Source: Stappia albiluteola
Lineage (GTDB): Bacteria > Pseudomonadota > Alphaproteobacteria > Rhizobiales > Stappiaceae
NCBI RefSeq assembly: GCF_014050225.1
Contig: NZ_JACFXV010000043.1
Location: 248,001-312,000 of the forward strand
Length of the DNA: 64,000 bases
Direction: 5' to 3'
A program made the position numbers and the translations under genes. Shown here piece after piece: positions 1 through 64,000 of this stretch (position 1 is the stretch's first letter; each line of letters begins with the position of its first letter). The notes beneath the pieces were generated by a model that saw only the letters and a program-made list of their open reading frames with translations, did no database searches and was not told the origin of the DNA.

Positions 1-1
1 G

Positions 2-2332
2 CATGTCGGCAGGACGGCGAAGGACGGCAAGAAGGTCGTCATCGCCTGCTGGAGCGAGGGCTCGCGGGAGCGGCTCGCTCAGGTTCTCGACGATCACGGG
101 CTGAAGAAACTTGCGCCAGTCGAGAACGAAGCGTCGATCCGGGACCTGCCGAAGGGCATGACGGGGCTTGCGGTGCTCGGTATCGAGCATGGCTTCGAGA
201 TGGACGACCTGGCCTTCATCGGCGAGCAGGACATCCTTGGCGACCGCCTTGTCCGCCAGCGGCGGAAGAAGGGCAAGGGCGCCAACGTCCTGACCGAGGC
301 GACGAGCCTTTCGGAAGGCGACCTCGTGGTCCATGTCGAGCACGGTATCGGCCGCTTCCTCGGGCTGAAGACCATCGAGGCGGCAGGCGCGCCGCATGAC
401 TGCCTGGAGCTGCAATACGCGCTTTCGGCCAAGCTCTATCTGCCCGTCGAAAACATCGAGCTTCTGACCCGCTTCGGTTCCGAGGATACCGACGTCCAGC
501 TCGACAGGCTCGGCGGCGGAGCGTGGCAGGCGCGCAAGGCGCGCATGAAGAAGCGCATCCTGGAAATCGCCGACGGCCTCATCAAGACGGCGGCGGAGCG
601 GGCGCTCAAGACCGCGCCTGTGGTCAGCGCGCCGGACGGGGTCTACGACGAATTCGCCGCCCGCTTTCCTTACGAGGAAACGGAAGACCAGCTTACCGCC
701 ATCGATGCAATTTTCGAGGATCTGGCCGCCGGGCGGCCGATGGACCGTCTGGTCTGCGGCGATGTCGGCTTCGGCAAGACCGAGGTCGCCCTGCGTGCGG
801 CCTTCATGACGGCGATGACGGGACGACAGGTGGCGGTCGTCGTGCCGACCACGCTGCTCGCCCGCCAGCATTTCCGGACCTTCTCCGAGCGGTTCCAGAG
901 CCTGCCGATCCATGTCGCGCATGCGTCTCGCCTTGTCGCATCCAGGGAACTGAACCAGACCAAGAAGGGACTGGCGGACGGCTCTGTCGACATCGTCGTC
1001 GGCACCCACGCGCTGCTTGGCAAGGGGGTGACTTTCCGGGACCTCGGCCTTCTGATCATCGACGAGGAGCAGCACTTCGGCGTCAAGCACAAGGAGCGGC
1101 TGAAGGAACTGAAGTCGGACGTCCACGTGCTGACGCTTTCGGCAACGCCGATCCCGCGTACCCTGCAAATGGCGCTGACGGGCGTGCGGGAGCTGTCGCT
1201 GATCGCCACACCCCCGGTCGATCGTCTCGCCGTGAGGACATTCGTTTCGCCCTTCGATCCGCTGGTGGTGCGCGAAGCGTTGCTGCGCGAGCGCTATCGC
1301 GGCGGGCAAAGCTTCTATGTGTGCCCGCGCGTTTCCGACCTTGCCGATACCAGAGCCTTCCTGGAACAGACCGTGCCGGAGGTGAAGGTGGCGGTCGCCC
1401 ATGGCCAGATGCCGCCGGGCGAACTCGACGACGTCATGAACGCCTTCTACGAGGGCAAGTTCGACGTGCTTCTGTCCACGACGATCGTGGAATCGGGCCT
1501 CGACGTGCCGACGGCCAACACGTTGATCGTGCACCGGGCGGATATGTTCGGCCTTGCCCAACTCTACCAGCTGCGCGGCCGCGTAGGCCGCTCCAAGACG
1601 CGCGCCTATGCGCTGTTCACCGTGCCGGCCAACAAGATGCTGACGGCGACGGCGGAGCGCCGGCTGAAGGTGCTGCAATCGCTGGAGGGGCTTGGCGCGG
1701 GTTTCCAGCTCGCCAGCCACGATCTCGACATTCGCGGCGCCGGCAACCTGCTTGGCGACGAGCAGTCGGGACACATCAGGGAAGTCGGCTTCGAGCTTTA
1801 CCAGCAGATGCTGGAGGAAGCGGTAGCGCAGCTGAAGTCGGGCGGAGAGGACTTCGCCGACGAGCAATGGTCGCCGCAGATTTCGGTCGGCACGCCGGTG
1901 ATGATCCCCGAAAGCTATGTCGGCGACCTGCAACTGCGCCTGCAGCTCTACCGTCGCCTTGCCGATCTCACCGAGCCGCAGGAGATCGACGGCTTCGGCG
2001 CCGAGCTGATCGACCGTTTCGGCCCGCTGCCGGAGGAAGTGCAGCACCTCCTGAAGATCGTCTACATCAAGGGCCTGTGCCGCAAGGCGAATGTGGAGAA
2101 GATCGACGCCGGACCGAAGGGCGCGGTGATCGCTTTCCGCAACAACGAATTCCCGAACCCGGCCGGCCTTGTCGGTTACATCACCGAACAGGGTGTGCTG
2201 GCCAAGATCCGGCCTGACCAGAAAGTGGTGTTCAGCCGCGACTGGGAGACGCCGGAAAGCCGGCTGAAGGGATCGGCGGCGATCCTCGTCAAGCTGTCGC
2301 GGCTGGCAGAGGTGGAAATAAAGGCGGCGTAA
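2..2332 (+). CDS. mfd: Transcription-repair coupling factor Mfd (5' end outside window)
   Basis: ATP-dependent translocase that removes RNA polymerase stalled at DNA lesions and recruits UvrA for nucleotide excision repair. Only the C-terminal 776 codons are here; the reading frame is open from base 2, so the UvrB-like N-terminal part lies upstream. Visible in order: the RNA polymerase-interacting domain (acidic/aromatic stretch near bases 320-460), RecG-like helicase domain 1 with Walker A GFGKTE (near base 770), Walker B-type DEEQ (near 1062) and the SATPIPRT motif (near 1140), helicase domain 2 with VGRSKTRAYALF (near 1585), and the C-terminal TRCF domain (about 1890-2290). The helicase motifs are intact. 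A 3' neighbour on the same strand is absent; the stop is followed by a repeat-rich region. Confidence 0.96.
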   Translation, partial: HVGRTAKDGKKVVIACWSEGSRERLAQVLDDHGLKKLAPVENEASIRDLPKGMTGLAVLGIEHGFEMDDLAFIGEQDILGDRLVRQRRKKGKGANVLTEATSLSEGDLVVHVEHGIGRFLGLKTIEAAGAPHDCLELQYALSAKLYLPVENIELLTRFGSEDTDVQLDRLGGGAWQARKARMKKRILEIADGLIKTAAERALKTAPVVSAPDGVYDEFAARFPYEETEDQLTAIDAIFEDLAAGRPMDRLVCGDVGFGKTEVALRAAFMTAMTGRQVAVVVPTTLLARQHFRTFSERFQSLPIHVAHASRLVASRELNQTKKGLADGSVDIVVGTHALLGKGVTFRDLGLLIIDEEQHFGVKHKERLKELKSDVHVLTLSATPIPRTLQMALTGVRELSLIATPPVDRLAVRTFVSPFDPLVVREALLRERYRGGQSFYVCPRVSDLADTRAFLEQTVPEVKVAVAHGQMPPGELDDVMNAFYEGKFDVLLSTTIVESGLDVPTANTLIVHRADMFGLAQLYQLRGRVGRSKTRAYALFTVPANKMLTATAERRLKVLQSLEGLGAGFQLASHDLDIRGAGNLLGDEQSGHIREVGFELYQQMLEEAVAQLKSGGEDFADEQWSPQISVGTPVMIPESYVGDLQLRLQLYRRLADLTEPQEIDGFGAELIDRFGPLPEEVQHLLKIVYIKGLCRKANVEKIDAGPKGAVIAFRNNEFPNPAGLVGYITEQGVLAKIRPDQKVVFSRDWETPESRLKGSAAILVKLSRLAEVEIKAA

Positions 2333-2460
2333 CCGGGCCGAGGCCTTTCGCTTGATCGGGAGCGGGCGTTGCCCGCGAAGATTTCTGGATCGCCGGGTCG
2401 CCGCTCGGCTGCGCCTCACTCGCCCGGGATGGCGCCCGAGAGTGTTGTGTGCGCCCGCCC

Positions 2461-2577
2461 CACACTCGGATGTCATCCCCGTGAAAACGGGGATCCAGTA
2501 GACACCCGCCTCAGTGGCTAAATCTCCGATGCTGGCGGTTACTGGATGCCCGGTCGAGCCGGGCATGACAGAGTGTG
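2461..2577. repeat. Double-hairpin repeat module A, copy 1
   Basis: About 117 bp bounded by an inverted repeat CACACTC (2461-2467) and GAGTGTG (2571-2577). Inside are two hairpins: TCATCCCCG..CGGGGATCCAGTA (about 2472-2500) and TACTGGATGCCCGG..CCGGGCATGACA (about 2540-2570). The outer arms of the two hairpins are also complementary to each other (CCAGTA with TACTGG; TGTCAT with ATGACA), so the whole unit can fold as one large cruciform. Matches copies at 2750-2870 and 3808-3925 nearly base for base in the hairpin arms, while the spacer between the hairpins differs. Confidence 0.85.
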
Positions 2578-2749
2578 TGGCTGCCACTCTGCCGTAACTC
2601 CTCGGTTCGTCATACGCGGGCTCGACCTGCGTATCCACGCGGCATCACCGCTTGCCGCAGAGCTTCATGGATCGCCGGGTAAAGCCCGGCGATGACGAAC
2701 GGAGAGGCAGTACGTCCTCCGACGATCGAGGGTGTGGCAGGTCGCTTGT

Positions 2750-2870
2750 CACATACTCAGGTGTCATCCCCGTGAAGACGGGGATCCAGTAAACGCATGC
2801 GTTGGTGGCTGAATCTCCGGCCACCGTGGTTACTGGATGCCCGGTCGGGCCGGGCATGACAGAGCGTGTG
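2750..2870. repeat. Double-hairpin repeat module A, copy 2
   Basis: Second copy of the two-hairpin module, with arms CATCCCCG/CGGGGATC and GATGCCCGG/CCGGGCATG. Loops differ from copy 1 (GAAGAC in place of GAAAAC in the first hairpin) and the central spacer differs, so stems are kept while loops drift, which suggests selection on, or spread by, structure. This copy stands alone after module D; it has no counterpart at the same place in the second mosaic copy. Confidence 0.82.
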
Positions 2871-3299
2871 ATGAGCGCCTGCCCCACACTCCGTCGTCTC
2901 CCCGGACCGCGTGCGCTAAAGCGCATCGCGAGAGCCGGGATCTAGACATCAGCCGCGCGAAGCGCGTCGCCCGATTTCCCAACACATGCGACAGAATGAA
3001 TGTGGCTATCAACCGGGAATTGCACTTTTCTCGCGAACGTCCTCAGGCTAGAATACGCATCGAGCCTTTGAAAAATACTGGCTCAGGGGTTTAGCAACCT
3101 CTACGAAAGCAGCTGGCATCAGCTGCAAATGATGCCTCCTCGACCTCAGGGGTCCAAACCCTCATGGCCGGGGAGGCGATGGCGCATGTCCAAGGGCTTG
3201 CCCTAAAGGCCATCGCGGCCGTTCTTTGGTCGGCTTGTGAACTCCCCGGCCGCCAGAGGTCTTCCTCTGGCGGTTCAAGCATCCGAAGGGGAGGCATGA

Positions 3300-3566
3300 A
3301 TGGCGGACGGCTATAATTTCGCTGCGGATTTACTCACCACCTGGCGCTCGACGGCGGACTGGGTGAAGGCTGTAGGTCTGGTGGCATTCGCCGGCACAGC
3401 CGTTGCGTCGCTGGCCCTCACCTTGAAATACCGCCTCGCGAAGGCGCATCTCGCCCGCGAGAGCGAGCTGTTGAGCTTTCTCCCGCCCGCCGATTTTTCC
3501 GAACCGCGGATTTCGCATGCGCCGGGCATCCGCCTCGTCTCGCGACCAGCCAGGGACGAGGCCTGA
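3300..3566 (+). CDS. Small hypothetical protein with one membrane segment
   Basis: An 88-codon frame preceded by a purine-rich GAAGGGGAGG ribosome-binding site seven to ten bases before ATG 3300. The product has an amphipathic N-terminus (DLLTTWRSTADWVKAV), one hydrophobic segment at about residues 22-40, then a basic KYRLAKAHL stretch and a polar tail. I recall short rhizobial proteins with a similar 'IWRSTPDWVKA + one TM' layout, but cannot assign a function. It sits alone between two copies of the repeat mosaic. An overlapping 50-codon frame (start 3164, stop about 3315) competes for the same DNA and has no better support. Real gene is somewhat more likely than not. Confidence 0.45.
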   Translation: MADGYNFAADLLTTWRSTADWVKAVGLVAFAGTAVASLALTLKYRLAKAHLARESELLSFLPPADFSEPRISHAPGIRLVSRPARDEA

Positions 3567-3626
3567 TCCGGCTCCGCAATCGTCATGTCCGGGCCCAGTT
3601 GGACACCCGCTCGCCCCTTGCGCCAC

Positions 3627-3647
3627 CCGCACCTCAACCAGGTGCGG
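3627..3647 (+). terminator. Hairpin downstream of the small hypothetical gene
   Basis: Perfect 8-bp stem CCGCACCT/AGGTGCGG with loop CAACC, 60 bases after the stop of the small gene. There is no following T-run, so it is at best a weak intrinsic terminator or a 3' end protector. Confidence 0.35.
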
Positions 3648-3704
3648 CGGGCGGGTCGCCGGTCAATGGCCCGGCGATGACGACCTTGTCTATCGGGGTC
3701 TATC

Positions 3705-4228
3705 GAGCGGGCCTTCGCCCGCGGATGATTTCTGGATACCGGATCAGCGGTCCGCTGCGCCTCACTCGCCCGGGATGACGACGGAGTGTGGGGTGCGCGC
3801 CTGCGCCAAACTCGGATGTCATCCCCGTGAAAACGGGGATCCAGTAAACACATGCGCCTAAGGCCAGACCTCCGGCGTTGGCGGTTACTGGATGCCCGGC
3901 CAAGCCGGGCATGACAGAGTGTGTGGGCGCGTTAGCGCAAGCACGACAGGGTAAGTGGCCACTCTGCCGAAACTCCTCGGCTCGTCATACGCGGGCTCGA
4001 CCCGCGTATCCATGCGGCGCCAGCATATTTCGCCGTCGTCCGATGGATCGCCGGGGCGTTTTCCAGTACCGGGCCCGGCGAAGACGAGAGGGGAGGCAGA
4101 GCGTCCTCCGACGGTCGGGGGTGAGGCAAACGCCTGCCGCACACCCGTCATCCGGCACCAGTGAGGACAAAGTCCGAACGCCGGTGCAGGATCCAGACAT
4201 CATCCGCGCGAAGCGCGTCATTTCACGA
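3705..4228. repeat. Mosaic of palindromic intergenic repeats, copy II
   Basis: Same modules in the same order as at 2360-2972: module B (3705-3780; shared run GCGCCTCACTCGCCCGGGAT), module A (3808-3925), module C (3957-4020; shared run CTCGTCATACGCGGGCTCGA), module D (4043-4125; shared AGGCAG..CGTCCTCCGACG) and module E (4132-4222; shared GACATCA.CCGCGCGAAGCGC). Single-base differences and small insertions (e.g. an extra 25 bases after module A) show the copies are not a recent exact duplication. No gene is recognised from 3567 to 4243. Confidence 0.78.
3808..3925. repeat. Double-hairpin repeat module A, copy 3
   Basis: Third copy of the two-hairpin module: ATCCCCGTGAAAACGGGGAT stem-loop near 3819-3840 and GATGCCCGGCCAAGCCGGGC stem-loop near 3889-3911, followed by the GAGTGTGTGG border. 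The second loop (CCAAG) differs from copy 1 (TCGAG) with stems preserved. Confidence 0.82.
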
Positions 4229-4243
4229 TGGTGGTGTTGATCT

Positions 4244-4804
4244 TCAGACGAGTCCCAGACCTTCAAGTCGTTCGGCGTTCAAGCGTGACTTCGCTTTCAC
4301 GAGGTCCCGGTCAAGGGTCGTGGGATTTCCGCCTTCGTCGAATGGCTTCTTGAAATTGAAGGCTCGCGCCGACGGTCCGTGGTCGTGCAGGTGCTCCATG
4401 CGCTCCACCCCTTCGCGCCAATCAGGCCGGTGGTCGCTGTCGATCCACCACAGGACGTAGGGCGGCCAGGAGGGCCTGACGAACCATTCGCCGCCGCGCT
4501 TCAGCGCTTCCAGGTGAATGCCGGAATAGGTGAAGGCGTAGATCGATTCCAGGTCGCGCCATTTGGATAAGGTCGACGGCGACCAACCGTCGCCGCGTTC
4601 GACATAAAATCGGGGGTAGATCTGCGCTCCCCAGCATTCGGGACCGGGCTCGCCGTCATAGCCGGAACGCCCGAGGAAGCCGTCACTGACTTCGACCGCC
4701 CGGAGATTGACGGGATCCAGTTCGCGGAACCCATCATTCACGGGATCCGAGGAAGGGCGAGCGAATATGCCAAACGTATAAAGTGCAACGCAGGGTCTGC
4801 GCAT
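4244..4804 (-). CDS. DUF3291 domain-containing protein
   Basis: A 186-residue protein of the DUF3291 family, which is structurally related to antibiotic-biosynthesis-monooxygenase (ABM-like) folds; no reaction is established. Family hallmarks are visible: an N-terminal strand ALYTFGIF, the central YAFTYSGIH segment (about residues 90-98), GEWFVRPSWPPYVLWW (about 104-120) and EGVERMEHLHDHGPSARAF near residues 130-150. The length fits the family. It is convergent with nothing and divergent from ftsB, with a 196-bp gap between the two starts in which I see no other gene. The start at 4804 leaves a short N-terminus typical of the family. Confidence 0.8.
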   Translation of the reverse strand: MRRPCVALYTFGIFARPSSDPVNDGFRELDPVNLRAVEVSDGFLGRSGYDGEPGPECWGAQIYPRFYVERGDGWSPSTLSKWRDLESIYAFTYSGIHLEALKRGGEWFVRPSWPPYVLWWIDSDHRPDWREGVERMEHLHDHGPSARAFNFKKPFDEGGNPTTLDRDLVKAKSRLNAERLEGLGLV

Positions 4805-5000
4805 TCATGCTCCATTTCACGCGGGATATGGCCTTGCCGATAAAATGCCGGGATCGGAAGTTCAATCGGTAAAGGCATTGCAATAGTCGGCGCAATCAAA
4901 AGGGGCATCTCTTCGAAACCATCCATTAAGCCTGATAGGGCAGACTGATCGTCGGCAGAAAGTAGCTCAGAGCCACCAGTAAAGCGTTCAGGTCCCGCCC

Positions 5001-5327
5001 GTGCCCTTCAAAGCCACCCGCCACCGCAAGAATACCATCCGCCGCCGCCTCGTCATTCCGGCCCTTGCCATTGCCACCGTCGGTTATTTCGGCTTCCATG
5101 CGCTGAACGGCGAGTTCGGTCTTGTCGGCAGGGCGCGGATCGAGCATCGGGTCGAGAGCCTGAAGCTGGAGCTCGAAACGCTCCGCGCGGAGCGCCGGGA
5201 ACTGGAAATGCGCGTAGTGCTTCTGCGGCCGGAAAGCCTCGATCCGGACATGATCGACGAGCGCGCGCGCCAGGCGCTGAACCTCGTCCATCCGCAGGAA
5301 GTGGCGATCCTGCGGCCATCGAACTGA
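5001..5327 (+). CDS. ftsB: Septum formation initiator, FtsB/DivIC-like
   Basis: Small bitopic inner-membrane protein of the divisome. It shows a basic cytoplasmic tail (residues 1-17), one transmembrane segment (about 18-36), and a periplasmic coiled coil rich in E/L/R heptads (about 45-75), followed by the conserved DPDMIDERARQALNL segment characteristic of FtsB/DivIC. Start is GTG 5001 (family length about 105 residues; no ATG fits). Position directly upstream of pdhA is typical for rhizobia. Function in cell division is from the family; nothing here distinguishes FtsB from DivIC naming. Confidence 0.85.
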   Translation: MPFKATRHRKNTIRRRLVIPALAIATVGYFGFHALNGEFGLVGRARIEHRVESLKLELETLRAERRELEMRVVLLRPESLDPDMIDERARQALNLVHPQEVAILRPSN

Positions 5328-5422
5328 CATTCAACAATAAACTTGTTTTCAGTTAATGAGAGCCTGTTAGCCGAATTTCGGTTAAGGCGAAGAATTATGT
5401 GTTGAATTAATGAGTTGAACGA

Positions 5423-5450
5423 AAAAATACCGTTCGGCAAACGGTCTTTT
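5423..5450 (+). terminator. Probable intrinsic terminator between ftsB and pdhA
   Basis: Stem ACCGTT (5429-5434)/AACGGT (5440-5445), loop CGGCA, extended by A-run/T-run pairing after one mismatch, and followed by CTTTTGTT. Suits termination of the ftsB transcript before the pdh operon. A TTGACA hexamer starts right after it (5452-5457) and may be the -35 of a pdhA promoter, but I find no well-spaced -10 (nearest CTAGAT is about 21 bases on). Confidence 0.5.
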
Positions 5451-5646
5451 GTTGACAGATGACCTGAAGTACCGTCCGCTAGATCGGTATTGGAGGAAAC
5501 GTCGCCCCAGAGCGCATTCAGGCTGGATCATCACACTCGCCGACGAAGGTCTGTCCGGCTGCTTGAGGCTGGGGCATCTCCAGTCGTCGGTGAACGCTGT
5601 TCCGTCCCCTGACATGTCTCAACGGGCCCATAGCGAGTTGAGGGAA

Positions 5647-6705
5647 ATGGCTGCGACAGCGAAACGGAACACGGGCACGCGCGCACGCGGCGCGAGCCAG
5701 GGGCGCTCAGGCGCACGCGCGGCGAAGGCCGCTCCGGCAACCGCCGAATTCAGCAAGGACGAAGAGCTTCACGCCTATCGCGAGATGCTGCTCATCCGCC
5801 GCTTCGAGGAGAAGGCCGGCCAGCTTTACGGCATGGGCCTGATCGGCGGTTTCTGCCACCTTTACATCGGCCAGGAAGCTGTCGTCGTCGGCATGCAGAT
5901 GGCCAAGAAGGACGGTGACCAGATGATCACCGGCTACCGCGACCACGGCCACATGCTGGCCATGGACCTCGACCCGAAGGGGGTGATGGCGGAGCTGACC
6001 GGGCGCCGCGGCGGCCTTTCCAAGGGCAAGGGCGGCTCCATGCACATGTTCTCCAAGGAGAAGCATTTCTACGGCGGCCACGGCATCGTCGGCGCGCAGG
6101 TTTCCCTCGGTACGGGTCTGGGCTTCGCCAACAAGTATCGCGAGAACGGCAATGTCGCGATGACCTTCTTCGGCGACGGCGCCGCCAATCAGGGCCAAGT
6201 CTACGAAAGCTTCAACATGGCCCAGCTGTGGAAGCTGCCGGTCATCTACGTGATCGAGAACAACAAATACGGCATGGGCACCAGCATCGAGCGCGCCTCC
6301 GCCACGACCGACCTGTCGCAGCGCGGCGCGTCCTTCGGCATTCCGGGAGAGCAGGTCGACGGCATGGACGTCCGGGCTGTGAGGGAAGCCTCGGAGAAGG
6401 CCCTGGAGCACTGCCGTTCCGGCAAGGGCCCCTACATCCTTGAAATGATCACCTACCGCTATCGCGGCCATTCCATGTCCGATCCCGCCAAGTACCGCTC
6501 CAAGGAAGAGGTGCAGAAGATGCGCACGGAGCGGGACCCGATCGAACAGGTCCGCGCCCGCCTGCTGGAAAAGGGATGGGCGAGCGAGGACGACCTCAAG
6601 AAGATCGACAAGCAGGTGCGCGACGTCGTCAACGAGGCGGCGGAATTCGCGCAGCACGATCGTGAGCCGGACGTGTCCGAGCTCTACACCGACATCCTGC
6701 TTTGA
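5647..6705 (+). CDS. pdhA: Pyruvate dehydrogenase E1 component, alpha subunit
   Basis: Thiamine-diphosphate-dependent decarboxylase of the pyruvate dehydrogenase complex (pyruvate to acetyl-CoA), acting with PdhB. About 352 residues from ATG 5647, matching the roughly 348-residue rhizobial PdhA; the frame is open further upstream to 5449 but GAGGGAAATGG gives a usable ribosome-binding site and the family starts here. A basic Ala/Arg-rich N-terminus precedes the E1 domain. Visible: IRRFEEKAGQLYGMG, the GGKGGSMH-type segment KGKGGSMHMF, the ThDP motif GDGAANQG (about residue 178) with downstream ENNKYGMGTS, and the phosphorylation-loop-like YRYRGHSMSDP. First gene of pdhABC; 15 bases separate it from pdhB. 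Confidence 0.95.
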   Translation: MAATAKRNTGTRARGASQGRSGARAAKAAPATAEFSKDEELHAYREMLLIRRFEEKAGQLYGMGLIGGFCHLYIGQEAVVVGMQMAKKDGDQMITGYRDHGHMLAMDLDPKGVMAELTGRRGGLSKGKGGSMHMFSKEKHFYGGHGIVGAQVSLGTGLGFANKYRENGNVAMTFFGDGAANQGQVYESFNMAQLWKLPVIYVIENNKYGMGTSIERASATTDLSQRGASFGIPGEQVDGMDVRAVREASEKALEHCRSGKGPYILEMITYRYRGHSMSDPAKYRSKEEVQKMRTERDPIEQVRARLLEKGWASEDDLKKIDKQVRDVVNEAAEFAQHDREPDVSELYTDILL

Positions 6706-6720
6706 GGCGAGGGAACGGAT

Positions 6721-8103
<1,383 letters not shown>

Positions 8104-8119
8104 GGCGGGGGAGACGAAC

Positions 8120-9460
8120 ATGCCGATCAATATTCTGATGCCGGCCCTCTCTCCCACTATGGAAGAGGGCAACCTGGCCAAGTGGCTCGTCAAGGAAGGC
8201 GACAAGATCTCCTCCGGCGACGTGATCGCGGAAATCGAGACCGACAAGGCGACGATGGAAGTGGAGGCGGTCGACGAGGGCACGGTCGGGAAGATCGTGA
8301 TCGCGGAAGGCACGTCCGGCGTGAAGGTGAACGAGATCATCGCCGTGCTGCTGGAAGAGGGCGAGGACGCCTCGGCGATCTCGGCGACCAAGGCCGCACC
8401 TGCCTCGAGCGGAAACGGTGCGGCCGCGCCCGCTCCGGCGGCTCCCGCGCCGGCTGCTGCCGCAACTCCGGCTCCTGCAGCCGCCCCCGCCGCTTCGGTG
8501 GCGGCTTCCGGCGGCAGGGTGTTTTCCTCGCCGCTCGCCCGCAGGCTCGCCGCGCAAAACGGCATCGATATCGCCGCAATCTCCGGCAGCGGCCCGCATG
8601 GCCGGGTGGTGAAGCGCGACGTCGACGCGGCGATTGCCGGCGGCACCGGCAAGGCGGCTCCTGCCGCGGCCGCGCAGCCCGCCGCCGCGGCTGCCCCGGC
8701 GCCTGCCGCACCTGCGGGACCGTCGGACGCCCAGCTGCTGAAGCTCTTCGAGGAAGGCTCCTACGAGCTCGTGCCGCATGACAACATGCGCAAGACGATC
8801 GCTCGCAGGCTGACGGAATCGAAGCAGTCGGTACCGCATTTCTACCTGACGGTGGATTGCGAGCTCGATGCGCTGCTGGCGCTCAGGACCCAGCTGAACT
8901 CCGCCGCGCCGACGGACAAGGACGGCAAGCCCGCCTACAAGCTCTCCGTCAACGACATGATCATCAAGGCGCATGCGCTGGCGCTGAATGCGGTGCCGGC
9001 GTCCAACTCGTCCTGGACCGACGGCGGCATGCTGCTGCACAAGCATGCGGATGTGGGCGTGGCGGTCGCCATCGACGGCGGCCTGATCACGCCGATCATC
9101 CGCAAGGCCGAGCAGAAGACGCTGTCCGCCATCTCCAACGAGATGAAGGACCTCGCGAAGCGGGCGCGCGAGCGCAAGCTGAAGCCCGAGGAATACCAGG
9201 GCGGCACCACGGCGGTCTCCAACCTCGGCATGTTCGGGGTGAAGGACTTCTGCGCCGTCATCAATCCGCCGCACGCGACCATTCTTGCGGTGGGTGCGGG
9301 CGAGCAGCGGCCGGTCGTCAAGAACGGCGCGCTGGCGGTGGCGACGGTGATGTCGGTGACGCTGTCGACCGATCATCGCGCGGTCGATGGCGCGCTTGGG
9401 GCCGAGCTTCTGCAGGCTTTCAAGGGCTTCATCGAAAACCCGATGTCGATGCTGGTCTAG
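8120..9460 (+). CDS. pdhC: Dihydrolipoamide acetyltransferase, E2 of pyruvate dehydrogenase
   Basis: Core acetyltransferase that moves the acetyl group from lipoate to CoA. Order of domains: one lipoyl domain (residues 1-78, [10 protein letters not shown]), Ala/Pro linker, peripheral-subunit binding domain (about 133-168; [28 protein letters not shown]), second Ala/Pro linker, and the 2-oxoacid acyltransferase catalytic domain (about 215-446) with the active-site motif [10 protein letters not shown] near the C-terminus. Ribosome-binding site GGCGGGGGAGACGAAC. Follows pdhB by 16 bases. A strong inverted repeat after the stop ends the unit. Confidence 0.95.
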
Positions 9461-9515
9461 GCCGCGCATCGATGGCGGTTGCGGCGGGTTTGGACAGAGG
9501 CGGCCTCGCACTGCG

Positions 9516-9543
9516 TCCGGCCGGGGTGGGTACCCCGGCCGGA
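9516..9543. terminator. Bidirectional terminator between pdhC and the MFS gene
   Basis: Perfect 11-bp stem TCCGGCCGGGG/CCCCGGCCGGA with loop TGGGTA, placed between the convergent stops of pdhC (9460) and the MFS gene (9547). No T-run on either side, but location and stability fit a shared 3' end. Confidence 0.6.
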
Positions 9544-9546
9544 GCG

Positions 9547-10749
9547 TCAGCGCTTGCCGTTCGCCAGCCTCGCGGCTTCCGGCAGGGCCCGCAGCTTTGC
9601 CATGGCAACGATGCCGAAAAGTGGGCCGGCCACGAGCGGCAGGAAGGCCCATTGCCAGCCGACCAGGGCAACCCAGGCCGGCAGGCCCTGGACGGTGATG
9701 ACGGTGATGGCAAAGCCGATCGCCGTCTGCATTGTCAGCATGGTTCCCTGCGTGCCAGCATCGCTGAGCTCGGCGACGCTGGTGGAGAACTGGGCGGAAT
9801 CGGCGATCACCGACACGCCCCACACCAGGGCGAGGACGACGATCAGCGCGGGTGCGGCGCCGAACAGCGGGCCGGCGGCGATGCAGCAGATGCCGCTGAT
9901 GGCCAGCGCGCCGATGGTCAGCGCCGTGCGGCCGATCCGGTCGGCGATATAGCCGCCGGCGAAGGCGCCGCTCGCACCGAAGCCGATCGCCGCGAAGGCG
10001 ACGAGGCGGGCCTTCGCGGCCGCGTCGGAGACGCCGGTTTCGGCAAAGCTTGCGGCGATGTAGCTGCCAAGCCACGCCCAGACAGCATAGAGCTCCCACA
10101 TATGGCCGAAATAGCCGAAATTGGCGAGGCGCAGCGGGCGGTGCTTCAAGGCGCTGAGGGCGATGTGCGGGTCGAAGCGGCCGGAATTGCGGTAGCCGGG
10201 ACCGATGCCGACGGCAAGCACCAGCAGCGCGCCGAGCGTCGCGGCGGCGGAAGCCGTCTTCATTACCAGCCGCCAGTCGAGATCGCCGGCAAAGGCGAAA
10301 AGATGAGGCAGCGCCGAGCCGATGGTCAGCGCACCGACCAGCGTGCCGACCAGCAGGCCGGCGTCGCGTTTGGCCCAGCTCACGGCCAGTTTCATGGCAA
10401 CGGGATAGACGCCGGCCATGATGGCGCCGGTGACGAAGCGCAGGAAGATCGAAATTGCGGAGCCCGGCTCCACAAGCAGGAAGCAGGCATTGGCCGCGGC
10501 ACCTGCAAGCGCGCTGAGGCTGTAAAGCAGTCGGGGATCGACGCGGTCGGGCAGGCCGAAGGCGGCGCTCGTCAGGCTGCCGGCGACGAAACCGACCTGG
10601 ACGGCGGTCGTCAGCATGGCGGCGCGGGCCGAGCCGATGCCGTATTCGACGATCAGCGCCGGGGTGATGACGGACGCCGCGAACCAGAGCGAGAGCACGG
10701 CGACGCAGGACAGGGCGAGAAGGCTGATGCTGGCGGCTTTGGATTTCAT
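9547..10749 (-). CDS. Major facilitator superfamily transporter
   Basis: A 400-residue polytopic protein with about twelve hydrophobic segments in two sets of six, a charged loop between halves (about residues 190-215), and MFS-type features such as the LPDRVDPRLLYSLSAL loop after TM2 (about 65-80) and AGGYIADRIGRTALTIGAL in the second half (the family's GxxxDRxGRR-like signature). Substrate unknown; sequence suggests the CynX/NimT or YbfB-like wide group, not firmly. It lies on the opposite strand between pdhC and lpdA, which are normally in one co-directional block in rhizobia, so it looks like an insertion into that block. Start ATG 10749 gives a normal N-terminus. Confidence 0.85.
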   Translation of the reverse strand: MKSKAASISLLALSCVAVLSLWFAASVITPALIVEYGIGSARAAMLTTAVQVGFVAGSLTSAAFGLPDRVDPRLLYSLSALAGAAANACFLLVEPGSAISIFLRFVTGAIMAGVYPVAMKLAVSWAKRDAGLLVGTLVGALTIGSALPHLFAFAGDLDWRLVMKTASAAATLGALLVLAVGIGPGYRNSGRFDPHIALSALKHRPLRLANFGYFGHMWELYAVWAWLGSYIAASFAETGVSDAAAKARLVAFAAIGFGASGAFAGGYIADRIGRTALTIGALAISGICCIAAGPLFGAAPALIVVLALVWGVSVIADSAQFSTSVAELSDAGTQGTMLTMQTAIGFAITVITVQGLPAWVALVGWQWAFLPLVAGPLFGIVAMAKLRALPEAARLANGKR

Positions 10750-10936
10750 GTCCGGGATCGGCGTGTCGGTGGGAATGGAACGCGGGCTCGGGCCGGTGCG
10801 CGGCGAGTCGGCGGATTGGAACGTGATTTGCGCGGCGAGCGCAAGCAGTTAGGCGAAAGCGGAAGAACCGGACGTCTGGAGCAGGCGGCCTTCGAACCCC
10901 GCAGGTTTAGGAAATCCAAGGAAGAGGGACTGCAAG

Positions 10937-12376
10937 ATGGCTGATAGCTACGACGTAATCGTGATCGGCGCCGGGCCCGGCGGCTATGTCACCGCCATCC
11001 GCGCCTCTCAGCTCGGCCTGAAGACGGCGATCGTGGAACGCGAGCACATGGGCGGCATCTGCCTCAACTGGGGTTGCATCCCGACGAAGGCACTGCTGCG
11101 TTCAGCGGAAATCTATCACTACATGACGCACGCCAAGGACTACGGCCTGTCGGCGGAGAAGGTCGGTTTCGACGCGGCGGCGATCGTCAAGCGCTCGCGC
11201 GGGGTCTCCGGCCAGCTCAACGGCGGCGTCGGCTTCCTGATGAAGAAGAACAAGATCGACATCATCTGGGGCGAGGCGAAGCTGACCAAGCCGGGCGAGG
11301 TGGTCGTCTCCAAGAGCGCCAAACCGGCCATGCAGCCGCAGAACCCGGAGCCGAAAGGCGCCAAGGGGCCAGGCACCTACACCGCCAAGCACGTGATCAT
11401 CGCGACCGGCGCGCGCCCGCGCACGCTGCCGGGCATCGAGCCGGACAAGGAAACGATCTGGACCTATTTCGAGGCGATGGTGCCGCCGTCCATGCCAAAG
11501 TCGCTGATCGTGATGGGGTCGGGCGCGATCGGCATCGAGTTCGCCTCCTTCTACCGCACTATGGGTGCCGAGGTGACCGTGGTCGAACTGCTGCCGCAGA
11601 TCATGCCGGTCGAGGACCCGGAAATCGCGGGGATCGCCAAGAAGTCCTTCGAGAAGCAGGGCATCAAGATCCTGACCGATGCCAAGGTCACGTCCGTGAA
11701 GAAGGCCGCCGGATCGGTCACCGCGACCGTGGAGACCAAGGATGGCAAGAAGCAGGACATCGAGGCCGAGAAGCTGATTTCGGCTGTCGGCGTGGTCGGC
11801 AACATCGAGGGGCTCGGCCTCGAGGCCCTGGGCGTGAAGACCGATCGCGGCTGCATCGTCATCGATGGCTATGGCCGCACCAATGTGCCGGGCGTCTATG
11901 CGATCGGCGACGTTGCCGGGCCGCCGATGCTTGCCCACAAGGCCGAGCACGAGGGCGTCGTCTGCGTGGAAAAGATCGCCGGGCTCGACGTCCATGCGAT
12001 GGACAAGCTGAAGATCCCGGGTTGCACCTATTGCCACCCGCAGGTCGCCTCCGTCGGCCTGACCGAGCCGAAGGCCAAGGAAGCCGGCTACGAGATCAAG
12101 GTCGGCCGCTTCCCCTTCGTCGGCAACGGCAAGGCGATCGCCCTCGGTGAGCCGGAAGGTCTCGTCAAGACGATCTTCGACGCCAAGACCGGCCAGCTGC
12201 TGGGCGCGCATATGGTCGGTGCGGAAGTCACTGAGCTTATCCAGGGTTACGTGGTGGCGATGAACCTTGAGACCACCGAAGAAGACCTGATGCACACGGT
12301 TTTCCCGCATCCTACTCTTTCGGAAATGATGAAGGAGAGCGTTCTCGACGCCTATGGCAAGGTGCTGAATATTTAG
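10937..12376 (+). CDS. lpdA: Dihydrolipoyl dehydrogenase (E3)
   Basis: FAD disulfide oxidoreductase that reoxidises dihydrolipoamide for the pyruvate dehydrogenase complex. 479 residues. Visible: N-terminal FAD-binding VIGAGPGGYV (about 8-17), redox-active pair GGICLNWGCIPTKAL (Cys about 37 and 42), an NAD-binding GSGAIGIEFASFY (about 195), second FAD motif YAIGDVAGPPMLAHKAEHEG (about 315-335), and the dimerisation domain ending in HTVFPHPTLSEMMKE with the catalytic His-Glu pair. A short Lys/Pro-rich insert near residues 128-145 is usual in this rhizobial type. Start ATG 10937 follows GGAAGAGGG. Likely the E3 dedicated to pdhABC, given location. Confidence 0.95.
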   Translation: MADSYDVIVIGAGPGGYVTAIRASQLGLKTAIVEREHMGGICLNWGCIPTKALLRSAEIYHYMTHAKDYGLSAEKVGFDAAAIVKRSRGVSGQLNGGVGFLMKKNKIDIIWGEAKLTKPGEVVVSKSAKPAMQPQNPEPKGAKGPGTYTAKHVIIATGARPRTLPGIEPDKETIWTYFEAMVPPSMPKSLIVMGSGAIGIEFASFYRTMGAEVTVVELLPQIMPVEDPEIAGIAKKSFEKQGIKILTDAKVTSVKKAAGSVTATVETKDGKKQDIEAEKLISAVGVVGNIEGLGLEALGVKTDRGCIVIDGYGRTNVPGVYAIGDVAGPPMLAHKAEHEGVVCVEKIAGLDVHAMDKLKIPGCTYCHPQVASVGLTEPKAKEAGYEIKVGRFPFVGNGKAIALGEPEGLVKTIFDAKTGQLLGAHMVGAEVTELIQGYVVAMNLETTEEDLMHTVFPHPTLSEMMKESVLDAYGKVLNI

Positions 12377-12481
12377 GCGGTAACCAGAAGTGGCGCATCT
12401 TGCGCTCTGGCGATCCAGATAAACTTGGGAGCGGTAGTCGGTTAAATATGAGGGTCTACGCCTTTTCCCTGATTCAAGGTA

Positions 12482-12507
12482 ATATCCGTTACGTCACAAA
12501 CGGATAT
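12482..12507 (+). promoter_or_regulatory. Inverted repeat upstream of the glsB-type genes
   Basis: Perfect 9-bp arms ATATCCGTT/AACGGATAT separated by 8 bases, 20 bases before the ATG of the first GlsB-type gene. Either an operator or a 5' leader hairpin close to the ribosome-binding site GGAGAGGGG. The rest of the 150-bp gap after lpdA shows no gene. Confidence 0.45.
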
Positions 12508-12526
12508 CGCGGAGAGGGGACACGAC

Positions 12527-12775
12527 ATGGACGTCAAAGCGATCCTGATCTGGTGCGTGATCGGCATATTGGCCGGCTGGATTGCCAGCTTCGTGGTGGG
12601 CGGCGGCGGGCTGTTCCGCTACCTGGCGACGGGCCTGATAGGTGCCTTCGTGGGCGGACTGCTGCTGAACTGGAGCGGCCTGAACGTCAATCTGGGCAAT
12701 CCATACGTGAATCAGGTCGTCGTTGCGGCGATCGGTGCCATCGTCGTGGTGCTGATCGCGCGTTTCCTTTCCTGA
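12527..12775 (+). CDS. GlsB/YeaQ/YmgE family stress-response membrane protein
   Basis: 82 residues with three hydrophobic segments and the family's glycine pattern (ILAGWIASFVVGGGG, GLIGAFVGGLLL, VAAIGAIVVVLI). Members (transglycosylase-associated proteins) are small inner-membrane proteins often induced by stress, with no known biochemical activity. Strong ribosome-binding site GGAGAGGGG. Followed 12 bases later by a second, shorter paralogue, so the two are probably co-translated. Confidence 0.85.
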   Translation: MDVKAILIWCVIGILAGWIASFVVGGGGLFRYLATGLIGAFVGGLLLNWSGLNVNLGNPYVNQVVVAAIGAIVVVLIARFLS

Positions 12776-12787
12776 GCGGGCGGATAG

Positions 12788-13027
12788 ATGCATTTCTTGT
12801 TCTGGGTGGCGATCGGATTGATCGCCGGGGCGGTGGCCTATCGGGTGCTCGACAGCCGGGGCGGCTTCTTCGGCAGCCTCGTCGTCGGCTTGCTGGGCGC
12901 GCTGATCGGCGGGGAACTCGCCAGCCTGCTGAGGCTGCGCGTCACCGGCAACTTCATCGACCAGCTGGTGGTGGCTACCGTCGGCGCGATCCTCTTTCTC
13001 TTTCTGTGGCGGAAGATCCGGCGGTGA
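12788..13027 (+). CDS. GlsB/YeaQ/YmgE family membrane protein, second copy
   Basis: 79 residues, again three membrane segments with glycine repeats (GLIAGAVAYRVL, LVVGLLGALIGGELASLL, ATVGAILFLFLWRKIRR) and a basic C-terminus. Sequence has diverged a lot from the upstream copy, so the pair is an old duplication; perhaps the two form hetero-oligomers (inference). Directly upstream of a thioesterase gene, 38 bases apart. Confidence 0.8.
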   Translation: MHFLFWVAIGLIAGAVAYRVLDSRGGFFGSLVVGLLGALIGGELASLLRLRVTGNFIDQLVVATVGAILFLFLWRKIRR

Positions 13028-13065
13028 AGACGCCGGCCTCCCGCCCGTGCGGGGGCGCCTGAGGC

Positions 13066-13500
13066 ATGCGGGTGGAAGAGCCGAGGCTGGAGGACTATCC
13101 GCTGCGGGCGAGCGACAAGCTGCGCTATGCCGATACGGACCGGCAAGGCCACGTCAACAACGCTGTTTTCGCGACATTCCTTGAAACCGGGCGCGTCGAG
13201 ATCCTCTACGACGCCGAAGGTCCGCTGGCGGAAGAAGGCTGCGCCTTCGTCATCGCGAACCTCGAACTCGGCTTCCTGTCGGAAATCAACTGGCCGGGCA
13301 CGGTGGAGATCGGCAGCCGCATCGCGAGGATCGGCACCAGTTCGCTGACGCTCGAGCAGGGCATATTCCAGAGCGGCGCCTGCGTGGCGACCGCGCGCAC
13401 CGTGATCGTCCAGATGGACGAGACGACGCGCAGGTCGAGGCCGCTTTCGGCGGGCGCGGTCGAAAGGCTCTCCGCTATCGCCGGGATCAAGCTTCCATGA
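13066..13500 (+). CDS. Acyl-CoA thioesterase family protein (hotdog fold)
   Basis: 144 residues of the 4-hydroxybenzoyl-CoA thioesterase/YbgC-like hotdog group. The diagnostic YADTDRQGHVNNAVFATFLETGR at about residues 23-45 contains the catalytic Asp and the HVNN helix start. The physiological acyl-CoA is unknown. It sits between the GlsB-type pair and lipA in the same direction, 65 bases before lipA, a position that could link it to octanoyl/lipoate metabolism, but that is only inference. Confidence 0.83.
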   Translation: MRVEEPRLEDYPLRASDKLRYADTDRQGHVNNAVFATFLETGRVEILYDAEGPLAEEGCAFVIANLELGFLSEINWPGTVEIGSRIARIGTSSLTLEQGIFQSGACVATARTVIVQMDETTRRSRPLSAGAVERLSAIAGIKLP

Positions 13501-13564
13501 GCTTCCGTATATGCCTCCCCATTGCGGGCTTGACGGCGGCTTTCAATAACGACATGTGAGACCC

Positions 13565-14548
13565 ATGGTCACGATAATCGACACGACTGCTCTCCAGGAA
13601 GCCCCCGCAAACGGCGCTGAAGCGCGTCCGCGGCATCCGGAAAAGGCCCACCGCCCCGACAATCCGGTGCAGCGCAAGCCGGCCTGGATCCGGGTCAAGG
13701 CGCCGACCTCGCCGGTCTATCGTGAAACGATGGACGTGGTGCGGTCGAACAAGCTGGTGACGGTGTGCGAGGAAGCCGGCTGCCCGAATATCGGCGGCTG
13801 CTGGTCGAAGAAGCATGCAAGCTTCATGATCCTCGGCGACACCTGCACGCGCGCCTGCGCCTTCTGCAACGTGCGCACGGGCATGCCTGGCCCGGTCGAC
13901 GGAGAAGAGCCGATCCGCGTCGCGGAGGCGGTCGCCACGATGGGTCTCAACCATGTGGTCATCACTTCGGTCGACCGTGACGATCTCGACGATGGCGGGG
14001 CAGGGCATTTCGCGGCCGTGATCAGGGCGATCCGCGAGCGCTCGCCCTCGACGACGGTGGAAGTGCTGACGCCGGATTTCCTGCGCAAGGATGGCGCTCT
14101 GGAAATCGTGGTCGAGGCACGGCCCGACGTCTTCAACCACAATCTGGAAACCGTGCCGTCGAAATACCTGACGGTGCGGCCCGGTGCCCGTTATTTCCAT
14201 TCCATCCGCCTGTTGCAGCGGGTGAAGGAAATCGATCCGACGATGTTCACCAAATCCGGCATCATGGTCGGGCTCGGCGAGGAGCGGAACGAAGTATTGC
14301 AGTTGATGGACGACCTGCGTTCGGCCGATGTCGATTTCCTCACCGTCGGCCAGTACCTGCAGCCGACGAAGAAGCATCACCCGGTGATGGGTTTCGTGAC
14401 GCCGGAAGAATTCAAGGCCTATGAGAAGATCGCCTATGCCAAGGGCTTCCTGAAGGTATCGGCGAGCCCGCTGACGCGCTCGTCCCATCACGCGGGCGAG
14501 GATTTTGAAGACCTGAAGCGCGCCCGCGCCGCCAAGATGACGCGATAA
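13565..14548 (+). CDS. lipA: Lipoyl synthase
   Basis: Radical SAM enzyme that inserts two sulfurs into protein-bound octanoyl chains, making the lipoyl groups used by PdhB and PdhC. 327 residues from ATG 13565 (an ATG nine bases upstream is in frame, but family members begin MVTI-). Both cluster sites are visible: auxiliary cluster [13 protein letters not shown] (about residues 66-78) and radical [13 protein letters not shown] (about 93-102). Ends with the conserved [10 protein letters not shown] segment (RSSYHA in many). Located in the pdh/lpd neighbourhood and 9 bases ahead of the START-domain gene. Confidence 0.95.
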
Positions 14549-14557
14549 CGACTATCC

Positions 14558-15013
14558 ATGCCCGCTTTTCAGACCAGGCACCGGGTCGGACATTCCGCGG
14601 CCAACATGTTCGACCTCGTTGCGGATGTCGAAGCCTATCCACGCTTCGTGCCTCTCTGCGAGGCGCTGATCGTGCGCGGCCGCAAGGAACTCGGCGACGG
14701 GCGGGAGATCCTGATCGCGGACATGACGGTCGCCTACAAGCTCTTTCGGGAATCCTTTACCAGCCGCGTGACGTTGGCGGAAGCGGAGCGGCATATTCTC
14801 GTCGAATATCTCGACGGGCCGTTCAAGCACCTGGAAAATACCTGGGATTTCCATCCCGTGGGCGAAAACGCCTGCGAGATCGCTTTCCACATCACCTATG
14901 AATTCAAGAGCCGGACGCTCGGCGCCCTGATGGGGGCGATGTTCGACAGGGCGTTCCGCAAGTTCTCGGACGCCTTCGAGGCGCGGGCGGACGAGATCTA
15001 CCGGCCGGCCTGA
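14558..15013 (+). CDS. COQ10/RatA-type START-domain protein
   Basis: 151 residues of the polyketide cyclase/START family known as Coq10 in eukaryotes and RatA in enterobacteria. The hallmark HSAANMFDLVADVEAYPRFVPLCE is at residues 10-33, followed by strands and the long C-terminal helix MFDRAFRKFSDAFEARADEIY. Coq10-type proteins bind ubiquinone and help respiration; the alphaproteobacterial versions next to lipA are usually taken as Coq10-like rather than toxins. Nine bases after lipA, so co-transcribed. Confidence 0.85.
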   Translation: MPAFQTRHRVGHSAANMFDLVADVEAYPRFVPLCEALIVRGRKELGDGREILIADMTVAYKLFRESFTSRVTLAEAERHILVEYLDGPFKHLENTWDFHPVGENACEIAFHITYEFKSRTLGALMGAMFDRAFRKFSDAFEARADEIYRPA

Positions 15014-15039
15014 AGAATCGCCCGACCTGCCGAAGCGGC

Positions 15040-15492
15040 TCAGCGCTTGTGGTAGCTGTCTCCTATGCGGCCGGAATTGCTGTAATCTTCCAGGCCTTTG
15101 CGCACCTTGCTGAATCGTTCGGAGTGGGCGAGTTCGTCCTCGTCCAGGGCAAGCACAACGGTATAGTCGCTGCCAATTCCCAGATCGGCCAGCTTCACCT
15201 GCTCCTGCGGATCCAGGCACACGCGCAGCCACCCCTTGCCGCCGTTGAACTCCACATTGACGTTCCGGCCATTTTCCGTCTCCCACTGCATCCAGGCGAC
15301 GGTGCGCGGGCGCGTCCAGTAGTTGGTTCCGCAGAAACTGACGTTGTAGAGGCCGTCGCCCGCTTTCGTGAAAAGCTGGTGGCTGGAATGGAAGGCGCCG
15401 TCGCTGTAGCGGGAGATCATGTAATACTCGCCGGCATCAGCGGAAGTGATGCCGCATCCAAGGAGACACATGAGGAAGACAGGCAAGCGCAT
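15040..15492 (-). CDS. Hypothetical exported protein or lipoprotein
   Basis: Not recognised. From ATG 15492 the product has 150 residues with a signal sequence MRLPVFLMCLLGCGITSADA; LLGC fits a lipobox (Cys 12), while SADA-G fits signal peptidase I, so lipoprotein or periplasmic protein are both possible. The mature part is Trp/Tyr-rich with two cysteines (FCGTNY, RVCLDP) that could form a disulfide. A frame upstream to 15519 exists but would hide the signal sequence. Convergent with the coq10-type gene (26 bases between stops) and downstream of pncC on the same strand with a 102-base gap. Confidence 0.65.
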   Translation of the reverse strand: MRLPVFLMCLLGCGITSADAGEYYMISRYSDGAFHSSHQLFTKAGDGLYNVSFCGTNYWTRPRTVAWMQWETENGRNVNVEFNGGKGWLRVCLDPQEQVKLADLGIGSDYTVVLALDEDELAHSERFSKVRKGLEDYSNSGRIGDSYHKR

Positions 15493-15594
15493 GGCGATTC
15501 CATCTCTGGGATGTGGCAATCTATGCAGGCTACCGATGCGTTAATCCACCAAATTCCGAATATGTCGTCAAGTCATTGAAAGTGAACGGTTACG

Positions 15595-16089
15595 TCAATC
15601 GATAAGATTTAAAATGCCTTCTAGCGATTGACGCAGGGCTGCAAGGCGGATGGTGGATCGGCCAACGTCGGGGAAGCGTTTTTCGACATGCACCGTTTCC
15701 CTGTCCTTCATGGCGAAGGCGAAATGGACCAGGCCGACCGGCTTTTGCGGGGAACCGCCGCCCGGCCCGGCGATGCCGGTGACGGCGGCCGCGATATCGG
15801 CGCGGGAATGACGGAGCGCGCCTTCCGCCATGGCGAGTGCCACCTCCCGGCTGACGGCGCCGTGCTCGGCGATAAGTTCGGCGGGAACGCCGAGCATTTC
15901 CGTCTTGGCTTCGTTGGAATAGGTGACGAAACCACGCTCCACCACCGCGGACGAGCCGGGAATCTCGGTCAGGAGCGTGGAGACCAGCCCGCCGGTGCAG
16001 GATTCGGCGGTGGCGATCATGAGTCCCCTGTCGATGCAGCGTGCCAGAACGTCGCGGGCCAGCGGTTCAAGGCTGGAGGGATCTCTCAT
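15595..16089 (-). CDS. pncC: CinA C-terminal domain protein, nicotinamide-nucleotide amidase
   Basis: 164 residues from ATG 16089, chosen for the GGAGAAAGGA site ahead of it (an in-frame ATG at 16116 adds nine residues). It is the stand-alone CinA C-terminal domain: TAESCTGGLVSTLLTEIPGSSAVV (about residues 26-49), SNEAKTEMLGVP, GAVSREVALAMAEGA, and TGIAGPGGGSPQKPVG. The family hydrolyses nicotinamide mononucleotide to nicotinate mononucleotide for NAD recycling. Follows ispDF closely (36 bases), the common rhizobial arrangement, suggesting one transcript. Confidence 0.9.
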   Translation of the reverse strand: MRDPSSLEPLARDVLARCIDRGLMIATAESCTGGLVSTLLTEIPGSSAVVERGFVTYSNEAKTEMLGVPAELIAEHGAVSREVALAMAEGALRHSRADIAAAVTGIAGPGGGSPQKPVGLVHFAFAMKDRETVHVEKRFPDVGRSTIRLAALRQSLEGILNLID

Positions 16090-16125
16090 GATCGGTCCTT
16101 TCTCCGGCGCGGCCATCGCACGACA

Positions 16126-17361
16126 TCAAAGCGGCAGGCGAATGGTCGCGGTGGCGAGCGTTGCAATTCCTTCCTTGCGGCCGGTGAAGCCGAGCTTTTC
16201 CGATGTGGTCGCCTTTACCGCCACTCGATCCACGGCGATTCGGCAGATTTCAGCGATCCTTATCCGCATTGCCTCGCGATACGGGCCGATTTTAGGCGCC
16301 TCGCAGACGATTGTGGCGTCGAGGTGGGAAATGAGCCCGCCGCGGGCCCTGACGCGGTCGGCAGCGAAGCTGAGGAAGATATCCGATGCCGCCCCGCGCC
16401 ATTGCGGATCGCTTGGCGGGAAATGGCTGCCGATATCACCGTCGCCGAGTGCGCCGAAAATGGCGTCGGCCAGTGCGTGCAGGACGACGTCGGCATCCGA
16501 GTGTCCCTTGAGCTTGCGATCGTGGGGAATGCCGATCCCACCGAGAATCACGGTGTCGCCCGGTTCGAAGGCATGCACATCGTATCCGTTCCCGACCCGG
16601 ATATCGGCCAGGGCGGCGATCTCTTCCATGCGTATCCTCCCTTCGGCGGCCGCCAGATCCGCTTTGGTGGTGATCTTGAAATTGGCGGTGTCGCCCGGCG
16701 AAATGGCGACGTCGTATCCCGCCCACTCGGCAATGGCTGCGTCGTCGGTGAAATCGACGCGCCCCTGTTTAGCCGCATGCCGATGGGCGGCAAGGATCAT
16801 GGGGAAGTCGAAACTTTGCGGCGTCTGGGCCGCCCAAAGCCCCTCGCGGGCGACCGTCTCGCCGACATTGCCGGCCTCGTCTTCTCGCTTCAGAGTGTCG
16901 GTCACCGGAACGGCGGCAACGAGCGCTTTCGCACCGTCATCCAGCATCCGGACCGCGTCCTCGATTATCGCGTTCGTGACGAAGGGACGGGCGCCGTCGT
17001 GGATCAGGACCTTCCCTGGAGCGAGGGGCTGCAGTGCTTCGAGGCCGGCAAGCACGGACGCCTGACGCGTGGCGCCGCCCTCGACGGGATGCAACAGACG
17101 CGCTTCGTCTTCGAGACCGATAACCACTGACTGGTACAGCATCCGGTCGTCCGGATGGATGACCGGCAGGACGCCGTCGATCAGGTCCGATTTCAGGAGG
17201 GCGTCGAGCGTGCGCCTGAGGATCGCGACGCCGCCGAGCGGAAGATATTGCTTCGGCAGGGCTTGCTCGGCATCCCGTGCCAGCCGGGTTCCACGGCCGG
17301 CGGCGACGACGATCGCGAAGGTTTCGAGATTTCTCGGGCTAGGCGGCGTTATATCTGACAT
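16126..17361 (-). CDS. ispDF: Bifunctional IspD/IspF of the MEP isoprenoid pathway
   Basis: 411-residue fusion enzyme. The N-terminal half is the IspD cytidylyltransferase (VVAAGRGTRL about residues 13-22; LIHDGARPFV about 118; PVTDTLKR), making CDP-methylerythritol from MEP and CTP. The C-terminal half is IspF, the cyclodiphosphate synthase (GYDVHAFEPGD about 253; HSDADVVLHALADAIFGALGDGDIG with metal ligands; ATTSEKLGFTGRKEGI). Fusion is normal in alphaproteobacteria. Start ATG 17361. It is divergent from dusB across about 207 bases that hold dusB's promoter. Confidence 0.95.
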   Translation of the reverse strand: MSDITPPSPRNLETFAIVVAAGRGTRLARDAEQALPKQYLPLGGVAILRRTLDALLKSDLIDGVLPVIHPDDRMLYQSVVIGLEDEARLLHPVEGGATRQASVLAGLEALQPLAPGKVLIHDGARPFVTNAIIEDAVRMLDDGAKALVAAVPVTDTLKREDEAGNVGETVAREGLWAAQTPQSFDFPMILAAHRHAAKQGRVDFTDDAAIAEWAGYDVAISPGDTANFKITTKADLAAAEGRIRMEEIAALADIRVGNGYDVHAFEPGDTVILGGIGIPHDRKLKGHSDADVVLHALADAIFGALGDGDIGSHFPPSDPQWRGAASDIFLSFAADRVRARGGLISHLDATIVCEAPKIGPYREAMRIRIAEICRIAVDRVAVKATTSEKLGFTGRKEGIATLATATIRLPL

Positions 17362-17513
17362 GGCTGGACCCGGGCGGTCAGGCTTGGCTGCTCATGCATC
17401 TGCCTGACTGCGTTGATTGCATTCCGCCTTTTGCGTCATCGACGTGCGAAGCTCAAGCGGTCTTGGATTCCGAAGCGCTTGACGGTCATGTGTGCACTGC
17501 GGCATTTCCCCGC

Positions 17514-17542
17514 TTGCGAGGCGCTTCGAATGTCTATTATAT
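17514..17542 (+). promoter_or_regulatory. Possible sigma-70 promoter for dusB-ntrBC
   Basis: TTGCGA (17514-17519) and TTATAT (17537-17542) with a 17-base spacer, 27 bases before the dusB ATG. It resembles the rhizobial consensus CTTGAC-N17-CTATAT only moderately. In rhizobia the dusB(nifR3)-ntrBC operon is autoregulated; no NtrC-type site was confidently found. Confidence 0.35.
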
Positions 17543-17568
17543 GGGCAGGCAATAGGCGTGCACATCAT

Positions 17569-18594
17569 ATGAGCAATAATTCCGTGGCATTCGCTTCCCT
17601 TTCAGCTCCGCTGCAAATCGGCCCCGTCGAGGTGCCGGCACGCTGCTTCCTCGCACCGATGTCGGGCGTCACCGACCTGCCGTTCCGCAGGCTCGCCGCG
17701 AGGTTCGGCGCCGGGCTCGTGGTTTCGGAAATGGTTGCCAGCGAGGAACTGGTCGGCGGTGGCGCGGAAGCCTCCCTGCGGGCAGAGGGGGACGGGCTGT
17801 CGCCTCATGTGGTGCAGCTTGCCGGCCGCGAGGCGCATTGGATGCGCGAAGGCGCCAAACAGGCGGAGGACGCCGGCGCCGATATTATCGACATCAACAT
17901 GGGCTGCCCGGCGAAACGCGTCACGACCGGCTATTCCGGCTCGGCCCTGATGCGTGACCTCGATCACGCAATGACCCTGGTGGAGGCCACCATCGCCGCG
18001 GTCTCCATTCCCGTGACGCTGAAGATGCGCCTTGGCTGGGACGAAAGATCGGTCAATGCGCCGGAGCTCGCCAGACGGGCCGAGGATGCCGGCATCGCGC
18101 TCGTGACGGTGCATGGCCGCACGCGCAACCAGTTCTACAAGGGCAGGGCGGACTGGCGGGCGATCGGCGCCGTGCGCGAGGCTATCTCCATCCCGCTCGT
18201 CGCCAACGGCGACTGTGAGACGACGGATGACGCGCGGCGGATGATCGAGCTTTCCGGCGCGGATGCCGTGATGATCGGCCGCGGCGCTTACGGCAGGCCA
18301 TGGCAGGCGGGTCTGATCGGCGCAGAGCTTGCCGGACGACGCTATGAGGCCGTTCCGACGGGCGAGGATCTGGCGGCGCTGGTTATCGAGCATTACGAGA
18401 TGATGCTGTCCCACTATGGCGAGGGACTGGGCGTGCGAACGGCTCGCAAGCACCTTTCCTGGTATCTCGACGGCGTGGCGGAACCGATGCCGGCAGCGAC
18501 GCGCCAGCGGATGCTCACCTCCACCGACCCGCGCGAGGTCATCGGCATGGCGCGTGACTGGTTTTCCGGACAGGCAATGAGGAGGGCAGCGTGA
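17569..18594 (+). CDS. dusB: tRNA-dihydrouridine synthase DusB (NifR3)
   Basis: FMN enzyme that reduces uridine in tRNA D-loops using NADPH. 341 residues from ATG 17569; the frame is open to 17413 but the extra segment is not family-like. Visible: [24 protein letters not shown] (about 26-49), [26 protein letters not shown] with the catalytic Cys (about 109), [15 protein letters not shown] and the FMN phosphate-binding NGD and [11 protein letters not shown]. It is the first gene of the classical nifR3-ntrB-ntrC operon; its TGA overlaps the ntrB ATG (TGATG). Confidence 0.94.
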
Positions 18595-19730
18595 TGACCC
18601 AGGTCAGGCCTCAGTCCGGCGCTGCCGGCGTGACGGTCAACGGACCGCAGATCCTCGACGCGCTTCCCCATCCCGTCATCATGGTGGGCCCGGAAGGGGC
18701 GATCGAGGCGGCGAACATGGCGGCGGAAAACTTCTTCGGCGCCAGCGCGGCGGTGTTGAAGCGCCATCCCATCTCCTATTTCGTGCCTTTCGGCAGCCCG
18801 CTGCTGTCGCTGGTCGAGCAGGTGCGTGAGCGCGGCGCGCCGGTCAACGAATACAAGGTCGATGTCGGCTCGCCGAGGATCGGGCCCGAGCGCGTGGTCG
18901 ACATCAACGCGGCGCCGGTCTCCGAGCGGCCGGGCGCCGTCGTGCTGATGTTCCAGGAGCGCGGCATGGCGGAGAAGATCGACCGCCAGCTTACCTCGCG
19001 CGGGGCGGCACGCACGGTGACCGGGCTTGCGGCGATGCTGGCGCACGAGATCAAGAACCCGTTGTCGGGCATTCGCGGTGCGGCGCAACTGCTTGAGAGT
19101 TCGGCCGCCGAGGACGACCGGGCACTGACCCGCCTCATCATGGACGAGACCGACCGCATCGTGAAGCTGGTCGACCGGATGGAGGTCTTTTCCGACGAAC
19201 GGCCGATCGAGCGCGAGCCGGTCAATATCCATGTCGTGCTGGACCATGTGAAGCGGCTGGCGGAATCGGGCTTCGCGCGCGACGTGCGCATCATCGAGGA
19301 ATACGATCCTTCGCTGCCGCCGGTCTTCGCCAATCGCGACCAGCTGGTGCAGGTGTTCCTCAACCTGATCAAGAACGCCTGCGAGGCGATCGGCGGCCGC
19401 GCCGACGGCGAGGTGACGCTGTCGACGGCGTTCCGCCCGGGCATCCGCCTGTCCGTGCCGGGGACGTCGGAGCGGGTCAGCCTGCCGCTTGAATTCTGCG
19501 TGCGCGACAATGGCGCCGGCGTGCCGGCGGACCTGCTGCCGCATCTCTTCGAACCGTTCATCACCACCAAGACCAACGGCTCGGGGCTCGGCCTTGCATT
19601 GGTCGCCAAGATCATCGGCGACCACGGCGGCGTCATCGAGTGCGACAGCCAGAGTGGGCGCACGACCTTCCGCATCCTCATGCCGGCCTACATGCCGCAC
19701 GACCATTCTATCAACGTCAGGACCGATTGA
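18594..19730 (+). CDS. ntrB: Nitrogen regulation sensor histidine kinase NtrB
   Basis: Cytoplasmic kinase/phosphatase controlling NtrC in response to PII (GlnB) signalling of nitrogen status. 378 residues from ATG 18594 (a GTG three bases earlier is also in frame). Domains: PAS (about 20-125), dimerisation/H-box [21 protein letters not shown] (His about 146), and HATPase with N-box [13 protein letters not shown]1 DNGAGVP, and G2 [14 protein letters not shown]. No transmembrane segment, as expected. Two bases separate its stop from ntrC. Confidence 0.94.
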
Positions 19731-19732
19731 TC

Positions 19733-21169
<1,437 letters not shown>

Positions 21170-21192
21170 CCTTGCCCCTGAACTGAATGACT

Positions 21193-21228
21193 CGGCGGCG
21201 GCTCCAGGCGCGCCGCCGCGAAGTTTTC
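21193..21228 (+). terminator. Probable terminator after ntrC
   Basis: Stem CGGCGGCG (21193-21200)/CGCCGCCG (21211-21218) followed by CGAAGTTTTCCCC, 24 bases after the ntrC stop. A GC stem with a short T-run supports separate transcription of ntrBC and ntrYX. Confidence 0.55.
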
Positions 21229-21464
21229 CCCAAGTTCGTGATTTTGCGCTGCCGCGCCGTCATCGTGTCGTATTTTCGCAACATTCTGTGGTAAACGTGC
21301 CGCGGCCGTCGCATGATGGCTTAGCCGATAAAAACGATTCAATCGGGCGGTCCGCCTGGAGCAATCCTGGCCGCGTTGCCTGAAATGACGGTATCGAAGC
21401 ATGATCTTGCAGGGGAGGGCGACAGCCTTCCCGGACTTGCTTCCACAGGGGTGGCTGTCGAACC

Positions 21465-23744
21465 GTGCTAGCCGAGCGACACGATATCTCAACGGTGGAC
21501 GCCGATCCGCGGGCCAAGGTCGGATCCGCGCGCAAGACCGGGCTCGTCTTTGTTGCGCTCGCGCTGATTTCGATCGGCGTCACCTTTCTGATCCTGACCG
21601 GGCTGACTCCCCTCGAGCCGACGAGCGAGGTCGTCACGATCGCCATGGCGATCAATGGCGTCTTCGTGCTGGCACTGGCCGGATTGATCTGCGTCGAGGT
21701 GATCTCGCTCATCCAGTCCCGCAGGCGCGGGCGGGCCGCCGCGCGGCTGCATGTGCGCATCGTGGCGCTGTTCACGGTCATCGCGGCCGTGCCCGCGATC
21801 ATGATCGCCGTCGTCGCGACCGTAACGCTCGACCGGGGTCTCGACCGGTGGTTCCAGGACCGTACCCGCACCATCATCGACAATGCGCTTGTCGTGGCGC
21901 AGGCTTATCTTCAGGAGCATGCGCGGGTCCTGCGCGGCGACCTGATCGCCATGGCCAACGACGTGGACCGCGCCAAGCAGGTCTATGACTACGAGCCGAC
22001 CCGCTTCGACAGTTTCTTCCGGGCGCAGACCCAGCTGCGGGCACTCCTCGGTGCGTTCATCATGCAGGGCGACGGCACGGTGATCACGCGGGTGCTGACC
22101 AATCCCGATGCCAACGTGCTGCTGCCCCCGCCCAACGCCTTCAAGGAGGCGGACGGCGGCGAACCCGTCCTGATCGCGCCGGGCCCTTCGAACCTCGTCG
22201 GCGGCGTGATGCGGCTTTCCGCCTATGACGGGATGTACCTCTATGTCACGCGGTCACTCGACAAGCGCGTGGTCGACTACATGCGTCTGGCGGAAGAAGG
22301 CGCACAGCAATATACCGCGATGGACCAGACGCGCTTCGGCGTGCAGGTGGCCTTCGCGCTCGTCTTTACGGGCGTGACGCTGGTCCTCATCCTCGCCTCG
22401 ATCTGGATCGGGTTCGGCTTCGCCAACCGGCTTGTGGCGCCGATCCGCCGCCTCATTGCCGCCGCCTCGGAGATTTCCAAGGGCAACCTCTTCGTCGAGG
22501 TTCAGACGGACAAGGCGTCCGGCGATCTTGCAAATCTCGGCACCACCTTCAACACGATGACCTCGCAGTTGCGGGGGCAGCGGGATGCGCTGCTGGCGGC
22601 AAACGACCAGATCGACCGCCGTCGCCGGTTCACGGAAGCTGTGCTCTCCGGCGTCACGGCAAGTGTCGTGGGCATCGACGAGACGGGCAGGATCACCCTG
22701 GTGAACCGGTCGGCGCTGGCGCTTTTCGACATGCCCGAGGAAGACCTGCTCGATCAGCCGCTGGCCGATGTCGTGCCGGAGCTTTCCGATGTGGTGACGC
22801 AGGTCATTTCGCGTGAAGACGGCCGCTTCAAGGAAACGCAGGTCGCGATCATCCGGCACGGCAAGGAACGCACGGTCAACGTCCGCATCACCAGCGAGCA
22901 GTCGACCCGGCGCGAGCATGGCTATGTGGTGACGCTCGACGACATTTCGGATCTCGTATCGGCGCAGCGCACATCCGCCTGGGCGGATGTGGCGCGCCGC
23001 ATAGCGCATGAGATCAAGAATCCGCTGACGCCGATCCAGCTTTCGGCCGAGCGTATCCGCCGCCGCTACGGCAAGAAGATCGAGGACGACCGTGGCGTCT
23101 TCGACCAGTGCGTCGATACGATCATCCGCCAGGTCGGGGACATTGGAAGGATGGTGGACGAGTTCTCCTCCTTCGCGCGCATGCCGAAACCGACGATGAG
23201 CGAAGCGGACCTGCGCAATACGGTGCGCGAGGCGGCGTTCCTGCAGTCGGTCGCCCATCCGGAGATCGAGATCACGACGCATTTGCCGAAGGAGCCGGTG
23301 GTCACCGTCTTCGACGCGCGTCTAGTCGGGCAGGGGCTTACGAACGTCATAAAGAACGCGACCGAAGCCGTGCTCGCCGTGCCGCCCGAGGACTTGGGCA
23401 AGGGAAAGATTTCAGTGCATCTGCGCGTGGAAGACGACACCCGCGTGATCGAAATCATCGACAACGGTATCGGCCTGCCGCAGGAAAACAGGCAGCGTCT
23501 GCTGGAGCCCTACATGACGACGCGGGAAAAAGGCACCGGCCTCGGCCTCGCGATCGTTCGCAAGATCATGGAAGAGCATGGAGGCGGCATCGAACTTCTC
23601 GACGCTCCGGCTGTGGCCGAGGGCGGACGGGGAGCGATGATCCGTCTCACGATCAGTGCCAAACCTGCAACGCCGGAAGAAGTCGAGGAAAACGGCCAAG
23701 GCAAGCAGGACGAAGAAGTGACGGTTGCCACCAATGCCTTATGA
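21465..23744 (+). CDS. ntrY: Membrane nitrogen sensor kinase NtrY
   Basis: 759-residue inner-membrane histidine kinase partnered with NtrX. Architecture: three to four N-terminal transmembrane segments (about residues 25-45, 60-80, 100-120), a periplasmic sensor region (about 125-285), another membrane span (about 293-315), HAMP (NRLVAPIRRLIAAASEISKGN, about 318-340), PAS (about 385-490), H-box [26 protein letters not shown] (His about 512), and HATPase with N-box NVIKNATEAV and G-box GTGLGLAIVRKI. Start is uncertain: GTG 21465 is the only upstream start kept in frame and has a poor ribosome-binding site; a 28-codon frame (21385-21471) overlaps it. NtrYX is linked to nitrogen and redox/envelope responses in alphaproteobacteria. 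Confidence 0.92.
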   Translation: MLAERHDISTVDADPRAKVGSARKTGLVFVALALISIGVTFLILTGLTPLEPTSEVVTIAMAINGVFVLALAGLICVEVISLIQSRRRGRAAARLHVRIVALFTVIAAVPAIMIAVVATVTLDRGLDRWFQDRTRTIIDNALVVAQAYLQEHARVLRGDLIAMANDVDRAKQVYDYEPTRFDSFFRAQTQLRALLGAFIMQGDGTVITRVLTNPDANVLLPPPNAFKEADGGEPVLIAPGPSNLVGGVMRLSAYDGMYLYVTRSLDKRVVDYMRLAEEGAQQYTAMDQTRFGVQVAFALVFTGVTLVLILASIWIGFGFANRLVAPIRRLIAAASEISKGNLFVEVQTDKASGDLANLGTTFNTMTSQLRGQRDALLAANDQIDRRRRFTEAVLSGVTASVVGIDETGRITLVNRSALALFDMPEEDLLDQPLADVVPELSDVVTQVISREDGRFKETQVAIIRHGKERTVNVRITSEQSTRREHGYVVTLDDISDLVSAQRTSAWADVARRIAHEIKNPLTPIQLSAERIRRRYGKKIEDDRGVFDQCVDTIIRQVGDIGRMVDEFSSFARMPKPTMSEADLRNTVREAAFLQSVAHPEIEITTHLPKEPVVTVFDARLVGQGLTNVIKNATEAVLAVPPEDLGKGKISVHLRVEDDTRVIEIIDNGIGLPQENRQRLLEPYMTTREKGTGLGLAIVRKIMEEHGGGIELLDAPAVAEGGRGAMIRLTISAKPATPEEVEENGQGKQDEEVTVATNAL

Positions 23745-25101
23745 CATTCTCATCGTTGACGACGAAGCCGATATCCGCGAGCTGATCGCTGGCATCCTGG
23801 ACGACGAGGGCTATGGAACCCGCACCGCCGGTGACAGCGATTCCGCGCTTGCCGCCATTCGGGAGCGCCGGCCGTCGCTGGTGGTCCTCGATATCTGGCT
23901 GATGGGAAGCCGCCTCGACGGCCTCGCCCTGCTCGATGTCATCCGCGAGCAGGACCCGGATCTTCCCGTCGTCATCATTTCCGGTCACGGCAATATCGAA
24001 ACGGCCGTCTCCGCCATCAAGCGCGGCGCCTACGACTATATCGAGAAGCCGTTCAAGGCCGACCGGCTGGTGTTGATCACGGAGCGCGCGCTGGAAGCGT
24101 CCTCGCTGCGCCGCGAAATCCGCGACCTGAAACAACGCAGCACCGACGCCCTTTCGATGATCGGCAAATCCACGGCGATGAACCATCTGCGCCAGACGAT
24201 CGAGCGCGTCGCCGCCACCAACAGCCGAATCCTGATCACCGGGCCTTCGGGCTCCGGCAAGGAGTTGGCCGCACGCACGATCCATACCTCTTCGCTGCGC
24301 TCGCGCGGACCGTTCGTCGTCATCAACGCCGCGACGATCACGCCGGAGAGGATGGAGGAGGAACTTTTCGGTATCGAGGACGAGGGCGGCAAGATCCGCA
24401 AGATCGGCGCCCTTGAGGAAGCTCATGGCGGCACGCTCTATATCGACGAGGTTGCCGACATGCCGCGCGAGACGCAGGGCAAGATCCTGCGCGTGCTCGT
24501 GGAACAGACATTCGCGCGCGTGGGCGGGGCGGGGAAAGTCAAGGTGGACGTGCGCATCCTGTCTTCCAGCGCCCGCAACCTGGAGCAGGAGATCGCCGCC
24601 GGGAACCTGCGGGAGGATCTCTTTCACCGGCTGAGCGTGGTGCCGCTTGCCATTCCCTCGCTCGCCGAGCGTCGCGAGGATATCCCGGAACTGATCACCT
24701 TCTTCATGGACCAGATTTCGGGAGCCGCCGGCCTGCCGATCCGCCGCATCGGCGACGACGCCATGGCGGTGCTGCAGGCGCATGACTGGCCCGGCAATAT
24801 CCGTCAGCTGCGCAACAACGTGGAACGGCTGATGATCCTGACACGGGGCGATCCCGAAGCGGTGGTCACCGCCGACCTGCTGCCGGCGGAAGTGGGCGAC
24901 ATGCTGCCGAACCTGTCATCCACCGGCAATGGCGAGCACCTGATGTCATTGCCGCTTCGCGACGCCCGCGAGCTGTTCGAACGCGATTATCTGCAGGCCC
25001 AGATCAAGCGCTTCGGCGGCAATATTTCCCGCACGGCCGAATTCGTCGGCATGGAGCGCTCCGCCCTCCACCGCAAGCTCAAGACGCTCGGCCTTTCATA
25101 A
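23734..25101 (+). CDS. ntrX: Response regulator NtrX
   Basis: 455 residues from ATG 23734 (overlaps the ntrY stop by 11 bases; a TTG nine bases upstream is less likely). Receiver domain with VDDEAD acidic pair and phospho-Asp in LVVLDIWLMG; AAA+ domain with GPSGSGKELAART and TLYIDEVADM; C-terminal Fis-type helix-turn-helix (GGNISRTAEFVGMERSALHRKLK). The GAFTGA loop needed to contact sigma-54 is missing: the segment between ELFG and the Walker B reads IEDEGGKIRKIG. This is consistent with the known sigma-54-independent action of alphaproteobacterial NtrX. Confidence 0.94.
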   Translation: MPYDILIVDDEADIRELIAGILDDEGYGTRTAGDSDSALAAIRERRPSLVVLDIWLMGSRLDGLALLDVIREQDPDLPVVIISGHGNIETAVSAIKRGAYDYIEKPFKADRLVLITERALEASSLRREIRDLKQRSTDALSMIGKSTAMNHLRQTIERVAATNSRILITGPSGSGKELAARTIHTSSLRSRGPFVVINAATITPERMEEELFGIEDEGGKIRKIGALEEAHGGTLYIDEVADMPRETQGKILRVLVEQTFARVGGAGKVKVDVRILSSSARNLEQEIAAGNLREDLFHRLSVVPLAIPSLAERREDIPELITFFMDQISGAAGLPIRRIGDDAMAVLQAHDWPGNIRQLRNNVERLMILTRGDPEAVVTADLLPAEVGDMLPNLSSTGNGEHLMSLPLRDARELFERDYLQAQIKRFGGNISRTAEFVGMERSALHRKLKTLGLS

Positions 25102-25116
25102 GGCTTGGCGTAAACA

Positions 25117-25145
25117 TTGAGACTTTCGCGCTGAGGCGTTCTATA
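25117..25145 (+). promoter_or_regulatory. Sigma-70 promoter for trkA
   Basis: TTGAGA (25117-25122), exactly 17 bases, then TCTATA (25140-25145), close to the rhizobial CTTGAC-N17-CTATAT pattern and 31 bases before the trkA ATG. A convincing promoter in the 75-bp gap after ntrX. Confidence 0.6.
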
Positions 25146-25176
25146 GAGCACGGATCGGGTCAAAGGGGCGCGTTTC

Positions 25177-26553
25177 ATGAGGGTTGTGATCTGTGGTGCC
25201 GGTCAGGTCGGCTACGGCATCGCCGAAAAGCTGGCGCAGGAGCAGAACGACGTTTCCGTCATCGATTCCTCGCCGCGTCTCGTAAATGCGATCCGCGACA
25301 CGCTCGATGTGCGCGGATTCGTCGGACACGGGGCGCATCCCGATGTCCTGGCGCAGGCCGGCGCCGACCAGGCCGACATGCTGATCGCCGTCACGCTCTA
25401 TGACGAAGTCAACATGGTCGCCTGCCAGGTGGCGCATTCCCTCTTCAATGTGCCAACCAAGATCGCTCGCGTGCGCGCGCAGAGCTATCTGGAATCGCGC
25501 TGGAGCGATCTGTTTTCGCGCGAAAACCTGCCCATCGACGTGATCATCTCGCCGGAGCTGGAAGTCGGCGACATGGTCCTGCGGCGCCTCGCCCTGCCCG
25601 GCGCGGTCGAGACGGTGCGGTTCGCCGATGACAATGTGGTCGTCGTCGGCATCATGTGCGACGAGGATTGCCCGGTGGTGAACACGCCGCTTCGGCAGTT
25701 GACTGAGCTTTTCCCCGATCTTGGTGCCGTCGTCGTCGGCATCTTCCGCAATGGCCGCCTTTTCGTGCCGAAGAGCTCCGATTCCATGATCACCGGCGAC
25801 CTCGTCTACGCTGTTGCGCGGCGCGATCAGGTGCGGCGCACGCTCAATATCTTCGGTCACGAGGAGCCGGAGGCGAACCGGGTGGTTATCGCCGGCGGCG
25901 GCAATATCGGGCTTTACGTTGCCCATGCGCTCGAGCAGCGCCAGAGCAAGGCCAAGGTGAAGCTGATCGAGCATTCGCGGGATCGGGCGATCTCGATCGC
26001 CGACGAACTGAAGCGCACGGTGATCCTGCACGGCAGCGCGCTCGACCAGAACATCCTGCTGGAAGCCGATATCGAGCAGGCAGATACCATGGTGGCGCTG
26101 ACCAACGAGGACGAGGTCAATATCCTCTCCTGCGTCATGGCAAAGAAGCTCGGCTGCCGGCGCAATCTGTCGCTTCTGAACAATTCCAGCTATCCGACCT
26201 TTGCCCATGCGCTGGGCATCGATGCCTATGTGAACCCGCGCCAGGTGACGATTTCGAAGATCCTGCGGCACGTGCGCCGAGGCCGGATCCGCGGCGTGCA
26301 TGCGCTGCAGAACGGGGCCGCCGAAGTGATCGAGGCGGAAGCGCTGGAGACCTCGCCGCTGGTCGGGCGGCCGCTCAGGGACGTCGATCTGCCGGACGGC
26401 ATCCGTGTCGGCGCCATTTTTCGCAATGGCAAGGTCATCACGCCGAATGGCGACACCCAGATCATGGCGCACGATCGCGCCGTGATCTTCGCGGTTGCCG
26501 AGCGCGTAAGGCAGGTAGAGCAGATGTTCCGCGTGAGCCTGGAATTCTTCTGA
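25177..26553 (+). CDS. trkA: Trk potassium uptake regulatory protein TrkA
   Basis: 458-residue peripheral membrane protein that binds NAD(H) and gates the TrkH/TrkG potassium channel. Two tandem RCK modules: Rossmann TrkA_N (CGAGQVGYGIAEKLAQE, residues 6-22) plus TrkA_C, repeated from about residue 230 (VIAGGGNIGLYVAHALEQR). Length matches the two-domain family. No TrkH gene is in the window. The site between ntrX and dat is a conserved rhizobial order. Own promoter just upstream. Confidence 0.94.
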   Translation: MRVVICGAGQVGYGIAEKLAQEQNDVSVIDSSPRLVNAIRDTLDVRGFVGHGAHPDVLAQAGADQADMLIAVTLYDEVNMVACQVAHSLFNVPTKIARVRAQSYLESRWSDLFSRENLPIDVIISPELEVGDMVLRRLALPGAVETVRFADDNVVVVGIMCDEDCPVVNTPLRQLTELFPDLGAVVVGIFRNGRLFVPKSSDSMITGDLVYAVARRDQVRRTLNIFGHEEPEANRVVIAGGGNIGLYVAHALEQRQSKAKVKLIEHSRDRAISIADELKRTVILHGSALDQNILLEADIEQADTMVALTNEDEVNILSCVMAKKLGCRRNLSLLNNSSYPTFAHALGIDAYVNPRQVTISKILRHVRRGRIRGVHALQNGAAEVIEAEALETSPLVGRPLRDVDLPDGIRVGAIFRNGKVITPNGDTQIMAHDRAVIFAVAERVRQVEQMFRVSLEFF

Positions 26554-26561
26554 TCTGCGTT

Positions 26562-26589
26562 GTTTGCAATGCAGACCTGCATCACAAAC
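26562..26589 (+). promoter_or_regulatory. 28-bp dyad symmetry after trkA
   Basis: GTTTG-CA-ATGCAG-AC-CTGCAT-CA-CAAAC: arms GTTTG/CAAAC and ATGCAG/CTGCAT are perfect, broken only by a CA/CA internal loop. Nine bases after the trkA stop. It could be the trkA transcription end, though no T-run follows, or a protein-binding dyad. Confidence 0.45.
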
Positions 26590-26655
26590 ATAACTTTATG
26601 ATCCGTGAGCCCTTGTCGGTTCGCCGCCAGCCGTCATACTCGGAACATGTATGAT

Positions 26656-26686
26656 TTTTGACCAAATGGTCAAAACATCGCATATT
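26656..26686 (+). promoter_or_regulatory. Promoter with palindromic operator for dat(-hfq-hflX)
   Basis: TTGACC (26658-26663), 17 bases, CATATT (26681-26686): a good sigma-70 promoter about 120 bases before the dat ATG. The -35 hexamer lies inside a perfect palindrome TTTTGACCA-AA-TGGTCAAAA (26656-26675), the classic place for a repressor operator. The repressor is unknown; no regulator gene of matching type is adjacent. Confidence 0.5.
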
Positions 26687-26808
26687 CGGCGGATTGGTAC
26701 GGGCTGCTTTTGGGCTGTATCCTGTCAACGAATGCAAGGGATACGTTCCGGACGGGGTAGAAGGTCTGCCTGCCGGAGCGATCGTCGGGAGCCAAGCCGG
26801 GAGTTCGC

Positions 26809-27672
26809 ATGAGCCGTATCGCCTACGTCAATGGTCGTTACGTTCCGCACGCGCAAGCCTGCGTTCATATCGAGGATCGCGGTTATCAGTTCGCCGACGG
26901 CGTCTACGAAGTCTGTGAGGTCTGGTCCGGCAAGATCGTCGACGAGCGGCGCCATCTGGACAGGCTCGATCGTTCGCTCGGGGAATTGTCGATTGCCTCG
27001 CCGATGAGCCGGGCAGCGCTTGGTTTCGTTCTGCGCGAGGTCATCCGGCGCAACAGGGTGCGGGACGGTCTCGTTTACCTGCAGGTGACCCGCGGCGTTG
27101 CGAAACGCGATCATTATTTTCCCGCCGATGGTACACCGCCGGCTCTGGTCGTTACGGCGCGGGCGGCGGATCCGCGTGCCGCGGAGAAGGTCGCCGATGC
27201 CGGTGTCGGCGTCATCACGGTGCCGGAAAACCGGTGGGACCGTGTCGACATCAAGACCGTGGGCCTGTTGCCGAATGTGCTTGCCAAGCAGAAGGCCAGG
27301 GAGCGGGGCGCTCGCGAGGCATGGTTCGTCGACGGCGATGGCATGGTTACGGAAGGCGGCTCGACCAATGCCTGGATCGTCACGAAGGACGGGAAGCTGG
27401 TGACGCGGCCCGCCGATCACGGAATTCTGCGGGGCATAACCCGGCAAGTCGTGCTGGACCTCGCTGCGCGCGAAGGTTTAAGCGTTGAGGAAAGAGCCTT
27501 CTCCGTCGCGGAGGCGCTGGAGGCGAAGGAAGCTTTCATTACGGCCGCTTCATCGCTCGTCATGCCGGTCGTCCGGATTGACGGGCGCGCTGTGGGCAAC
27601 GGGCATCCAGGCTCAATTGCACGGAATTTGAGGGAGAAATTTCATGAAATCAGCGAGTTGGAGGAAATTTGA
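26809..27672 (+). CDS. dat: D-amino-acid transaminase (fold-type IV aminotransferase)
   Basis: 287-residue PLP enzyme of the branched-chain aminotransferase/D-alanine transaminase group; D-amino-acid transaminase interconverts D-alanine and D-glutamate, supplying D-glutamate for peptidoglycan. Visible: FADGVYEVCEVW (about 30-41), the PLP-lysine region DIKTVGLLPNVLAKQKARERGA (about 147-168, Schiff-base Lys at about 149), and EGGSTNAWIV (about 182-191). Length equals the D-AAT family. Same position before hfq in other rhizobia. The long 5' leader contains an operator-like palindrome. Confidence 0.88.
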   Translation: MSRIAYVNGRYVPHAQACVHIEDRGYQFADGVYEVCEVWSGKIVDERRHLDRLDRSLGELSIASPMSRAALGFVLREVIRRNRVRDGLVYLQVTRGVAKRDHYFPADGTPPALVVTARAADPRAAEKVADAGVGVITVPENRWDRVDIKTVGLLPNVLAKQKARERGAREAWFVDGDGMVTEGGSTNAWIVTKDGKLVTRPADHGILRGITRQVVLDLAAREGLSVEERAFSVAEALEAKEAFITAASSLVMPVVRIDGRAVGNGHPGSIARNLREKFHEISELEEI

Positions 27673-27783
27673 ACAAGGTGGAAACGCCCTGGAAGAATGG
27701 GCAGGAAAATTGAACCGGGTTACGTTAAACTGATTTTGGTGAGTTCAGGGCCTTAAGCCCGCTGACTGACTTCTAGAATAAAG

Positions 27784-27822
27784 CGGAAGGGGCGCGGTGA
27801 TCTGGGCCCCGCCAACCTTCCG
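27784..27822 (+). promoter_or_regulatory. Stem-loop in the dat-hfq gap
   Basis: Outer stem CGGAAGG (27784-27790)/CCTTCCG (27816-27822) plus inner GGCG/CGCC with an AA bulge. It lies about 104 bases before hfq, within a 253-bp gap that probably holds an hfq promoter I could not fix. Could be the 3' end of the dat message or a structured hfq leader. Confidence 0.4.
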
Positions 27823-27925
27823 TAAACGAAAAATCCGGACGTCACGATTAGGGCGCCACGGGCATGGGCAGTGAACTTGGCGGATGCCGCGGCCGTATCC
27901 GGAGAAACTTAGGAAATATAAAAAC

Positions 27926-28183
27926 ATGGCTGACCGCGCACAGAATCTTCAGGACACGTTCCTGAATCACGTACGTAAACAGAAGACTCCTCTTACGATC
28001 TTTCTTATCAATGGCGTGAAATTGCAGGGTGTCGTCACCTGGTTCGACAATTTTTGCGTATTGCTTCGCCGCGACGGGCACTCCCAGCTCGTCTATAAGC
28101 ATGCGATCTCGACCATAATGCCGAACGCCCCCGTGCAGCTCTTCGAGCCCAATGAAACCGAAGGCGAAAAGGCGGCAGGCTGA
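27926..28183 (+). CDS. hfq: RNA chaperone Hfq
   Basis: 85-residue Sm-like protein that pairs small RNAs with mRNAs. Sm1 and Sm2 motifs are present: [42 protein letters not shown] and the signature YKHAIST near residue 55-61, which forms the RNA-binding pore. Start ATG 27926 has ribosome-binding site TTAGGAAATA; the longer frame from 27884 adds non-conserved residues. The TGA is followed at once by the hflX start, so the two are coupled. A key post-transcriptional regulator of rhizobial nitrogen and transport genes. Confidence 0.96.
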
Positions 28184-29587
28184 TTGAGGCCAAAATCTCG
28201 CAAGGAAGCGGACAAGGCTAGGGGCGCGGCCGACGCTGAGCCCTTCGCCGAACGCAAGGATGCCGTGGGTGCGCGCGCCGTTGTGGTGGTTCCGGTTTTC
28301 GGACCCAGGCTACGGCGCACGATGGATGCCGCGCGGCCGCAGCGTACCGATCAGGCGCGGCTTGAGGAGGCGGTGGGCCTCGCACTCGCCATCGACCTGG
28401 AAATCGTATCCTCCTATGTCGTGACGCTTTCCCAGATCCGCCCGGCGACCCTGCTGGGGCAGGGCAAGGTTGAAGAGCTTTCCGTGATCGTCAAGACGGA
28501 AGAGGTGGAACTGGTCGTCGTCGATCATCCGCTGACGCCGATCCAGCAACGCAATCTGGAAAAGGCGCTCAATGCCAAGGTTCTGGACCGTACCGGCCTG
28601 ATCCTTGAGATCTTTGGCGCCCGGGCGAGGACGGCGGAAGGTCGCCTGCAGGTGGAACTGGCTCACCTCAAGTGGCAGAAGAGCCGGCTCGTGCGTTCCT
28701 GGACCCATCTGGAACGTCAGCGAGGCGGTCTGGGGTTCATCGGCGGTCCCGGCGAAACCCAGATCGAGGCGGACAGGCGCCTGATCCAGGAACGCATCAC
28801 GCGGCTGGAGAAGGATCTGGAACAGGTGCGGCGCACCCGCGACCTGCATCGCAAGCAGCGCCGCAAGGTGCCGCAGCCGATCGTCGCGCTCGTCGGCTAT
28901 ACCAATGCCGGCAAGTCGACGCTGTTCAACCGGCTGACGCGTTCCGACGTATTCGCCAAGAACCTGCTCTTTGCGACGCTCGATCCGACGTTGCGGCGCA
29001 TCCCGCTGCCGCATGGCGGCGAGGTGATCCTCTCCGATACGGTGGGCTTCATTTCCGACCTGCCGACGCATCTGGTGGCAGCCTTCAGGGCAACGCTGGA
29101 AGAGGTGCTGGAGGCGGATCTCATCTTGCATGTGCGCGACATTTCGCACGAGGACACCGAAGCCCAGGCCGTCGACGTGGCGGAAACGCTGCGCCTGCTC
29201 GGCATCGAGGAAGGCGGCGACGAGCGGATCATCGAGGTCTGGAACAAGATCGACCTCGTCGACCCTGTCCGGCGCGAGGCGCTGTTGTCCGATAATGCGC
29301 GGGCAGAGGGACCGATTGCCGTTTCGGCCGTTTCCGGAGACGGCATCGCGGCTTTGCTGGCACGGATCGAGGATCGCGTCGCGGAAGACCGGGTGGTCTA
29401 CAGTCTTTCGCTGCCGCTTGCCGAAGGAGAGACGCTGGCCTGGCTTTATCGCGCCGCCGAGGTGCTGGAACGGCGGGACGGCGAGGCCACGTCGATGCTG
29501 ACCGTGCGCGTGCCGGAAAAGCAGCGCGAACGGTTCATGCAGCGCTGCGGCGGATATCTGGCCGCGCCGGGCTCGTCCGGCACATGA
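28184..29587 (+). CDS. hflX: GTPase HflX
   Basis: 467-residue ribosome-associated GTPase that splits stalled or heat-damaged 70S ribosomes. N-terminal HflX domain with ATLLGQGKVEEL and DRTGLILEIFGARARTAEGRLQVELA (about 95-165), coiled coil (about 200-230), G domain with G1 GYTNAGKSTL (about 243), G3 DTVGFI, G4 NKID, and a C-terminal subdomain. Start is taken at TTG 28184, directly after the hfq stop, with GGCAGG as ribosome-binding site; a later start near residue 25-30 cannot be excluded because the first residues are low-complexity. hfq-hflX order is widely conserved. Confidence 0.92.
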   Translation: MRPKSRKEADKARGAADAEPFAERKDAVGARAVVVVPVFGPRLRRTMDAARPQRTDQARLEEAVGLALAIDLEIVSSYVVTLSQIRPATLLGQGKVEELSVIVKTEEVELVVVDHPLTPIQQRNLEKALNAKVLDRTGLILEIFGARARTAEGRLQVELAHLKWQKSRLVRSWTHLERQRGGLGFIGGPGETQIEADRRLIQERITRLEKDLEQVRRTRDLHRKQRRKVPQPIVALVGYTNAGKSTLFNRLTRSDVFAKNLLFATLDPTLRRIPLPHGGEVILSDTVGFISDLPTHLVAAFRATLEEVLEADLILHVRDISHEDTEAQAVDVAETLRLLGIEEGGDERIIEVWNKIDLVDPVRREALLSDNARAEGPIAVSAVSGDGIAALLARIEDRVAEDRVVYSLSLPLAEGETLAWLYRAAEVLERRDGEATSMLTVRVPEKQRERFMQRCGGYLAAPGSSGT

Positions 29588-29633
29588 GGCCGGCTTTGAC
29601 AGACGCCGGCAATTACCGGTATTCAAGCGCGCC

Positions 29634-30680
29634 ATGAAGCAAGGCCAGCTCTATCGCGATTTCTCGCCCCGTTTCGCCGTCGCGCCCATGATGGAGTGGA
29701 CGGATCGTCACTGCCGTGTCTTTCACCGGCAGCTGAGCCGCCATGCGCTGCTCTACACGGAGATGGTGGCGGCAGCGGCGGTCGTGCATGGCGACCGGCA
29801 ACGGCTCCTCGGCTACAGCGAGGGCGAGCATCCGATTGCCTGCCAGCTCGGCGGTTCCGATCCGGCGGAATTGGCGCAAGCCGCCCGCATCGTTGCCGAT
29901 TTCGGCTATGACGAGGTCAATATCAACGTCGGTTGTCCCTCCGATCGCGTGCAGTCCGGCCGCTTCGGCGCCTGCCTGATGCGCGAGCCGAACCTGGTTG
30001 CCGAATGCGTTTCGGCGATGAAGGCGGCGGTTTCGATCCCCGTTACCGTCAAATGCCGGATCGGCGTGGACGATCAGGACCCGGAAGTGGCGCTCAACGC
30101 GCTTGCCGACGCGGTGCTGGCGGCCGGCAGCGATGCCCTCTGGGTTCATGCCCGCAAGGCCTGGCTGAAGGGCCTGTCGCCCAAGGAAAACCGCGACGTC
30201 CCGCCGCTGGAATATGAGCGCGTCTATCGCCTGAAGGAGCGCTACCCGGGCGCTTTCATCGGCATCAATGGCGGCATTGCCGGCCTCGACGACGCGGAAG
30301 CCCATCTTTCGAACGTGGACGGCGTGATGCTCGGCCGCGCTGCCTATCACGATCCGTGGAGTATGGCGGAAGTGGATCCTCGCCTGTTCGAAACGACGCA
30401 GCCTTCCGCCACCCGTCGCGAGGCGCTCGAAGCCTACATCCCCTATATGGCGGCCGAGCTTCAGCGGGGCACGCGGCTGACCAACATGACGAAGCATATC
30501 CTTGGGCTGTTCCACGGCATGCCGGGCGCGCGTGCGTGGCGCCGCCGCCTCACGGTCGAGGCGGTGCGGGAAGGGGCCGGGCTCGATATCGTCTTTGCCG
30601 CTCTCGGCGAAGTTTCCGGCGATCTTCTGGACGGCACGCGTCCGGCAAGGGCGCGGCAGGAGGAAGTTGCGGCGGCCTGA
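29634..30680 (+). CDS. dusA: tRNA-dihydrouridine synthase DusA
   Basis: 348-residue FMN enzyme modifying uridines 20/20a in tRNA. Visible: VAPMMEWTDRHCRVFHRQLSR (about 16-36), YTEMV, QLGGSDP, NINVGCPSDRVQSGRFGACLM with the catalytic Cys (about 99), HARKAWLKGLSPKENRDVPPL (DusA-specific), and NGG/MLGRAAYHDPW for the FMN phosphate. The DusA subgroup is clear from the LKGLSPKENR segment. Second dus gene of the window (dusB at 17.6 kb). Followed by a double hairpin repeat two bases after the stop. Confidence 0.94.
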   Translation: MKQGQLYRDFSPRFAVAPMMEWTDRHCRVFHRQLSRHALLYTEMVAAAAVVHGDRQRLLGYSEGEHPIACQLGGSDPAELAQAARIVADFGYDEVNINVGCPSDRVQSGRFGACLMREPNLVAECVSAMKAAVSIPVTVKCRIGVDDQDPEVALNALADAVLAAGSDALWVHARKAWLKGLSPKENRDVPPLEYERVYRLKERYPGAFIGINGGIAGLDDAEAHLSNVDGVMLGRAAYHDPWSMAEVDPRLFETTQPSATRREALEAYIPYMAAELQRGTRLTNMTKHILGLFHGMPGARAWRRRLTVEAVREGAGLDIVFAALGEVSGDLLDGTRPARARQEEVAAA

Positions 30681-30681
30681 T

Positions 30682-30759
30682 CTAGTGGTCCGATTCCGAC
30701 ATTTGCCTCCCTTCGCAGCTCCCACATGAGCAAATGTCGGAATCAAAAAGGACCACTAG
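30682..30759. repeat. Long intergenic hairpin 1 with CTAGTGG ends
   Basis: Outer perfect stem CTAGTGGTCC (30682-30691)/GGACCACTAG (30750-30759), an AAAAA bulge, then an inner perfect 14-bp stem GATTCCGACATTTG (30692-30705)/CAAATGTCGGAATC (30731-30744), loop of 25 bases. Begins two bases after the dusA stop. Shares its CTAGTGG ends and the GACATTTG core with the next hairpin but differs elsewhere, so the two are related members of one repeat family. Confidence 0.85.
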
Positions 30760-30772
30760 CAACCTTATGATC

Positions 30773-30850
30773 CTAGTGGAGCTTTTGAATTCGACATTTG
30801 AGCGTGAGCTCGCGGCAATCTGGACTCAAATGTCAAATTCGCTCCACTAG
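30773..30850. repeat. Long intergenic hairpin 2 with CTAGTGG ends
   Basis: Outer perfect stem CTAGTGGAGC (30773-30782)/GCTCCACTAG (30841-30850), then GAATTCGACATTTGAG (30787-30802) paired with CTCAAATGTCAAATTC (30825-30840) with one mismatch. Exactly the same size (78 bp) as hairpin 1, 13 bases after it, and 31 bases before the TSUP gene. The compensating differences between the two hairpins (GTCC/GGAC versus GAGC/GCTC) show that base pairing is what is kept. Confidence 0.85.
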
Positions 30851-30881
30851 ATCGCCGTCTTTCATTCACACGGGGGAATTC

Positions 30882-31712
30882 ATGGACCTTTCGTCGCTGA
30901 ACGGCGATGTGATCTGGCTCGGCCTGGCGCTTGTCGCCTCCGGCGCGATCGCTGGGCTTCTGGCCGGCATGTTCGGCATCGGCGGCGGGGCCGTGCTGGT
31001 GCCGGTGCTTTACCAGTTCCTCACCCTGCTGCAGATCGACCAGGCGGTGCGGGTGCATATCGCCGTTGCCACGTCGCTTGGCATCATCGTGCCGACGTCG
31101 ATCCGGTCGTTCCTCGCTCACAAGAAACGCGGCTCCGTGGATATGGAACTGTGGCGAAGCTGGATCGTTCCCGTGCCTGCCGGCGTGGTGCTGGCAAGCC
31201 TTGTCGCGGCTTACGTCTCCGGCGACGGCCTGAAGGGGATTTTCGCCGTGATCGCCCTCGTCGTGGGACTGAAGATGATCTTCAACCGCGAAAGCTGGCG
31301 GCTTGGAACCGATATTCCCGGCAATCCGATCCGTGCCGTCTGCGGTATTCTGATCGGCTTCTTCTCCACGCTGATGGGGATTGGCGGCGGCGTCATGAAC
31401 AACACTTTCATGACGCTCTACGGCCGGCCGATCCATCAGGCGGTCGCGACCTCCGCCGGAACGGGCGTGCTGATTTCCGTGCCTGGCGTCATCGGCCTGG
31501 CCTGGGCAGGCTGGGGCGCGCCGGGCTTGCCCGCCTTCTCGCTTGGATATGTGAACGTGCTTGGCGTCCTGCTGATCATTCCGATCACGACCTTGGCCGC
31601 GCCGCTCGGCGTGCGGATCGCGCACGCCCTGTCGCGCAGGGTCATGGAAGTCGCCTTCGGGCTGTTCCTGATTACCGTCTCGGCGCGCTTCGCGGTCAGC
31701 CTGATGGACTGA
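30882..31712 (+). CDS. TSUP family (TauE/SafE) anion exporter
   Basis: 276-residue inner-membrane protein with about eight hydrophobic segments, and the two family signature repeats: GLLAGMFGIGGGAVLVPVLYQF (about 28-49) and GFFSTLMGIGGGVMNNTFMTLYGRPIHQAVATSAGTGVL (about 160-198). TSUP proteins move sulfite, sulfoacetate or other small organic/sulfur anions; the substrate is not visible from sequence. Start ATG 30882 preceded by GGGGGAATTC. Placed after the hairpin pair, convergent with the aspartic protease gene (12 bases between stops). Confidence 0.88.
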   Translation: MDLSSLNGDVIWLGLALVASGAIAGLLAGMFGIGGGAVLVPVLYQFLTLLQIDQAVRVHIAVATSLGIIVPTSIRSFLAHKKRGSVDMELWRSWIVPVPAGVVLASLVAAYVSGDGLKGIFAVIALVVGLKMIFNRESWRLGTDIPGNPIRAVCGILIGFFSTLMGIGGGVMNNTFMTLYGRPIHQAVATSAGTGVLISVPGVIGLAWAGWGAPGLPAFSLGYVNVLGVLLIIPITTLAAPLGVRIAHALSRRVMEVAFGLFLITVSARFAVSLMD

Positions 31713-31724
31713 TGGAACGGCGCG

Positions 31725-32435
31725 TCAGGGGTTGAGGATCAGCTTCGATCCCTCGACACGCCAGCTCGACAGTTTGTCGAGCGCGGTGAGACCCAGAAGG
31801 CTTGTCTCCAGCGCGCCATTGCGGCTGACATAGGCGCGGATGTCCGATAGCCGGATACTGCCGATGTCGAGCGTTTCGATCCTGACGGGCGCGACGAAGG
31901 TCCTGCCATTCGCGGTCGAGACGGGGATCGTGAAGGAAAGGCTATCGAGATCGTAGCCTGCGGCGCGTGCGTCGTCGGCCGTCAGCGTCACCGCCGACGC
32001 GCCGGTATCGACAAGGAATGTTGCCGGAGCGCCGTTGATCGCGGCTTTCACCCGGTAATGCTGCGTGCCGTCGCGGATCACCACGACCGAGCCGTCCGTC
32101 TGGTCGACCGCGGTTCCCGGTACGAGCACCGCGACGAGCCGGTCGCCCAGTCCGGCAAAGTCTCCCTTGTAGCTGTAGCCAAGGACGAGAACGAGCCCCA
32201 GCCCGCCCCAGACCAGCGCCGAATGCATGACCTCGCGCAGCCTCGGGCGGCTGAAGAAGAGGGAGATCAGCAGGACCGCGAGGATTGCGCCGAGAGCCGC
32301 CATGCGTGGTCCGCTGCGGTCGAAGCTGAGTGAGCTGGGGTCGCTTGCGCCTGCGAAAAAATAGGCAAGCGCGGCTATCGCCAGGACGACAAGCACCATG
32401 GCGGCGATGAAGTTCCTGAAGGCTCCCGGCTGCAT
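31725..32435 (-). CDS. TIGR02281-type clan AA aspartic protease
   Basis: 236 residues: three N-terminal hydrophobic segments (about 8-30, 45-62, 74-92) followed by a retropepsin-like domain with the catalytic FLVDTGASAVTLTADDARAAGYD (Asp about 143) and the C-terminal LLGLTALDKLSSWRVEG typical of this family. Retropepsin-like membrane proteases are widespread in alphaproteobacteria and have few known substrates. Only one catalytic Asp per chain, so a dimer is expected. Downstream of the DUF900 gene in the same direction, 58 bases apart. Confidence 0.87.
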   Translation of the reverse strand: MQPGAFRNFIAAMVLVVLAIAALAYFFAGASDPSSLSFDRSGPRMAALGAILAVLLISLFFSRPRLREVMHSALVWGGLGLVLVLGYSYKGDFAGLGDRLVAVLVPGTAVDQTDGSVVVIRDGTQHYRVKAAINGAPATFLVDTGASAVTLTADDARAAGYDLDSLSFTIPVSTANGRTFVAPVRIETLDIGSIRLSDIRAYVSRNGALETSLLGLTALDKLSSWRVEGSKLILNP

Positions 32436-32493
32436 TTCCGACCGCCTCCCATGCGCGCCTGCTTGAATTCGCCTTGCTAGTATAGTTGGGCGT

Positions 32494-33696
32494 TTATTGC
32501 CCGCCGGACAAGACCTGTACAGGTGCGGTGAGAATGCGGACGGGTAACGTTATGGCGATCTTCGCGGTGTTGCCGACCGCGGTACCGATCGTATCTGCAT
32601 GGGTGTTGAGATCGCCCGGCTTGGTGTTGAGGCCGGCTTCCTGCAGCGCCACGCGCAGCCTCGGCGCGACTGCGGCGACCTGCGTGAATTTGCCATGGTC
32701 GATGGCGTCTGTGCCCTCAAGTTCCGTCAGATCAATGACAATCACGCCGAGATTGGCCAGTTCCTGCTCGTCTTCGTAGCGACCGACCCGCTGTTTGCCG
32801 CCGGCGATGAGGCTTGAGGCCTTCAGCGCCTTGTCGTCCCTGGAGACAAGAACGATGAAGGGGGTCTTGCGTTGACCGATCCGCCTGAGCTGCGACTTGA
32901 AAACATCGATGTCGAGGTCGGGCGCAGCCAGGATAACCGCTCCGATCCTGTCTTCCGGGATGGGGTTGTTGGACAGTTTGACCTGGCGGATTGTCTCGGT
33001 CAGCACCCAGTTGCCCATGGAGTGGGCGATGATGTGGACCCGGGAAACCCCGCTGTCCAGGATTTCGCGCAAGGTGCGCTCAAGCCCGTCACGCGCGGCG
33101 GTCGCGCTGTTATTGTCGTAGACGTAATCGGTCACCGTGCCGCGCGAGGCCCAGGTAAACAGCACCGGTATGCGCGGTGCGTCCGCATCGTGGGTAATTT
33201 GCGCGAAGCGATAAAGCGCTTCCGGGAAGCGCGTGTTGTAGCCGTGAATGAAAAGGATGACCTCCCGGTGGTCTGGGGTCCGCTTGGCCATCTCTTCCTT
33301 CAACGCGGCACGGAAGCCGGCCGCTCCGTCCAGATAGGTGAACGCGCGGGTGGTATAGCTCTTCTCCGGGTCGCCAGGCAGCGTTTCCGGCCATTCGATC
33401 TGGCCGGTGACATGGTTCGGCGGCACGGAAACGACGGCGGAAGCGTAATTCAGCGTGGGGGAGCGCTCGCCGTTGAAGTAAGTATCCGGCGTTGCATCCT
33501 TTTCCCGGGTGGTGGCGATGAGAATGCGGTGCTCCGTCGTACCCGGCGCGTTGCTGGTGGCGATCGCCAGCGCTCCCGGGCCCGGTCGTCCTCCACATCC
33601 TGCTAGGAATAGCAAAGCCACACATAAAACGACAAAGCCCGGCCGAAAACGGCCGGGTGTCGAACTGTGGACCGATGAACGCGTGACCTTTGGCAA
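32494..33696 (-). CDS. DUF900 family alpha/beta hydrolase, lipoprotein
   Basis: 400 residues. Signal peptide with lipobox LAGC (Cys about 34) indicates membrane-anchored periplasmic location. The alpha/beta hydrolase core shows LFIHGYNTRFPEALYRFAQI (oxyanion region, about 145-165), the nucleophile elbow AHSMGNW (Ser about 219) and AAPDLDIDVFK (acid, about 255); the family is esterase-like with no defined substrate. The sequence before the core contains LNYASAVVSVPPNHVTGQIEWP, typical of DUF900. The tail carries a hydrophobic ITLPVRILTAPVQVL stretch. The 157-bp region upstream to cobS has no gene I can support. Confidence 0.87.
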   Translation of the reverse strand: MPKVTRSSVHSSTPGRFRPGFVVLCVALLFLAGCGGRPGPGALAIATSNAPGTTEHRILIATTREKDATPDTYFNGERSPTLNYASAVVSVPPNHVTGQIEWPETLPGDPEKSYTTRAFTYLDGAAGFRAALKEEMAKRTPDHREVILFIHGYNTRFPEALYRFAQITHDADAPRIPVLFTWASRGTVTDYVYDNNSATAARDGLERTLREILDSGVSRVHIIAHSMGNWVLTETIRQVKLSNNPIPEDRIGAVILAAPDLDIDVFKSQLRRIGQRKTPFIVLVSRDDKALKASSLIAGGKQRVGRYEDEQELANLGVIVIDLTELEGTDAIDHGKFTQVAAVAPRLRVALQEAGLNTKPGDLNTHADTIGTAVGNTAKIAITLPVRILTAPVQVLSGGQ

Positions 33697-33853
33697 GGGC
33701 AGTTCCAGAGGAGTTGACGCTTCTTCTTCCTGTCGTGTCGGCCAGCTTGTTCCGCAGGCTTACCGGTCAAGACTAGCACGGGTGCAGCCGGACAGGGGGG
33801 CTGCTCGCTGCTGTAGACGGGTTCTGACAGCCGATTCGCGGGCGCTGTTGCTA

Positions 33854-34714
33854 TTACGCAACGGAAGTCAAGCCCAGGAGAAAAGCGACGGCGGTCAATT
33901 GCTGTGTAGCGCCCAATACGTCTCCGGTCTGGCCGCCGATTTTTGCCGCAGCAAGGCGGATGGCAAAAACGGTCGTAAGGACAAGGAGCATCAGGGCGAC
34001 GACGATTGCGGCGAAGGGCATCAGCAGCAGGAGAGGCAGGCAGATGATCGCGGCAAGGAGGGCGGCGACGCGAACGGCGCCGGCCTCCGGCGTGCCGCAC
34101 AGTGCGCCGAGGCCTCCGGGCCTTGCCGCCGGCAGCGCCTGCCATAGCCAGGCCATGGCCGTCCGCGACGTCGCTTCGGAGGCAATCAGGCCCAGCACGC
34201 CACCGGTCGCGCCATAGCGCTCGATCAGTGCGCCGAGCAGGACGACCTTCAAAAGCAGCCCCATCGTCAGGGCTATTGCGCCGAATGCCCCTGTACGGCT
34301 GTCCTTCATGATTTCGAGCCGACGCTCGGGTGTCGAAGCGCCGAAAAAGCCGTCTGCGACATCCGCGAGGCCGTCTTCGTGCAAGGCGCCGGTAATGCAG
34401 ATCAAAACGATGACGGCGACGACCGCCTGTGCGAGCGGCGGCACGAAAGTCAGTGACAGGAATAGCAGGCACAGGGCGGACGGGAGGGCCAGGATTGCCC
34501 CTGCAACCGGCACGACCCGCGCCGAGCGCGAGAAGTCCGGCACGGCAAGCGGGTCGTCCCCGGGGCCGATCCGCGGCACGGGGAGGCGCGAGAAAAAGCG
34601 AATGACGGATGCGGTCTCTGCCAGAAATCCTGCCGCGCCCGGACCCCAAAGACCACCTTTCACGCTGTCATCGTCATCGTCGAACATGAACCTTCCCGGC
34701 TGATTCTTCTCCAT
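33854..34714 (-). CDS. cobS: Adenosylcobinamide-GDP ribazoletransferase (cobalamin synthase)
   Basis: 286-residue integral membrane enzyme joining alpha-ribazole to adenosylcobinamide-GDP, the last main step of B12 synthesis. Visible: FFSRLPVPR (about 38-46), ALHEDGLADVADGFFGASTPERRLEIMKDSRTGAFGAIAL (about 110-150; metal-binding acidic residues) and about six hydrophobic segments. Called CobV in the older aerobic-pathway naming. Start ATG 34714; another ATG at 34687 is possible. Divergent from cobT with 83 bases between starts, where both promoters must lie; no cobalamin riboswitch was recognised there. Confidence 0.93.
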   Translation of the reverse strand: MEKNQPGRFMFDDDDDSVKGGLWGPGAAGFLAETASVIRFFSRLPVPRIGPGDDPLAVPDFSRSARVVPVAGAILALPSALCLLFLSLTFVPPLAQAVVAVIVLICITGALHEDGLADVADGFFGASTPERRLEIMKDSRTGAFGAIALTMGLLLKVVLLGALIERYGATGGVLGLIASEATSRTAMAWLWQALPAARPGGLGALCGTPEAGAVRVAALLAAIICLPLLLLMPFAAIVVALMLLVLTTVFAIRLAAAKIGGQTGDVLGATQQLTAVAFLLGLTSVA

Positions 34715-34797
34715 TCGCCTTTGCGAACCGTACTCACCCGGTTATAGATCGGCGCCCCTCGGCTCACAATCGAGGCAGAAGTCTTCGGAGATCCAGA

Positions 34798-35823
34798 ATG
34801 TCGCTTTCGCCGTCCGCCTTGCCTTTTGACGATATCCGCAACCTCGTGCGCAACATGCCAGGCGCCGACGAGGCGGCAGTGGCGGCATTTCGCGAGCGAA
34901 ACGCGCAGTTGACGAAGCCGGCCGGCTCGCTCGGGCGGATGGAGGAGATCGCCGAATGGCTGGCCGCCTGGCACGGACCCGTCTGGCCGAAGGTGACGCG
35001 GCCGCTCGTCGCGGTCTTCGCGGCCAATCACGGCGTGACGGTAAAGGGCGTGTCCGCCTACCCGTCTTCCGTGACGCGTCAGATGGTGGAGAATTTCGCC
35101 GCCGGCGGTGCGGCGATCAACCAGATCTGCATCGCCTATGACCTTGGGCTCAAGATCTTCGACCTTGCTCTCGATTTGCCGACGCCGGACATCACCGAGG
35201 CCGATGCGCTGGAAGAGGCCAATTGCGCGGCGACCATGGCTTTCGGGATGGAAGCTCTGGCCGGCGGTATCGACCTGATCTGTATCGGCGAGATGGGGAT
35301 CGGCAACACCACGATTGCGGCGGCGGTGCTGAACGGCCTGTTTGGCGGCGAGGCGGCGGACTGGGTCGGCCCGGGCACCGGTGTCGACGACGCGGGCCTG
35401 GAGCGGAAGCGCAGTGCGGTTGCGGCGGCCGTGGAGAGGCTGTCGGGCGAGCGCGATCCGCTGGAAGTTCTCCGCAGGGTCGGCGGCCGGGAGATCGCCG
35501 CCATGGCCGGCGTCATCCTCGGCGCGCGCCACCAGAAGGTGCCGGTGATTGTCGACGGCTATGTGGCGACCGCCGCAGCCGCCGTTTTGCATGCCATGGA
35601 CAGCCGCGCGCTGGATCACTGCCTGTTCGGTCATCTGTCGGCGGAGCCCGCTCACGCGCGCGCGCTGGCCATCATGGAAAAGAAGCCGCTGCTCGATTTC
35701 GGCATGAGGCTTGGCGAGGGAACGGGGGCTGCCCTTGCCGCCGGCATCGTCAAGGCGGCCGCCCAGCTTCACTCCGGCATGGCGACATTCGAACAGGCCG
35801 GGGTCTCGGGCAAGGAACGCTGA
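34798..35823 (+). CDS. cobT: Nicotinate-nucleotide--dimethylbenzimidazole phosphoribosyltransferase
   Basis: 341-residue enzyme producing alpha-ribazole phosphate for the B12 lower loop (CobU in older Pseudomonas denitrificans naming). Visible: RNAQLTKPAGSLGRMEEIAEWLA (about 35-57), FAANHGVTVKGVSAYPSSVTRQMVENFAAGGAAIN (about 77-112), GEMGIGNTT, and the catalytic Glu in RLGEGTGAALA (about 302-312). Length normal. Divergent from cobS, which uses its product. Convergent with the histidine kinase, 18 bases between stops. Confidence 0.94.
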   Translation: MSLSPSALPFDDIRNLVRNMPGADEAAVAAFRERNAQLTKPAGSLGRMEEIAEWLAAWHGPVWPKVTRPLVAVFAANHGVTVKGVSAYPSSVTRQMVENFAAGGAAINQICIAYDLGLKIFDLALDLPTPDITEADALEEANCAATMAFGMEALAGGIDLICIGEMGIGNTTIAAAVLNGLFGGEAADWVGPGTGVDDAGLERKRSAVAAAVERLSGERDPLEVLRRVGGREIAAMAGVILGARHQKVPVIVDGYVATAAAAVLHAMDSRALDHCLFGHLSAEPAHARALAIMEKKPLLDFGMRLGEGTGAALAAGIVKAAAQLHSGMATFEQAGVSGKER

Positions 35824-35841
35824 GGCGGGCCGTAGCCTGCT

Positions 35842-37401
35842 TCACGAAACCCGGCGGATTGCCCGGCGCTGAGGCGAGCGGGCGGGCGCCGGCGGGGGCG
35901 TATCCTCGACGGGAGGCATCGCTTCCAGCACGCGGACGGCCGGGAAGGTGACGATCGCTTCGGTGCCTTCGCGCAGCTTCGACTTCAGCTCGAACTTGCC
36001 GCCATGCATGGCGACAAGCGCCTGAACGATGGACAGGCCCAGGCCCGTGCCGGCCTCGGCGCTCTTGATTGCAATCGATCCCTGGCCGAAGGCCTGCATG
36101 ACGAGCGGGATCTCGTCCTCGGGAATGCCGGGCCCGTTGTCGAGGATCGACACGTATTGGCCGCCGCCGGCCGTCCAGCCGCACTTCAGCTGAACCTCGC
36201 CGTTTGCCGGCGTGAACTTCACCGCGTTGGAAATGAGGTTCAGGATCACCTGGCGTATGGCCCGTTCGTCGGCCCACAGGCGCGGCAGTCCATCCTCGAA
36301 GGATTCGGTGATGGTGATGTTCTTGTTGCGCGCGCGGATCGCCATCATGTGCCGGCAATCCTCGATGATGGCCGTCAGCGTGACAGCCTCCTCGCTCAGT
36401 TCGTACTTTCCGGCCTCGATGCGCGACAGGTCGAGGATCTCGTTGATGAGGTTGAGCAGGTGGCCGCCGGAATTGTGGATGTCGGCGGCATATTCGCGAT
36501 AGGTCTTGTTGCCGATCGCGCCCAGCAATTCGTTCTTCATCACTTCCGAGAAGCCCAGGATGGCATTGAGCGGCGTGCGCAGCTCATGGCTCATCGTCGC
36601 CAGGAAGCGGGACTTGGCGAGGTTTGCCTCTTCCGCGCGGCGGCGCGATTCGTCGGAAATCGCCTTGGCCTGCTCCAGCTCCGCGATCAGGTGGTCCTTC
36701 TGGGCGCGATATTCCAGCATGGTCACCGTGGAGGTGTGCAGCTGGTTGCCAAGCATCAGGAAGAAGCCCTGCGCGCCAAGCGCCATCGCCAGCATCGCAT
36801 AGTGGATCGGCGTCTGCTGATGCAGGAAGGTGAGGGCGATGGCGAGCGTGATCGGCAGGGTGGCCGCGGTCAGGGCCCGCGACACCGAAGACGACAGCAT
36901 CGTGCTCATGGCGATCACGATCAGCATGGTCGCGAATTGCAGGATCTCGAAACCGCCCTGCAGGTCCTTGTTCGGCGGCAACAGGAAAAAGGCCGCCCAG
37001 CTCAGTCCGTAGAGCAGGTCGCCGATCACCATCTGCCGCCGCCAGACCTTCAGGTCCTGTTCCTGGCCGCCGGCTCGTTCGAAGCGGCGGCAGGTGGAAA
37101 TGATCAGGCCGTGGGCCAGCAGGACGAAGAAAAGCCACGCGCTTATGACGATGGCATCGACCCAGAGCAGGGTGATCGCGCCGACGATGACGGCGAAGAT
37201 CGGCAGGGCGAAGGCCGCACTCAGCCGGTTCTTCACATAGATCAGCATCAATTCGTGATCGAAGGCAGGCGGTGTCCCGTCGACCGAGCTCAGCCTTTCG
37301 CGCGCGTCGCGCACGGTGCGGGCGACTTCGCGGCGCTTGAGTGCGCGCTCGCGGTTCATCGCCGTTTTTTCCTGGCTGCTCCTCGGCTTGTCGAGGGACA
37401 T
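35842..37401 (-). CDS. Membrane sensor histidine kinase (PleC/DivJ/PdhS-like)
   Basis: About 519 residues from ATG 37401 (a TTG six bases upstream is also open). N-terminal cytoplasmic tail, then about six hydrophobic segments (about residues 62-215) without large loops, a short coiled coil, H-box ATMSHELRTPLNAILGFSEVM (His about 285), and HATPase with N-box LNLISNAVKFTP, G1 LDNGPGIP and G2 GTGLGLSIVQALVAMHGG; no receiver domain. The DHp sequence (LRTPLNAILGFSE..DIHNSGGHLLNLINEILDLSRIEAG) is of the type in kinases that act on DivK in the CtrA cell-cycle network, but the assignment to that network is inference. No cognate regulator gene is adjacent. Confidence 0.87.
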   Translation of the reverse strand: MSLDKPRSSQEKTAMNRERALKRREVARTVRDARERLSSVDGTPPAFDHELMLIYVKNRLSAAFALPIFAVIVGAITLLWVDAIVISAWLFFVLLAHGLIISTCRRFERAGGQEQDLKVWRRQMVIGDLLYGLSWAAFFLLPPNKDLQGGFEILQFATMLIVIAMSTMLSSSVSRALTAATLPITLAIALTFLHQQTPIHYAMLAMALGAQGFFLMLGNQLHTSTVTMLEYRAQKDHLIAELEQAKAISDESRRRAEEANLAKSRFLATMSHELRTPLNAILGFSEVMKNELLGAIGNKTYREYAADIHNSGGHLLNLINEILDLSRIEAGKYELSEEAVTLTAIIEDCRHMMAIRARNKNITITESFEDGLPRLWADERAIRQVILNLISNAVKFTPANGEVQLKCGWTAGGGQYVSILDNGPGIPEDEIPLVMQAFGQGSIAIKSAEAGTGLGLSIVQALVAMHGGKFELKSKLREGTEAIVTFPAVRVLEAMPPVEDTPPPAPARSPQRRAIRRVS

Positions 37402-37594
37402 GGTCAATCACGATCCGCTGGTTATCGGAAGGTTCCGATCAATGGAAGTATTGAAGCCATCATGATCATAAACCCTTAATAAGCGGCTCAAAGACATGGT
37501 TAACGATTGATTGCGCAGCGGTTTTGCCGCGCAATACTTGCCAGGCGGAGTGCGGCGCGCGACAACGGCCGCAGCGAAAATGCGGGAGGACCAG

Positions 37595-38206
37595 ATGAAG
37601 CTTTATGACGGCGGGCGCGCGCCCAACCCGCGCCGGGTGCGGATATTCCTTGCCGAAAAGGGCGTCTCCGTGCCGCTGGTGCCGGTCGATATCATGGCGA
37701 AGGACCACAAGACCGATGCCTTCACCCGCATGAATCCGATGCAGCGCATCCCGGTGCTGGAACTCGACAACGGAGCGGTGATTTCCGAAAGCGTGGCGAT
37801 CTGCCGCTATTTCGAGGAGCTTTTTCCCGAACCCGCGCTGATGGGATCGTCGCCGCTGGAAAAGGCGACCATTGAGATGTGGAACCGCCGGGTCGAACTC
37901 GGCATCTTCAGCGCGGTCGCCGCCTCCTTCCGCCATGCCCATCCGGCGATGCGCGACCTCGAAGTGCCGCAGATCGGCGAATGGGCGCAGGCCAACCGGG
38001 AAAAGGCAATCGAGATGATGCGCTTCCTCGACGAGGAACTGGCCGGCCGCGATTTCGTCGCCGGCGACAGCTACTCGATTGCCGATATCACGCTCTATTG
38101 CGCGATCGATTTCTGCCGGCTGCCGAAGATCGAGATGCCGGAAGAGCTTCATCACCTGAAGGACTGGTACGAGCGCATGGCGGCACGGGAGAGTGCGAAG
38201 GCATGA
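37595..38206 (+). CDS. Glutathione S-transferase family protein
   Basis: 203 residues from ATG 37595 (site GGGAGGACC). N-terminal thioredoxin-like domain (PNPRRVRIFLAEKGV about 9-23; cis-Pro region RIPVLELDNG; ISESVAICRYFEELFP about 63-78) and C-terminal helical domain with AGDSYSIADITLYCAID (N-capping motif, about 147-163). Resembles the beta/zeta-like bacterial GSTs; substrate unknown. The TGA overlaps the ATG of the next gene (ATGA), so both are translated from one message. In the 190-bp gap before it an imperfect hairpin (about 37510-37535) is visible. Confidence 0.88.
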   Translation: MKLYDGGRAPNPRRVRIFLAEKGVSVPLVPVDIMAKDHKTDAFTRMNPMQRIPVLELDNGAVISESVAICRYFEELFPEPALMGSSPLEKATIEMWNRRVELGIFSAVAASFRHAHPAMRDLEVPQIGEWAQANREKAIEMMRFLDEELAGRDFVAGDSYSIADITLYCAIDFCRLPKIEMPEELHHLKDWYERMAARESAKA

Positions 38207-38865
38207 GCGCGTCGCGCGGCAACGGAGTCCTTTTTGCCGGTCGTTCGGTCGAGGCGATTGCGGTGGAGCTGTCCGGCTGCCGCCACTGTGCCGACTCTGT
38301 AGCAGTGGCGCAGCGATTACCGCACGAACCGCGACCGGTTTGCGTCCTCTCGCAAACCGCCAGAATCGCCATTTGCGGCCAGGCCCCCGGCACCCGCGTG
38401 CACGAGAGCGGCCGTCCCTATACCGATCCTTCCGGAGATCGCCTGCGCGACTGGATGGGGATCGGAAAGGACGTTTTCTACGATCCGGCAAAGGTTGCCA
38501 TCGTGCCGATGGGCTTCTGTTTCCCCGGGCTCGATGCCAAGGGCGGGGACAAGCCGCCCCGGCGCGAATGCCGGGCGCTCTGGCACGACCGCCTCTTTGC
38601 CGTCATGCCGCAGCTCGAACTGAAGCTCGCCATCGGCCAGTATGCGATCGACTATCATCTGCGCGATCTGCGGCGGGCTTCGGTGCGCGAAACGGTGGCG
38701 GACTGGAGAGAAGTTGTCGCCGAGAGCCTCGCACGCGATGGCGTCGCCACATTGCCGATGCCGCACCCGTCCTGGCGCAACAATGCCTGGCTCAAGGCCA
38801 ATCCGTGGTTCGAGGAGAGCGTGCTGCCATTCCTGAAGGCCGAGGTGGCCCGGATGATCGTCTGA
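38203..38865 (+). CDS. Uracil-DNA glycosylase family protein
   Basis: 220 residues. Contains RIAICGQAPGTRVHESGRPYTDPSGDRLRDWMGI (about 58-92), matching motif A of the UDG superfamily (GQAPG/GEAPG loop), and MPHPSWRNNAWLKANPWFEESVLPFL (about 188-213), matching motif B with the HPS signature. An N-terminal CRHC pair could be part of an Fe-S or zinc site, but only two of four expected cysteines are obvious, so a cluster is doubtful. Members in alphaproteobacteria are annotated as UDG-family with unproven activity. Translationally coupled to the upstream GST. Confidence 0.83.
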   Translation: MSASRGNGVLFAGRSVEAIAVELSGCRHCADSVAVAQRLPHEPRPVCVLSQTARIAICGQAPGTRVHESGRPYTDPSGDRLRDWMGIGKDVFYDPAKVAIVPMGFCFPGLDAKGGDKPPRRECRALWHDRLFAVMPQLELKLAIGQYAIDYHLRDLRRASVRETVADWREVVAESLARDGVATLPMPHPSWRNNAWLKANPWFEESVLPFLKAEVARMIV

Positions 38866-38934
38866 TCGAGCGAAGGCAGCAAAGAATGAGGAAATAATTT
38901 CCGGAATCTGAATATTCATGGCGTGATATTGAAA

Positions 38935-38964
38935 TTGAAACGCAGTTTCGGCTTGCTGTTTAGA
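38935..38964 (+). promoter_or_regulatory. Possible promoter and autoregulatory dyads of the Lrp-type gene
   Basis: TTGAAA (38935-38940) and TTTAGA (38959-38964), 18-base spacer, about 73 bases before the ATG. The -35 overlaps a perfect inverted repeat GAAAC-GCA-GTTTC (38937-38949), and a second palindrome TGAATATTCA lies just upstream (38909-38918). AT-rich dyads before an Lrp/AsnC gene are typical of autoregulation, but the exact site is inference. Confidence 0.4.
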
Positions 38965-39036
38965 AGATGAATCCAATAGGGTTGCCGCAGCGCATGGCGC
39001 CGGAGCGCCGTCACCACTCAATGCGGATAACCCATC

Positions 39037-39528
39037 ATGATCGACCGGATCGACCGCCGTATCCTTGCTATCCTTCAGGAGGACTGCACCGTGCCCGTTG
39101 CCGAAATCGGCCGCAGGGTAGGGCTTTCAACCACTCCCTGCTGGCGACGGATCCAGAAGCTGGAAGAGGAAGGCGTCATCCAGCGCCGCGTCGCCGTGCT
39201 CGATCCGAAGAAGGTCAACTGCAAGGTGACGGCCTTCATCGCAATCACCACGAGCCAGCACAATGCCGACTGGCTGAAGAAATTCGCCGACGTGATCAGC
39301 GAGTTTCCGGAAGTTGTTGAATTCTATCGCATGGCGGGGCAGGTGGACTATTTGCTGCGGGTCGTCGTGCCAGATATCGAGGCCTATGACGCCTTCTACA
39401 AGAAGCTCATCGCGAAAATCGACATCTCTGACGTGTCGACGACCTTCGCGATGGAGCAGATCAAATGCACCAACGAATTGCCGTTGAACTATGTCGGCGC
39501 CGAAAAGCCGCGGGAGCCGGTTTCCTGA
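39037..39528 (+). CDS. Lrp/AsnC family transcriptional regulator
   Basis: 163 residues. N-terminal winged helix-turn-helix (DRIDRRILAILQEDCTVPVAEIGRRVGLSTTPCWRRIQKLEEEGVIQ, about 3-50) and C-terminal RAM effector domain (about 65-150; FPEVVEFYRMAGQVDYLLRVVVPDIEAYDAFYKKLI). Such regulators form octamers and sense amino acids. Neighbouring amino-acid metabolic and transport genes (PLP enzyme, ABC transporter at 40.5-44.2 kb) are possible targets, but the Lrp gene faces them with convergent orientation, so this is a guess. Confidence 0.9.
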   Translation: MIDRIDRRILAILQEDCTVPVAEIGRRVGLSTTPCWRRIQKLEEEGVIQRRVAVLDPKKVNCKVTAFIAITTSQHNADWLKKFADVISEFPEVVEFYRMAGQVDYLLRVVVPDIEAYDAFYKKLIAKIDISDVSTTFAMEQIKCTNELPLNYVGAEKPREPVS

Positions 39529-39550
39529 TCCGGCCTGCCGCGGCCGATCC

Positions 39551-40432
39551 TCATTTCCTGTCGGCGTTTTCCAGGCGGGCGATCAGGCTGGACGTATCCC
39601 AGCGGCGTCCGCCCATCGCCTGCACTTCCGCATAGAACTGGTCGACGAGCGCGGTGATCGGCAGGCGCGCGCCGGTCTCGTTCGCCGTCTTCAGGCAGAT
39701 GCCGAGGTCCTTGCGCATCCAGTCGACGGCGAAACCGAAGTCGAACTTGCTGTCGCGCATCGTCTGCCAGCGGTTTTCCATCTGCCAGGATTGCGCCGCG
39801 CCCTTCGAAATGACGTTGATGACCTTCTCCACATCGAGGTCCGCCTTCTTGGCGAAATGGACCGCTTCGGAAAGGCCCTGAACAAGGCCGGCGATGCAGA
39901 TCTGGTTGACCATCTTCGTCAGCTGGCCGGCGCCTGCCGGTCCCATCAGGCCGACCATGCGGGAGAAGCTGTCGATCACCGGCTTCGCCTTGTCGTAGTC
40001 CGCCTCGTCGCCGCCGACCATGACGGTCAGCGCGCCGTTTTCGGCACCCGCCTGGCCGCCGGAAACCGGCGCGTCCAGGAAGCCGCATCCCTTGGCCTTG
40101 GCTGCCTGATGGAGCTCGCGGGCGACGTCCGCGCTTGCCGTCGTGTTGTCGATAAAGATCGCACCGGCCTTCAGGCCGTGGAAAGCGCCATCCGGTCCGA
40201 CGGTAACTGCGCGCAGGTCATCGTCATTGCCGACGCAGCAGAAGACGAAATCGCAGCCCTCTGCGGCCTCGCGGGGTGTCGCGGCATGTTTGCCGCCGAA
40301 TTCGGCAGCCCATTTCTCCGCCTTGGCGGCCGTGCGGTTGTAGACAGTGACGTCATGCCCGCCCTTGGTCCTCAGATGCCCCGCCATGGGATAGCCCATG
40401 ACGCCCAGGCCGATGAAGGCAACTTTTGCCAT
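39551..40432 (-). CDS. NAD(P)-dependent 3-hydroxyisobutyrate dehydrogenase family oxidoreductase
   Basis: 293 residues of the beta-hydroxyacid dehydrogenase family. Rossmann motif FIGLGVMGYPMAGHL (residues 5-19), substrate loop DAPVSGGQAGAENGALTVMVGG (about 118-139), catalytic Lys in GAGQLTKMVNQ (about 173), and C-terminal helical domain with KDLGICLKTANETGA. Candidates are 3-hydroxyisobutyrate, tartronate semialdehyde or glyoxylate/succinic semialdehyde reductases; sequence alone does not separate them. Convergent with the Lrp gene (22 bases between stops). Confidence 0.86.
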   Translation of the reverse strand: MAKVAFIGLGVMGYPMAGHLRTKGGHDVTVYNRTAAKAEKWAAEFGGKHAATPREAAEGCDFVFCCVGNDDDLRAVTVGPDGAFHGLKAGAIFIDNTTASADVARELHQAAKAKGCGFLDAPVSGGQAGAENGALTVMVGGDEADYDKAKPVIDSFSRMVGLMGPAGAGQLTKMVNQICIAGLVQGLSEAVHFAKKADLDVEKVINVISKGAAQSWQMENRWQTMRDSKFDFGFAVDWMRKDLGICLKTANETGARLPITALVDQFYAEVQAMGGRRWDTSSLIARLENADRK

Positions 40433-40521
40433 AGCGTACTCTCTCCCGAATGTTTGCTGCGCCCGCCCGTTCCCGGGAAACGGTCCAATAGGGTTCGACA
40501 GGGTTTTTAGAAGAGGCGGGC

Positions 40522-40544
40522 GCGGCTGTCACGCCAACAGCCGC
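40522..40544. terminator. Hairpin between two minus-strand enzyme genes
   Basis: Perfect 8-bp stem GCGGCTGT/ACAGCCGC with loop CACGCCA, eight bases downstream (minus strand) of the PLP enzyme stop. No adjacent T-run, so termination is possible but weak. Confidence 0.4.
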
Positions 40545-40552
40545 AGGACGGC

Positions 40553-41704
40553 CTATTTACGGCCGAGCGCCTGTTCGAGATCCGCAACCAGATCCTCCAC
40601 GCGCTCGATGCCGATGGAGAAGCGCAGCAGGTTCTTCGCCACGCCCGTGGCGTCTCCCTCGATCGTGTAGCGGTGCTCCACCAGGCTCTCCACGCCGCCG
40701 AGCGACGTTGCCCGCTTGATCAGGTTGAGCCTGCCGGCAACTTCGAGCGCGGCCTCCGCGCCGCCTTCGACGAGAATGGAGACGAGATAGCCGTAGCCGC
40801 CCGACATCTGCGCCTTTGCCAGCTCATGGCCCGGATGGGTTTCAAGCCCCGGATAGAGCACGCGTTCGACGCGGTGATGGGTCGAGAAGCGCTCGGCGAT
40901 TGCCTGCGCATTGGTGCACATGCGCTCCATGCGGATGCCGAGGGTCCGCAAGCCGCGAAGCAGGAGATAAGCCTCGAACGGTCCCATCACGGCGCCGGCA
41001 TCGTGGCGCTCCTCGCGGATGAAGGTCCAGGCGTCGGAATTGGCATCGCTGGTCGATACGATGCCGCCAAGAGCGTCCGAATGGCCATTCAGCGCCTTGG
41101 TGGTGGAATGAAGCACCAGGTCGGCGCCGAGGGCGAGGGGCTTCATCAAAAGCGGTGTCGCCGCCGTCGCATCGACCGCCAGAACGCCGTCCGCCTTGTG
41201 CGTGGCTTCGGCGGCCTTGGCGATGTCGGCGATCGCAAGGCCCGGATTGGAAGGAACCTCGATGAGCACCAGGGCAGGGCCGGTCTCGCGGATCGTTTCG
41301 CAGAATTGCTCGATTTCGGTCGCGTCCGCCTCGACAAGGGCTATGCCGTTGCGGGCGCAGTGTTTACGCAGCCAGGCTGTCGTGCCCCAATAGATCCCCG
41401 ACTGCACAAGGATCGAACCGCCCGGTTTGGCGCTGCGCACCACCGCTGCGACCGCCGCCATGCCGGACGCGAAAAGCCGGCTGTCTGCGGCACCCTCCAG
41501 GTCCGCCACCAGCGCTTCGATCTGCCGGAACAGGTCGTTGTCGTCGCGGCTGTAGAGGTGGGCGGGGCTGGTAAGCTTGTAGTTGCGGTCGCGCACGAAT
41601 GTGGTCGACGGCAGGATCGCCGGAACCACGGCGCCCGTCGACGGGTCGACACCGCCGCCGGCATGCGCAAGCAGGGTGTCGGGATGCAGGGATTTCTCGG
41701 CCAT
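40553..41704 (-). CDS. Trans-sulfuration PLP enzyme (cystathionine gamma-synthase/beta-lyase family)
   Basis: 383 residues of the Cys/Met metabolism PLP family. Visible: HLYSRDDNDLFRQIEALVADLEGA (YSR phosphate-binding, about 48-71), FASGMAAVAAVV (about 77), IEVPSNPG with VDATAATP (PLP-stacking/Asp), and the PLP lysine in LHSTTKALNGHSDALGG (about 193-209). Ends with SLGGVESLVEHRYT and RFSIGIERVEDLVADLEQAL. Cystathionine gamma-synthase, beta-lyase or gamma-lyase activity cannot be told apart by eye. Directly downstream of the amino-acid ABC transporter genes (45 bases from the second permease), so possibly part of that operon and acting on the imported amino acid. Confidence 0.88.
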   Translation of the reverse strand: MAEKSLHPDTLLAHAGGGVDPSTGAVVPAILPSTTFVRDRNYKLTSPAHLYSRDDNDLFRQIEALVADLEGAADSRLFASGMAAVAAVVRSAKPGGSILVQSGIYWGTTAWLRKHCARNGIALVEADATEIEQFCETIRETGPALVLIEVPSNPGLAIADIAKAAEATHKADGVLAVDATAATPLLMKPLALGADLVLHSTTKALNGHSDALGGIVSTSDANSDAWTFIREERHDAGAVMGPFEAYLLLRGLRTLGIRMERMCTNAQAIAERFSTHHRVERVLYPGLETHPGHELAKAQMSGGYGYLVSILVEGGAEAALEVAGRLNLIKRATSLGGVESLVEHRYTIEGDATGVAKNLLRFSIGIERVEDLVADLEQALGRK

Positions 41705-41749
41705 GCAGGCAGCTCCGGAAAGAGAGAGTTGTATTATATCAGAAATTTA

Positions 41750-42589
41750 TCAGGAACGCTTCAGGTGGCGTGTGAGCCGCGCCTCGATTACGTCCCAGGT
41801 CTGCCTGAGGGCTTCCACCAGCACCAGATACATGACCGCGGCCCAGATATAGGCCTGGAAGTCATAGGAGCGGGAATAGGCGCGGCGCGTCTCGCCCATC
41901 AGGTCGTAGATGGTGATGATTGAGGCAATGGCGGATCCCTTGATCATCAGGATGATCTCGTTGCCATAGGGCCGAAGCGCCACGATCATCGCCTGCGGCA
42001 GGATCACCTTCCAGAAGATCACCGCCTTGTGGAGGCCCAGCGCCGCCGCCGCTTCCCATTGACCGCGGGACACATTCTGGATCGAGCCGCGCAGGATCTC
42101 CGCCTGATAGGCGGCAGTGTTCAGTGAGAAGGCGAAGATGGCGCAGTACCAGGCGTCGCGGAAGAACCACCACACGCCGGCGTCCTTCAGGAACGGCTGG
42201 AAGGTGCCTGCACCGTAATAGACCAGGAATGTCTGCGCGAGCAGCGGCGTACCGCGGAAGAAATAGACATAGGCATAGGAAATGCCGTTGAGGATGGCGG
42301 AACGGGACATGCGCATCGCCGCGACCGGCAGCGACAGCAGGCAGCCGACGACAAGCGAGATGGTTACCAGTTCGACGGTGACGACGAAGCCGGAGACAAA
42401 CTTCTCGCCGTAGCGCTCAATGAAGTCGGGATTGAAGCTCTCCGCCATGAAGAGCACAAGGCCGACGACGGCGGCGGCCCAGACGCCCATCAGGGCATAG
42501 CCGGTCAGGCGGGCCTTGCTCCAGGCTCTTGACGGCGGAACCGTGGGCGCTGCGGACGCCTCGACCTTCTGTTCGGCGCGGTCGCTCAT
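41750..42589 (-). CDS. Polar amino-acid ABC transporter permease (HisM/ArtM-like)
   Basis: 279 residues from ATG 42589, whose ATGA overlaps the stop of the partner permease; an open frame continues upstream to 42796 but runs through that partner. One N-terminal membrane segment then the His/Glu/Gln/Arg/opine permease core with YFFRGTPLLAQTFLVYYG (about 125-142) and the EAA loop EAAAALGLHKAVIFWKVILPQA (about 190-211). Forms a heterodimer with the next permease. Its N-terminal cytoplasmic extension (about 30 residues) is longer than in the partner. Confidence 0.9.
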   Translation of the reverse strand: MSDRAEQKVEASAAPTVPPSRAWSKARLTGYALMGVWAAAVVGLVLFMAESFNPDFIERYGEKFVSGFVVTVELVTISLVVGCLLSLPVAAMRMSRSAILNGISYAYVYFFRGTPLLAQTFLVYYGAGTFQPFLKDAGVWWFFRDAWYCAIFAFSLNTAAYQAEILRGSIQNVSRGQWEAAAALGLHKAVIFWKVILPQAMIVALRPYGNEIILMIKGSAIASIITIYDLMGETRRAYSRSYDFQAYIWAAVMYLVLVEALRQTWDVIEARLTRHLKRS

Positions 42590-43299
42590 CGGCGAACCTC
42601 CCCGCGCTTCGTCCAGGCCTCGATCCTGTTGAGGCCTACCGAGGAGAACATGGCGAGGACGAGATAGATCAGGCAGGCAACGCCGAAGAAGAGAAACGGT
42701 TCCTTGGTGACGCGGGCGGCGATGCCGGATTGTCGCACGATGTCGGAAAGCCCGATGACGGAAACGAGCGAGGTTTCCTTGAGCAGGATGAGCCACAGAT
42801 TGCCGAGAGCCGGGAGCGACAGGCGGATCAGTTGCGGCAGGATGACGAGGCGCATCGTCTTGAAGCGGGAGATCCCGAGCGCGTACGCGCCTTCATATTG
42901 GCCCTGCGCGATACCGCGGAAAGCGGAAAGAAACGCTTCCGAAGCATAGGAGGAAAACACAAAGGCAAGGGCGATCATGCCCGCGACAAAGGAATTCACC
43001 TCGATCCGCACGTCGCCGAACAGGGCGCCGAGGGCTTGCTGCAGAAGGATCTGCCCGCCGTAATAAACGAGGAAGAGGGTAAGAAGCTCAGGCAGGCCGC
43101 GAAAGATCGTCGTGTAGATGTTGGCGGCGGCCCGCAGGCTCGGTTCCTCGGATTTCTTGGCAAGGGCCAGGACGAAGCCGAGCAGCAGCCCGAAGGGAAG
43201 GGTGGCTACGGCGAGCAGGACGGTGATCAGCACGCCTTGCGCGATCTCGTCGCCCCAGCCATCCGGTCCGAAGGAAATGAGTATCAGGATTTCGTCCAT
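42586..43299 (-). CDS. Polar amino-acid ABC transporter permease (HisQ/ArtQ-like)
   Basis: 237 residues with five to six hydrophobic segments, the family segment IFRGLPELLTLFLVYYGG (about 66-83) and EAA loop QYEGAYALGISRFKTMRLVILPQL (about 135-158). Pairs with the overlapping downstream permease. Comes after the binding-protein gene with a 112-base gap holding a strong hairpin. No ATP-binding subunit is encoded in the window, so the ATPase must be elsewhere or shared. Confidence 0.9.
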   Translation of the reverse strand: MDEILILISFGPDGWGDEIAQGVLITVLLAVATLPFGLLLGFVLALAKKSEEPSLRAAANIYTTIFRGLPELLTLFLVYYGGQILLQQALGALFGDVRIEVNSFVAGMIALAFVFSSYASEAFLSAFRGIAQGQYEGAYALGISRFKTMRLVILPQLIRLSLPALGNLWLILLKETSLVSVIGLSDIVRQSGIAARVTKEPFLFFGVACLIYLVLAMFSSVGLNRIEAWTKRGEVRR

Positions 43300-43363
43300 G
43301 CCAGGATAGCTTCCTCGAGACGCTGGCAGCCCTCAGGGGCTTGCGTCTTCCAGCAGGAACTCC

Positions 43364-43396
43364 GCATCCCGGCGCGGATGGTCTGCGCCGGGATGC
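43364..43396 (-). promoter_or_regulatory. Intercistronic hairpin between binding-protein and permease genes
   Basis: Perfect 12-bp stem GCATCCCGGCGC (43364-43375)/GCGCCGGGATGC (43385-43396), 9-base loop, 15 bases downstream of the binding-protein stop. No T-run follows on the minus strand. Stable hairpins here typically protect the upstream message from 3' exonucleases or partly terminate, giving more binding protein than permease. Confidence 0.65.
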
Positions 43397-43411
43397 AACG
43401 GTGGCAGGACG

Positions 43412-44188
43412 TCAGCCGCCGTAGACGTCGAAGGCGAAGTACTTGTCGTTGATTTCCTTGTACTTGCCGTTGGCGCGGATCGCGGCGATCGCCTCGTTCA
43501 GCATTTCGCGCAGGTCGTCTTCGCCCTTGCGGACGGCGATGCCGGCGCCTTCGCCGTTGATCACCGGATCGGGCTGCAATGCGCCGAGGATCTTGCAGCA
43601 GGCGCCTTCGGTGGCGTTCACCCAGTCGGACAGCACGACCACGTCATCGATGGCGGCGTCGAGGCGGCCGGATTCCAGATCGAGCTTGTATTCGTCCGGG
43701 GTCGGGTAGAGCTTCAGCTCCGCATCCGGGAACTTGGCTTCGGCGTAGTTGGAGTGCGTGGTCGACGACTGTGCGCCGAGCGTGATGCCCTTCAGGTCTT
43801 CCGGGGTGACGCCGGCCAATTTGCTGTCCTTCGGGACGGCGATTGCCGGGCCGGTGTTGTAGTACTTCTTGGTGAAGTCGACCTTTTCCTTGCGCTCGTC
43901 GGTGATCGACATCGAGGCAATGATCGCGTCGAACTTGCCGGCCTGCAACGCCGGAATGATGCCGTCCCAATCCTGGGTGATGAATTCGCACTCGACCTTC
44001 ATCTCGTCGCACAGCGCCTTGGCGATGTCGATGTCGAAGCCGACGAGCTGTCCGTCGGAGGTCAGGTTGTTGAACGGAGGATAGGCGCCCTCGGTGCCGA
44101 TGCGCACCTTGGTCCAGTCCTTGGCCTCAACACCGCCGGCAGCCGCGAGAAGCAAAGCGGCCGCTGCCGCCAATCGCATCAAACGCAT
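43412..44188 (-). CDS. Basic amino-acid ABC transporter substrate-binding protein
   Basis: 258 residues with Sec signal peptide (residues 1-23, ending GGVEA). Family 3 solute-binding fold like ArgT/HisJ: RIGTEGAYPPFNNLTSDGQLVGFDIDIAKALC (about 29-60; signature of the family), WDGIIPALQAGKFDAIIASMSIT with ligand-contacting residues, and DERKEKVDFTKKYYNTGPAI. Specificity for Lys/Arg/Orn/His or opines is not resolvable. First gene of the transporter operon; promoter in the 235 bases upstream was not fixed. A Cys-Cys pair (ACCKI) in the mature part is typical for the ArgT group. Confidence 0.9.
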   Translation of the reverse strand: MRLMRLAAAAALLLAAAGGVEAKDWTKVRIGTEGAYPPFNNLTSDGQLVGFDIDIAKALCDEMKVECEFITQDWDGIIPALQAGKFDAIIASMSITDERKEKVDFTKKYYNTGPAIAVPKDSKLAGVTPEDLKGITLGAQSSTTHSNYAEAKFPDAELKLYPTPDEYKLDLESGRLDAAIDDVVVLSDWVNATEGACCKILGALQPDPVINGEGAGIAVRKGEDDLREMLNEAIAAIRANGKYKEINDKYFAFDVYGG

Positions 44189-44423
44189 CGTATCTTTCCC
44201 CTGTCTTCTGCTTGTTATGGAAGGAACACCCTGTGACGCCCTTCAAACTACCGCGCATACTCCCACCAAATTTCCGGCGGATTCAACAAGTTTGCGCAAA
44301 ATATCCCCCGTGTCGCAGCGATTTCCTGCGCTCTCGCGCGCGGTGAAGCCTGCCGCCGGGGGCGAAACGCAGGCCGGTTAGCCGGCTTTTCGAGAATCGG
44401 CGGCGGCGGATGCGCCGGGCCGC

Positions 44424-45713
44424 TCACCCGTGCGGCGGCAATCCCAATTCCGTGAATGGGATGAAGTCGACGAGGTCGCCGCGCGAAACGCCGGTCACCC
44501 TCTCCGGAATTTCGACAAGCCCGTCCGCCTCCCGCAACGAGGTGATGAGCCCGGAACCGTCGTGCTCGAACTTGCGGATGCAGGTCTGCCCGTCTCCGTC
44601 CACGGCAAGAATGCCGCGGAAGAATTCGCGGCGGCCGGTCTTTGTCCGTTCCATCGCGAAATCGGCCGGCAGCTGATAGCGCCTCGGTTGCAGGAAGGCG
44701 CCACCGCCCAGCACTGACAATACGGGCCGTGCATAGAGAAGGAAGCAGACCATCGCCGCGACCGGGTTGCCGGGCAGGCCCAGCATCACGCAATCGCCGA
44801 TTTGCCCGAAACTCATCGGCCGGCCCGGCTTGATCGCAAGCTGCCAGACGTGGCGGGTGCCCAGCTTGTCGAGCGCATGGACGAGGTGATCCTCCTCGCC
44901 GCGCGATGCCCCGCCCGTGGTGACGATCGCGTCATGCGATGCGGCGGCCGTCACCAGAGCGTCTTCCACGACATCGGCCTTGTCGGGCAGGATGCCGCAG
45001 TCGGTGATCTCGGCGCCCGCACCTTCCAGCAGCGCCCGCAGCAGGAAATGGTTGCTGTCATAGACCTGTCCAGGGGACAGCGGCTCGCCCGGGCGACGGA
45101 TCTCGTCGCCAGTGGAAACCAGCGCGACCCGCAGGCGCTTCATCACGCTGACGCTTGCCTTGCCGGTCGAGGCGATGGCCGCAACATCCTGGGGCCGCAG
45201 CAGGATGCCGGGCGCCAGCATCGGCGCGCCTTGCTTCAGGTCTTCGCCGGCCTTGCGACGGTTGGCGCCCGGCTTGAGGCCCGGCGGGATGGTGACAACG
45301 CCGGTGCCGCCTGCTTCTTCCGCTTCGCAATCTTCCTGCATGGCGACAGTGTCGAGGCCTTCCGGCATGACGGCGCCGGTGAAGATGCGCACTGCTGCCC
45401 CTTCAGGCGCGGCTCCGTCCATCGGGTGGCCGGCCGCGACGCGGGCCACGACCGGCATCCTGCCGCCGGAATTAATGTAATCGGCATGGCGGAAGGCATA
45501 GCCGTCGACGGCGGAATTATCGCTTGCGGGCACGTCGCGCGGCGCATGGATTTCCTCCGCCATGATGCGGCGACAGGCATCGGCGAGCGGCACGGTCTCC
45601 GCGTCGACGACCCGTGAGACCCGGGCTTTCAGGATTGCCAGCGCTTCCGAGTGACGCAAACGGTCGCGGTCATGCAGGAAGCAGTCGTCGAGAAGGCGTT
45701 TATTCGGCTGCAT
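44424..45713 (-). CDS. moeA: Molybdopterin molybdotransferase MoeA
   Basis: 429-residue enzyme inserting molybdate into adenylylated molybdopterin. Domains I-II with RIMAEEIHAPRDVPASDNSAVDGYAF (about 48-73) and PVVARVAAGHP, domain III (MogA-like) with STGDEIRRPGEPLSPGQVYDSN, TTGGASRGEEDH and KPGRPMSFGQIGDCVMLGLPGNPVAAMVCF (about 310-339), and C-terminal domain IV. Last of four minus-strand genes fdhD-mobA-mobB-moeA; its start overlaps mobB by 14 bases. Supplies the cofactor for the formate dehydrogenase at 52-57 kb. Confidence 0.93.
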   Translation of the reverse strand: MQPNKRLLDDCFLHDRDRLRHSEALAILKARVSRVVDAETVPLADACRRIMAEEIHAPRDVPASDNSAVDGYAFRHADYINSGGRMPVVARVAAGHPMDGAAPEGAAVRIFTGAVMPEGLDTVAMQEDCEAEEAGGTGVVTIPPGLKPGANRRKAGEDLKQGAPMLAPGILLRPQDVAAIASTGKASVSVMKRLRVALVSTGDEIRRPGEPLSPGQVYDSNHFLLRALLEGAGAEITDCGILPDKADVVEDALVTAAASHDAIVTTGGASRGEEDHLVHALDKLGTRHVWQLAIKPGRPMSFGQIGDCVMLGLPGNPVAAMVCFLLYARPVLSVLGGGAFLQPRRYQLPADFAMERTKTGRREFFRGILAVDGDGQTCIRKFEHDGSGLITSLREADGLVEIPERVTGVSRGDLVDFIPFTELGLPPHG

Positions 45714-46227
45714 GACGGCGGTCTAATCCACACTGGTCGAGAATGAAATCGGCAATTGCGGCAATGTCATTCAGGTCGAACAAGGGAAGTCCGCCGCTGT
45801 CGGTTTCGTGATCGGCTGCAATCGCGCGGATTGCGGGATCGTCCGGGGCAAGGGCCTGACCCTTGCGGCCCTCCTTGCGCCGGACCTCGATTTTCGGATG
45901 GGCTTCCCGCTTGTAGCCCTCGATGATCACGATGTCGCAGGGCGCCAGCCGTGAAAGCACGTCCTCGAAAGACGGCTCCTCCTCGTCGCGCAGTTCATGC
46001 ATCAAGGCCCAGCGTCGGCCGGAAACCAGCGCCACCTCGGTGGCGCCGGCCTCCCGGTGGCGGAAGCTGTCCGTGCCTTCGTGATCGATATCGAAGGCGT
46101 GGTGCGCGTGCTTGACCGTCGAGACGCGAAAGCCGCGGCCCGTCAACTCCCGCACCAGCCGCTCGACAAGCGTTGTCTTGCCCGAATTCTTCCAGCCGGT
46201 GACACCGAAAACAGGTGGCTGCGTCAT
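45700..46227 (-). CDS. mobB: Molybdopterin-guanine dinucleotide biosynthesis adapter MobB
   Basis: 175-residue P-loop GTPase with Walker A GWKNSGKTTLVERLV (about 11-25), STVKHAHHAFDIDHEGTDSFRHREAGA (about 36-62) typical of MobB, and DIVIIEGYKREAHPKIEV (Walker B region). Assists MobA in making the bis-MGD cofactor; dispensable in E. coli but conserved. ATGA overlap with mobA upstream and 14-base overlap with moeA downstream show tight translational coupling. Confidence 0.92.
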   Translation of the reverse strand: MTQPPVFGVTGWKNSGKTTLVERLVRELTGRGFRVSTVKHAHHAFDIDHEGTDSFRHREAGATEVALVSGRRWALMHELRDEEEPSFEDVLSRLAPCDIVIIEGYKREAHPKIEVRRKEGRKGQALAPDDPAIRAIAADHETDSGGLPLFDLNDIAAIADFILDQCGLDRRHAAE

Positions 46228-46862
46228 GCGTCCAGTTCCCTGGCGAGCGTTGTCGCCTCGGCAAGCTGCTCCGCCGTGTTGATATTGAAGAATGGGTCGA
46301 TGCCTTCCGCGCCGCGTCGGCCGGGATAGGTGTCGAAGAGCACGCTGCGGTGAGGATGCCGGTCGACGAAGGCAAGGACCTTGCGCGTTTCCCCGTCCTG
46401 CAGAAACCGCTCGAGGTCGCCGGCCGTCGTCACCGGCCAGAGACCGAAAACGGGATGCAGCCCCTCGTTCGAGCGCGCCAGAACGATTTCGCCGCCCGAC
46501 TTGGCCGCCTCGCGCAGGCGCGCGACAAGACCTTGCGGGAAGAAGGGCGTGTCGCCTGCGACCGTTGCCACGAAATGGGCTTCCGGATGATTGTCGCGCG
46601 CCCAGAGCAGGCCGGCCAGCACGCCGGCCAGCGGACCGGCAAAGCCTCCGATCGGATCGGCAATGACGGGCAGCGAGAAATCGTCGAAGCGGGCCGGATC
46701 GCCATTGGCGTTGAGGACGATGGCGCCAACCTGCGGTGAAAGCCGCTTTATGACATGGGCCAGCACCGGCTTGCCGGCGAGATCGCGCAGTGGCTTGTCA
46801 CCGCCGCCCATGCGCCGCGCGAGGCCGCCTGCGAGAATGCAGCCGATGACGTCCTTCCTCAT
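46224..46862 (-). CDS. mobA: Molybdenum cofactor guanylyltransferase MobA
   Basis: Transfers GMP from GTP to molybdenum cofactor to form MGD. About 212 residues from ATG 46862 (CAGGAAGA before it). Signature ILAGGLARRMGGGDKPL (about 8-24), DPIGGFAGPLAGVLAGL (about 69-85), and VAGDTPFFP metal-binding region (about 104-112). An ATG at 46892, 30 bases upstream, overlaps the fdhD stop as ATGA and would add ten residues (through MTWQ..); that start is equally plausible for coupling. Provides bis-MGD for the linked formate dehydrogenase. Confidence 0.91.
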   Translation of the reverse strand: MRKDVIGCILAGGLARRMGGGDKPLRDLAGKPVLAHVIKRLSPQVGAIVLNANGDPARFDDFSLPVIADPIGGFAGPLAGVLAGLLWARDNHPEAHFVATVAGDTPFFPQGLVARLREAAKSGGEIVLARSNEGLHPVFGLWPVTTAGDLERFLQDGETRKVLAFVDRHPHRSVLFDTYPGRRGAEGIDPFFNINTAEQLAEATTLARELDA

Positions 46863-46888
46863 TCTTCCTGTATCAGTTCCTTGCCATG

Positions 46889-47818
46889 TCATGCGTCGAG
46901 ATCCTTCCGCGCGCCCTTGCGGCGGTGCTCTGGCGCCTCATCCTCGCCCTGCGCCGGGTCGAGGTCGAAGACGATCCGCTCTGCGCCCGACAGGGCGACG
47001 AAACGGCGGCCGCGGGCGCGTCCGATCAGCGTCATGCCGACCTGCCGCGCCAGCTCCACCCCCCATGCGGTGAAGCCGGATCGCGATACCAGGATCGGTA
47101 TTCCCATCATCGCAGTCTTGATCACCATTTCCGACGTCAGCCTGCCGGTCGTGTAGAAGATCTTGTCGGCGGGACCGACCTTCTCGCTCCACATCCAGCC
47201 GGCAATCTTGTCCACCGCATTGTGGCGACCGACATCCTCCATATAGACGAGCGGACGATCCTCCTGGCAAAGCACGCAGCCGTGAATGGCGCCGGCGGCG
47301 AGGTAGAGGGAAGGGGCGGTGTTGATCTTCTTCGTCAGGGCCGCGAGCCAGGACGTGCGGAGGCGCGCATCCGCGTCGAGCTCGATCTCGTCGAAACGGT
47401 CCATCACGTCGCCGAAGACGGTCCCCTGCGCGCAGCCGGAGGTGCGCACCTTCTTCTTCAGCTTGTCCTCGTAGTTGGTCGCGCGCTCGGTGCGCACCAC
47501 CACGACCTCCAGGTCCTCGTCATAGTCGATGCCGGTCACAACGTCGTCCGGCTTCAGCATGTTCTGGTTGATAAGGTAACCGACCGCGAGCAGGTCGGGA
47601 TGATCGCCGATCGTCATCATGGTGACGATCTCCTGCGCATTGAGATACAGCGTCAGCGGCCGCTCGGTCACGACCCGCGTATCGATGGGCTGGCCGCTCT
47701 GGTCGATGCCGGCGACGGCTTTCGACAGGCGCTCGTCGTCCGGGTCGGGACGCACGAGGAATTCCCCCTCGACTGGCTGGAACGATTTCGGGTCGCCCGC
47801 TCGACCGCTCAACGGCAT
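46889..47818 (-). CDS. fdhD: Formate dehydrogenase accessory sulfurtransferase FdhD
   Basis: 309-residue protein that passes sulfur from a cysteine desulfurase to the Mo-bis-MGD centre of formate dehydrogenases. Visible: ERPLTLYLNAQEIVTMMTIGDHPDLLAVGYLINQ (about 53-86), VRTSGCAQGTVFG (about 125-137), and the cofactor-binding VYMEDVGRHNAVDKIAGWMW (about 190-209) with TGRLTSEMVIK. The usual CxxC pair of the sulfur-carrying loop is here Cys-Ala-Gln-Gly, a single cysteine. A charged C-terminal tail (about 285-309) follows the conserved domain. First gene of the fdhD-mobA-mobB-moeA group. Confidence 0.92.
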   Translation of the reverse strand: MPLSGRAGDPKSFQPVEGEFLVRPDPDDERLSKAVAGIDQSGQPIDTRVVTERPLTLYLNAQEIVTMMTIGDHPDLLAVGYLINQNMLKPDDVVTGIDYDEDLEVVVVRTERATNYEDKLKKKVRTSGCAQGTVFGDVMDRFDEIELDADARLRTSWLAALTKKINTAPSLYLAAGAIHGCVLCQEDRPLVYMEDVGRHNAVDKIAGWMWSEKVGPADKIFYTTGRLTSEMVIKTAMMGIPILVSRSGFTAWGVELARQVGMTLIGRARGRRFVALSGAERIVFDLDPAQGEDEAPEHRRKGARKDLDA

Positions 47819-47894
47819 ATCCTCCCCAGATTATGCATGTTTACTCAGGGTATGGTGTCGTCCCAGCCGGAAGCAAGGGGGAGGATCTGCCAAT

Positions 47895-49091
47895 TCAACG
47901 TTGTGCAAAACGTGCAACCGCAATCATGCAAAGCCCGGCGACAAGGCCCCAGAATGCCCCCGATATGCCGAAGAAACTCGTGCCGGACGCGGTGACCAGA
48001 AACGTGACCAGAGCCGCTTCCCGCCGGCTTTCGTCGGCGAGGGCGGCGGAAATCGACGCGGCGAGCGCACCAAGCAGGGCAAGGCCCGCGACAGCTTCGA
48101 TCAGAATGGGCGGCGCCGAGATCGCCAGCGCAGTGGCGAGCCCGGCCATCAGGCCGAACGCGCAATAAAAGATGCCGGCGAAGACGACGGCCCAGTAGCG
48201 GCGCGCGGGATCGGGGTCCGCATCGGGGCCGGCGCAAATCGCCGCGGTGATCGCCGCCAGGTTGACAGCGTGCCCGCCGAAGGGAGCGGAAAGCAGCGAG
48301 AATAGTCCGGTGGACCAGAACAGGCGGCCCGGTTCGGGGCGGTAACCGTTGACGTTCAGCACCGCCATGCCGGGAATGTTCTGCGATGCCATCGTCACGA
48401 TGAATAGGGGAAGCGCAATTCCCACCATGGCGCCGAAGGAGAAGGCCGGGGCGACGAAAACGGCATCCGGCGACAGCCCTGCCGTCCCGAGGGCGCCGCC
48501 ATCCGTACTATAGGCGACGAGTACCGCTGCGACGACCACCGCTGCCGGTATCGCCAGAAGCCGTTTGATGCGGCCCACGACCAGCCAGACGGCAACGACC
48601 GGCAGCGCGAGGGCGGGAACTTCGGCCACCGCTTCCACCGGCGCCAGGCAAAGGCCGAGCAATACGCCCGCGAGCATGGCATTGGCGAGCGGTGCCGGTA
48701 TTGCGGCGACAGCCCGGCCGAACGGTCTGATGAAGCCGGCGGCGACGATCAGCGCGCCGCAGACCAAAAAAGCGCCGACGGCGGCAGGGAAGCCGCCTTC
48801 CGGCATCTGCGTGCTTGCCAGCAGGGCGGCGCCCGGCGTCGACCAGGCGACGGATATCGGCATTCGGTGCCAGATGCTGAGCACGATGCCGGACAGTCCC
48901 ATGCTGATGCTGAGCGCCATCAGCCCGGAGGCGGCTTCTGCAGGCGAGGCTCCAACGGCGATCAGGCCTTGCAGAACGACGGCGAAGGAACTGGCAAAGC
49001 CGACGACCGCCGCCAGCAGCCCGGCCGAGACGGTCGCGAAGGACGGTCGCGCGGCGATCCCGTGCGCTGAAATCGTGGAACTGTCCGGCAT
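47895..49091 (-). CDS. benE: BenE family benzoate/proton symporter-like transporter
   Basis: About 398 residues from ATG 49091 (in-frame ATG at 49124 adds eleven). About twelve hydrophobic segments and the family patterns ISVAWSTPGAALLAS (about 78-92), AMLAGVLLGLCLAPV (about 135-150), MASQNIPGMAVLNVNGYRP (about 232-250) and PFGGHAVNLAAITAAICAG (about 270-288). BenE proteins import benzoate, but no benzoate-degradation gene is in the window, so the actual substrate may differ. Ends 76 bases from the start of fdhD on the same strand. Confidence 0.88.
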   Translation of the reverse strand: MPDSSTISAHGIAARPSFATVSAGLLAAVVGFASSFAVVLQGLIAVGASPAEAASGLMALSISMGLSGIVLSIWHRMPISVAWSTPGAALLASTQMPEGGFPAAVGAFLVCGALIVAAGFIRPFGRAVAAIPAPLANAMLAGVLLGLCLAPVEAVAEVPALALPVVAVWLVVGRIKRLLAIPAAVVVAAVLVAYSTDGGALGTAGLSPDAVFVAPAFSFGAMVGIALPLFIVTMASQNIPGMAVLNVNGYRPEPGRLFWSTGLFSLLSAPFGGHAVNLAAITAAICAGPDADPDPARRYWAVVFAGIFYCAFGLMAGLATALAISAPPILIEAVAGLALLGALAASISAALADESRREAALVTFLVTASGTSFFGISGAFWGLVAGLCMIAVARFAQR

Positions 49092-49179
49092 CTTGCGCTC
49101 ACCCGTTGTCGATCTGCCAAGCATAAGTCGGCCGATCCTGCCTAGCCGGACGCAGGGGCAAACGACAAGCGGAAGTTTT

Positions 49180-49650
49180 TCAGACCATCAGCGCGGCGCG
49201 GGTGATGCGTGCGGGATCGAGCCTCTTCGCGATGCCTTCCATGATCGACAGCGTTTCGCGGAAGCCGGCACTGGCCTCGCCGCGCGCAAATCGGTGGATC
49301 GCTTGATTGGTCCTGGTCGAGGGTGTCGCTCTAAGGTCCGCGAAATACATCCAGCTCGCCCGGAACAGCCGGTTCGGGATGCGGGCGGAGGATACAACCT
49401 GCAGCGACGCCAGGCGCGGATCCCGGCGGGCGCAGTCCAGCGTATCGTCGAGACCGGATATCTCGCCTTCGATCCACTGAAAGACGTGATTCGGGAAGAG
49501 CAGGATGGCTCCGGTAACGCCGTTCAGCCGGTTCAGCCGCCTCGCCCGCATCAGGGTTCGCTCTATTTCATCCTCGACGGGACGATGAACGGCCGTCCAG
49601 TCGATCGTGGCGCGAAAGGCGAGCCCATGCAGGTCCGGGTGGAGGTCCAT
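49180..49650 (-). CDS. BLUF-domain-like protein
   Basis: 156 residues from ATG 49650, chosen for AAGGGAG nine bases upstream (the frame is open much further, but across mrp on the other strand). Residues about 8-110 match the BLUF (FAD blue-light sensor) fold: RRLNRLNGVTGAILLFPNHVFQWIEGE (about 37-63) keeps the Asn..TG and the Gln of FxQ-x-(L/I)EG, and DPRLASLQVV..RLFRASWMYFADL matches the end of the domain. The first strand, normally LVYxS, reads GLAFRATIDW, so the flavin-contacting Tyr is not present. The C-terminal 50 residues are helical. Nearest genes are benE and mrp. Confidence 0.7.
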   Translation of the reverse strand: MDLHPDLHGLAFRATIDWTAVHRPVEDEIERTLMRARRLNRLNGVTGAILLFPNHVFQWIEGEISGLDDTLDCARRDPRLASLQVVSSARIPNRLFRASWMYFADLRATPSTRTNQAIHRFARGEASAGFRETLSIMEGIAKRLDPARITRAALMV

Positions 49651-49860
49651 AGGCGGATACTCCCTTGAAGGATTCGACCCTGGCTCCATTCTTCCGCGGC
49701 AATGCTTCCGAAAGGGTAAAGATTGACGAAAATTGTAGTGGCCGGGCCGTTTCTCCCTCAAAGAACGCCCGGGTGCTTTCCCCTTCGGGCCGCATGAACT
49801 AAGACTGCGGACTGCAATCGGATGCGAGTGGTTGGAATGTTTTGGAAAAAGGGATCGGGC

Positions 49861-51030
49861 ATGCTGTCTAAAGAGGCGGTTCTCAAGGAGCTTTCCAAGG
49901 TCAAGGGGCCGGATCTGCAAGGGGATATCGTCTCGCTCGGCCTGGTTTCCGACATCTTCATCTCCGAGGGCCGTGTCGCCTTTTCCGTAACCGTGCCCGC
50001 GGAACGCGCGACGGAGCTCGAGCCGCTGCGCCAGGCGGCCGAAAAGATCGTTTCCGGGATGCCTGGCGTCGAAAAGGCAATGGTGGCCCTGACGGCGGAG
50101 CGCAAGGCGGGCACGCAATCGCCCGTGCGCCCGGCCCCGGCCAGGTCCGATGCAGACCGCGTGCCGCCGCCCATGCAGGCGCGGGCGCGCGCGGCGGGTC
50201 CTCAGCCCTCTACCCAGAAGCCGGGCGTGCCGGGGGTGAAGGCGATCATCGCGGTTGCGTCGGGCAAGGGCGGCGTCGGCAAGTCCACCACCACCTGCAA
50301 CCTGGCGCTTGCCCTGCAGGCGAACGGCCTGAAGGTCGGCGTTCTGGATGCCGATATCTACGGTCCGTCGGTTCCCCGCCTGTTTCATGTCACCGGCCGG
50401 CCGGAGCCGGTGTCCGGACGCATCCTCAAGCCGCTTGAAGGCTACGGCGTGAAGGTGATGTCCATGGGGTTCCTCGTGGAAGAGGAAACGCCGATGATCT
50501 GGCGCGGGCCGATGGTGATTTCCGCGATCACCCAGATGCTGCGCGAGGTCGCCTGGGGCGAGCTCGATGTCCTCGTCGTCGACATGCCGCCGGGTACGGG
50601 GGACGCGCAGCTGACCATGGCGCAGAACGTGCCGCTGGCCGGCGCGGTGATCGTTTCCACGCCGCAGGACCTTGCGCTGATCGATGCGCGCAAGGGGCTC
50701 AACATGTTCCGTCGCGTCGATGTGCCCGTTCTCGGTATCGTCGAGAACATGAGCTATTTCTTGTGCCCGGATTGCGGCGGCCGCCACGATATCTTCGGTC
50801 ACGGCGGCGCGCGCAAGGAGGCGGAGAAGCTCGGCGTTCCCTTCCTCGGCGAAGTCCCGCTCGACATGGCGATCCGCGAGAAGTCCGACGCCGGCACGCC
50901 CGTGGTGGTCACCGATCCGGACGGGCCGCATGCGACGATCTACAAGGAGATCGCGCGGAAGGTGGTGGCCGAGATTGAGCGCAACAACGCGGACGCGCAC
51001 CGCGCCCCGCCGAAAATCGTCATCGAATAG
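49861..51030 (+). CDS. apbC: Mrp/ApbC/NBP35 family Fe-S cluster carrier ATPase
   Basis: About 389 residues from ATG 49861 (frame open to 49822). N-terminal MIP18/DUF59 domain (about 1-90; VKGPDLQGDIVSLGLV), Pro/Ala linker, then P-loop ATPase with deviant Walker A VASGKGGVGKSTTTCNLALAL (about 137-157), DADIYGPSVPRLF, VDMPPGTGDAQLT, and the cluster-binding pair CPDC (about 300-303). Carries [4Fe-4S] clusters to apoproteins. Common next to Fe-S enzymes; here it precedes the formate dehydrogenase genes, which need at least five clusters, though a 325-base gap separates them. Confidence 0.93.
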   Translation: MLSKEAVLKELSKVKGPDLQGDIVSLGLVSDIFISEGRVAFSVTVPAERATELEPLRQAAEKIVSGMPGVEKAMVALTAERKAGTQSPVRPAPARSDADRVPPPMQARARAAGPQPSTQKPGVPGVKAIIAVASGKGGVGKSTTTCNLALALQANGLKVGVLDADIYGPSVPRLFHVTGRPEPVSGRILKPLEGYGVKVMSMGFLVEEETPMIWRGPMVISAITQMLREVAWGELDVLVVDMPPGTGDAQLTMAQNVPLAGAVIVSTPQDLALIDARKGLNMFRRVDVPVLGIVENMSYFLCPDCGGRHDIFGHGGARKEAEKLGVPFLGEVPLDMAIREKSDAGTPVVVTDPDGPHATIYKEIARKVVAEIERNNADAHRAPPKIVIE

Positions 51031-51369
51031 CGCGGATCGTTGCTTGGGCGGGCTTGTCCGATCGCTCGGCCGGTCTCTTCCCGGGCGACTGCGACTCGGC
51101 GGATAAGATCCGGCGTGCGGTTCCGTATGTGACCGAAAATGCCGCGGTCGCTCGTCTCCTGTAACGCAGAGATGCGCGAAAGTGTGATGCTGCAATGCAA
51201 AATATAACCACCTGAAAGAATTTTCGCGCCTGTCTTTTCGTGTCGTTCTTTGCTGTATTGCGCGTATTGATCTTGATTTTCGGCAGAAACGCACAGGTGC
51301 GGCGCAATACCAAATTCATTTGCAATATGAATAGCTTGCTCGTTATTCTTCCAGATGGGAGGCATCTGG
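51031..51369. promoter_or_regulatory. AT-richer region upstream of the formate dehydrogenase genes
   Basis: This 339-base gap has no supported gene and is clearly more AT-rich from about 51180 than its surroundings (e.g. GAATTTTCGCG, TATTGATCTTGATTTTCGG, CAAATTCATTTGCAATATGAATAG). A short inverted repeat ATTCAT (51314-51319)/ATGAAT (51327-51332) lies 38 bases before the chaperone start. Likely carries the main promoter of the fdh operon; no -35/-10 pair or FNR/FixK box with full match was found. Confidence 0.5.
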
Positions 51370-52038
51370 ATGACGGTAGCAGATACGCCAAGTCAACAAT
51401 CCCGCTCGACCAAGGCTCCAAAAGGCGAAATCGGTCAAGGCGGGATCGCGCATGCGCGGATTGCCGACGAAGATCAGGACCGCGCCGCTCTCTACAATCT
51501 CCTTGGCAGTGCCTTGGAGCGTCCTGTCGGTGGGGAATGGCTCACCGCAGCGTCGCGGCTTGTCGGTGGCGACGGGCCGCTTGGCGAGGCGATCGATGCA
51601 TTGGCGCTTGCCGCTTCGCGCATGTCGGCGCAATCAGCCGCGCGCGAATACCAGGACCTGTTCATCGGAATCGGTCGCGGCGAGCTGGTTCCCTTCGGGT
51701 CTTATTATCTGACCGGATTCCTTCACGAAAAGCCCCTGGCGCTGTTGCGTGCCGACATGGCGAAGCTCGGCGTCGAGCGCGATCCGGCGAGCAAGGAGCC
51801 GGAGGATCACGCTGCCGCGCTTTGCCAGATGATGGCCGGCTTCATTGCCGGCGCGTTTGGCCCGTCCCTCCCGCTCGATGAGCAGAAGCGCTTCTATGTT
51901 GCCCATGTCGGCAGCTGGATGCCCTATTTCTTCCGGGATCTGGAAAATGCGCAATCGGGGCAGATTTACAAAGAAATCGGCCGTATCGGCCGACTGTTCC
52001 TCGAGATTGAGGGACGGGCATTCGAGATGGTGAACTGA
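51370..52038 (+). CDS. TorD/DmsD family molybdoenzyme chaperone
   Basis: 222 residues from ATG 51370; GGGAGG is eight bases before it, which decides against ATG 51355. All-helical redox-enzyme maturation protein: RAALYNLLGSALERP (about 36-50), EYQDLFIGIGRGELVPFGSYYLTGFLHEKPLALLRADMAKLGV (about 92-135), PEDHAAALCQMMAGFIAG (about 145-162), and FYVAHVGSWMPYFFRDLE (about 177-194). Such chaperones hold the Tat signal of the molybdenum subunit until the cofactor is inserted. First gene of the fdh operon; partner is presumably the catalytic subunit at 52358. Confidence 0.88.
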   Translation: MTVADTPSQQSRSTKAPKGEIGQGGIAHARIADEDQDRAALYNLLGSALERPVGGEWLTAASRLVGGDGPLGEAIDALALAASRMSAQSAAREYQDLFIGIGRGELVPFGSYYLTGFLHEKPLALLRADMAKLGVERDPASKEPEDHAAALCQMMAGFIAGAFGPSLPLDEQKRFYVAHVGSWMPYFFRDLENAQSGQIYKEIGRIGRLFLEIEGRAFEMVN

Positions 52039-52066
52039 GAATTCGTCGCATTGGAGGATGGACGTC

Positions 52067-52273
52067 ATGGCTAAGGATGACCGGGTCAGGGATGACGGAA
52101 AGGTCGAGGCGGACCGCAGGAGCTTTCTGAAGCTTGCCGGTCTCGGCGCGGTGGCAAGCGGCGCGACCATTGTCGCCGGCGAGGCCGCTGCTGTGGAGGC
52201 TTCTTCGCAGAAAGCCTCCGGATACCGGGAAACGGAACACGTAAAGACGTTTTACAAGACGGCGCGTTTCTGA
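52067..52273 (+). CDS. Small formate dehydrogenase-region Tat-signal protein
   Basis: 68 residues from ATG 52067 (GGAGG nine bases upstream; ATG 52058 is too close to it). An acidic/basic start, then a twin-arginine signal RRSFLKLAGLGAVASGATIVAG (about 18-39), then about 28 residues ending YRETEHVKTFYKTARF. Matches the 'formate dehydrogenase region TAT target' family (TIGR02811-like) found in fdh operons. It has no cofactor-binding residue; perhaps a small periplasmic subunit or signal-like helper of export. Located 28 bases after the chaperone. Confidence 0.8.
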   Translation: MAKDDRVRDDGKVEADRRSFLKLAGLGAVASGATIVAGEAAAVEASSQKASGYRETEHVKTFYKTARF

Positions 52274-52357
52274 CGCGCGGGGCAGTTCGCGGCGCGGATT
52301 GCAAGCGCGCCCGCCTGATGCAAGACCGGCCGTGAGACCGGCGAAGGGAGAGACGAC

Positions 52358-55273
52358 ATGCTGAGGAAAAAGGCGAGCGCTGCAGCCCGTCCGGCCCGGT
52401 TGTCCGCTGCAATCGAGGCAATCGGCGCCAGTGCCATGGACCGCAGAAGCTTCCTGCGCCGGTCCGGTGTGACGGCGGGCGGCGTTGCTGCTGCGGCGGC
52501 CTTCTCCGGATCGATGGTGCGCCGGGCGGAAGCCCAGGCCGCAACCGCGGCGAAGGTCGACATCAAGAAATCGGTCTGCACGCACTGCTCGGTCGGCTGT
52601 ACCGTGCTGGCGGAGGTGCAGGACGGTGTGTGGATTGGCCAGGAACCGGGGTTCGACAGCCCGTTCAATCTTGGCGCCCATTGCGCCAAGGGTGCCTCCG
52701 TGCGCGAGCATGCGCATGGCGAGCGGCGGCTGAAATACCCGACCAAGCTGGTCAACGGCAAGTGGGAGCGCATTTCCTGGGATCAGGCGATCGAAGAGAT
52801 CGGCAACAAGATGCTGGAAGTGCGGGAGAGCTCCGGGCCTGACAGCGTCTACTGGCTGGGTTCGGCCAAGCACTCGAACGAGCAGGCCTATCTGATCCGC
52901 AAGTTCGCCGCCTTCTGGGGGTCGAACAACGTCGATCACCAGGCGCGTATCTGTCACTCGACCACGGTCGCGGGTGTTGCCAACACCTGGGGCTATGGCG
53001 CGATGACGAATTCCTACAACGATATCCATAACTCGCGGGCGATCTTCCTGATTGGCGGCAACCCGGCGGAAGCCCATCCGGTTTCCCTGCTGCATCTGCT
53101 GAAGGCCAAGGAAGAGAACAACGCGCCGCTGATCGTCTGCGATCCGCGCTTCACCCGTACAGCCGCGCATGCGAGCGAGTATGTGCGCTTCCGTCCGGGC
53201 ACGGACGTGGCGCTCGTCTGGGGCATTCTCTGGCACATCTTCGACAATGGCTGGGAGGACAAGGAGTTCATCCGCCAGCGCGTCTGGGGTATGGACCAGA
53301 TCAAGGCCGAAGTCGCCAACTGGACTCCGGAAGAGACCGAGCGCGTCACCGGCGTGCCCGGCTCGCAATTGAAGCGCGTTGCCCGCACGCTGGCGAACAA
53401 CCGTCCGGGCACGGTGATCTGGTGCATGGGCGGCACCCAGCACACCAACGGCAACAACAACACCCGCGCCTATTGCGCCTTGCAGCTTGCGCTCGGCAAC
53501 ATGGGCAGGGCGGGCGGCGGCACCAACATCTTCCGCGGCCATGACAACGTGCAGGGTGCGACGGATCTCGGCGTGCTGGCCGATACGCTTCCCGGTTATT
53601 ACGGTCTGGAAGAAGGAGCCTGGAAACATTGGGCTCGTGTGTGGGACGTCGACTACGGTTATCTGCAGGGCCGCTTCGCCACGATGAAGGGCAAGGACGG
53701 CGCTGACGTCGCGATGATGAACGAGAAGGGTATTCCCGTCTCGCGCTGGATCGATGGCGTGCTGGAGGACAAGGAAAACCTCGTCCAGCCCGACAACACC
53801 CGGGTGATGGTGCTTTGGGGCCATGCGCCGAACTCGCAGACCCGGCAGCCGGAAATGAAGACGGCGATGGAGAAGCTCGACATGCTTGTCGTGGTCGATC
53901 CGTATCCGACCGTCTCGGCGATCCTGCACGATCGCACCGATGGCGTCTATCTGCTGCCGGCGGCGACGCAGTTCGAGACCTCCGGCTCGGTGACGGCGTC
54001 CAACCGCTCGCTGCAATGGCGCGAAAAGGTGGTCGAGCCGCTGTTCGAGGCGCTGCCCGATCACACGATCATGTACAAGTTCGCGGTGAAGTTCGGCTTT
54101 GCCGACGAGATGTTCAAGAACATTGCGGTGGAGAACGACGAGCCGCTGGTGGAGGACATCACCCGCGAATTCAACCGCGGCATGTGGACCGTCGGCTATA
54201 CCGGCCAGTCGCCGGAGCGGCTGAAGATGCACATGGCCAACCAGCACACCTTCGACCGCACGACGCTGCGGGCGAGGGGCGGTCCGGCCGATGGCGACTT
54301 CTACGGCCTGCCGTGGCCGTGCTGGGGTACGGCGGAAATGGGTCACCCCGGCTCGGCGGTGCTCTACGATACGTCGATTCCGGTCGCCGAAGGCGGCATG
54401 GGCTTCCGCGCCCGCTTCGGCGTGGAGCGGGATGGCGACAACCTACTGGCCGAGGGATCGTGGCCGGTCGGCTCGGAGATCGAGGATGGCTACCCCGAGT
54501 TCACCATGGCCATGCTCGCGAAGCTTGGCTGGGACGGCGACCTGACTGCCGAAGAGCGGGCCTCGATCGAGAAGGTCGCGGGCTCGTCCGATCCGGAAGC
54601 GGTCGGCAAGGTGAACTGGAAGACCGACCTGTCCGGCGGCATCCAGCGGGTGGCGATCAAGCATGGCTGCGCGCCCTACGGCAACGCCAAGGCCCGCGCG
54701 GTGGTGTGGACCTTCCCGGATCCGGTGCCGCTGCATCGCGAACCGCTCTATACCAACCGCCGCGATCTGCTCGACAAGTACGCCACCTATGACGACAAGG
54801 TCTTCTGGCGCGTGCCGACGGCCTACAAGTCGATCCAGGAGAAGGACTTCTCCAAGGATTTCCCGATGATCCTGACTTCGGGACGCCTGGTGGAATACGA
54901 AGGCGGCGGCGACGAGAGCCGGTCCAACCCGTGGCTGGCGGAACTGCAGCAGGACATGTTCGTCGAGATCAACCCGGTCGACGCGAACAACCTCGGCATC
55001 CGCGACGGCGAAATGGTCTGGGTCACCGGTCCGGAAGACGGCAAGGTCAAGGTCATGGCGATGATCACCGAGCGCGTCGGCCGGGGCGTTGCCTTCATGC
55101 CATTCCACTTCGGCGGCTGGTTCCAGGGCGAGGATCGTCGGTCGAAATATCCGGCCGGAGCCGATCCTTACGTGCTTGGCGAAGCGTCGAACACGGCCCA
55201 GACCTACGGGTACGACTCGGTCACCCAGATGCAGGAAACAAAAGCCACGCTGTGCCGCATCGAGCGCGCGTGA
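52358..55273 (+). CDS. fdhA: Formate dehydrogenase, molybdenum catalytic (alpha) subunit
   Basis: 971-residue molybdopterin oxidoreductase oxidising formate to CO2 in the periplasm. Tat signal at about residues 28-60 (DRRSFLRRSGVTAGGVAAAAAF), unusually preceded by about 27 residues. [4Fe-4S] ligands CTHCSVGC..C at about 73-108. Active-site residue is Cys about 199 in RICHS, in place of selenocysteine; the following His and Arg are present. GGTQHTNGNNNTRAYCALQLALGNMG (about 363-388) and the C-terminal MGD-binding domain (SGRLVEYEGGGDESRSNPW, FHFGGWFQGED) are intact. The size and gene order match the membrane-bound Fdh3/FdnG-like type. Followed 14 bases later by the beta subunit. Confidence 0.95.
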   Translation: MLRKKASAAARPARLSAAIEAIGASAMDRRSFLRRSGVTAGGVAAAAAFSGSMVRRAEAQAATAAKVDIKKSVCTHCSVGCTVLAEVQDGVWIGQEPGFDSPFNLGAHCAKGASVREHAHGERRLKYPTKLVNGKWERISWDQAIEEIGNKMLEVRESSGPDSVYWLGSAKHSNEQAYLIRKFAAFWGSNNVDHQARICHSTTVAGVANTWGYGAMTNSYNDIHNSRAIFLIGGNPAEAHPVSLLHLLKAKEENNAPLIVCDPRFTRTAAHASEYVRFRPGTDVALVWGILWHIFDNGWEDKEFIRQRVWGMDQIKAEVANWTPEETERVTGVPGSQLKRVARTLANNRPGTVIWCMGGTQHTNGNNNTRAYCALQLALGNMGRAGGGTNIFRGHDNVQGATDLGVLADTLPGYYGLEEGAWKHWARVWDVDYGYLQGRFATMKGKDGADVAMMNEKGIPVSRWIDGVLEDKENLVQPDNTRVMVLWGHAPNSQTRQPEMKTAMEKLDMLVVVDPYPTVSAILHDRTDGVYLLPAATQFETSGSVTASNRSLQWREKVVEPLFEALPDHTIMYKFAVKFGFADEMFKNIAVENDEPLVEDITREFNRGMWTVGYTGQSPERLKMHMANQHTFDRTTLRARGGPADGDFYGLPWPCWGTAEMGHPGSAVLYDTSIPVAEGGMGFRARFGVERDGDNLLAEGSWPVGSEIEDGYPEFTMAMLAKLGWDGDLTAEERASIEKVAGSSDPEAVGKVNWKTDLSGGIQRVAIKHGCAPYGNAKARAVVWTFPDPVPLHREPLYTNRRDLLDKYATYDDKVFWRVPTAYKSIQEKDFSKDFPMILTSGRLVEYEGGGDESRSNPWLAELQQDMFVEINPVDANNLGIRDGEMVWVTGPEDGKVKVMAMITERVGRGVAFMPFHFGGWFQGEDRRSKYPAGADPYVLGEASNTAQTYGYDSVTQMQETKATLCRIERA

Positions 55274-55287
55274 GGGAGGGATAACTC

Positions 55288-55887
55288 ATGGCACGGATGA
55301 AATTCCTGTGTGACGCGGAGCGCTGCATCGAATGCAATGCCTGCGTGACGGCATGCAAGAACGAGCATGAGGTCCCCTGGGGCATCAATCGTCGGCGCGT
55401 GGTGACGATCCAGGACGGCAAGCCGGGGGAACGCTCCATCTCGGTCGCCTGCATGCATTGCTCGGATGCGCCCTGCATGGCGGTCTGCCCGGTGGATTGC
55501 TTCTACCAGTCCGAAGAGGGAGTGGTGTTGCATTCCAAGGACCTGTGCATCGGCTGCGGCTATTGCTTCTACGCGTGCCCCTTCGGGGCGCCGCAATATC
55601 CGCAGGCCGGCAATTTCGGCTCGCGCGGCAAGATGGACAAGTGCACCTTCTGTTCGGGCGGTCCGGAGGCTGACAATTCGCAGGCTGAATTCACCAAATA
55701 CGGCCGCAACCGTCTGGCGGAAGGCAAGTTGCCGCTTTGCGCGGAAATGTGCTCGACCAAGGCGCTCCTGGCCGGCGACGGCGATGTGGTCTCGGCGATC
55801 TATCGCGAGCGCGTCGTGGCACGCGGTTTCGGTTCCGGTGCCTGGGGCTGGGGCACGGCCTACGAGCAGAAGGCCGGCAGCTTCTGA
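55288..55887 (+). CDS. fdhB: Formate dehydrogenase iron-sulfur (beta) subunit
   Basis: 199 residues carrying four ferredoxin-type cysteine groups: CIECNACVTACKNEH (about 12-26), CMHCSDAPCMAVCPVDC (about 56-72), CIGCGYCFYACPFGAP (about 91-106) and CTFC..CAEMC (about 118-155), enough for four [4Fe-4S] clusters forming a wire between the catalytic subunit and the membrane cytochrome. It lacks the C-terminal membrane helix of E. coli FdnH. Exported presumably bound to the Tat-signal-bearing alpha subunit. A strong terminator-like hairpin follows 47 bases later. Confidence 0.94.
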   Translation: MARMKFLCDAERCIECNACVTACKNEHEVPWGINRRRVVTIQDGKPGERSISVACMHCSDAPCMAVCPVDCFYQSEEGVVLHSKDLCIGCGYCFYACPFGAPQYPQAGNFGSRGKMDKCTFCSGGPEADNSQAEFTKYGRNRLAEGKLPLCAEMCSTKALLAGDGDVVSAIYRERVVARGFGSGAWGWGTAYEQKAGSF

Positions 55888-55934
55888 TCTTCAGTGATCG
55901 AAATGCCGGATTTGCCTGAAAGGCGCTAGGATAA

Positions 55935-55962
55935 GGGGCGGGGTCATTCCCCGCCCCGTTTT
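55935..55962 (+). terminator. Intrinsic terminator-like hairpin after fdhB
   Basis: Perfect 9-bp stem GGGGCGGGG (55935-55943)/CCCCGCCCC (55949-55957), loop TCATT, followed by GTTTTG. It lies in the middle of the formate dehydrogenase gene run, 62 bases before the next start. Either ends an fdhAB message or attenuates it, leaving less of the downstream membrane genes. Confidence 0.65.
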
Positions 55963-56023
55963 GCAGGAGCGGGGTCCCCTAATTCCGGGTATTTGGACCC
56001 GTTAGACAGGAGCGCGGCAAAGA

Positions 56024-56242
56024 GTGGCGACCGGGTCGAATTCGATCAAGACGAGGCGTGGAAGGGTTGTGCTGGCGGCCATGGCGGGATTGCTGGCCAT
56101 TGGTCTTTCCTCATGCCGTGAGGATGAGCAGAACCGGGCGCTACACCTTGAAAAGGGAACCTATGCCGGCAAGGCCGACAAGGAACTGACGCCGGAGCAG
56201 CAACGCGAGTTGCAGGCGCGCGGTTACAAGCAAAAATTCTGA
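56024..56242 (+). CDS. Small lipoprotein of the formate dehydrogenase operon
   Basis: 72 residues from GTG 56024 (AGGAG 13 bases upstream). Basic start, hydrophobic segment VVLAAMAGLLAIGLSSC with lipobox LSSC (Cys about 31), then a charged 40-residue mature part CREDEQNRALHLEKGTYAGKAD.. of high Glu/Lys/Gln content. I recall short lipoproteins with the 'DEQ.R.L..EKG.Y.GK.D..L' pattern near cytochrome genes, without a known role. Position between fdhB and the cytochrome b gene suggests an accessory anchored on the periplasmic face of the inner membrane. Confidence 0.75.
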   Translation: MATGSNSIKTRRGRVVLAAMAGLLAIGLSSCREDEQNRALHLEKGTYAGKADKELTPEQQRELQARGYKQKF

Positions 56243-56307
56243 AAGGCGTCGCGTGACGCAACAGCGGGCGGTGGGCGGTGTTGATTGGCAATCTCGGGAG
56301 GGAGACG

Positions 56308-57489
56308 ATGCGGAAAGCGGTGGAAACCTGTCGTGAGCAAGTTCCGGATCGCAATACCCGCGGACATGGGGCGCAGTCGCATCGCGGCGCCGCGTTCCTG
56401 AAATTGGCGGTGTTCCTGTTATTCGCGTTCCTTCTCGCGGTTCCGGCTCTGGCGCCGGCTCAGGCGCAGCCGACGTCGAACCCCGTTGCCTCGGAAAGTC
56501 CGGCCGATGGCCATGTACCCGGCAACACATTGGGTACGGCTTCGGATGCGGATCTGTGGCGCGCCGTGCGCCAGGGCGTGGCTGGCAATGTGTCCATTCC
56601 CGACAAGAAGGCGGGAACGCTCGTCCAGTCGGAAGGCGAACTCTGGCGTTCGCTGCGCAATGGTCCTGTTGCTCTTTATTCCAGCTGGGCGCTGATCGGC
56701 ATGATCGTGCTGCTGGCGCTGTTTTTCGCCCTTCGCGGCCGAATCCGGATCGATCATGGGCGCTCCGGCGCAACCATCACCCGCTTTGCCGGTTATGAGC
56801 GCTTCGGCCACTGGCTGCTGGCGCTTTCCTTCCTCACCCTGGCGGTTACCGGCCTGAACATCATGTATGGCCGATATGTGCTGCTGCCGATCATCGGGGG
56901 CGAGGCGTTCGGTTTCATCACGCTGATGGGCAAGTACCTGCACAATTACCTCGCCTTCGCCTTCATGGCCGGGCTGGTGATGATCTTCCTGATGTGGGTG
57001 CGCCACAATCTGCCGGACCGCACCGATCTCGTGTGGCTGGCAAAGGGCGGCGGCATTTTCGTCAAGGGCAGCCATCCACCGGCGAAGAAGTTCAACGCCG
57101 GGCAGAAGGCGATCTTCTGGCTCGTCATCCTGCTTGGCCTCTCGCTGTCCGTCTCCGGCTGGGCACTTCTCTTCCCATTCACGACGGATTTCTTCTCCGG
57201 CACGTTCGCGGCGGTGAATGCCGTCTTCGGCACCGACCTGCCGACCGCGCTGGCTCCCATCCAGGAACAGCAGCTCAACAGCCTGTGGCATTCGGTCGTC
57301 GCCGTGGCGCTGACCTGCGTCATTCTCGCCCATATCTATATCGGCTCGGTCGGCATGGAGGGCGCCTTCGACGCGATGGGCTCGGGAGAGGTGGACCTCA
57401 ACTGGGCCAAGGAACACCACTCGATCTGGGTCGAGGAGGTCACTGCCGGGGAGCGCGGCCCTGCCGGCGCTCCGCAGGCGGCCGAATAG
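56308..57489 (+). CDS. fdhC: Formate dehydrogenase cytochrome b (gamma) subunit
   Basis: About 393 residues from ATG 56308 (GGGAGGGAG upstream). An N-terminal hydrophobic/signal-like segment (about 30-52), a periplasmic stretch (about 53-120) longer than in E. coli FdnI, a first span (about 122-142), then the four-helix cytochrome b556 core: RFGHWLLALSFLTLAVTGLNIMYG (about 161-184), KYLHNYLAFAFMAGLVMIFLMW (about 206-227), IFWLVILLGLSLSVSGWALLF (about 262-282) and LWHSVVAVALTCVILAHIYIGSVGMEGAFDAM (about 322-353). His in HW, HN, WHS and AH are candidate haem ligands. Passes electrons to quinone. Confidence 0.92.
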   Translation: MRKAVETCREQVPDRNTRGHGAQSHRGAAFLKLAVFLLFAFLLAVPALAPAQAQPTSNPVASESPADGHVPGNTLGTASDADLWRAVRQGVAGNVSIPDKKAGTLVQSEGELWRSLRNGPVALYSSWALIGMIVLLALFFALRGRIRIDHGRSGATITRFAGYERFGHWLLALSFLTLAVTGLNIMYGRYVLLPIIGGEAFGFITLMGKYLHNYLAFAFMAGLVMIFLMWVRHNLPDRTDLVWLAKGGGIFVKGSHPPAKKFNAGQKAIFWLVILLGLSLSVSGWALLFPFTTDFFSGTFAAVNAVFGTDLPTALAPIQEQQLNSLWHSVVAVALTCVILAHIYIGSVGMEGAFDAMGSGEVDLNWAKEHHSIWVEEVTAGERGPAGAPQAAE

Positions 57490-57502
57490 CCGCAAGCCGG
57501 GC

Positions 57503-58885
57503 GTGGCAACAATGACCGCCTGCGGCCTGAAGACCGTATTGGCTTTCGGCGTGACCATGTGCCTCGCCGGGACGGTTCATGCCTGGCCCGAGCGCTTCGA
57601 GGGCCACGGCGGGCCGGTCAAATCCATCGCCCTGTCGGCGGATGGCAGTTCGGCGCTTTCCTCGTCATTCGACTATTCGGCGATCGTCTGGCAGGTCGGC
57701 AAGGATAGCGCTGCCGTCGGCCAGCGTCTGATCGGCCATGAGGGCCCGCTTAACGACGGCGTGCTGGTCGGGAAGGACATGGCCGCCACCGTGTCCGACG
57801 ACGGCTCTGTCGCGCTTTGGAATCTTGCGACCGGCGAGATGCTCGACCGTGTGGACGAGGGCGAGGAAAAGATGATCCGGGTCGCCGCCAGCGCCGATGG
57901 CCGGTTCGTTGCTTCCGCGTCCTGGGATCGCAATGCCTATGTCTACGGCCTTGCCGGCAACCGGCTTGGCCGCCACGCCGTTCTGTCCGGCCATCGCGGG
58001 CCGGTCAACGCGGTTGCGTTCCTTCCTGACGGCAAGCGGCTGATAACGGCCTCCTATGATGGTGTGATACGCCTCTTCGACGCGGACAGCGGTGAATTGC
58101 AGCGTGAGGCCTATTCCCACGGCTGGGGCGTCAATGTGCTGGCCGTATTGCCGGATGGTGACCGGGTCGTCTTCGGTGCCGCCGATGGCGAGGCCGGTGT
58201 GATTTCGCTTGCCAGGGGAGAGATCGTCAAGATCCTACCGAAGCACGAGCGTCCCGTGCTTTCCGTGGCCCTCTCGAGCGACCTCAGCGCACTGGCAATC
58301 GGAGATGGCGCAGGCGTCATCCGTTTCTACTCGGTGGACGGCTTCGCCCTGGAAGAGGAATTTCAGAACCCCTATGGCCCGGTATGGGGTCTTGCGATCT
58401 CTCCCGACAACAAGACGGTGTTCTATGCCGGGCTCGACGATAGCGTGAAGTCCTGGCAGGTGACGCCGCGCGCGCCGTTCGAGCCGGTGGAAAATGACTT
58501 CCCGCGACGCTTCCAGGTCTCGGAAACGGCTGATCCCGGGGAGCTTCAATTCGCCAGGAAGTGCTCCGTCTGCCATACTCTGACGCCGGATGGCGCCAAT
58601 CGGGCAGGGCCGACGCTCTATGGTGTGTTCGGACGCAAGGTCGGTTCGCTGCCGGGTTATCCCTATTCGAATGCCCTGAGGACGGCCGACTTCGTCTGGA
58701 GCGAAAAGACCATTTCCGATCTCTTCGACTACGGTCCGGACGTGGTGACGCCCGGTTCCAAGATGCCGCTGCAAAGGCTCAGGACGGAGGCCGACAGGGA
58801 TGCCCTGATCGCCTTCCTGAAGCGGGCGACGGCGCCGGGTCCGGATCGGCGGAGCTCCCAGGAAAGAAACGAGGTGGTGAAATGA
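57503..58885 (+). CDS. WD40 beta-propeller protein with C-terminal cytochrome c domain
   Basis: 460 residues (GTG 57503; ATG 57512 equally possible). Signal peptide ending TVHA-WP (about residue 27). Residues about 33-325 hold seven WD40-like repeats, e.g. GHGGPVKSIALSADG, GHEGPLNDGVLVG, GHRGPVNAVAFLPDG, KHERPVLSVALSSD, enough for a complete seven-bladed propeller. The C-terminal 105 residues are a class I cytochrome c: haem site CSVCH (about 354-358), GPTLYGVFGRKVGSLPGYPYSNAL, and Met ligand in GSKMPL. Periplasmic and covalently haem-bound. Directly after the cytochrome b gene (13 bases), so likely an electron outlet or docking factor of this formate dehydrogenase. Ends in an ATGA overlap with the next gene. 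Confidence 0.88.
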   Translation: MATMTACGLKTVLAFGVTMCLAGTVHAWPERFEGHGGPVKSIALSADGSSALSSSFDYSAIVWQVGKDSAAVGQRLIGHEGPLNDGVLVGKDMAATVSDDGSVALWNLATGEMLDRVDEGEEKMIRVAASADGRFVASASWDRNAYVYGLAGNRLGRHAVLSGHRGPVNAVAFLPDGKRLITASYDGVIRLFDADSGELQREAYSHGWGVNVLAVLPDGDRVVFGAADGEAGVISLARGEIVKILPKHERPVLSVALSSDLSALAIGDGAGVIRFYSVDGFALEEEFQNPYGPVWGLAISPDNKTVFYAGLDDSVKSWQVTPRAPFEPVENDFPRRFQVSETADPGELQFARKCSVCHTLTPDGANRAGPTLYGVFGRKVGSLPGYPYSNALRTADFVWSEKTISDLFDYGPDVVTPGSKMPLQRLRTEADRDALIAFLKRATAPGPDRRSSQERNEVVK

Positions 58886-59046
58886 AGGCGTTTCTGGCAG
58901 GTCTTGCGGCCATGGCTGTCATCGGCGTCGCTGCCTGGGCCGTCCTGACCAAGGCCTACGATTACTCTTCGGCCAGCGTCTATACGTCGGCCAATCCGGG
59001 CGCCGTACGCCTGTCGCCCTCCGACGAGGCGCAAAAGGGCGGCTGA
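58882..59046 (+). CDS. 54-residue single-span membrane protein
   Basis: Starts at ATG 58882 inside the stop of the WD40-cytochrome gene (ATGA), with GAGGTGG as ribosome-binding site. One hydrophobic segment MKAFLAGLAAMAVIGVAAWAVL (residues 1-22, shown here without further residues), then YDYSSASVYTSANPGAVRLSP and a short acidic/lysine end. No cysteine or haem motif. The overlaps on both sides (TGATG with the protease gene) argue that it is a real, dose-matched component, like the small single-span subunits of other respiratory complexes (inference). Confidence 0.72.
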   Translation: MKAFLAGLAAMAVIGVAAWAVLTKAYDYSSASVYTSANPGAVRLSPSDEAQKGG

Positions 59047-59990
59047 TGCGGTTTCATTCGGGCGCATTGGCGCTTGCGTGTATGTCCTGCCTGCTGCTGC
59101 CTGGCGCTGCCGCGCGCGCCGATCCGAAGGCTATAGCCGACGCGCGCCACTCCGTGGTTGTTCTGCTGCCGGACTGGCCGAAGGGCCGGGTTCGCGCCGA
59201 AGAACCCGAGGGCTCGGCGGTGGTGGTTGCGGACGGGCACTGGCTCGTCACCGCGGATCACGTCCTCGGGCCTGCGAAGGGCGCTCGCATCCGTCTTGCG
59301 GACGGCCGCCTGATCGATACCGAAATTGCCGCTCGCGACCGGGAAAGCGATCTTGCTTTCCTGCGAATTGCCGAAGCCTTGCCGCCGATTGAGTTTGCCG
59401 GCGATCCGGAGGTTGCGACAACGGCCTGCGCCATCGGCAACAGCTTCGGTCTCGGGGTCGCGGTTACGTGCGGCGTCGTGTCCGCCACGGGCCGAGGGGG
59501 TGTCGGCTTCAACGATATCGAGGATTTCGTGCAAACGGATGCCGCCGTCAATCCGGGCGCTTCGGGCGGGGCTCTCGTCGATGAATACGGCCGGCTGATC
59601 GGTATCCTGTCGGCAATCTACACCAAGGCCAATGACGGTGACCTCGGCGTCAATTTCGCGGTCTCCGCGCCGTTGACCGCAGTATTGTTGGAAAAGATCC
59701 AGGCAGACGGCCGCCTCGCGCATTTGCGCCTCGGCGTGTCGCTTGTCGAAACGCGTCCCGGCCCCGAGGCGGCCGGATTGGAGGTCCGCGCCGTGGAGGC
59801 CGGCGGGCTGGCGGAACAGGCCGGTTTGCGTGCCGGGGATGTCGTCGTTGCCGTTGACGGCGCTCCCGTTTCGTCCGTGGCCGGCCTGAGGGGCAGGCTG
59901 GCGAGGGAAACTGGCGGTTCCTCGCTGAAAATCCGCCGCGCGGGTGAGGTGGCCGATATTTCGGTGAGGTACGCAATAGGAGACAATTGA
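59046..59990 (+). CDS. Periplasmic trypsin-like serine protease with PDZ domain
   Basis: 314 residues. Signal peptide (1-26, ending AARA-D). Chymotrypsin-fold protease with His72 (TADHVLG), Asp102 (RESDLAFL) and Ser173 (NPGASGGALVD; the usual HtrA GNSGG has Ala for Asn here). PDZ domain at about residues 230-310 (LGVSLVE, AGLRAGDVVVAVDGAPVSS). HtrA/DegP-like proteases remove or refold damaged envelope proteins; with only one PDZ and a place inside the formate dehydrogenase operon, it may act on that complex, e.g. processing or quality control. TGATG coupling to the small upstream gene. Confidence 0.87.
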   Translation: MRFHSGALALACMSCLLLPGAAARADPKAIADARHSVVVLLPDWPKGRVRAEEPEGSAVVVADGHWLVTADHVLGPAKGARIRLADGRLIDTEIAARDRESDLAFLRIAEALPPIEFAGDPEVATTACAIGNSFGLGVAVTCGVVSATGRGGVGFNDIEDFVQTDAAVNPGASGGALVDEYGRLIGILSAIYTKANDGDLGVNFAVSAPLTAVLLEKIQADGRLAHLRLGVSLVETRPGPEAAGLEVRAVEAGGLAEQAGLRAGDVVVAVDGAPVSSVAGLRGRLARETGGSSLKIRRAGEVADISVRYAIGDN

Positions 59991-60090
59991 TCGGCAAGAG
60001 GACTATCGTCTTGCAGGGATAAAACCTTGAAAATCTGATAGAAACACGCTCATTGGCGTGCGGGCTGCAAATTGCGGAGGAAGGGAAGGA

Positions 60091-60282
60091 ATGAACGAGG
60101 AAAACTTCAACATGTCGATGCGCAAGTTCCTGAAGCAGGTCGGCGTGACCTCGCAGCAGGCGATCGAGCGTCAGGTGCGCGAGACCGGCATGGAAAGCGG
60201 CAAGCTCAACGTTCGCATGAAGCTGACGATCGACGGCCAGGACTTTGAACACGTCGTCGAAGGGGTGATCGATCTCGACTGA
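60091..60282 (+). CDS. DUF6494-like small protein
   Basis: 63 residues from ATG 60091 with an excellent GGAGGAAGGGAAGG site. Soluble, charged, beginning MNEENFNMSMRKFLKQVGV and ending with an acidic IDLD; alternating pattern suggests two helices and a beta hairpin (MKLTIDGQDFEHVVEGVI). I associate it with family DUF6494, which has no known function. No signal peptide, so cytoplasmic. Seven bases before the ligase-like gene and 100 bases after the protease gene; same strand as the fdh genes. Confidence 0.75.
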   Translation: MNEENFNMSMRKFLKQVGVTSQQAIERQVRETGMESGKLNVRMKLTIDGQDFEHVVEGVIDLD

Positions 60283-60289
60283 CCGGACC

Positions 60290-61054
60290 ATGCCGGAGCG
60301 CGCCGTGACACCTGTGGAGCCAAGTTTTCCGCCCCTGCTGACCGGTATTGCGGTCGATGCCGGGACCGATGCCTTTGCGGCTGCCTGCGAGGGCGCGCGA
60401 CGGGGCGAACTGGGCGCCGGGGATTTTGTCTGGTCGCGCGCCATCGACCGCATTTCGGTCGCTCTGGTGCTGGAGCCGGATGTCGACCGGCGGCGCGCCC
60501 GCGAAATGCTGTTCGTCGCCATGGTGGCGCTGGCCGATGCGATCGGCGCCAATACGCCGCCGGAATTCGCCTTTACCTGGCTATGGCCGGCAACGCTTCG
60601 GGCGAACGGTGCCGCTGTAGGGCAAATGCGCTACCAGGAAGCCCCGGCCGCAAGCGACGACGCCACTCCGGACTGGCTCGCCGTGGGTATCGAGATCCGG
60701 TTGTTCGATGTGACCGCGCCCGAAGGGGAACCTGGCGAGCGGCCCGACAGAACAACGCTTGCCGAGGAAGGGGCAGGAGACCTTGAGGCCGGCGAGATGA
60801 TCTCTTCGCTTGCCCGTCACTGGCTTACCTGGATCCATCGCTGGGAAACCGACGGCATTCGCCCGGTGCACGAGGCCTGGCTGTTTCGTGCCGACGGCTA
60901 TGGCAAGGAGGTGGCGCTGCCGTCGCTGCACGGAGAGGCGAAGGGCATCTTTCTCGGACTGGACGAGGCCGGCAATCTTTTGCTGAAGGCGGAGGGCGGC
61001 GTCAGGCTGCTTTCGCTTGCGGAGCACCTTGCAATCCAGCGGCCAGAGGCCTGA
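60290..61054 (+). CDS. Biotin/lipoate protein ligase-fold protein with degenerate active site
   Basis: 254 residues. Residues about 15-185 follow the biotin/lipoate A/B ligase fold; the C-terminal part (about 195-250; GEAKGIFLGLDEAGNLLLKAEGGVRLLSL) looks like a small SH3-like biotin-ligase end (DUF4444-like). The segment that aligns with the catalytic (K)WPND..G.KVAGI of biotin ligases reads WLWPATLRANGAAVGQM (about 97-113): the catalytic lysine is Ala, and Asn-Asp of WPND are changed. The GRGRxxR loop is also unrecognisable. So acyl-AMP ligation is unlikely; a binding or assembly role is inferred. Tightly packed with DUF6494 and DUF6505 genes. Confidence 0.8.
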   Translation: MPERAVTPVEPSFPPLLTGIAVDAGTDAFAAACEGARRGELGAGDFVWSRAIDRISVALVLEPDVDRRRAREMLFVAMVALADAIGANTPPEFAFTWLWPATLRANGAAVGQMRYQEAPAASDDATPDWLAVGIEIRLFDVTAPEGEPGERPDRTTLAEEGAGDLEAGEMISSLARHWLTWIHRWETDGIRPVHEAWLFRADGYGKEVALPSLHGEAKGIFLGLDEAGNLLLKAEGGVRLLSLAEHLAIQRPEA

Positions 61055-61055
61055 G

Positions 61056-61538
61056 ATGCCGCGTTTTCTGAAGGCCATCCGCCTCGATATCTCCGACGTC
61101 CATGTGTTTCCGCAGGCGGCGGAGCCCGGCGAACCGGTCCTCCCCGGCGCATTCGTCTTTCACGATGTCCGACCGGAAGACCTCGCCGGCAAGCTGCGGC
61201 AGGCCTTCGTCTCCGGTTTCCTGTCGCTTGAGACATTCGGCTGGACGACGCTTGCAACGCCGGTGGACCTCAGCGATGGCGAGATCGAAGCCCTGACGCT
61301 GCGCCTTGCTGAGCATTTCATGTCGCACTACGGCGCTCCGAGCATGGAGGCGGCGCTTCCCGTGGCGCGGCAGGAAATTCAGGATACGGTGGAGCTTGCC
61401 AGCGGCCTTGCAATCAACGCGCTTCTGGCGGTCAAGCGCGAGCGGGACGAGACGGGCGCCATGCGCGAAGCTTTTCATCTGGTGACGCCATCAGGCGAAA
61501 AGCCGCATGCATGCGTCTGGGATGTCGAGGAAGATTAG
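61056..61538 (+). CDS. DUF6505-like protein
   Basis: 160 residues from ATG 61056, one base after the stop of the ligase-like gene. Soluble, no signal peptide. Begins PRFLKAIRLDISDVHVF, with RPEDLAGKLRQAFVSGFLSLETFGWTTLA (about 43-71), and a conserved-looking SPSGEKPHACVWDVEED end (here TPSGEKPHACVW). I associate it with DUF6505, function unknown. The AFVSGFLSLETFGW segment is amphipathic and may bind a partner. Operon placement gives the only clue: formate dehydrogenase maturation or regulation. Confidence 0.75.
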   Translation: MPRFLKAIRLDISDVHVFPQAAEPGEPVLPGAFVFHDVRPEDLAGKLRQAFVSGFLSLETFGWTTLATPVDLSDGEIEALTLRLAEHFMSHYGAPSMEAALPVARQEIQDTVELASGLAINALLAVKRERDETGAMREAFHLVTPSGEKPHACVWDVEED

Positions 61539-61568
61539 GATCCGAACTCGGTTCGAGAAGGGAGTGGA

Positions 61569-62585
61569 ATGCGGGATTTCTGGAGATCGGCGGGCATGCA
61601 TCTCGTCGGCAGGGACAAGAACGGCTGGCTGACGGTCACGCCGGATTTCCTGCGCGCTTACTACACCCGTCCGGAGATCCATCCTGTCGAGGACTCCTGC
61701 CCGGCGGAGCATGCGCTTTTCGAAAGATTGATGACCGATCCGCTTGCCGTTGTCTCCGCGAACGAGATCGAAGCCATCGTCGATCCGGATACCGCCGAAA
61801 ACTACCGCATCATTCTCGCCTTCCGCGATCACCTGGTGCGTCACGGCACAATCGAGGGCGCTTATGCCGCGTTGTTCGAGCCGGCTGCGAGCATCGTCAT
61901 TCCGCCGATATTCATCGACCAGATGGTGCATCTGATTGTCCGCAACATCCTGCGCAACGTCCATGATCCGCTGCGGGTGAGGGCGGGGGAGATCTTGTTT
62001 CGCGAACAGGCCGTCACTGTCGACGAGGGCCAACTCATGCTTGCGGATGCCGAGATCGTCGAAATGTATGCCGAGAATGGCGGCTTCGGCGGGCTTGGCG
62101 CGCTGCTCGCCGAGGCCGGTACGCCGATGCGCGAGGTTACGCTCGACGTGATCGGGGAGGACAACGCGGATATCTACTGGGAGCGTTCGGACCGGTTCGA
62201 CACGGCGATCGATTTCCGCTTCACCCAGCCGGCGCAAGATGCCTTCGCCCGCGTGCTCGAAGCCTGGATCCGGCATTTCCTTGGGGTGGAGGTGCGGGTG
62301 CAGCCGCAGCGCTCCATTCGCGACGAGCGCTGGTCCTGGCATGTCGGCCTCGATGCGGAATCGACGCGTATCCTGAACGCGCTCTACGAGGGCAAGCCGG
62401 TTGGCGAGGAAGACCTGTTCCGCGTCGTGGCCCTGTTCCGCCTCGACTTCGAAAATCCCGGCGACATGCGCGACGAACTGCGCGGTAAGGCCGTCTGGAT
62501 GGCGCTCGCCATGGGGCCGGATCAGGTCGTACGGATGAAGCCGCAGAACCTGCTCACCAATCTGCCGGTAAAGCGGCGCAACTGA
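61569..62585 (+). CDS. DUF6352-like protein
   Basis: 338 residues from ATG 61569 (GAGAAGGGAGTGG upstream). Soluble, acidic, no signal peptide or membrane segment. Opens with MRDFWRSAGMHLVGRDKNGWL; a TRPEIHPVEDSCPAEHALFERL segment (about 37-58) with one Cys; ends LLTNLPVKRRN. The middle (LRVRAGEILFREQAVTV..MLADAEIVEMY) looks helical. I associate it with DUF6352, function unknown, reported by my memory mostly beside formate dehydrogenase genes. Last gene of the run; 30 bases after DUF6505. Confidence 0.75.
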   Translation: MRDFWRSAGMHLVGRDKNGWLTVTPDFLRAYYTRPEIHPVEDSCPAEHALFERLMTDPLAVVSANEIEAIVDPDTAENYRIILAFRDHLVRHGTIEGAYAALFEPAASIVIPPIFIDQMVHLIVRNILRNVHDPLRVRAGEILFREQAVTVDEGQLMLADAEIVEMYAENGGFGGLGALLAEAGTPMREVTLDVIGEDNADIYWERSDRFDTAIDFRFTQPAQDAFARVLEAWIRHFLGVEVRVQPQRSIRDERWSWHVGLDAESTRILNALYEGKPVGEEDLFRVVALFRLDFENPGDMRDELRGKAVWMALAMGPDQVVRMKPQNLLTNLPVKRRN

Positions 62586-62709
62586 TCGCAACGCATGGCA
62601 GCTTCCCGCAGTTAGCGCTTGCGGCCACGGCGGGCGCGGCCTAAAGCGAAGGACCCTGATCGCTGCGCCCCGCATTGCCGGCCGAGCGCCGCCCCTTCCG
62701 GAACCTGTC

Positions 62710-63660
62710 ATGGACCTTCGCGAGAATACGCGCGCCGTCGTGGCGATGATGGCTGCAATGCTGGCCTTCATCGCCAACGATTCCATCGTCAAGCTGATCG
62801 CCGATCGTCTGCCGCTCGGCGAGATCATGTTCGTGCGTGGCTGCATGGCGATCGTCATCGTGCTGGCGATCGCCCATTTCACCGACCAGCTGCGCGAATT
62901 CCGCCACATCGTTCACTGGACGGTGCCGACGCGCGCCTTCGGCGAAGTGGCGGCGACGGTGCTCTATCTCACGGCGCTGTTCAACATGCCGATCGCCAAC
63001 GCGACGGCGATCCTGCAGGCCCTGCCGCTGATGGTGACGGCCGGTGCCGCGATCTTTCTCGGCATGCCGGTCGGCTGGCGCCGCTGGACGGCGATCGCCA
63101 TCGGCTTTGCCGGTGTGCTGCTGATCGTCCGCCCGGGTGTCGCAGGCTTCAACCTCTATTCGCTGGTCGCGCTGTTCGGCGTTGTTTTCATGGCGATGCG
63201 CGACCTCGTCACCCGCGGCATGCCGAAGGTGGTCCCGACGCTCGGCGTGACCCTGGCCACGCTTGTCGGCGTGGCGCTCACGGGTCTCGCGCTGTCCGCC
63301 ACAGAAACCTGGATCATGCCGCCGGCGAGCGATCTGGCGCTGCTTGCCTTCGCGGCAGTCTCGATCAATATCGGCTTCGTCTGCCTGATCTTTTCCATGC
63401 GCACCGGCGACGTGACCTTCGTCGCGCCGTTCCGTTATTCGATGATCGTCTGGGCGATCCTGCTCGGCTATGCCGTGTGGGGCGACGTGCCGGATGCTTT
63501 GACGCTGGCGGGCACCTTCGTCGTCGTTGCCAGTGGCATCTACAGTTTCTTCCGGGAGCGCAGCCTGGCGCTGGCCGGCACCCGGCCCGTCCCCAGTCAC
63601 GGCACGGGCAGGCCAATGGAGCCGAGCGCCGTGGTTGTGGAAGGAGACGAGACGACCTGA
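62710..63660 (+). CDS. DMT superfamily (EamA) transporter
   Basis: 316 residues with ten hydrophobic segments in two EamA repeats (about 10-140 and 150-285): AMLAFIANDSIVKLIADRLPLGEIMFVRG (about 15-43), RAFGEVAATVLYLTALFNMPIANATAILQALPLMVTAGAAIFL (about 77-119), and FSMRTGDVTFVAPFRYSMIVWAILLGYAVWGDVPD in repeat 2. Drug/metabolite exporters of this kind have varied substrates. A hydrophilic tail of about 35 residues follows. 124 bases after the DUF6352 gene, so possibly a separate unit. A truncated paralogue follows. Confidence 0.88.
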   Translation: MDLRENTRAVVAMMAAMLAFIANDSIVKLIADRLPLGEIMFVRGCMAIVIVLAIAHFTDQLREFRHIVHWTVPTRAFGEVAATVLYLTALFNMPIANATAILQALPLMVTAGAAIFLGMPVGWRRWTAIAIGFAGVLLIVRPGVAGFNLYSLVALFGVVFMAMRDLVTRGMPKVVPTLGVTLATLVGVALTGLALSATETWIMPPASDLALLAFAAVSINIGFVCLIFSMRTGDVTFVAPFRYSMIVWAILLGYAVWGDVPDALTLAGTFVVVASGIYSFFRERSLALAGTRPVPSHGTGRPMEPSAVVVEGDETT

Positions 63661-63679
63661 CGCCGCTTTCGTCGGCCGC

Positions 63680-63709
63680 TTGCTAAAAATCATACAAATA
63701 TGATAGCAA
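63680..63709 (+). promoter_or_regulatory. Inverted repeat after the first EamA gene
   Basis: TTGCT (63680-63684) and ATCATA (63689-63694) pair with TATGAT (63699-63704) and AGCAA (63705-63709), with an AAAA bulge in the left arm. AT-rich dyad; may end the upstream transcript or be an operator for the next gene. Confidence 0.4.
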
Positions 63710-63780
63710 TGGCTTTGCAATCCATCGGCGATTGCAGCCTTGCCTGTCCAATTTCCTCAGCTTTCCCAAACCCTGGCCTA

Positions 63781-63853
63781 TGAGGTCGTGTTTCGCCTCA
63801 TGCCACCGTCGGCGGGAAGCTGAGGCTCTTTTTCTCAGGCGTTTCATTCCCGC
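63781..63853 (+). promoter_or_regulatory. Structured leader before the second EamA gene
   Basis: A small stem TGAGG/CCTCA (63781-63785/63796-63800) is followed by a two-level hairpin: outer GCGGGAA (63812-63818)/TTCCCGC (63847-63853) and inner CTGAG (63820-63824)/CTCAG (63834-63838) around CTCTTTTT. It ends 50 bases before the start codon. Could be a leader attenuator; no known riboswitch class was recognised. Confidence 0.4.
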
Positions 63854-63903
63854 CCTGGCGCTTGGCCCCATCGCGGTATGAACCTGCTCATCGAGGGGTA
63901 GCG

Positions 63904-64000
63904 GTGTTGCTGCAGGACAATGGCCGTGCGGCGGTTGCGGTCATGCTTTCCATGCTGGTGGGGATCGTCAACGATACCTGCGTGAAGCTTGTCGCGAGCC
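63904..64000 (+). CDS. Second DMT (EamA) transporter, 3' end outside window
   Basis: Starts at GTG 63904 (GAGGGG site seven to twelve bases upstream) and runs open to the window edge: 32 codons. The N-terminus, with NGRAAVAVMLSMLVGIVNDTCVKLVAS, matches the start of the preceding transporter position by position (NTRAVVAMMAAMLAFIANDSIVKLIAD), so it is a tandem paralogue. The rest of the gene is not visible. Confidence 0.75.
   Translation, partial: MLLQDNGRAAVAVMLSMLVGIVNDTCVKLVAS

Follow-up and report, generated by a model that had tools for sequence, protein, structure and literature searches.

Genes downstream of an FDH3-type formate dehydrogenase in Stappia albiluteola include a candidate cytoplasmic maturation set

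The window (the whole 64,000-nucleotide stretch of Stappia albiluteola DNA that we analysed) carries a formate dehydrogenase gene cluster on its + strand. The gene for the catalytic subunit FdhA (52358..55273, likely true start 52436) encodes a Tat-type RRSFLRR motif and is followed by the gene for the Fe-S subunit FdhB (55288..55887). Directly upstream lie mrp/apbC, encoding an Fe-S cluster carrier ATPase (49822..51030; NF008669, 355 bits), torD, encoding a TorD-family chaperone (51370..52038, alternative start 51355), and fdhX (52058..52273), whose product matches TIGR02811, 'formate dehydrogenase region TAT target', at 53.7 bits, above the curated cut-off. The gene set thus extends beyond 56024-62585, the module described in the first-pass annotation. 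A divergent neighbour on the - strand (46889..47818; PF02634, 3.1e-75) encodes an FdhD/NarQ family protein, the sulfur transferase for the FDH cofactor, and at a distance of about 7 kb on the downstream side, outside the window, there are genes for DUF3305, DUF3306 and a 4Fe-4S protein.

Judged by sequence, this formate dehydrogenase is of the FDH3 type and kin of the oxygen-tolerant SoFdhAB of Shewanella oneidensis (PDB 9VAP), a W-Cys FDH of the same family: FdhA matches 9vap_A at 1411 bits and FdhB matches 9vap_B at 1.4e-97. FdhB scores 343.4 bits against the FDH3 beta model NF038355, for which the cut-off is 240, and the Tat-type motif of FdhA, the gamma cytochrome b, TorD and the TIGR02811 neighbour are further marks of the type. 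TorD is present in 33 of the 37 fdhA loci fetched from our class sample (289 genomes, 39 with FDH3). The E. coli enzymes Fdn and Fdo are exported molybdo/tungsto enzymes with a gamma cytochrome b, and FdhD is found both there and here, but the beta subunit here is of the FDH3 type and the DUF proteins are extra.

A review of CO2 reduction with formate dehydrogenases singles out one member of the FDH3 family because it tolerates oxygen, and its section 2.4.3 describes SoFdhAB as FdhAB only, with the DUF proteins unmentioned (PMC13397495). In Campylobacter jejuni a dedicated TorD-type chaperone gene adjoins the fdh operon, as here; its product FdhM, a TorD homologue, is required for Fdh activity only, FdhM and NapD are the sole two Tat chaperones of the strain, and the passages on them do not mention the DUF proteins (PMC4148689). 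Operons that join TorD/DmsD to fdhGHI (with DUF3305, DUF3306, fer4 and an fdh Tat gene) share a core neighbourhood with this locus and its relatives, while DUF6352, DUF6505, DUF6494 and the ligase-like gene all go unmentioned in the passages describing them (PMC4464133). No paper naming DUF6494, DUF6505 or DUF6352 was found in a literature search that left most subscription journals outside its reach, and titles and abstract openings gave no account of the DUF and ligase-fold set together with formate dehydrogenase.

Downstream of fdhB, the + strand carries genes for a small lipoprotein of 72 residues (56024..56242; GTG start, lipobox LSSC), the cytochrome b gamma subunit FdhC (56308..57489; TIGR01583, 151.8 bits, and the Pfam cytochrome b561/FDH gamma family), which has an extended N-terminus, and a fusion of a WD40 propeller to a monohaem cytochrome c (57503..58885; wdc), which lies in a single frame with its Pfam domains and has a hydrophobic N-terminus. 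Next come a 54-residue membrane protein with one helix and a VRL motif at its C-terminus (58882..59046; hydropathy peak 2.32) and a DegP-like trypsin/PDZ protease (59046..59990; Pfam), in which TADH, ESDLA and GASGG motifs can be read. The run ends with the 63-residue DUF6494 protein (60091..60282; PF20104, 1.3e-27), a biotin/lipoate ligase-fold protein (bpl, 60290..61054; PF16917 BPL_LplA_LipB_2, 4.1e-61, plus BPL_C), the 160-residue DUF6505 protein (61056..61538; PF20115, 4.5e-47) and the 338-residue DUF6352 protein (61569..62585; PF19879, 1.1e-89). The gene content, strand, positions and Pfam names given in the first-pass annotation were all borne out, as were the overlaps ATGA at 58882 and TGATG at 59044. 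Gaps of 13, 7, 1 and 30 bases agree with the tight spacing it described, but 'almost without gaps' overstates the case: fdhB and the lipoprotein gene are 136 bases apart, the latter is followed by a gap of 65, and another of 100 precedes DUF6494. Since the arrangement is found again in many genomes, it is not due to chance.

The 136-base gap contains a hairpin (55935..55957, + strand) with a perfect 9-bp GC stem followed by GTTTT. A stem of 9 or more occurs after fdhB in 25 of 74 loci, compared with 0.3% of shuffles. Folding the whole gap as RNA gave a z of -0.79, which leaves the local hairpin as the one notable feature; it is a candidate attenuator or mRNA-stability element, and expression of the cluster may be staged. 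A scan for sigma-70 promoters and terminators found no more than in shuffles, and defence-system models gave no meaningful match.

The WD40-cytochrome c, which is probably periplasmic, reaches at least 300 bits in 25 of the 37 class-sample fdhA loci. Homology search found the 54-residue protein in 0/37 class-sample and 9/37 named fdhA loci, which would make it a local addition, but such a search misses it because of its small size, and that reading is overturned when position, hydropathy and motif are used as search criteria instead. An ORF with the membrane segment and VRL motif lies right after wdc in 32 of the 49 FDH3 loci with wdc (8/22 in the class sample, 23/26 among the named genomes, plus the window), whereas none of six other genes is followed by such an ORF in more than 2 cases. 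A looser scan for the ORF anywhere in the locus matched 17/37 class-sample and 26/37 named fdhA loci, and because it also matched 7/69 control loci we use the position-bound count alone. Position and motif mark this small protein as a conserved WD40-cytochrome partner that belongs to the module, as the first-pass annotation had it. The small lipoprotein has a similar ORF in 16/37 class-sample fdhA loci and no match in the PDB.

The protease is a lineage addition and not a conserved member of FDH3 loci: it occurs in 1/37 class-sample and 15/37 named fdhA loci, and in one locus from each sample (L092 and L190) it is on the opposite strand. Given this patchy distribution and the strand changes, the proposal of quality control by the trypsin/PDZ protease lacks general support. 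DUF6494 is not FDH-specific either, contrary to what had been proposed, as 20 of its 46 carrier genomes have no FDH3 match (17 after setting aside three with FDH3 fragments). Its neighbours vary in FDH3-less genomes; we considered membership of a succinate dehydrogenase cluster and dropped it, DUF6494 lying beside sdhB (named by eye) in only three of 17 FDH3-less loci (L125, L130 and L134).

The other three families, predicted to be cytoplasmic, follow the enzyme closely. Within the class sample, DUF6352 occurs in 32/289 genomes, 29 of them with FDH3 (Fisher p 5e-28), DUF6505 in 28, 24 of them with FDH3 (p 6e-21), and the ligase-fold subfamily in 27, 24 of them with FDH3 (p 9e-22), all p values being uncorrected for kinship. 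Three of the six exceptional genomes carry FDH3 fragments: G127 and G071, scored as FDH3-less, have fdhA fragments, and G228 has fdhC and wdc, while G281 and G119 have DUF6505 without FDH3. In the phylum sample (259 genomes, 35 with FDH3, partly overlapping the class sample) FDH3 is present in 13/13 DUF6352 genomes, 4 of which are also in the class sample. The first-pass annotation had set its proposal against equal frequency in genomes without the enzyme, and for DUF6352, DUF6505 and the ligase-fold subfamily that check came out strongly in its favour. All three show linkage to, or co-occurrence with, one exported Fe-S/Mo enzyme, as a maturation set would.

The DUF6352-FDH3 link also survives physical separation of the genes. 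In 30 named genomes the surroundings of DUF6352 showed no FDH core gene, yet FDH3 is present in 26 of them (25 above cut-off). For 16 of the 30 the surroundings covered about 20 kb, so that FDH genes are lacking for about 10 kb around DUF6352, and 15 of these 16 have FDH3 elsewhere. The 28 lone DUF6352 loci share no neighbour cluster in more than 5. Mapped onto an FdhA tree, the presence of DUF6352 takes 3 changes, a number as low as this being reached in 0 of 500 shuffles, while DUF6352-FDH linkage changes 6 times among carriers. The genes bpl, DUF6505 and DUF6352 form one block with the FDH genes on the 4 plasmids examined of ten with DUF6352, and Sinorhizobium and Methylobacterium are among the bacteria that have the block.

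Dependence in the other direction is looser, as 22/35 FDH3 genomes in the phylum sample lack DUF6352 and 5/39 in the class sample lack both DUF6352 and DUF6505, which shows that bacteria can produce FDH3 in their absence. That FDH3 is often without DUF6352, that DUF6494 is frequent without FDH3 and that 4/30 named DUF6352 genomes (of unstated completeness) yielded no FDH3 would fit a second, FDH-independent function of the four proteins, whose genes would then do no more than travel in the same operons and plasmids as FDH3. We find this the least credible of the readings, because DUF6352, DUF6505 and the ligase-fold protein are rare without FDH3 even when unlinked.

PF16917 and BPL_C place the ligase-fold protein in its fold family, and its profile matches BirA structures at about 1e-10. 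It is homologous over nearly its full length (8.6e-40) to PDB 3BFM, labelled 'biotin protein ligase-like protein of unknown function', and the literature searched held no paper tying that structure to formate dehydrogenase. In the window's protein, alanine 109 takes the place of the lysine that is catalytic in BirA (NGKV in the S. aureus enzyme). Could it nevertheless be an active transferase, placing biotin, lipoate or another group on an FDH3 protein or on DUF6494? Its PF16917 membership with the BPL_C domain, the annotation 'biotin/lipoate--protein ligase family' in plasmid records and a lysine at the BirA position in 2/76 sequences speak for this. However, the lysine is absent in the other 74, the window's included, and from 29 of the 30 sequences of the alignment A4, whose invariant or nearly invariant columns contain no lysine. 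Activity is therefore highly improbable to our minds, and the protein is better described as a predicted pseudo-ligase. Profile comparisons gave no support to kinship of either the ligase-fold protein or DUF6505 with DUF6352.

AlphaFold models of DUF6505 (pLDDT 90.1) and DUF6352 (pLDDT 90.7) had no Foldseek match among solved structures at E 0.001 or better, and at that threshold they showed no likeness to NarJ/TorD, FdhE, NapD or any chaperone or cofactor carrier. The best VIA-align results, Z 3.5, rmsd 4.5 and 71 aligned residues for DUF6505 and Z 4.4, rmsd 4.5 and 99 aligned for DUF6352, are too low to carry meaning; lack of matches is no proof of new folds. By hydropathy, none of DUF6494, the ligase-fold protein, DUF6505 and DUF6352 has an N-terminal signal, and DUF6352 has a single hydrophobic peak within its chain, at residue 106, whose value of 1.74 is borderline for a membrane segment. 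These four proteins would thus be cytoplasmic, and since FdhA has a Tat-type signal, mature FdhA is expected on the opposite side of the membrane. This counts against the idea of a cytoplasmic complex of the DUF proteins that partners either the mature enzyme or a route for electrons or formate at the cytoplasmic face of FdhC. A subunit would explain stable co-occurrence as well as a helper does, yet we hold the idea to be improbable.

Another alternative is that the DUF proteins work in the cytoplasm as a sensor or regulator for formate, redox state or tungstate/molybdate, setting the level or activity of FDH3 and not building it. Several FDH3 loci have regulators and tungstate-type ABC transporters (named by eye) close by, the strong hairpin behind fdhB points to expression in stages, and no fold match ties the DUF proteins to assembly. 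None of the four, however, has a Pfam DNA-binding, kinase or receiver domain, and we regard regulation as rather unlikely.

Known maturation factors bear on the question as well. The window's mrp/apbC is the sole full-length copy in this genome, and Mrp may serve general use, being the only full-length ApbC. The gene lies inside the FDH3 cluster in genomes G022, G096, G154, G252, G288 and G135 and in Sagittula; the first five of these and Sagittula keep the order DUF6494-mrp-bpl-DUF6505, with no DUF6352 in the stretches seen. In E. coli, FdhE guards Fdn and Fdo against export or oxidation of half-loaded enzyme. FdhE is absent from all six FDH3 genomes searched, with E. coli as positive control. 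Four of these carry DUF6505 and two have neither DUF6505 nor DUF6352, so the DUF proteins are not simple FdhE substitutes.

The first-pass annotation proposed a dedicated system for assembly, quality control and electron transfer. The specificity of DUF6352, DUF6505 and the ligase-fold protein upholds it in part, DUF6494 is not specific to the enzyme, the protease is no general part of the system, and assembly would best explain the cytoplasmic set. On the best reading, DUF6352, DUF6505 and the ligase-fold protein are a lineage-specific cytoplasmic helper set; with moderate confidence, we see the ligase-fold protein, DUF6505, DUF6352, usually DUF6494 and in some lineages Mrp as an accessory set for FDH3 maturation, whose hosts would be Alphaproteobacteria and some Betaproteobacteria. 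The three core proteins would act before Tat export, alongside TorD, FdhD and Mrp, binding FdhA and FdhB and holding or loading the FdhA-FdhB precursor with W/Mo-bisMGD and 4Fe-4S clusters. They would also block export or oxidation of half-loaded enzyme, the job that FdhE does for Fdn/Fdo, with the ligase-fold protein as a binding subunit rather than a ligase. Electrons would then be passed on by FdhC and the WD40-cytochrome c, the latter together with the small membrane protein that accompanies it.

A bolder version, which we consider a long shot, has the pseudo-ligase, DUF6505 and DUF6352 as one cytoplasmic complex whose ligase-derived pocket holds bis-MGD or the nascent Fe-S subunit and inserts it under air. 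If true, this would be a cofactor-loading machine of a type not described before, helping aerobes to make an oxygen-tolerant W/Mo formate dehydrogenase. Under the maturation reading in general, three protein families that have had no assigned function, together with the structure 3BFM, gain a concrete and testable job through one enzyme. If production of such formate dehydrogenases in other hosts needs helpers, the defined list makes that need testable, for example in Sinorhizobium and Methylobacterium.

The plus strand of the window carries mrp/apbC, torD, the gene of a Tat-target protein (TIGR02811, here FdhX), fdhA, fdhB, a small lipoprotein gene, fdhC and a WD40-cytochrome c fusion gene (wdc), followed by genes for a 54-residue membrane protein, a trypsin/PDZ protease, DUF6494, a biotin/lipoate ligase-fold protein (bpl), DUF6505 and DUF6352. 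Pfam confirms the gene names of the first-pass annotation. The tight joints of this block are -4, -1, 1, 7, 13 and 30 bases, and wider gaps occur at three others (136, 65 and 100 bases). Upstream, fdhD is on the opposite strand, with mobA, mobB and moeA, which were identified by eye alone. Beyond the downstream end of the window, approximately 7 kb from DUF6352, are genes for a 4Fe-4S protein, DUF3305 and DUF3306, which are known from torD-fdh operons (PMC4464133).

A BLUF (blue-light sensor) domain protein (49183-49647, minus strand; PF04940, 45 bits) is encoded between a benzoate transporter gene and mrp, adjoining the FDH genes. A DUF1326 protein (L246:3650-4375; PF07040, 1e-54) is encoded a few kb off the FDH3 block in the window's genome, and a look-alike (L124:10445-11128) immediately adjoins DUF6494 in class-sample genome G071; their nearness is perhaps a coincidence.

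Judged by its sequence, the formate dehydrogenase is of the FDH3 type, not Fdn/Fdo. FdhB matches the NCBI family 'FDH3 subunit beta' at 343 bits, well over the cut-off of 240, and close to the FdhA start is RRSFLRR, a Tat-type motif. Both FdhA and FdhB match PDB 9VAP, which a passage in a 2026 review (PMC13397495) describes as the tungsten-cysteine, oxygen-tolerant SoFdhAB of Shewanella oneidensis. Tungstate-type ABC transporter genes (by eye) recur near FDH3 (loci L083, L091, L095, L137, L144, L152, L241 and L243), in some cases with a helix-turn-helix regulator, and this recurrence is in line with a tungsten enzyme.

We searched 289 genomes of the window's class with five family models. FDH3 beta was above the cut-off in 39/289, DUF6352 in 32 (29 with FDH3) and DUF6505 in 28 once two weaker matches were dropped (24 with FDH3). 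The PF16917 model is broad (above cut-off in 164 genomes), so only strong matches (E up to 2.8e-36) were counted as the ligase-fold subfamily, giving 27 genomes, 24 with FDH3; this limit is rough, was chosen once the list was known and excludes a copy in G233 (1.7e-31) which adjoins DUF6505. Fisher p values with FDH3, uncorrected for kinship, were 5e-28 (DUF6352), 6e-21 (DUF6505) and 9e-22 (ligase-fold). Far from occurring equally often without FDH3, these three proteins rarely do so.

Six class genomes carry one of the three with no FDH3 match. Their contigs hold fdhA fragments in G127 and G071 and fdhC beside bpl and wdc in G228, so these three exceptions are assembly gaps. In G007, DUF6352 is adjoined by wdc-like ORFs, and in G119 (L115) and G281 (L118) DUF6505 stands alone; the G119 copy looks like a relic because a stop lies inside the match. 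In a phylum sample of 259 genomes, DUF6352 was present in 13 and FDH3 in 35, including all 13 with DUF6352, four of which (G000, G028, G189, G283) were already in the class sample.

This pairing is not hitch-hiking: DUF6352 and FDH3 genes separate in the genome yet stay paired. DUF6352 loci in named genomes number at least 575; among the best 80, which were kept, 30 show no FDH core gene nearby, though many of these contigs are short and FDH genes could still be near in some. DUF6352 is the sole module gene seen at 28 of the 30, and beyond its own cluster the widest-spread neighbour cluster is in at most five of these 28. FDH3 is present in 26/30 of these genomes, of unstated completeness (25 above the cut-off), and in 15/16 of those with approximately 20 kb visible; L208 and L219 are not new, since their FDH3 coordinates equal those of G028 and G226. 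Changes were counted on an FdhA tree of 36 sequences: DUF6352 presence requires 3 (shuffled mean 7.4; 0/500 shuffles as low) and DUF6505 presence 8, and DUF6352-fdhA linkage changes 6 times among 26 scorable carriers, 10 of them unlinked. Ten PLSDB plasmids encode DUF6352, and all four that were inspected (Sinorhizobium meliloti, Bradyrhizobium, Microvirga, Methylobacterium bullatum) have bpl, DUF6505, DUF6352, torD, the Tat-target gene, fdhA, fdhB and fdhC in a single block. Sagittula stellata, reached through fdh3B, has DUF6494-Mrp-bpl-DUF6505 with FDH genes; DUF6352 was not found within the stretch of that block shown.

The 37 class-sample loci fetched with fdhA, a subset of FDH3 genomes that includes some with the DUFs elsewhere, contain FdhX (35), fdhC (34), torD (33), wdc (25, at least 300 bits), bpl (19), the lipoprotein (16), DUF6505 (16), DUF6352 (16), DUF6494 (14), mrp (7) and the protease (1). 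The 37 named fdhA loci, every one picked through DUF6352, contain bpl (35), DUF6494 (30), wdc (28), DUF6505 (21), the protease (15), mrp (12) and the lipoprotein (11). The first-pass annotation, whose underlying observation was sound, had proposed that the genes after fdhA-fdhB form a dedicated assembly, quality-control and electron-transfer system for the enzyme. As regards partnership with FDH3, this is borne out for the ligase-fold protein, DUF6505 and DUF6352; as regards specific parts, it fails for the protease, given its counts (it is on the opposite strand in L092 and L190), and for DUF6494, which 20 of 46 carriers have without FDH3 and with different neighbours. Being conserved in FDH3-less genomes, DUF6494 has some general role. 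Its motif RKFLKxVGVTSQ is strongly conserved there, and it is convergent to sdhB in three such loci (L125, L130, L134). Mrp probably serves the whole cell, since it is the sole full-length ApbC in the window's genome.

CxxCH is present in 57/65 wdc frames of at least 300 bits. Plain homology overlooked most relatives of the 54-residue protein, which were sought by position and hydropathy instead. A small one-helix ORF, commonly starting MKAF, is directly 3' of wdc in 33/49 FDH3 loci, and 32/49 have VRL in its second half (8/22 class-sample, 23/26 named, plus the window). VRL ORFs after fdhC, fdhB, DUF6352, torD, bpl or fdhA, counted as controls, numbered at most two for any gene. The 54-residue protein thus keeps its place in the module as a conserved partner of the WD40-cytochrome, and is perhaps its membrane anchor.

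The simple one-operon picture needs a caveat, because a perfect 9-bp GC stem followed by GTTTT (55935-55957, plus strand) lies between fdhB and the lipoprotein gene. Perfect stems of at least 9 within 140 bases 3' of fdhB occur in 25/74 FDH3 loci, which are related to one another, vs 0.3% of mononucleotide shuffles. The same criterion gave 10/77 after fdhC, 4/107 after DUF6352, 3/59 after wdc and 1/72 after bpl, with 0/68, 0/73 and 0/73 after torD, FdhX and fdhA, which are weak controls (largely coding DNA). The hairpin is a possible attenuator or mRNA-stability element setting FdhAB stoichiometry, and may let FdhAB exceed the downstream proteins in amount.

The ligase-fold protein is homologous to PDB 3BFM (8.6e-40), a 'biotin protein ligase-like protein of unknown function', and a 30-sequence profile of it matches BirA structures at approximately 1e-10. 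The lysine of S. aureus BirA NGKV is aligned to a non-lysine (alanine 109 in the window protein); lysine occupies this position in 1/30 sequences (L166) and 2/76 of a wider set (L166, L199), the others vary widely, and no lysine was found among the conserved columns of the 30-sequence alignment. It is best seen as a putative pseudo-ligase with a binding role. Models of DUF6505 (34 sequences) and DUF6352 (53 sequences), both of good confidence, gave no convincing match to solved structures. Neither alignment has an invariant or nearly invariant cysteine, so it is unlikely that either protein itself carries an Fe-S cluster.

No N-terminal signal was found in the DUF6494, ligase-fold, DUF6505 or DUF6352 proteins (a borderline hydrophobic stretch in DUF6352 is internal), and FdhA has a Tat-type signal, so any action on FdhA should precede export. 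The four genes neighbour torD and fdhD, and in some lineages mrp. That the helper set serves regulation seems improbable to us; an accessory or maturation role, in which its proteins would hold or load the FdhA-FdhB precursor, is the likeliest reading and a fairly probable one. FdhE was not found in any of six FDH3 genomes tested, and two of the six have neither DUF6352 nor DUF6505, so the DUFs would be an extra layer, not a plain FdhE substitute. Because 22/35 phylum-sample FDH3 genomes are without DUF6352, and 5/39 in the class sample are without both DUF6352 and DUF6505, the helper set is a lineage-specific addition and no general need of FDH3.
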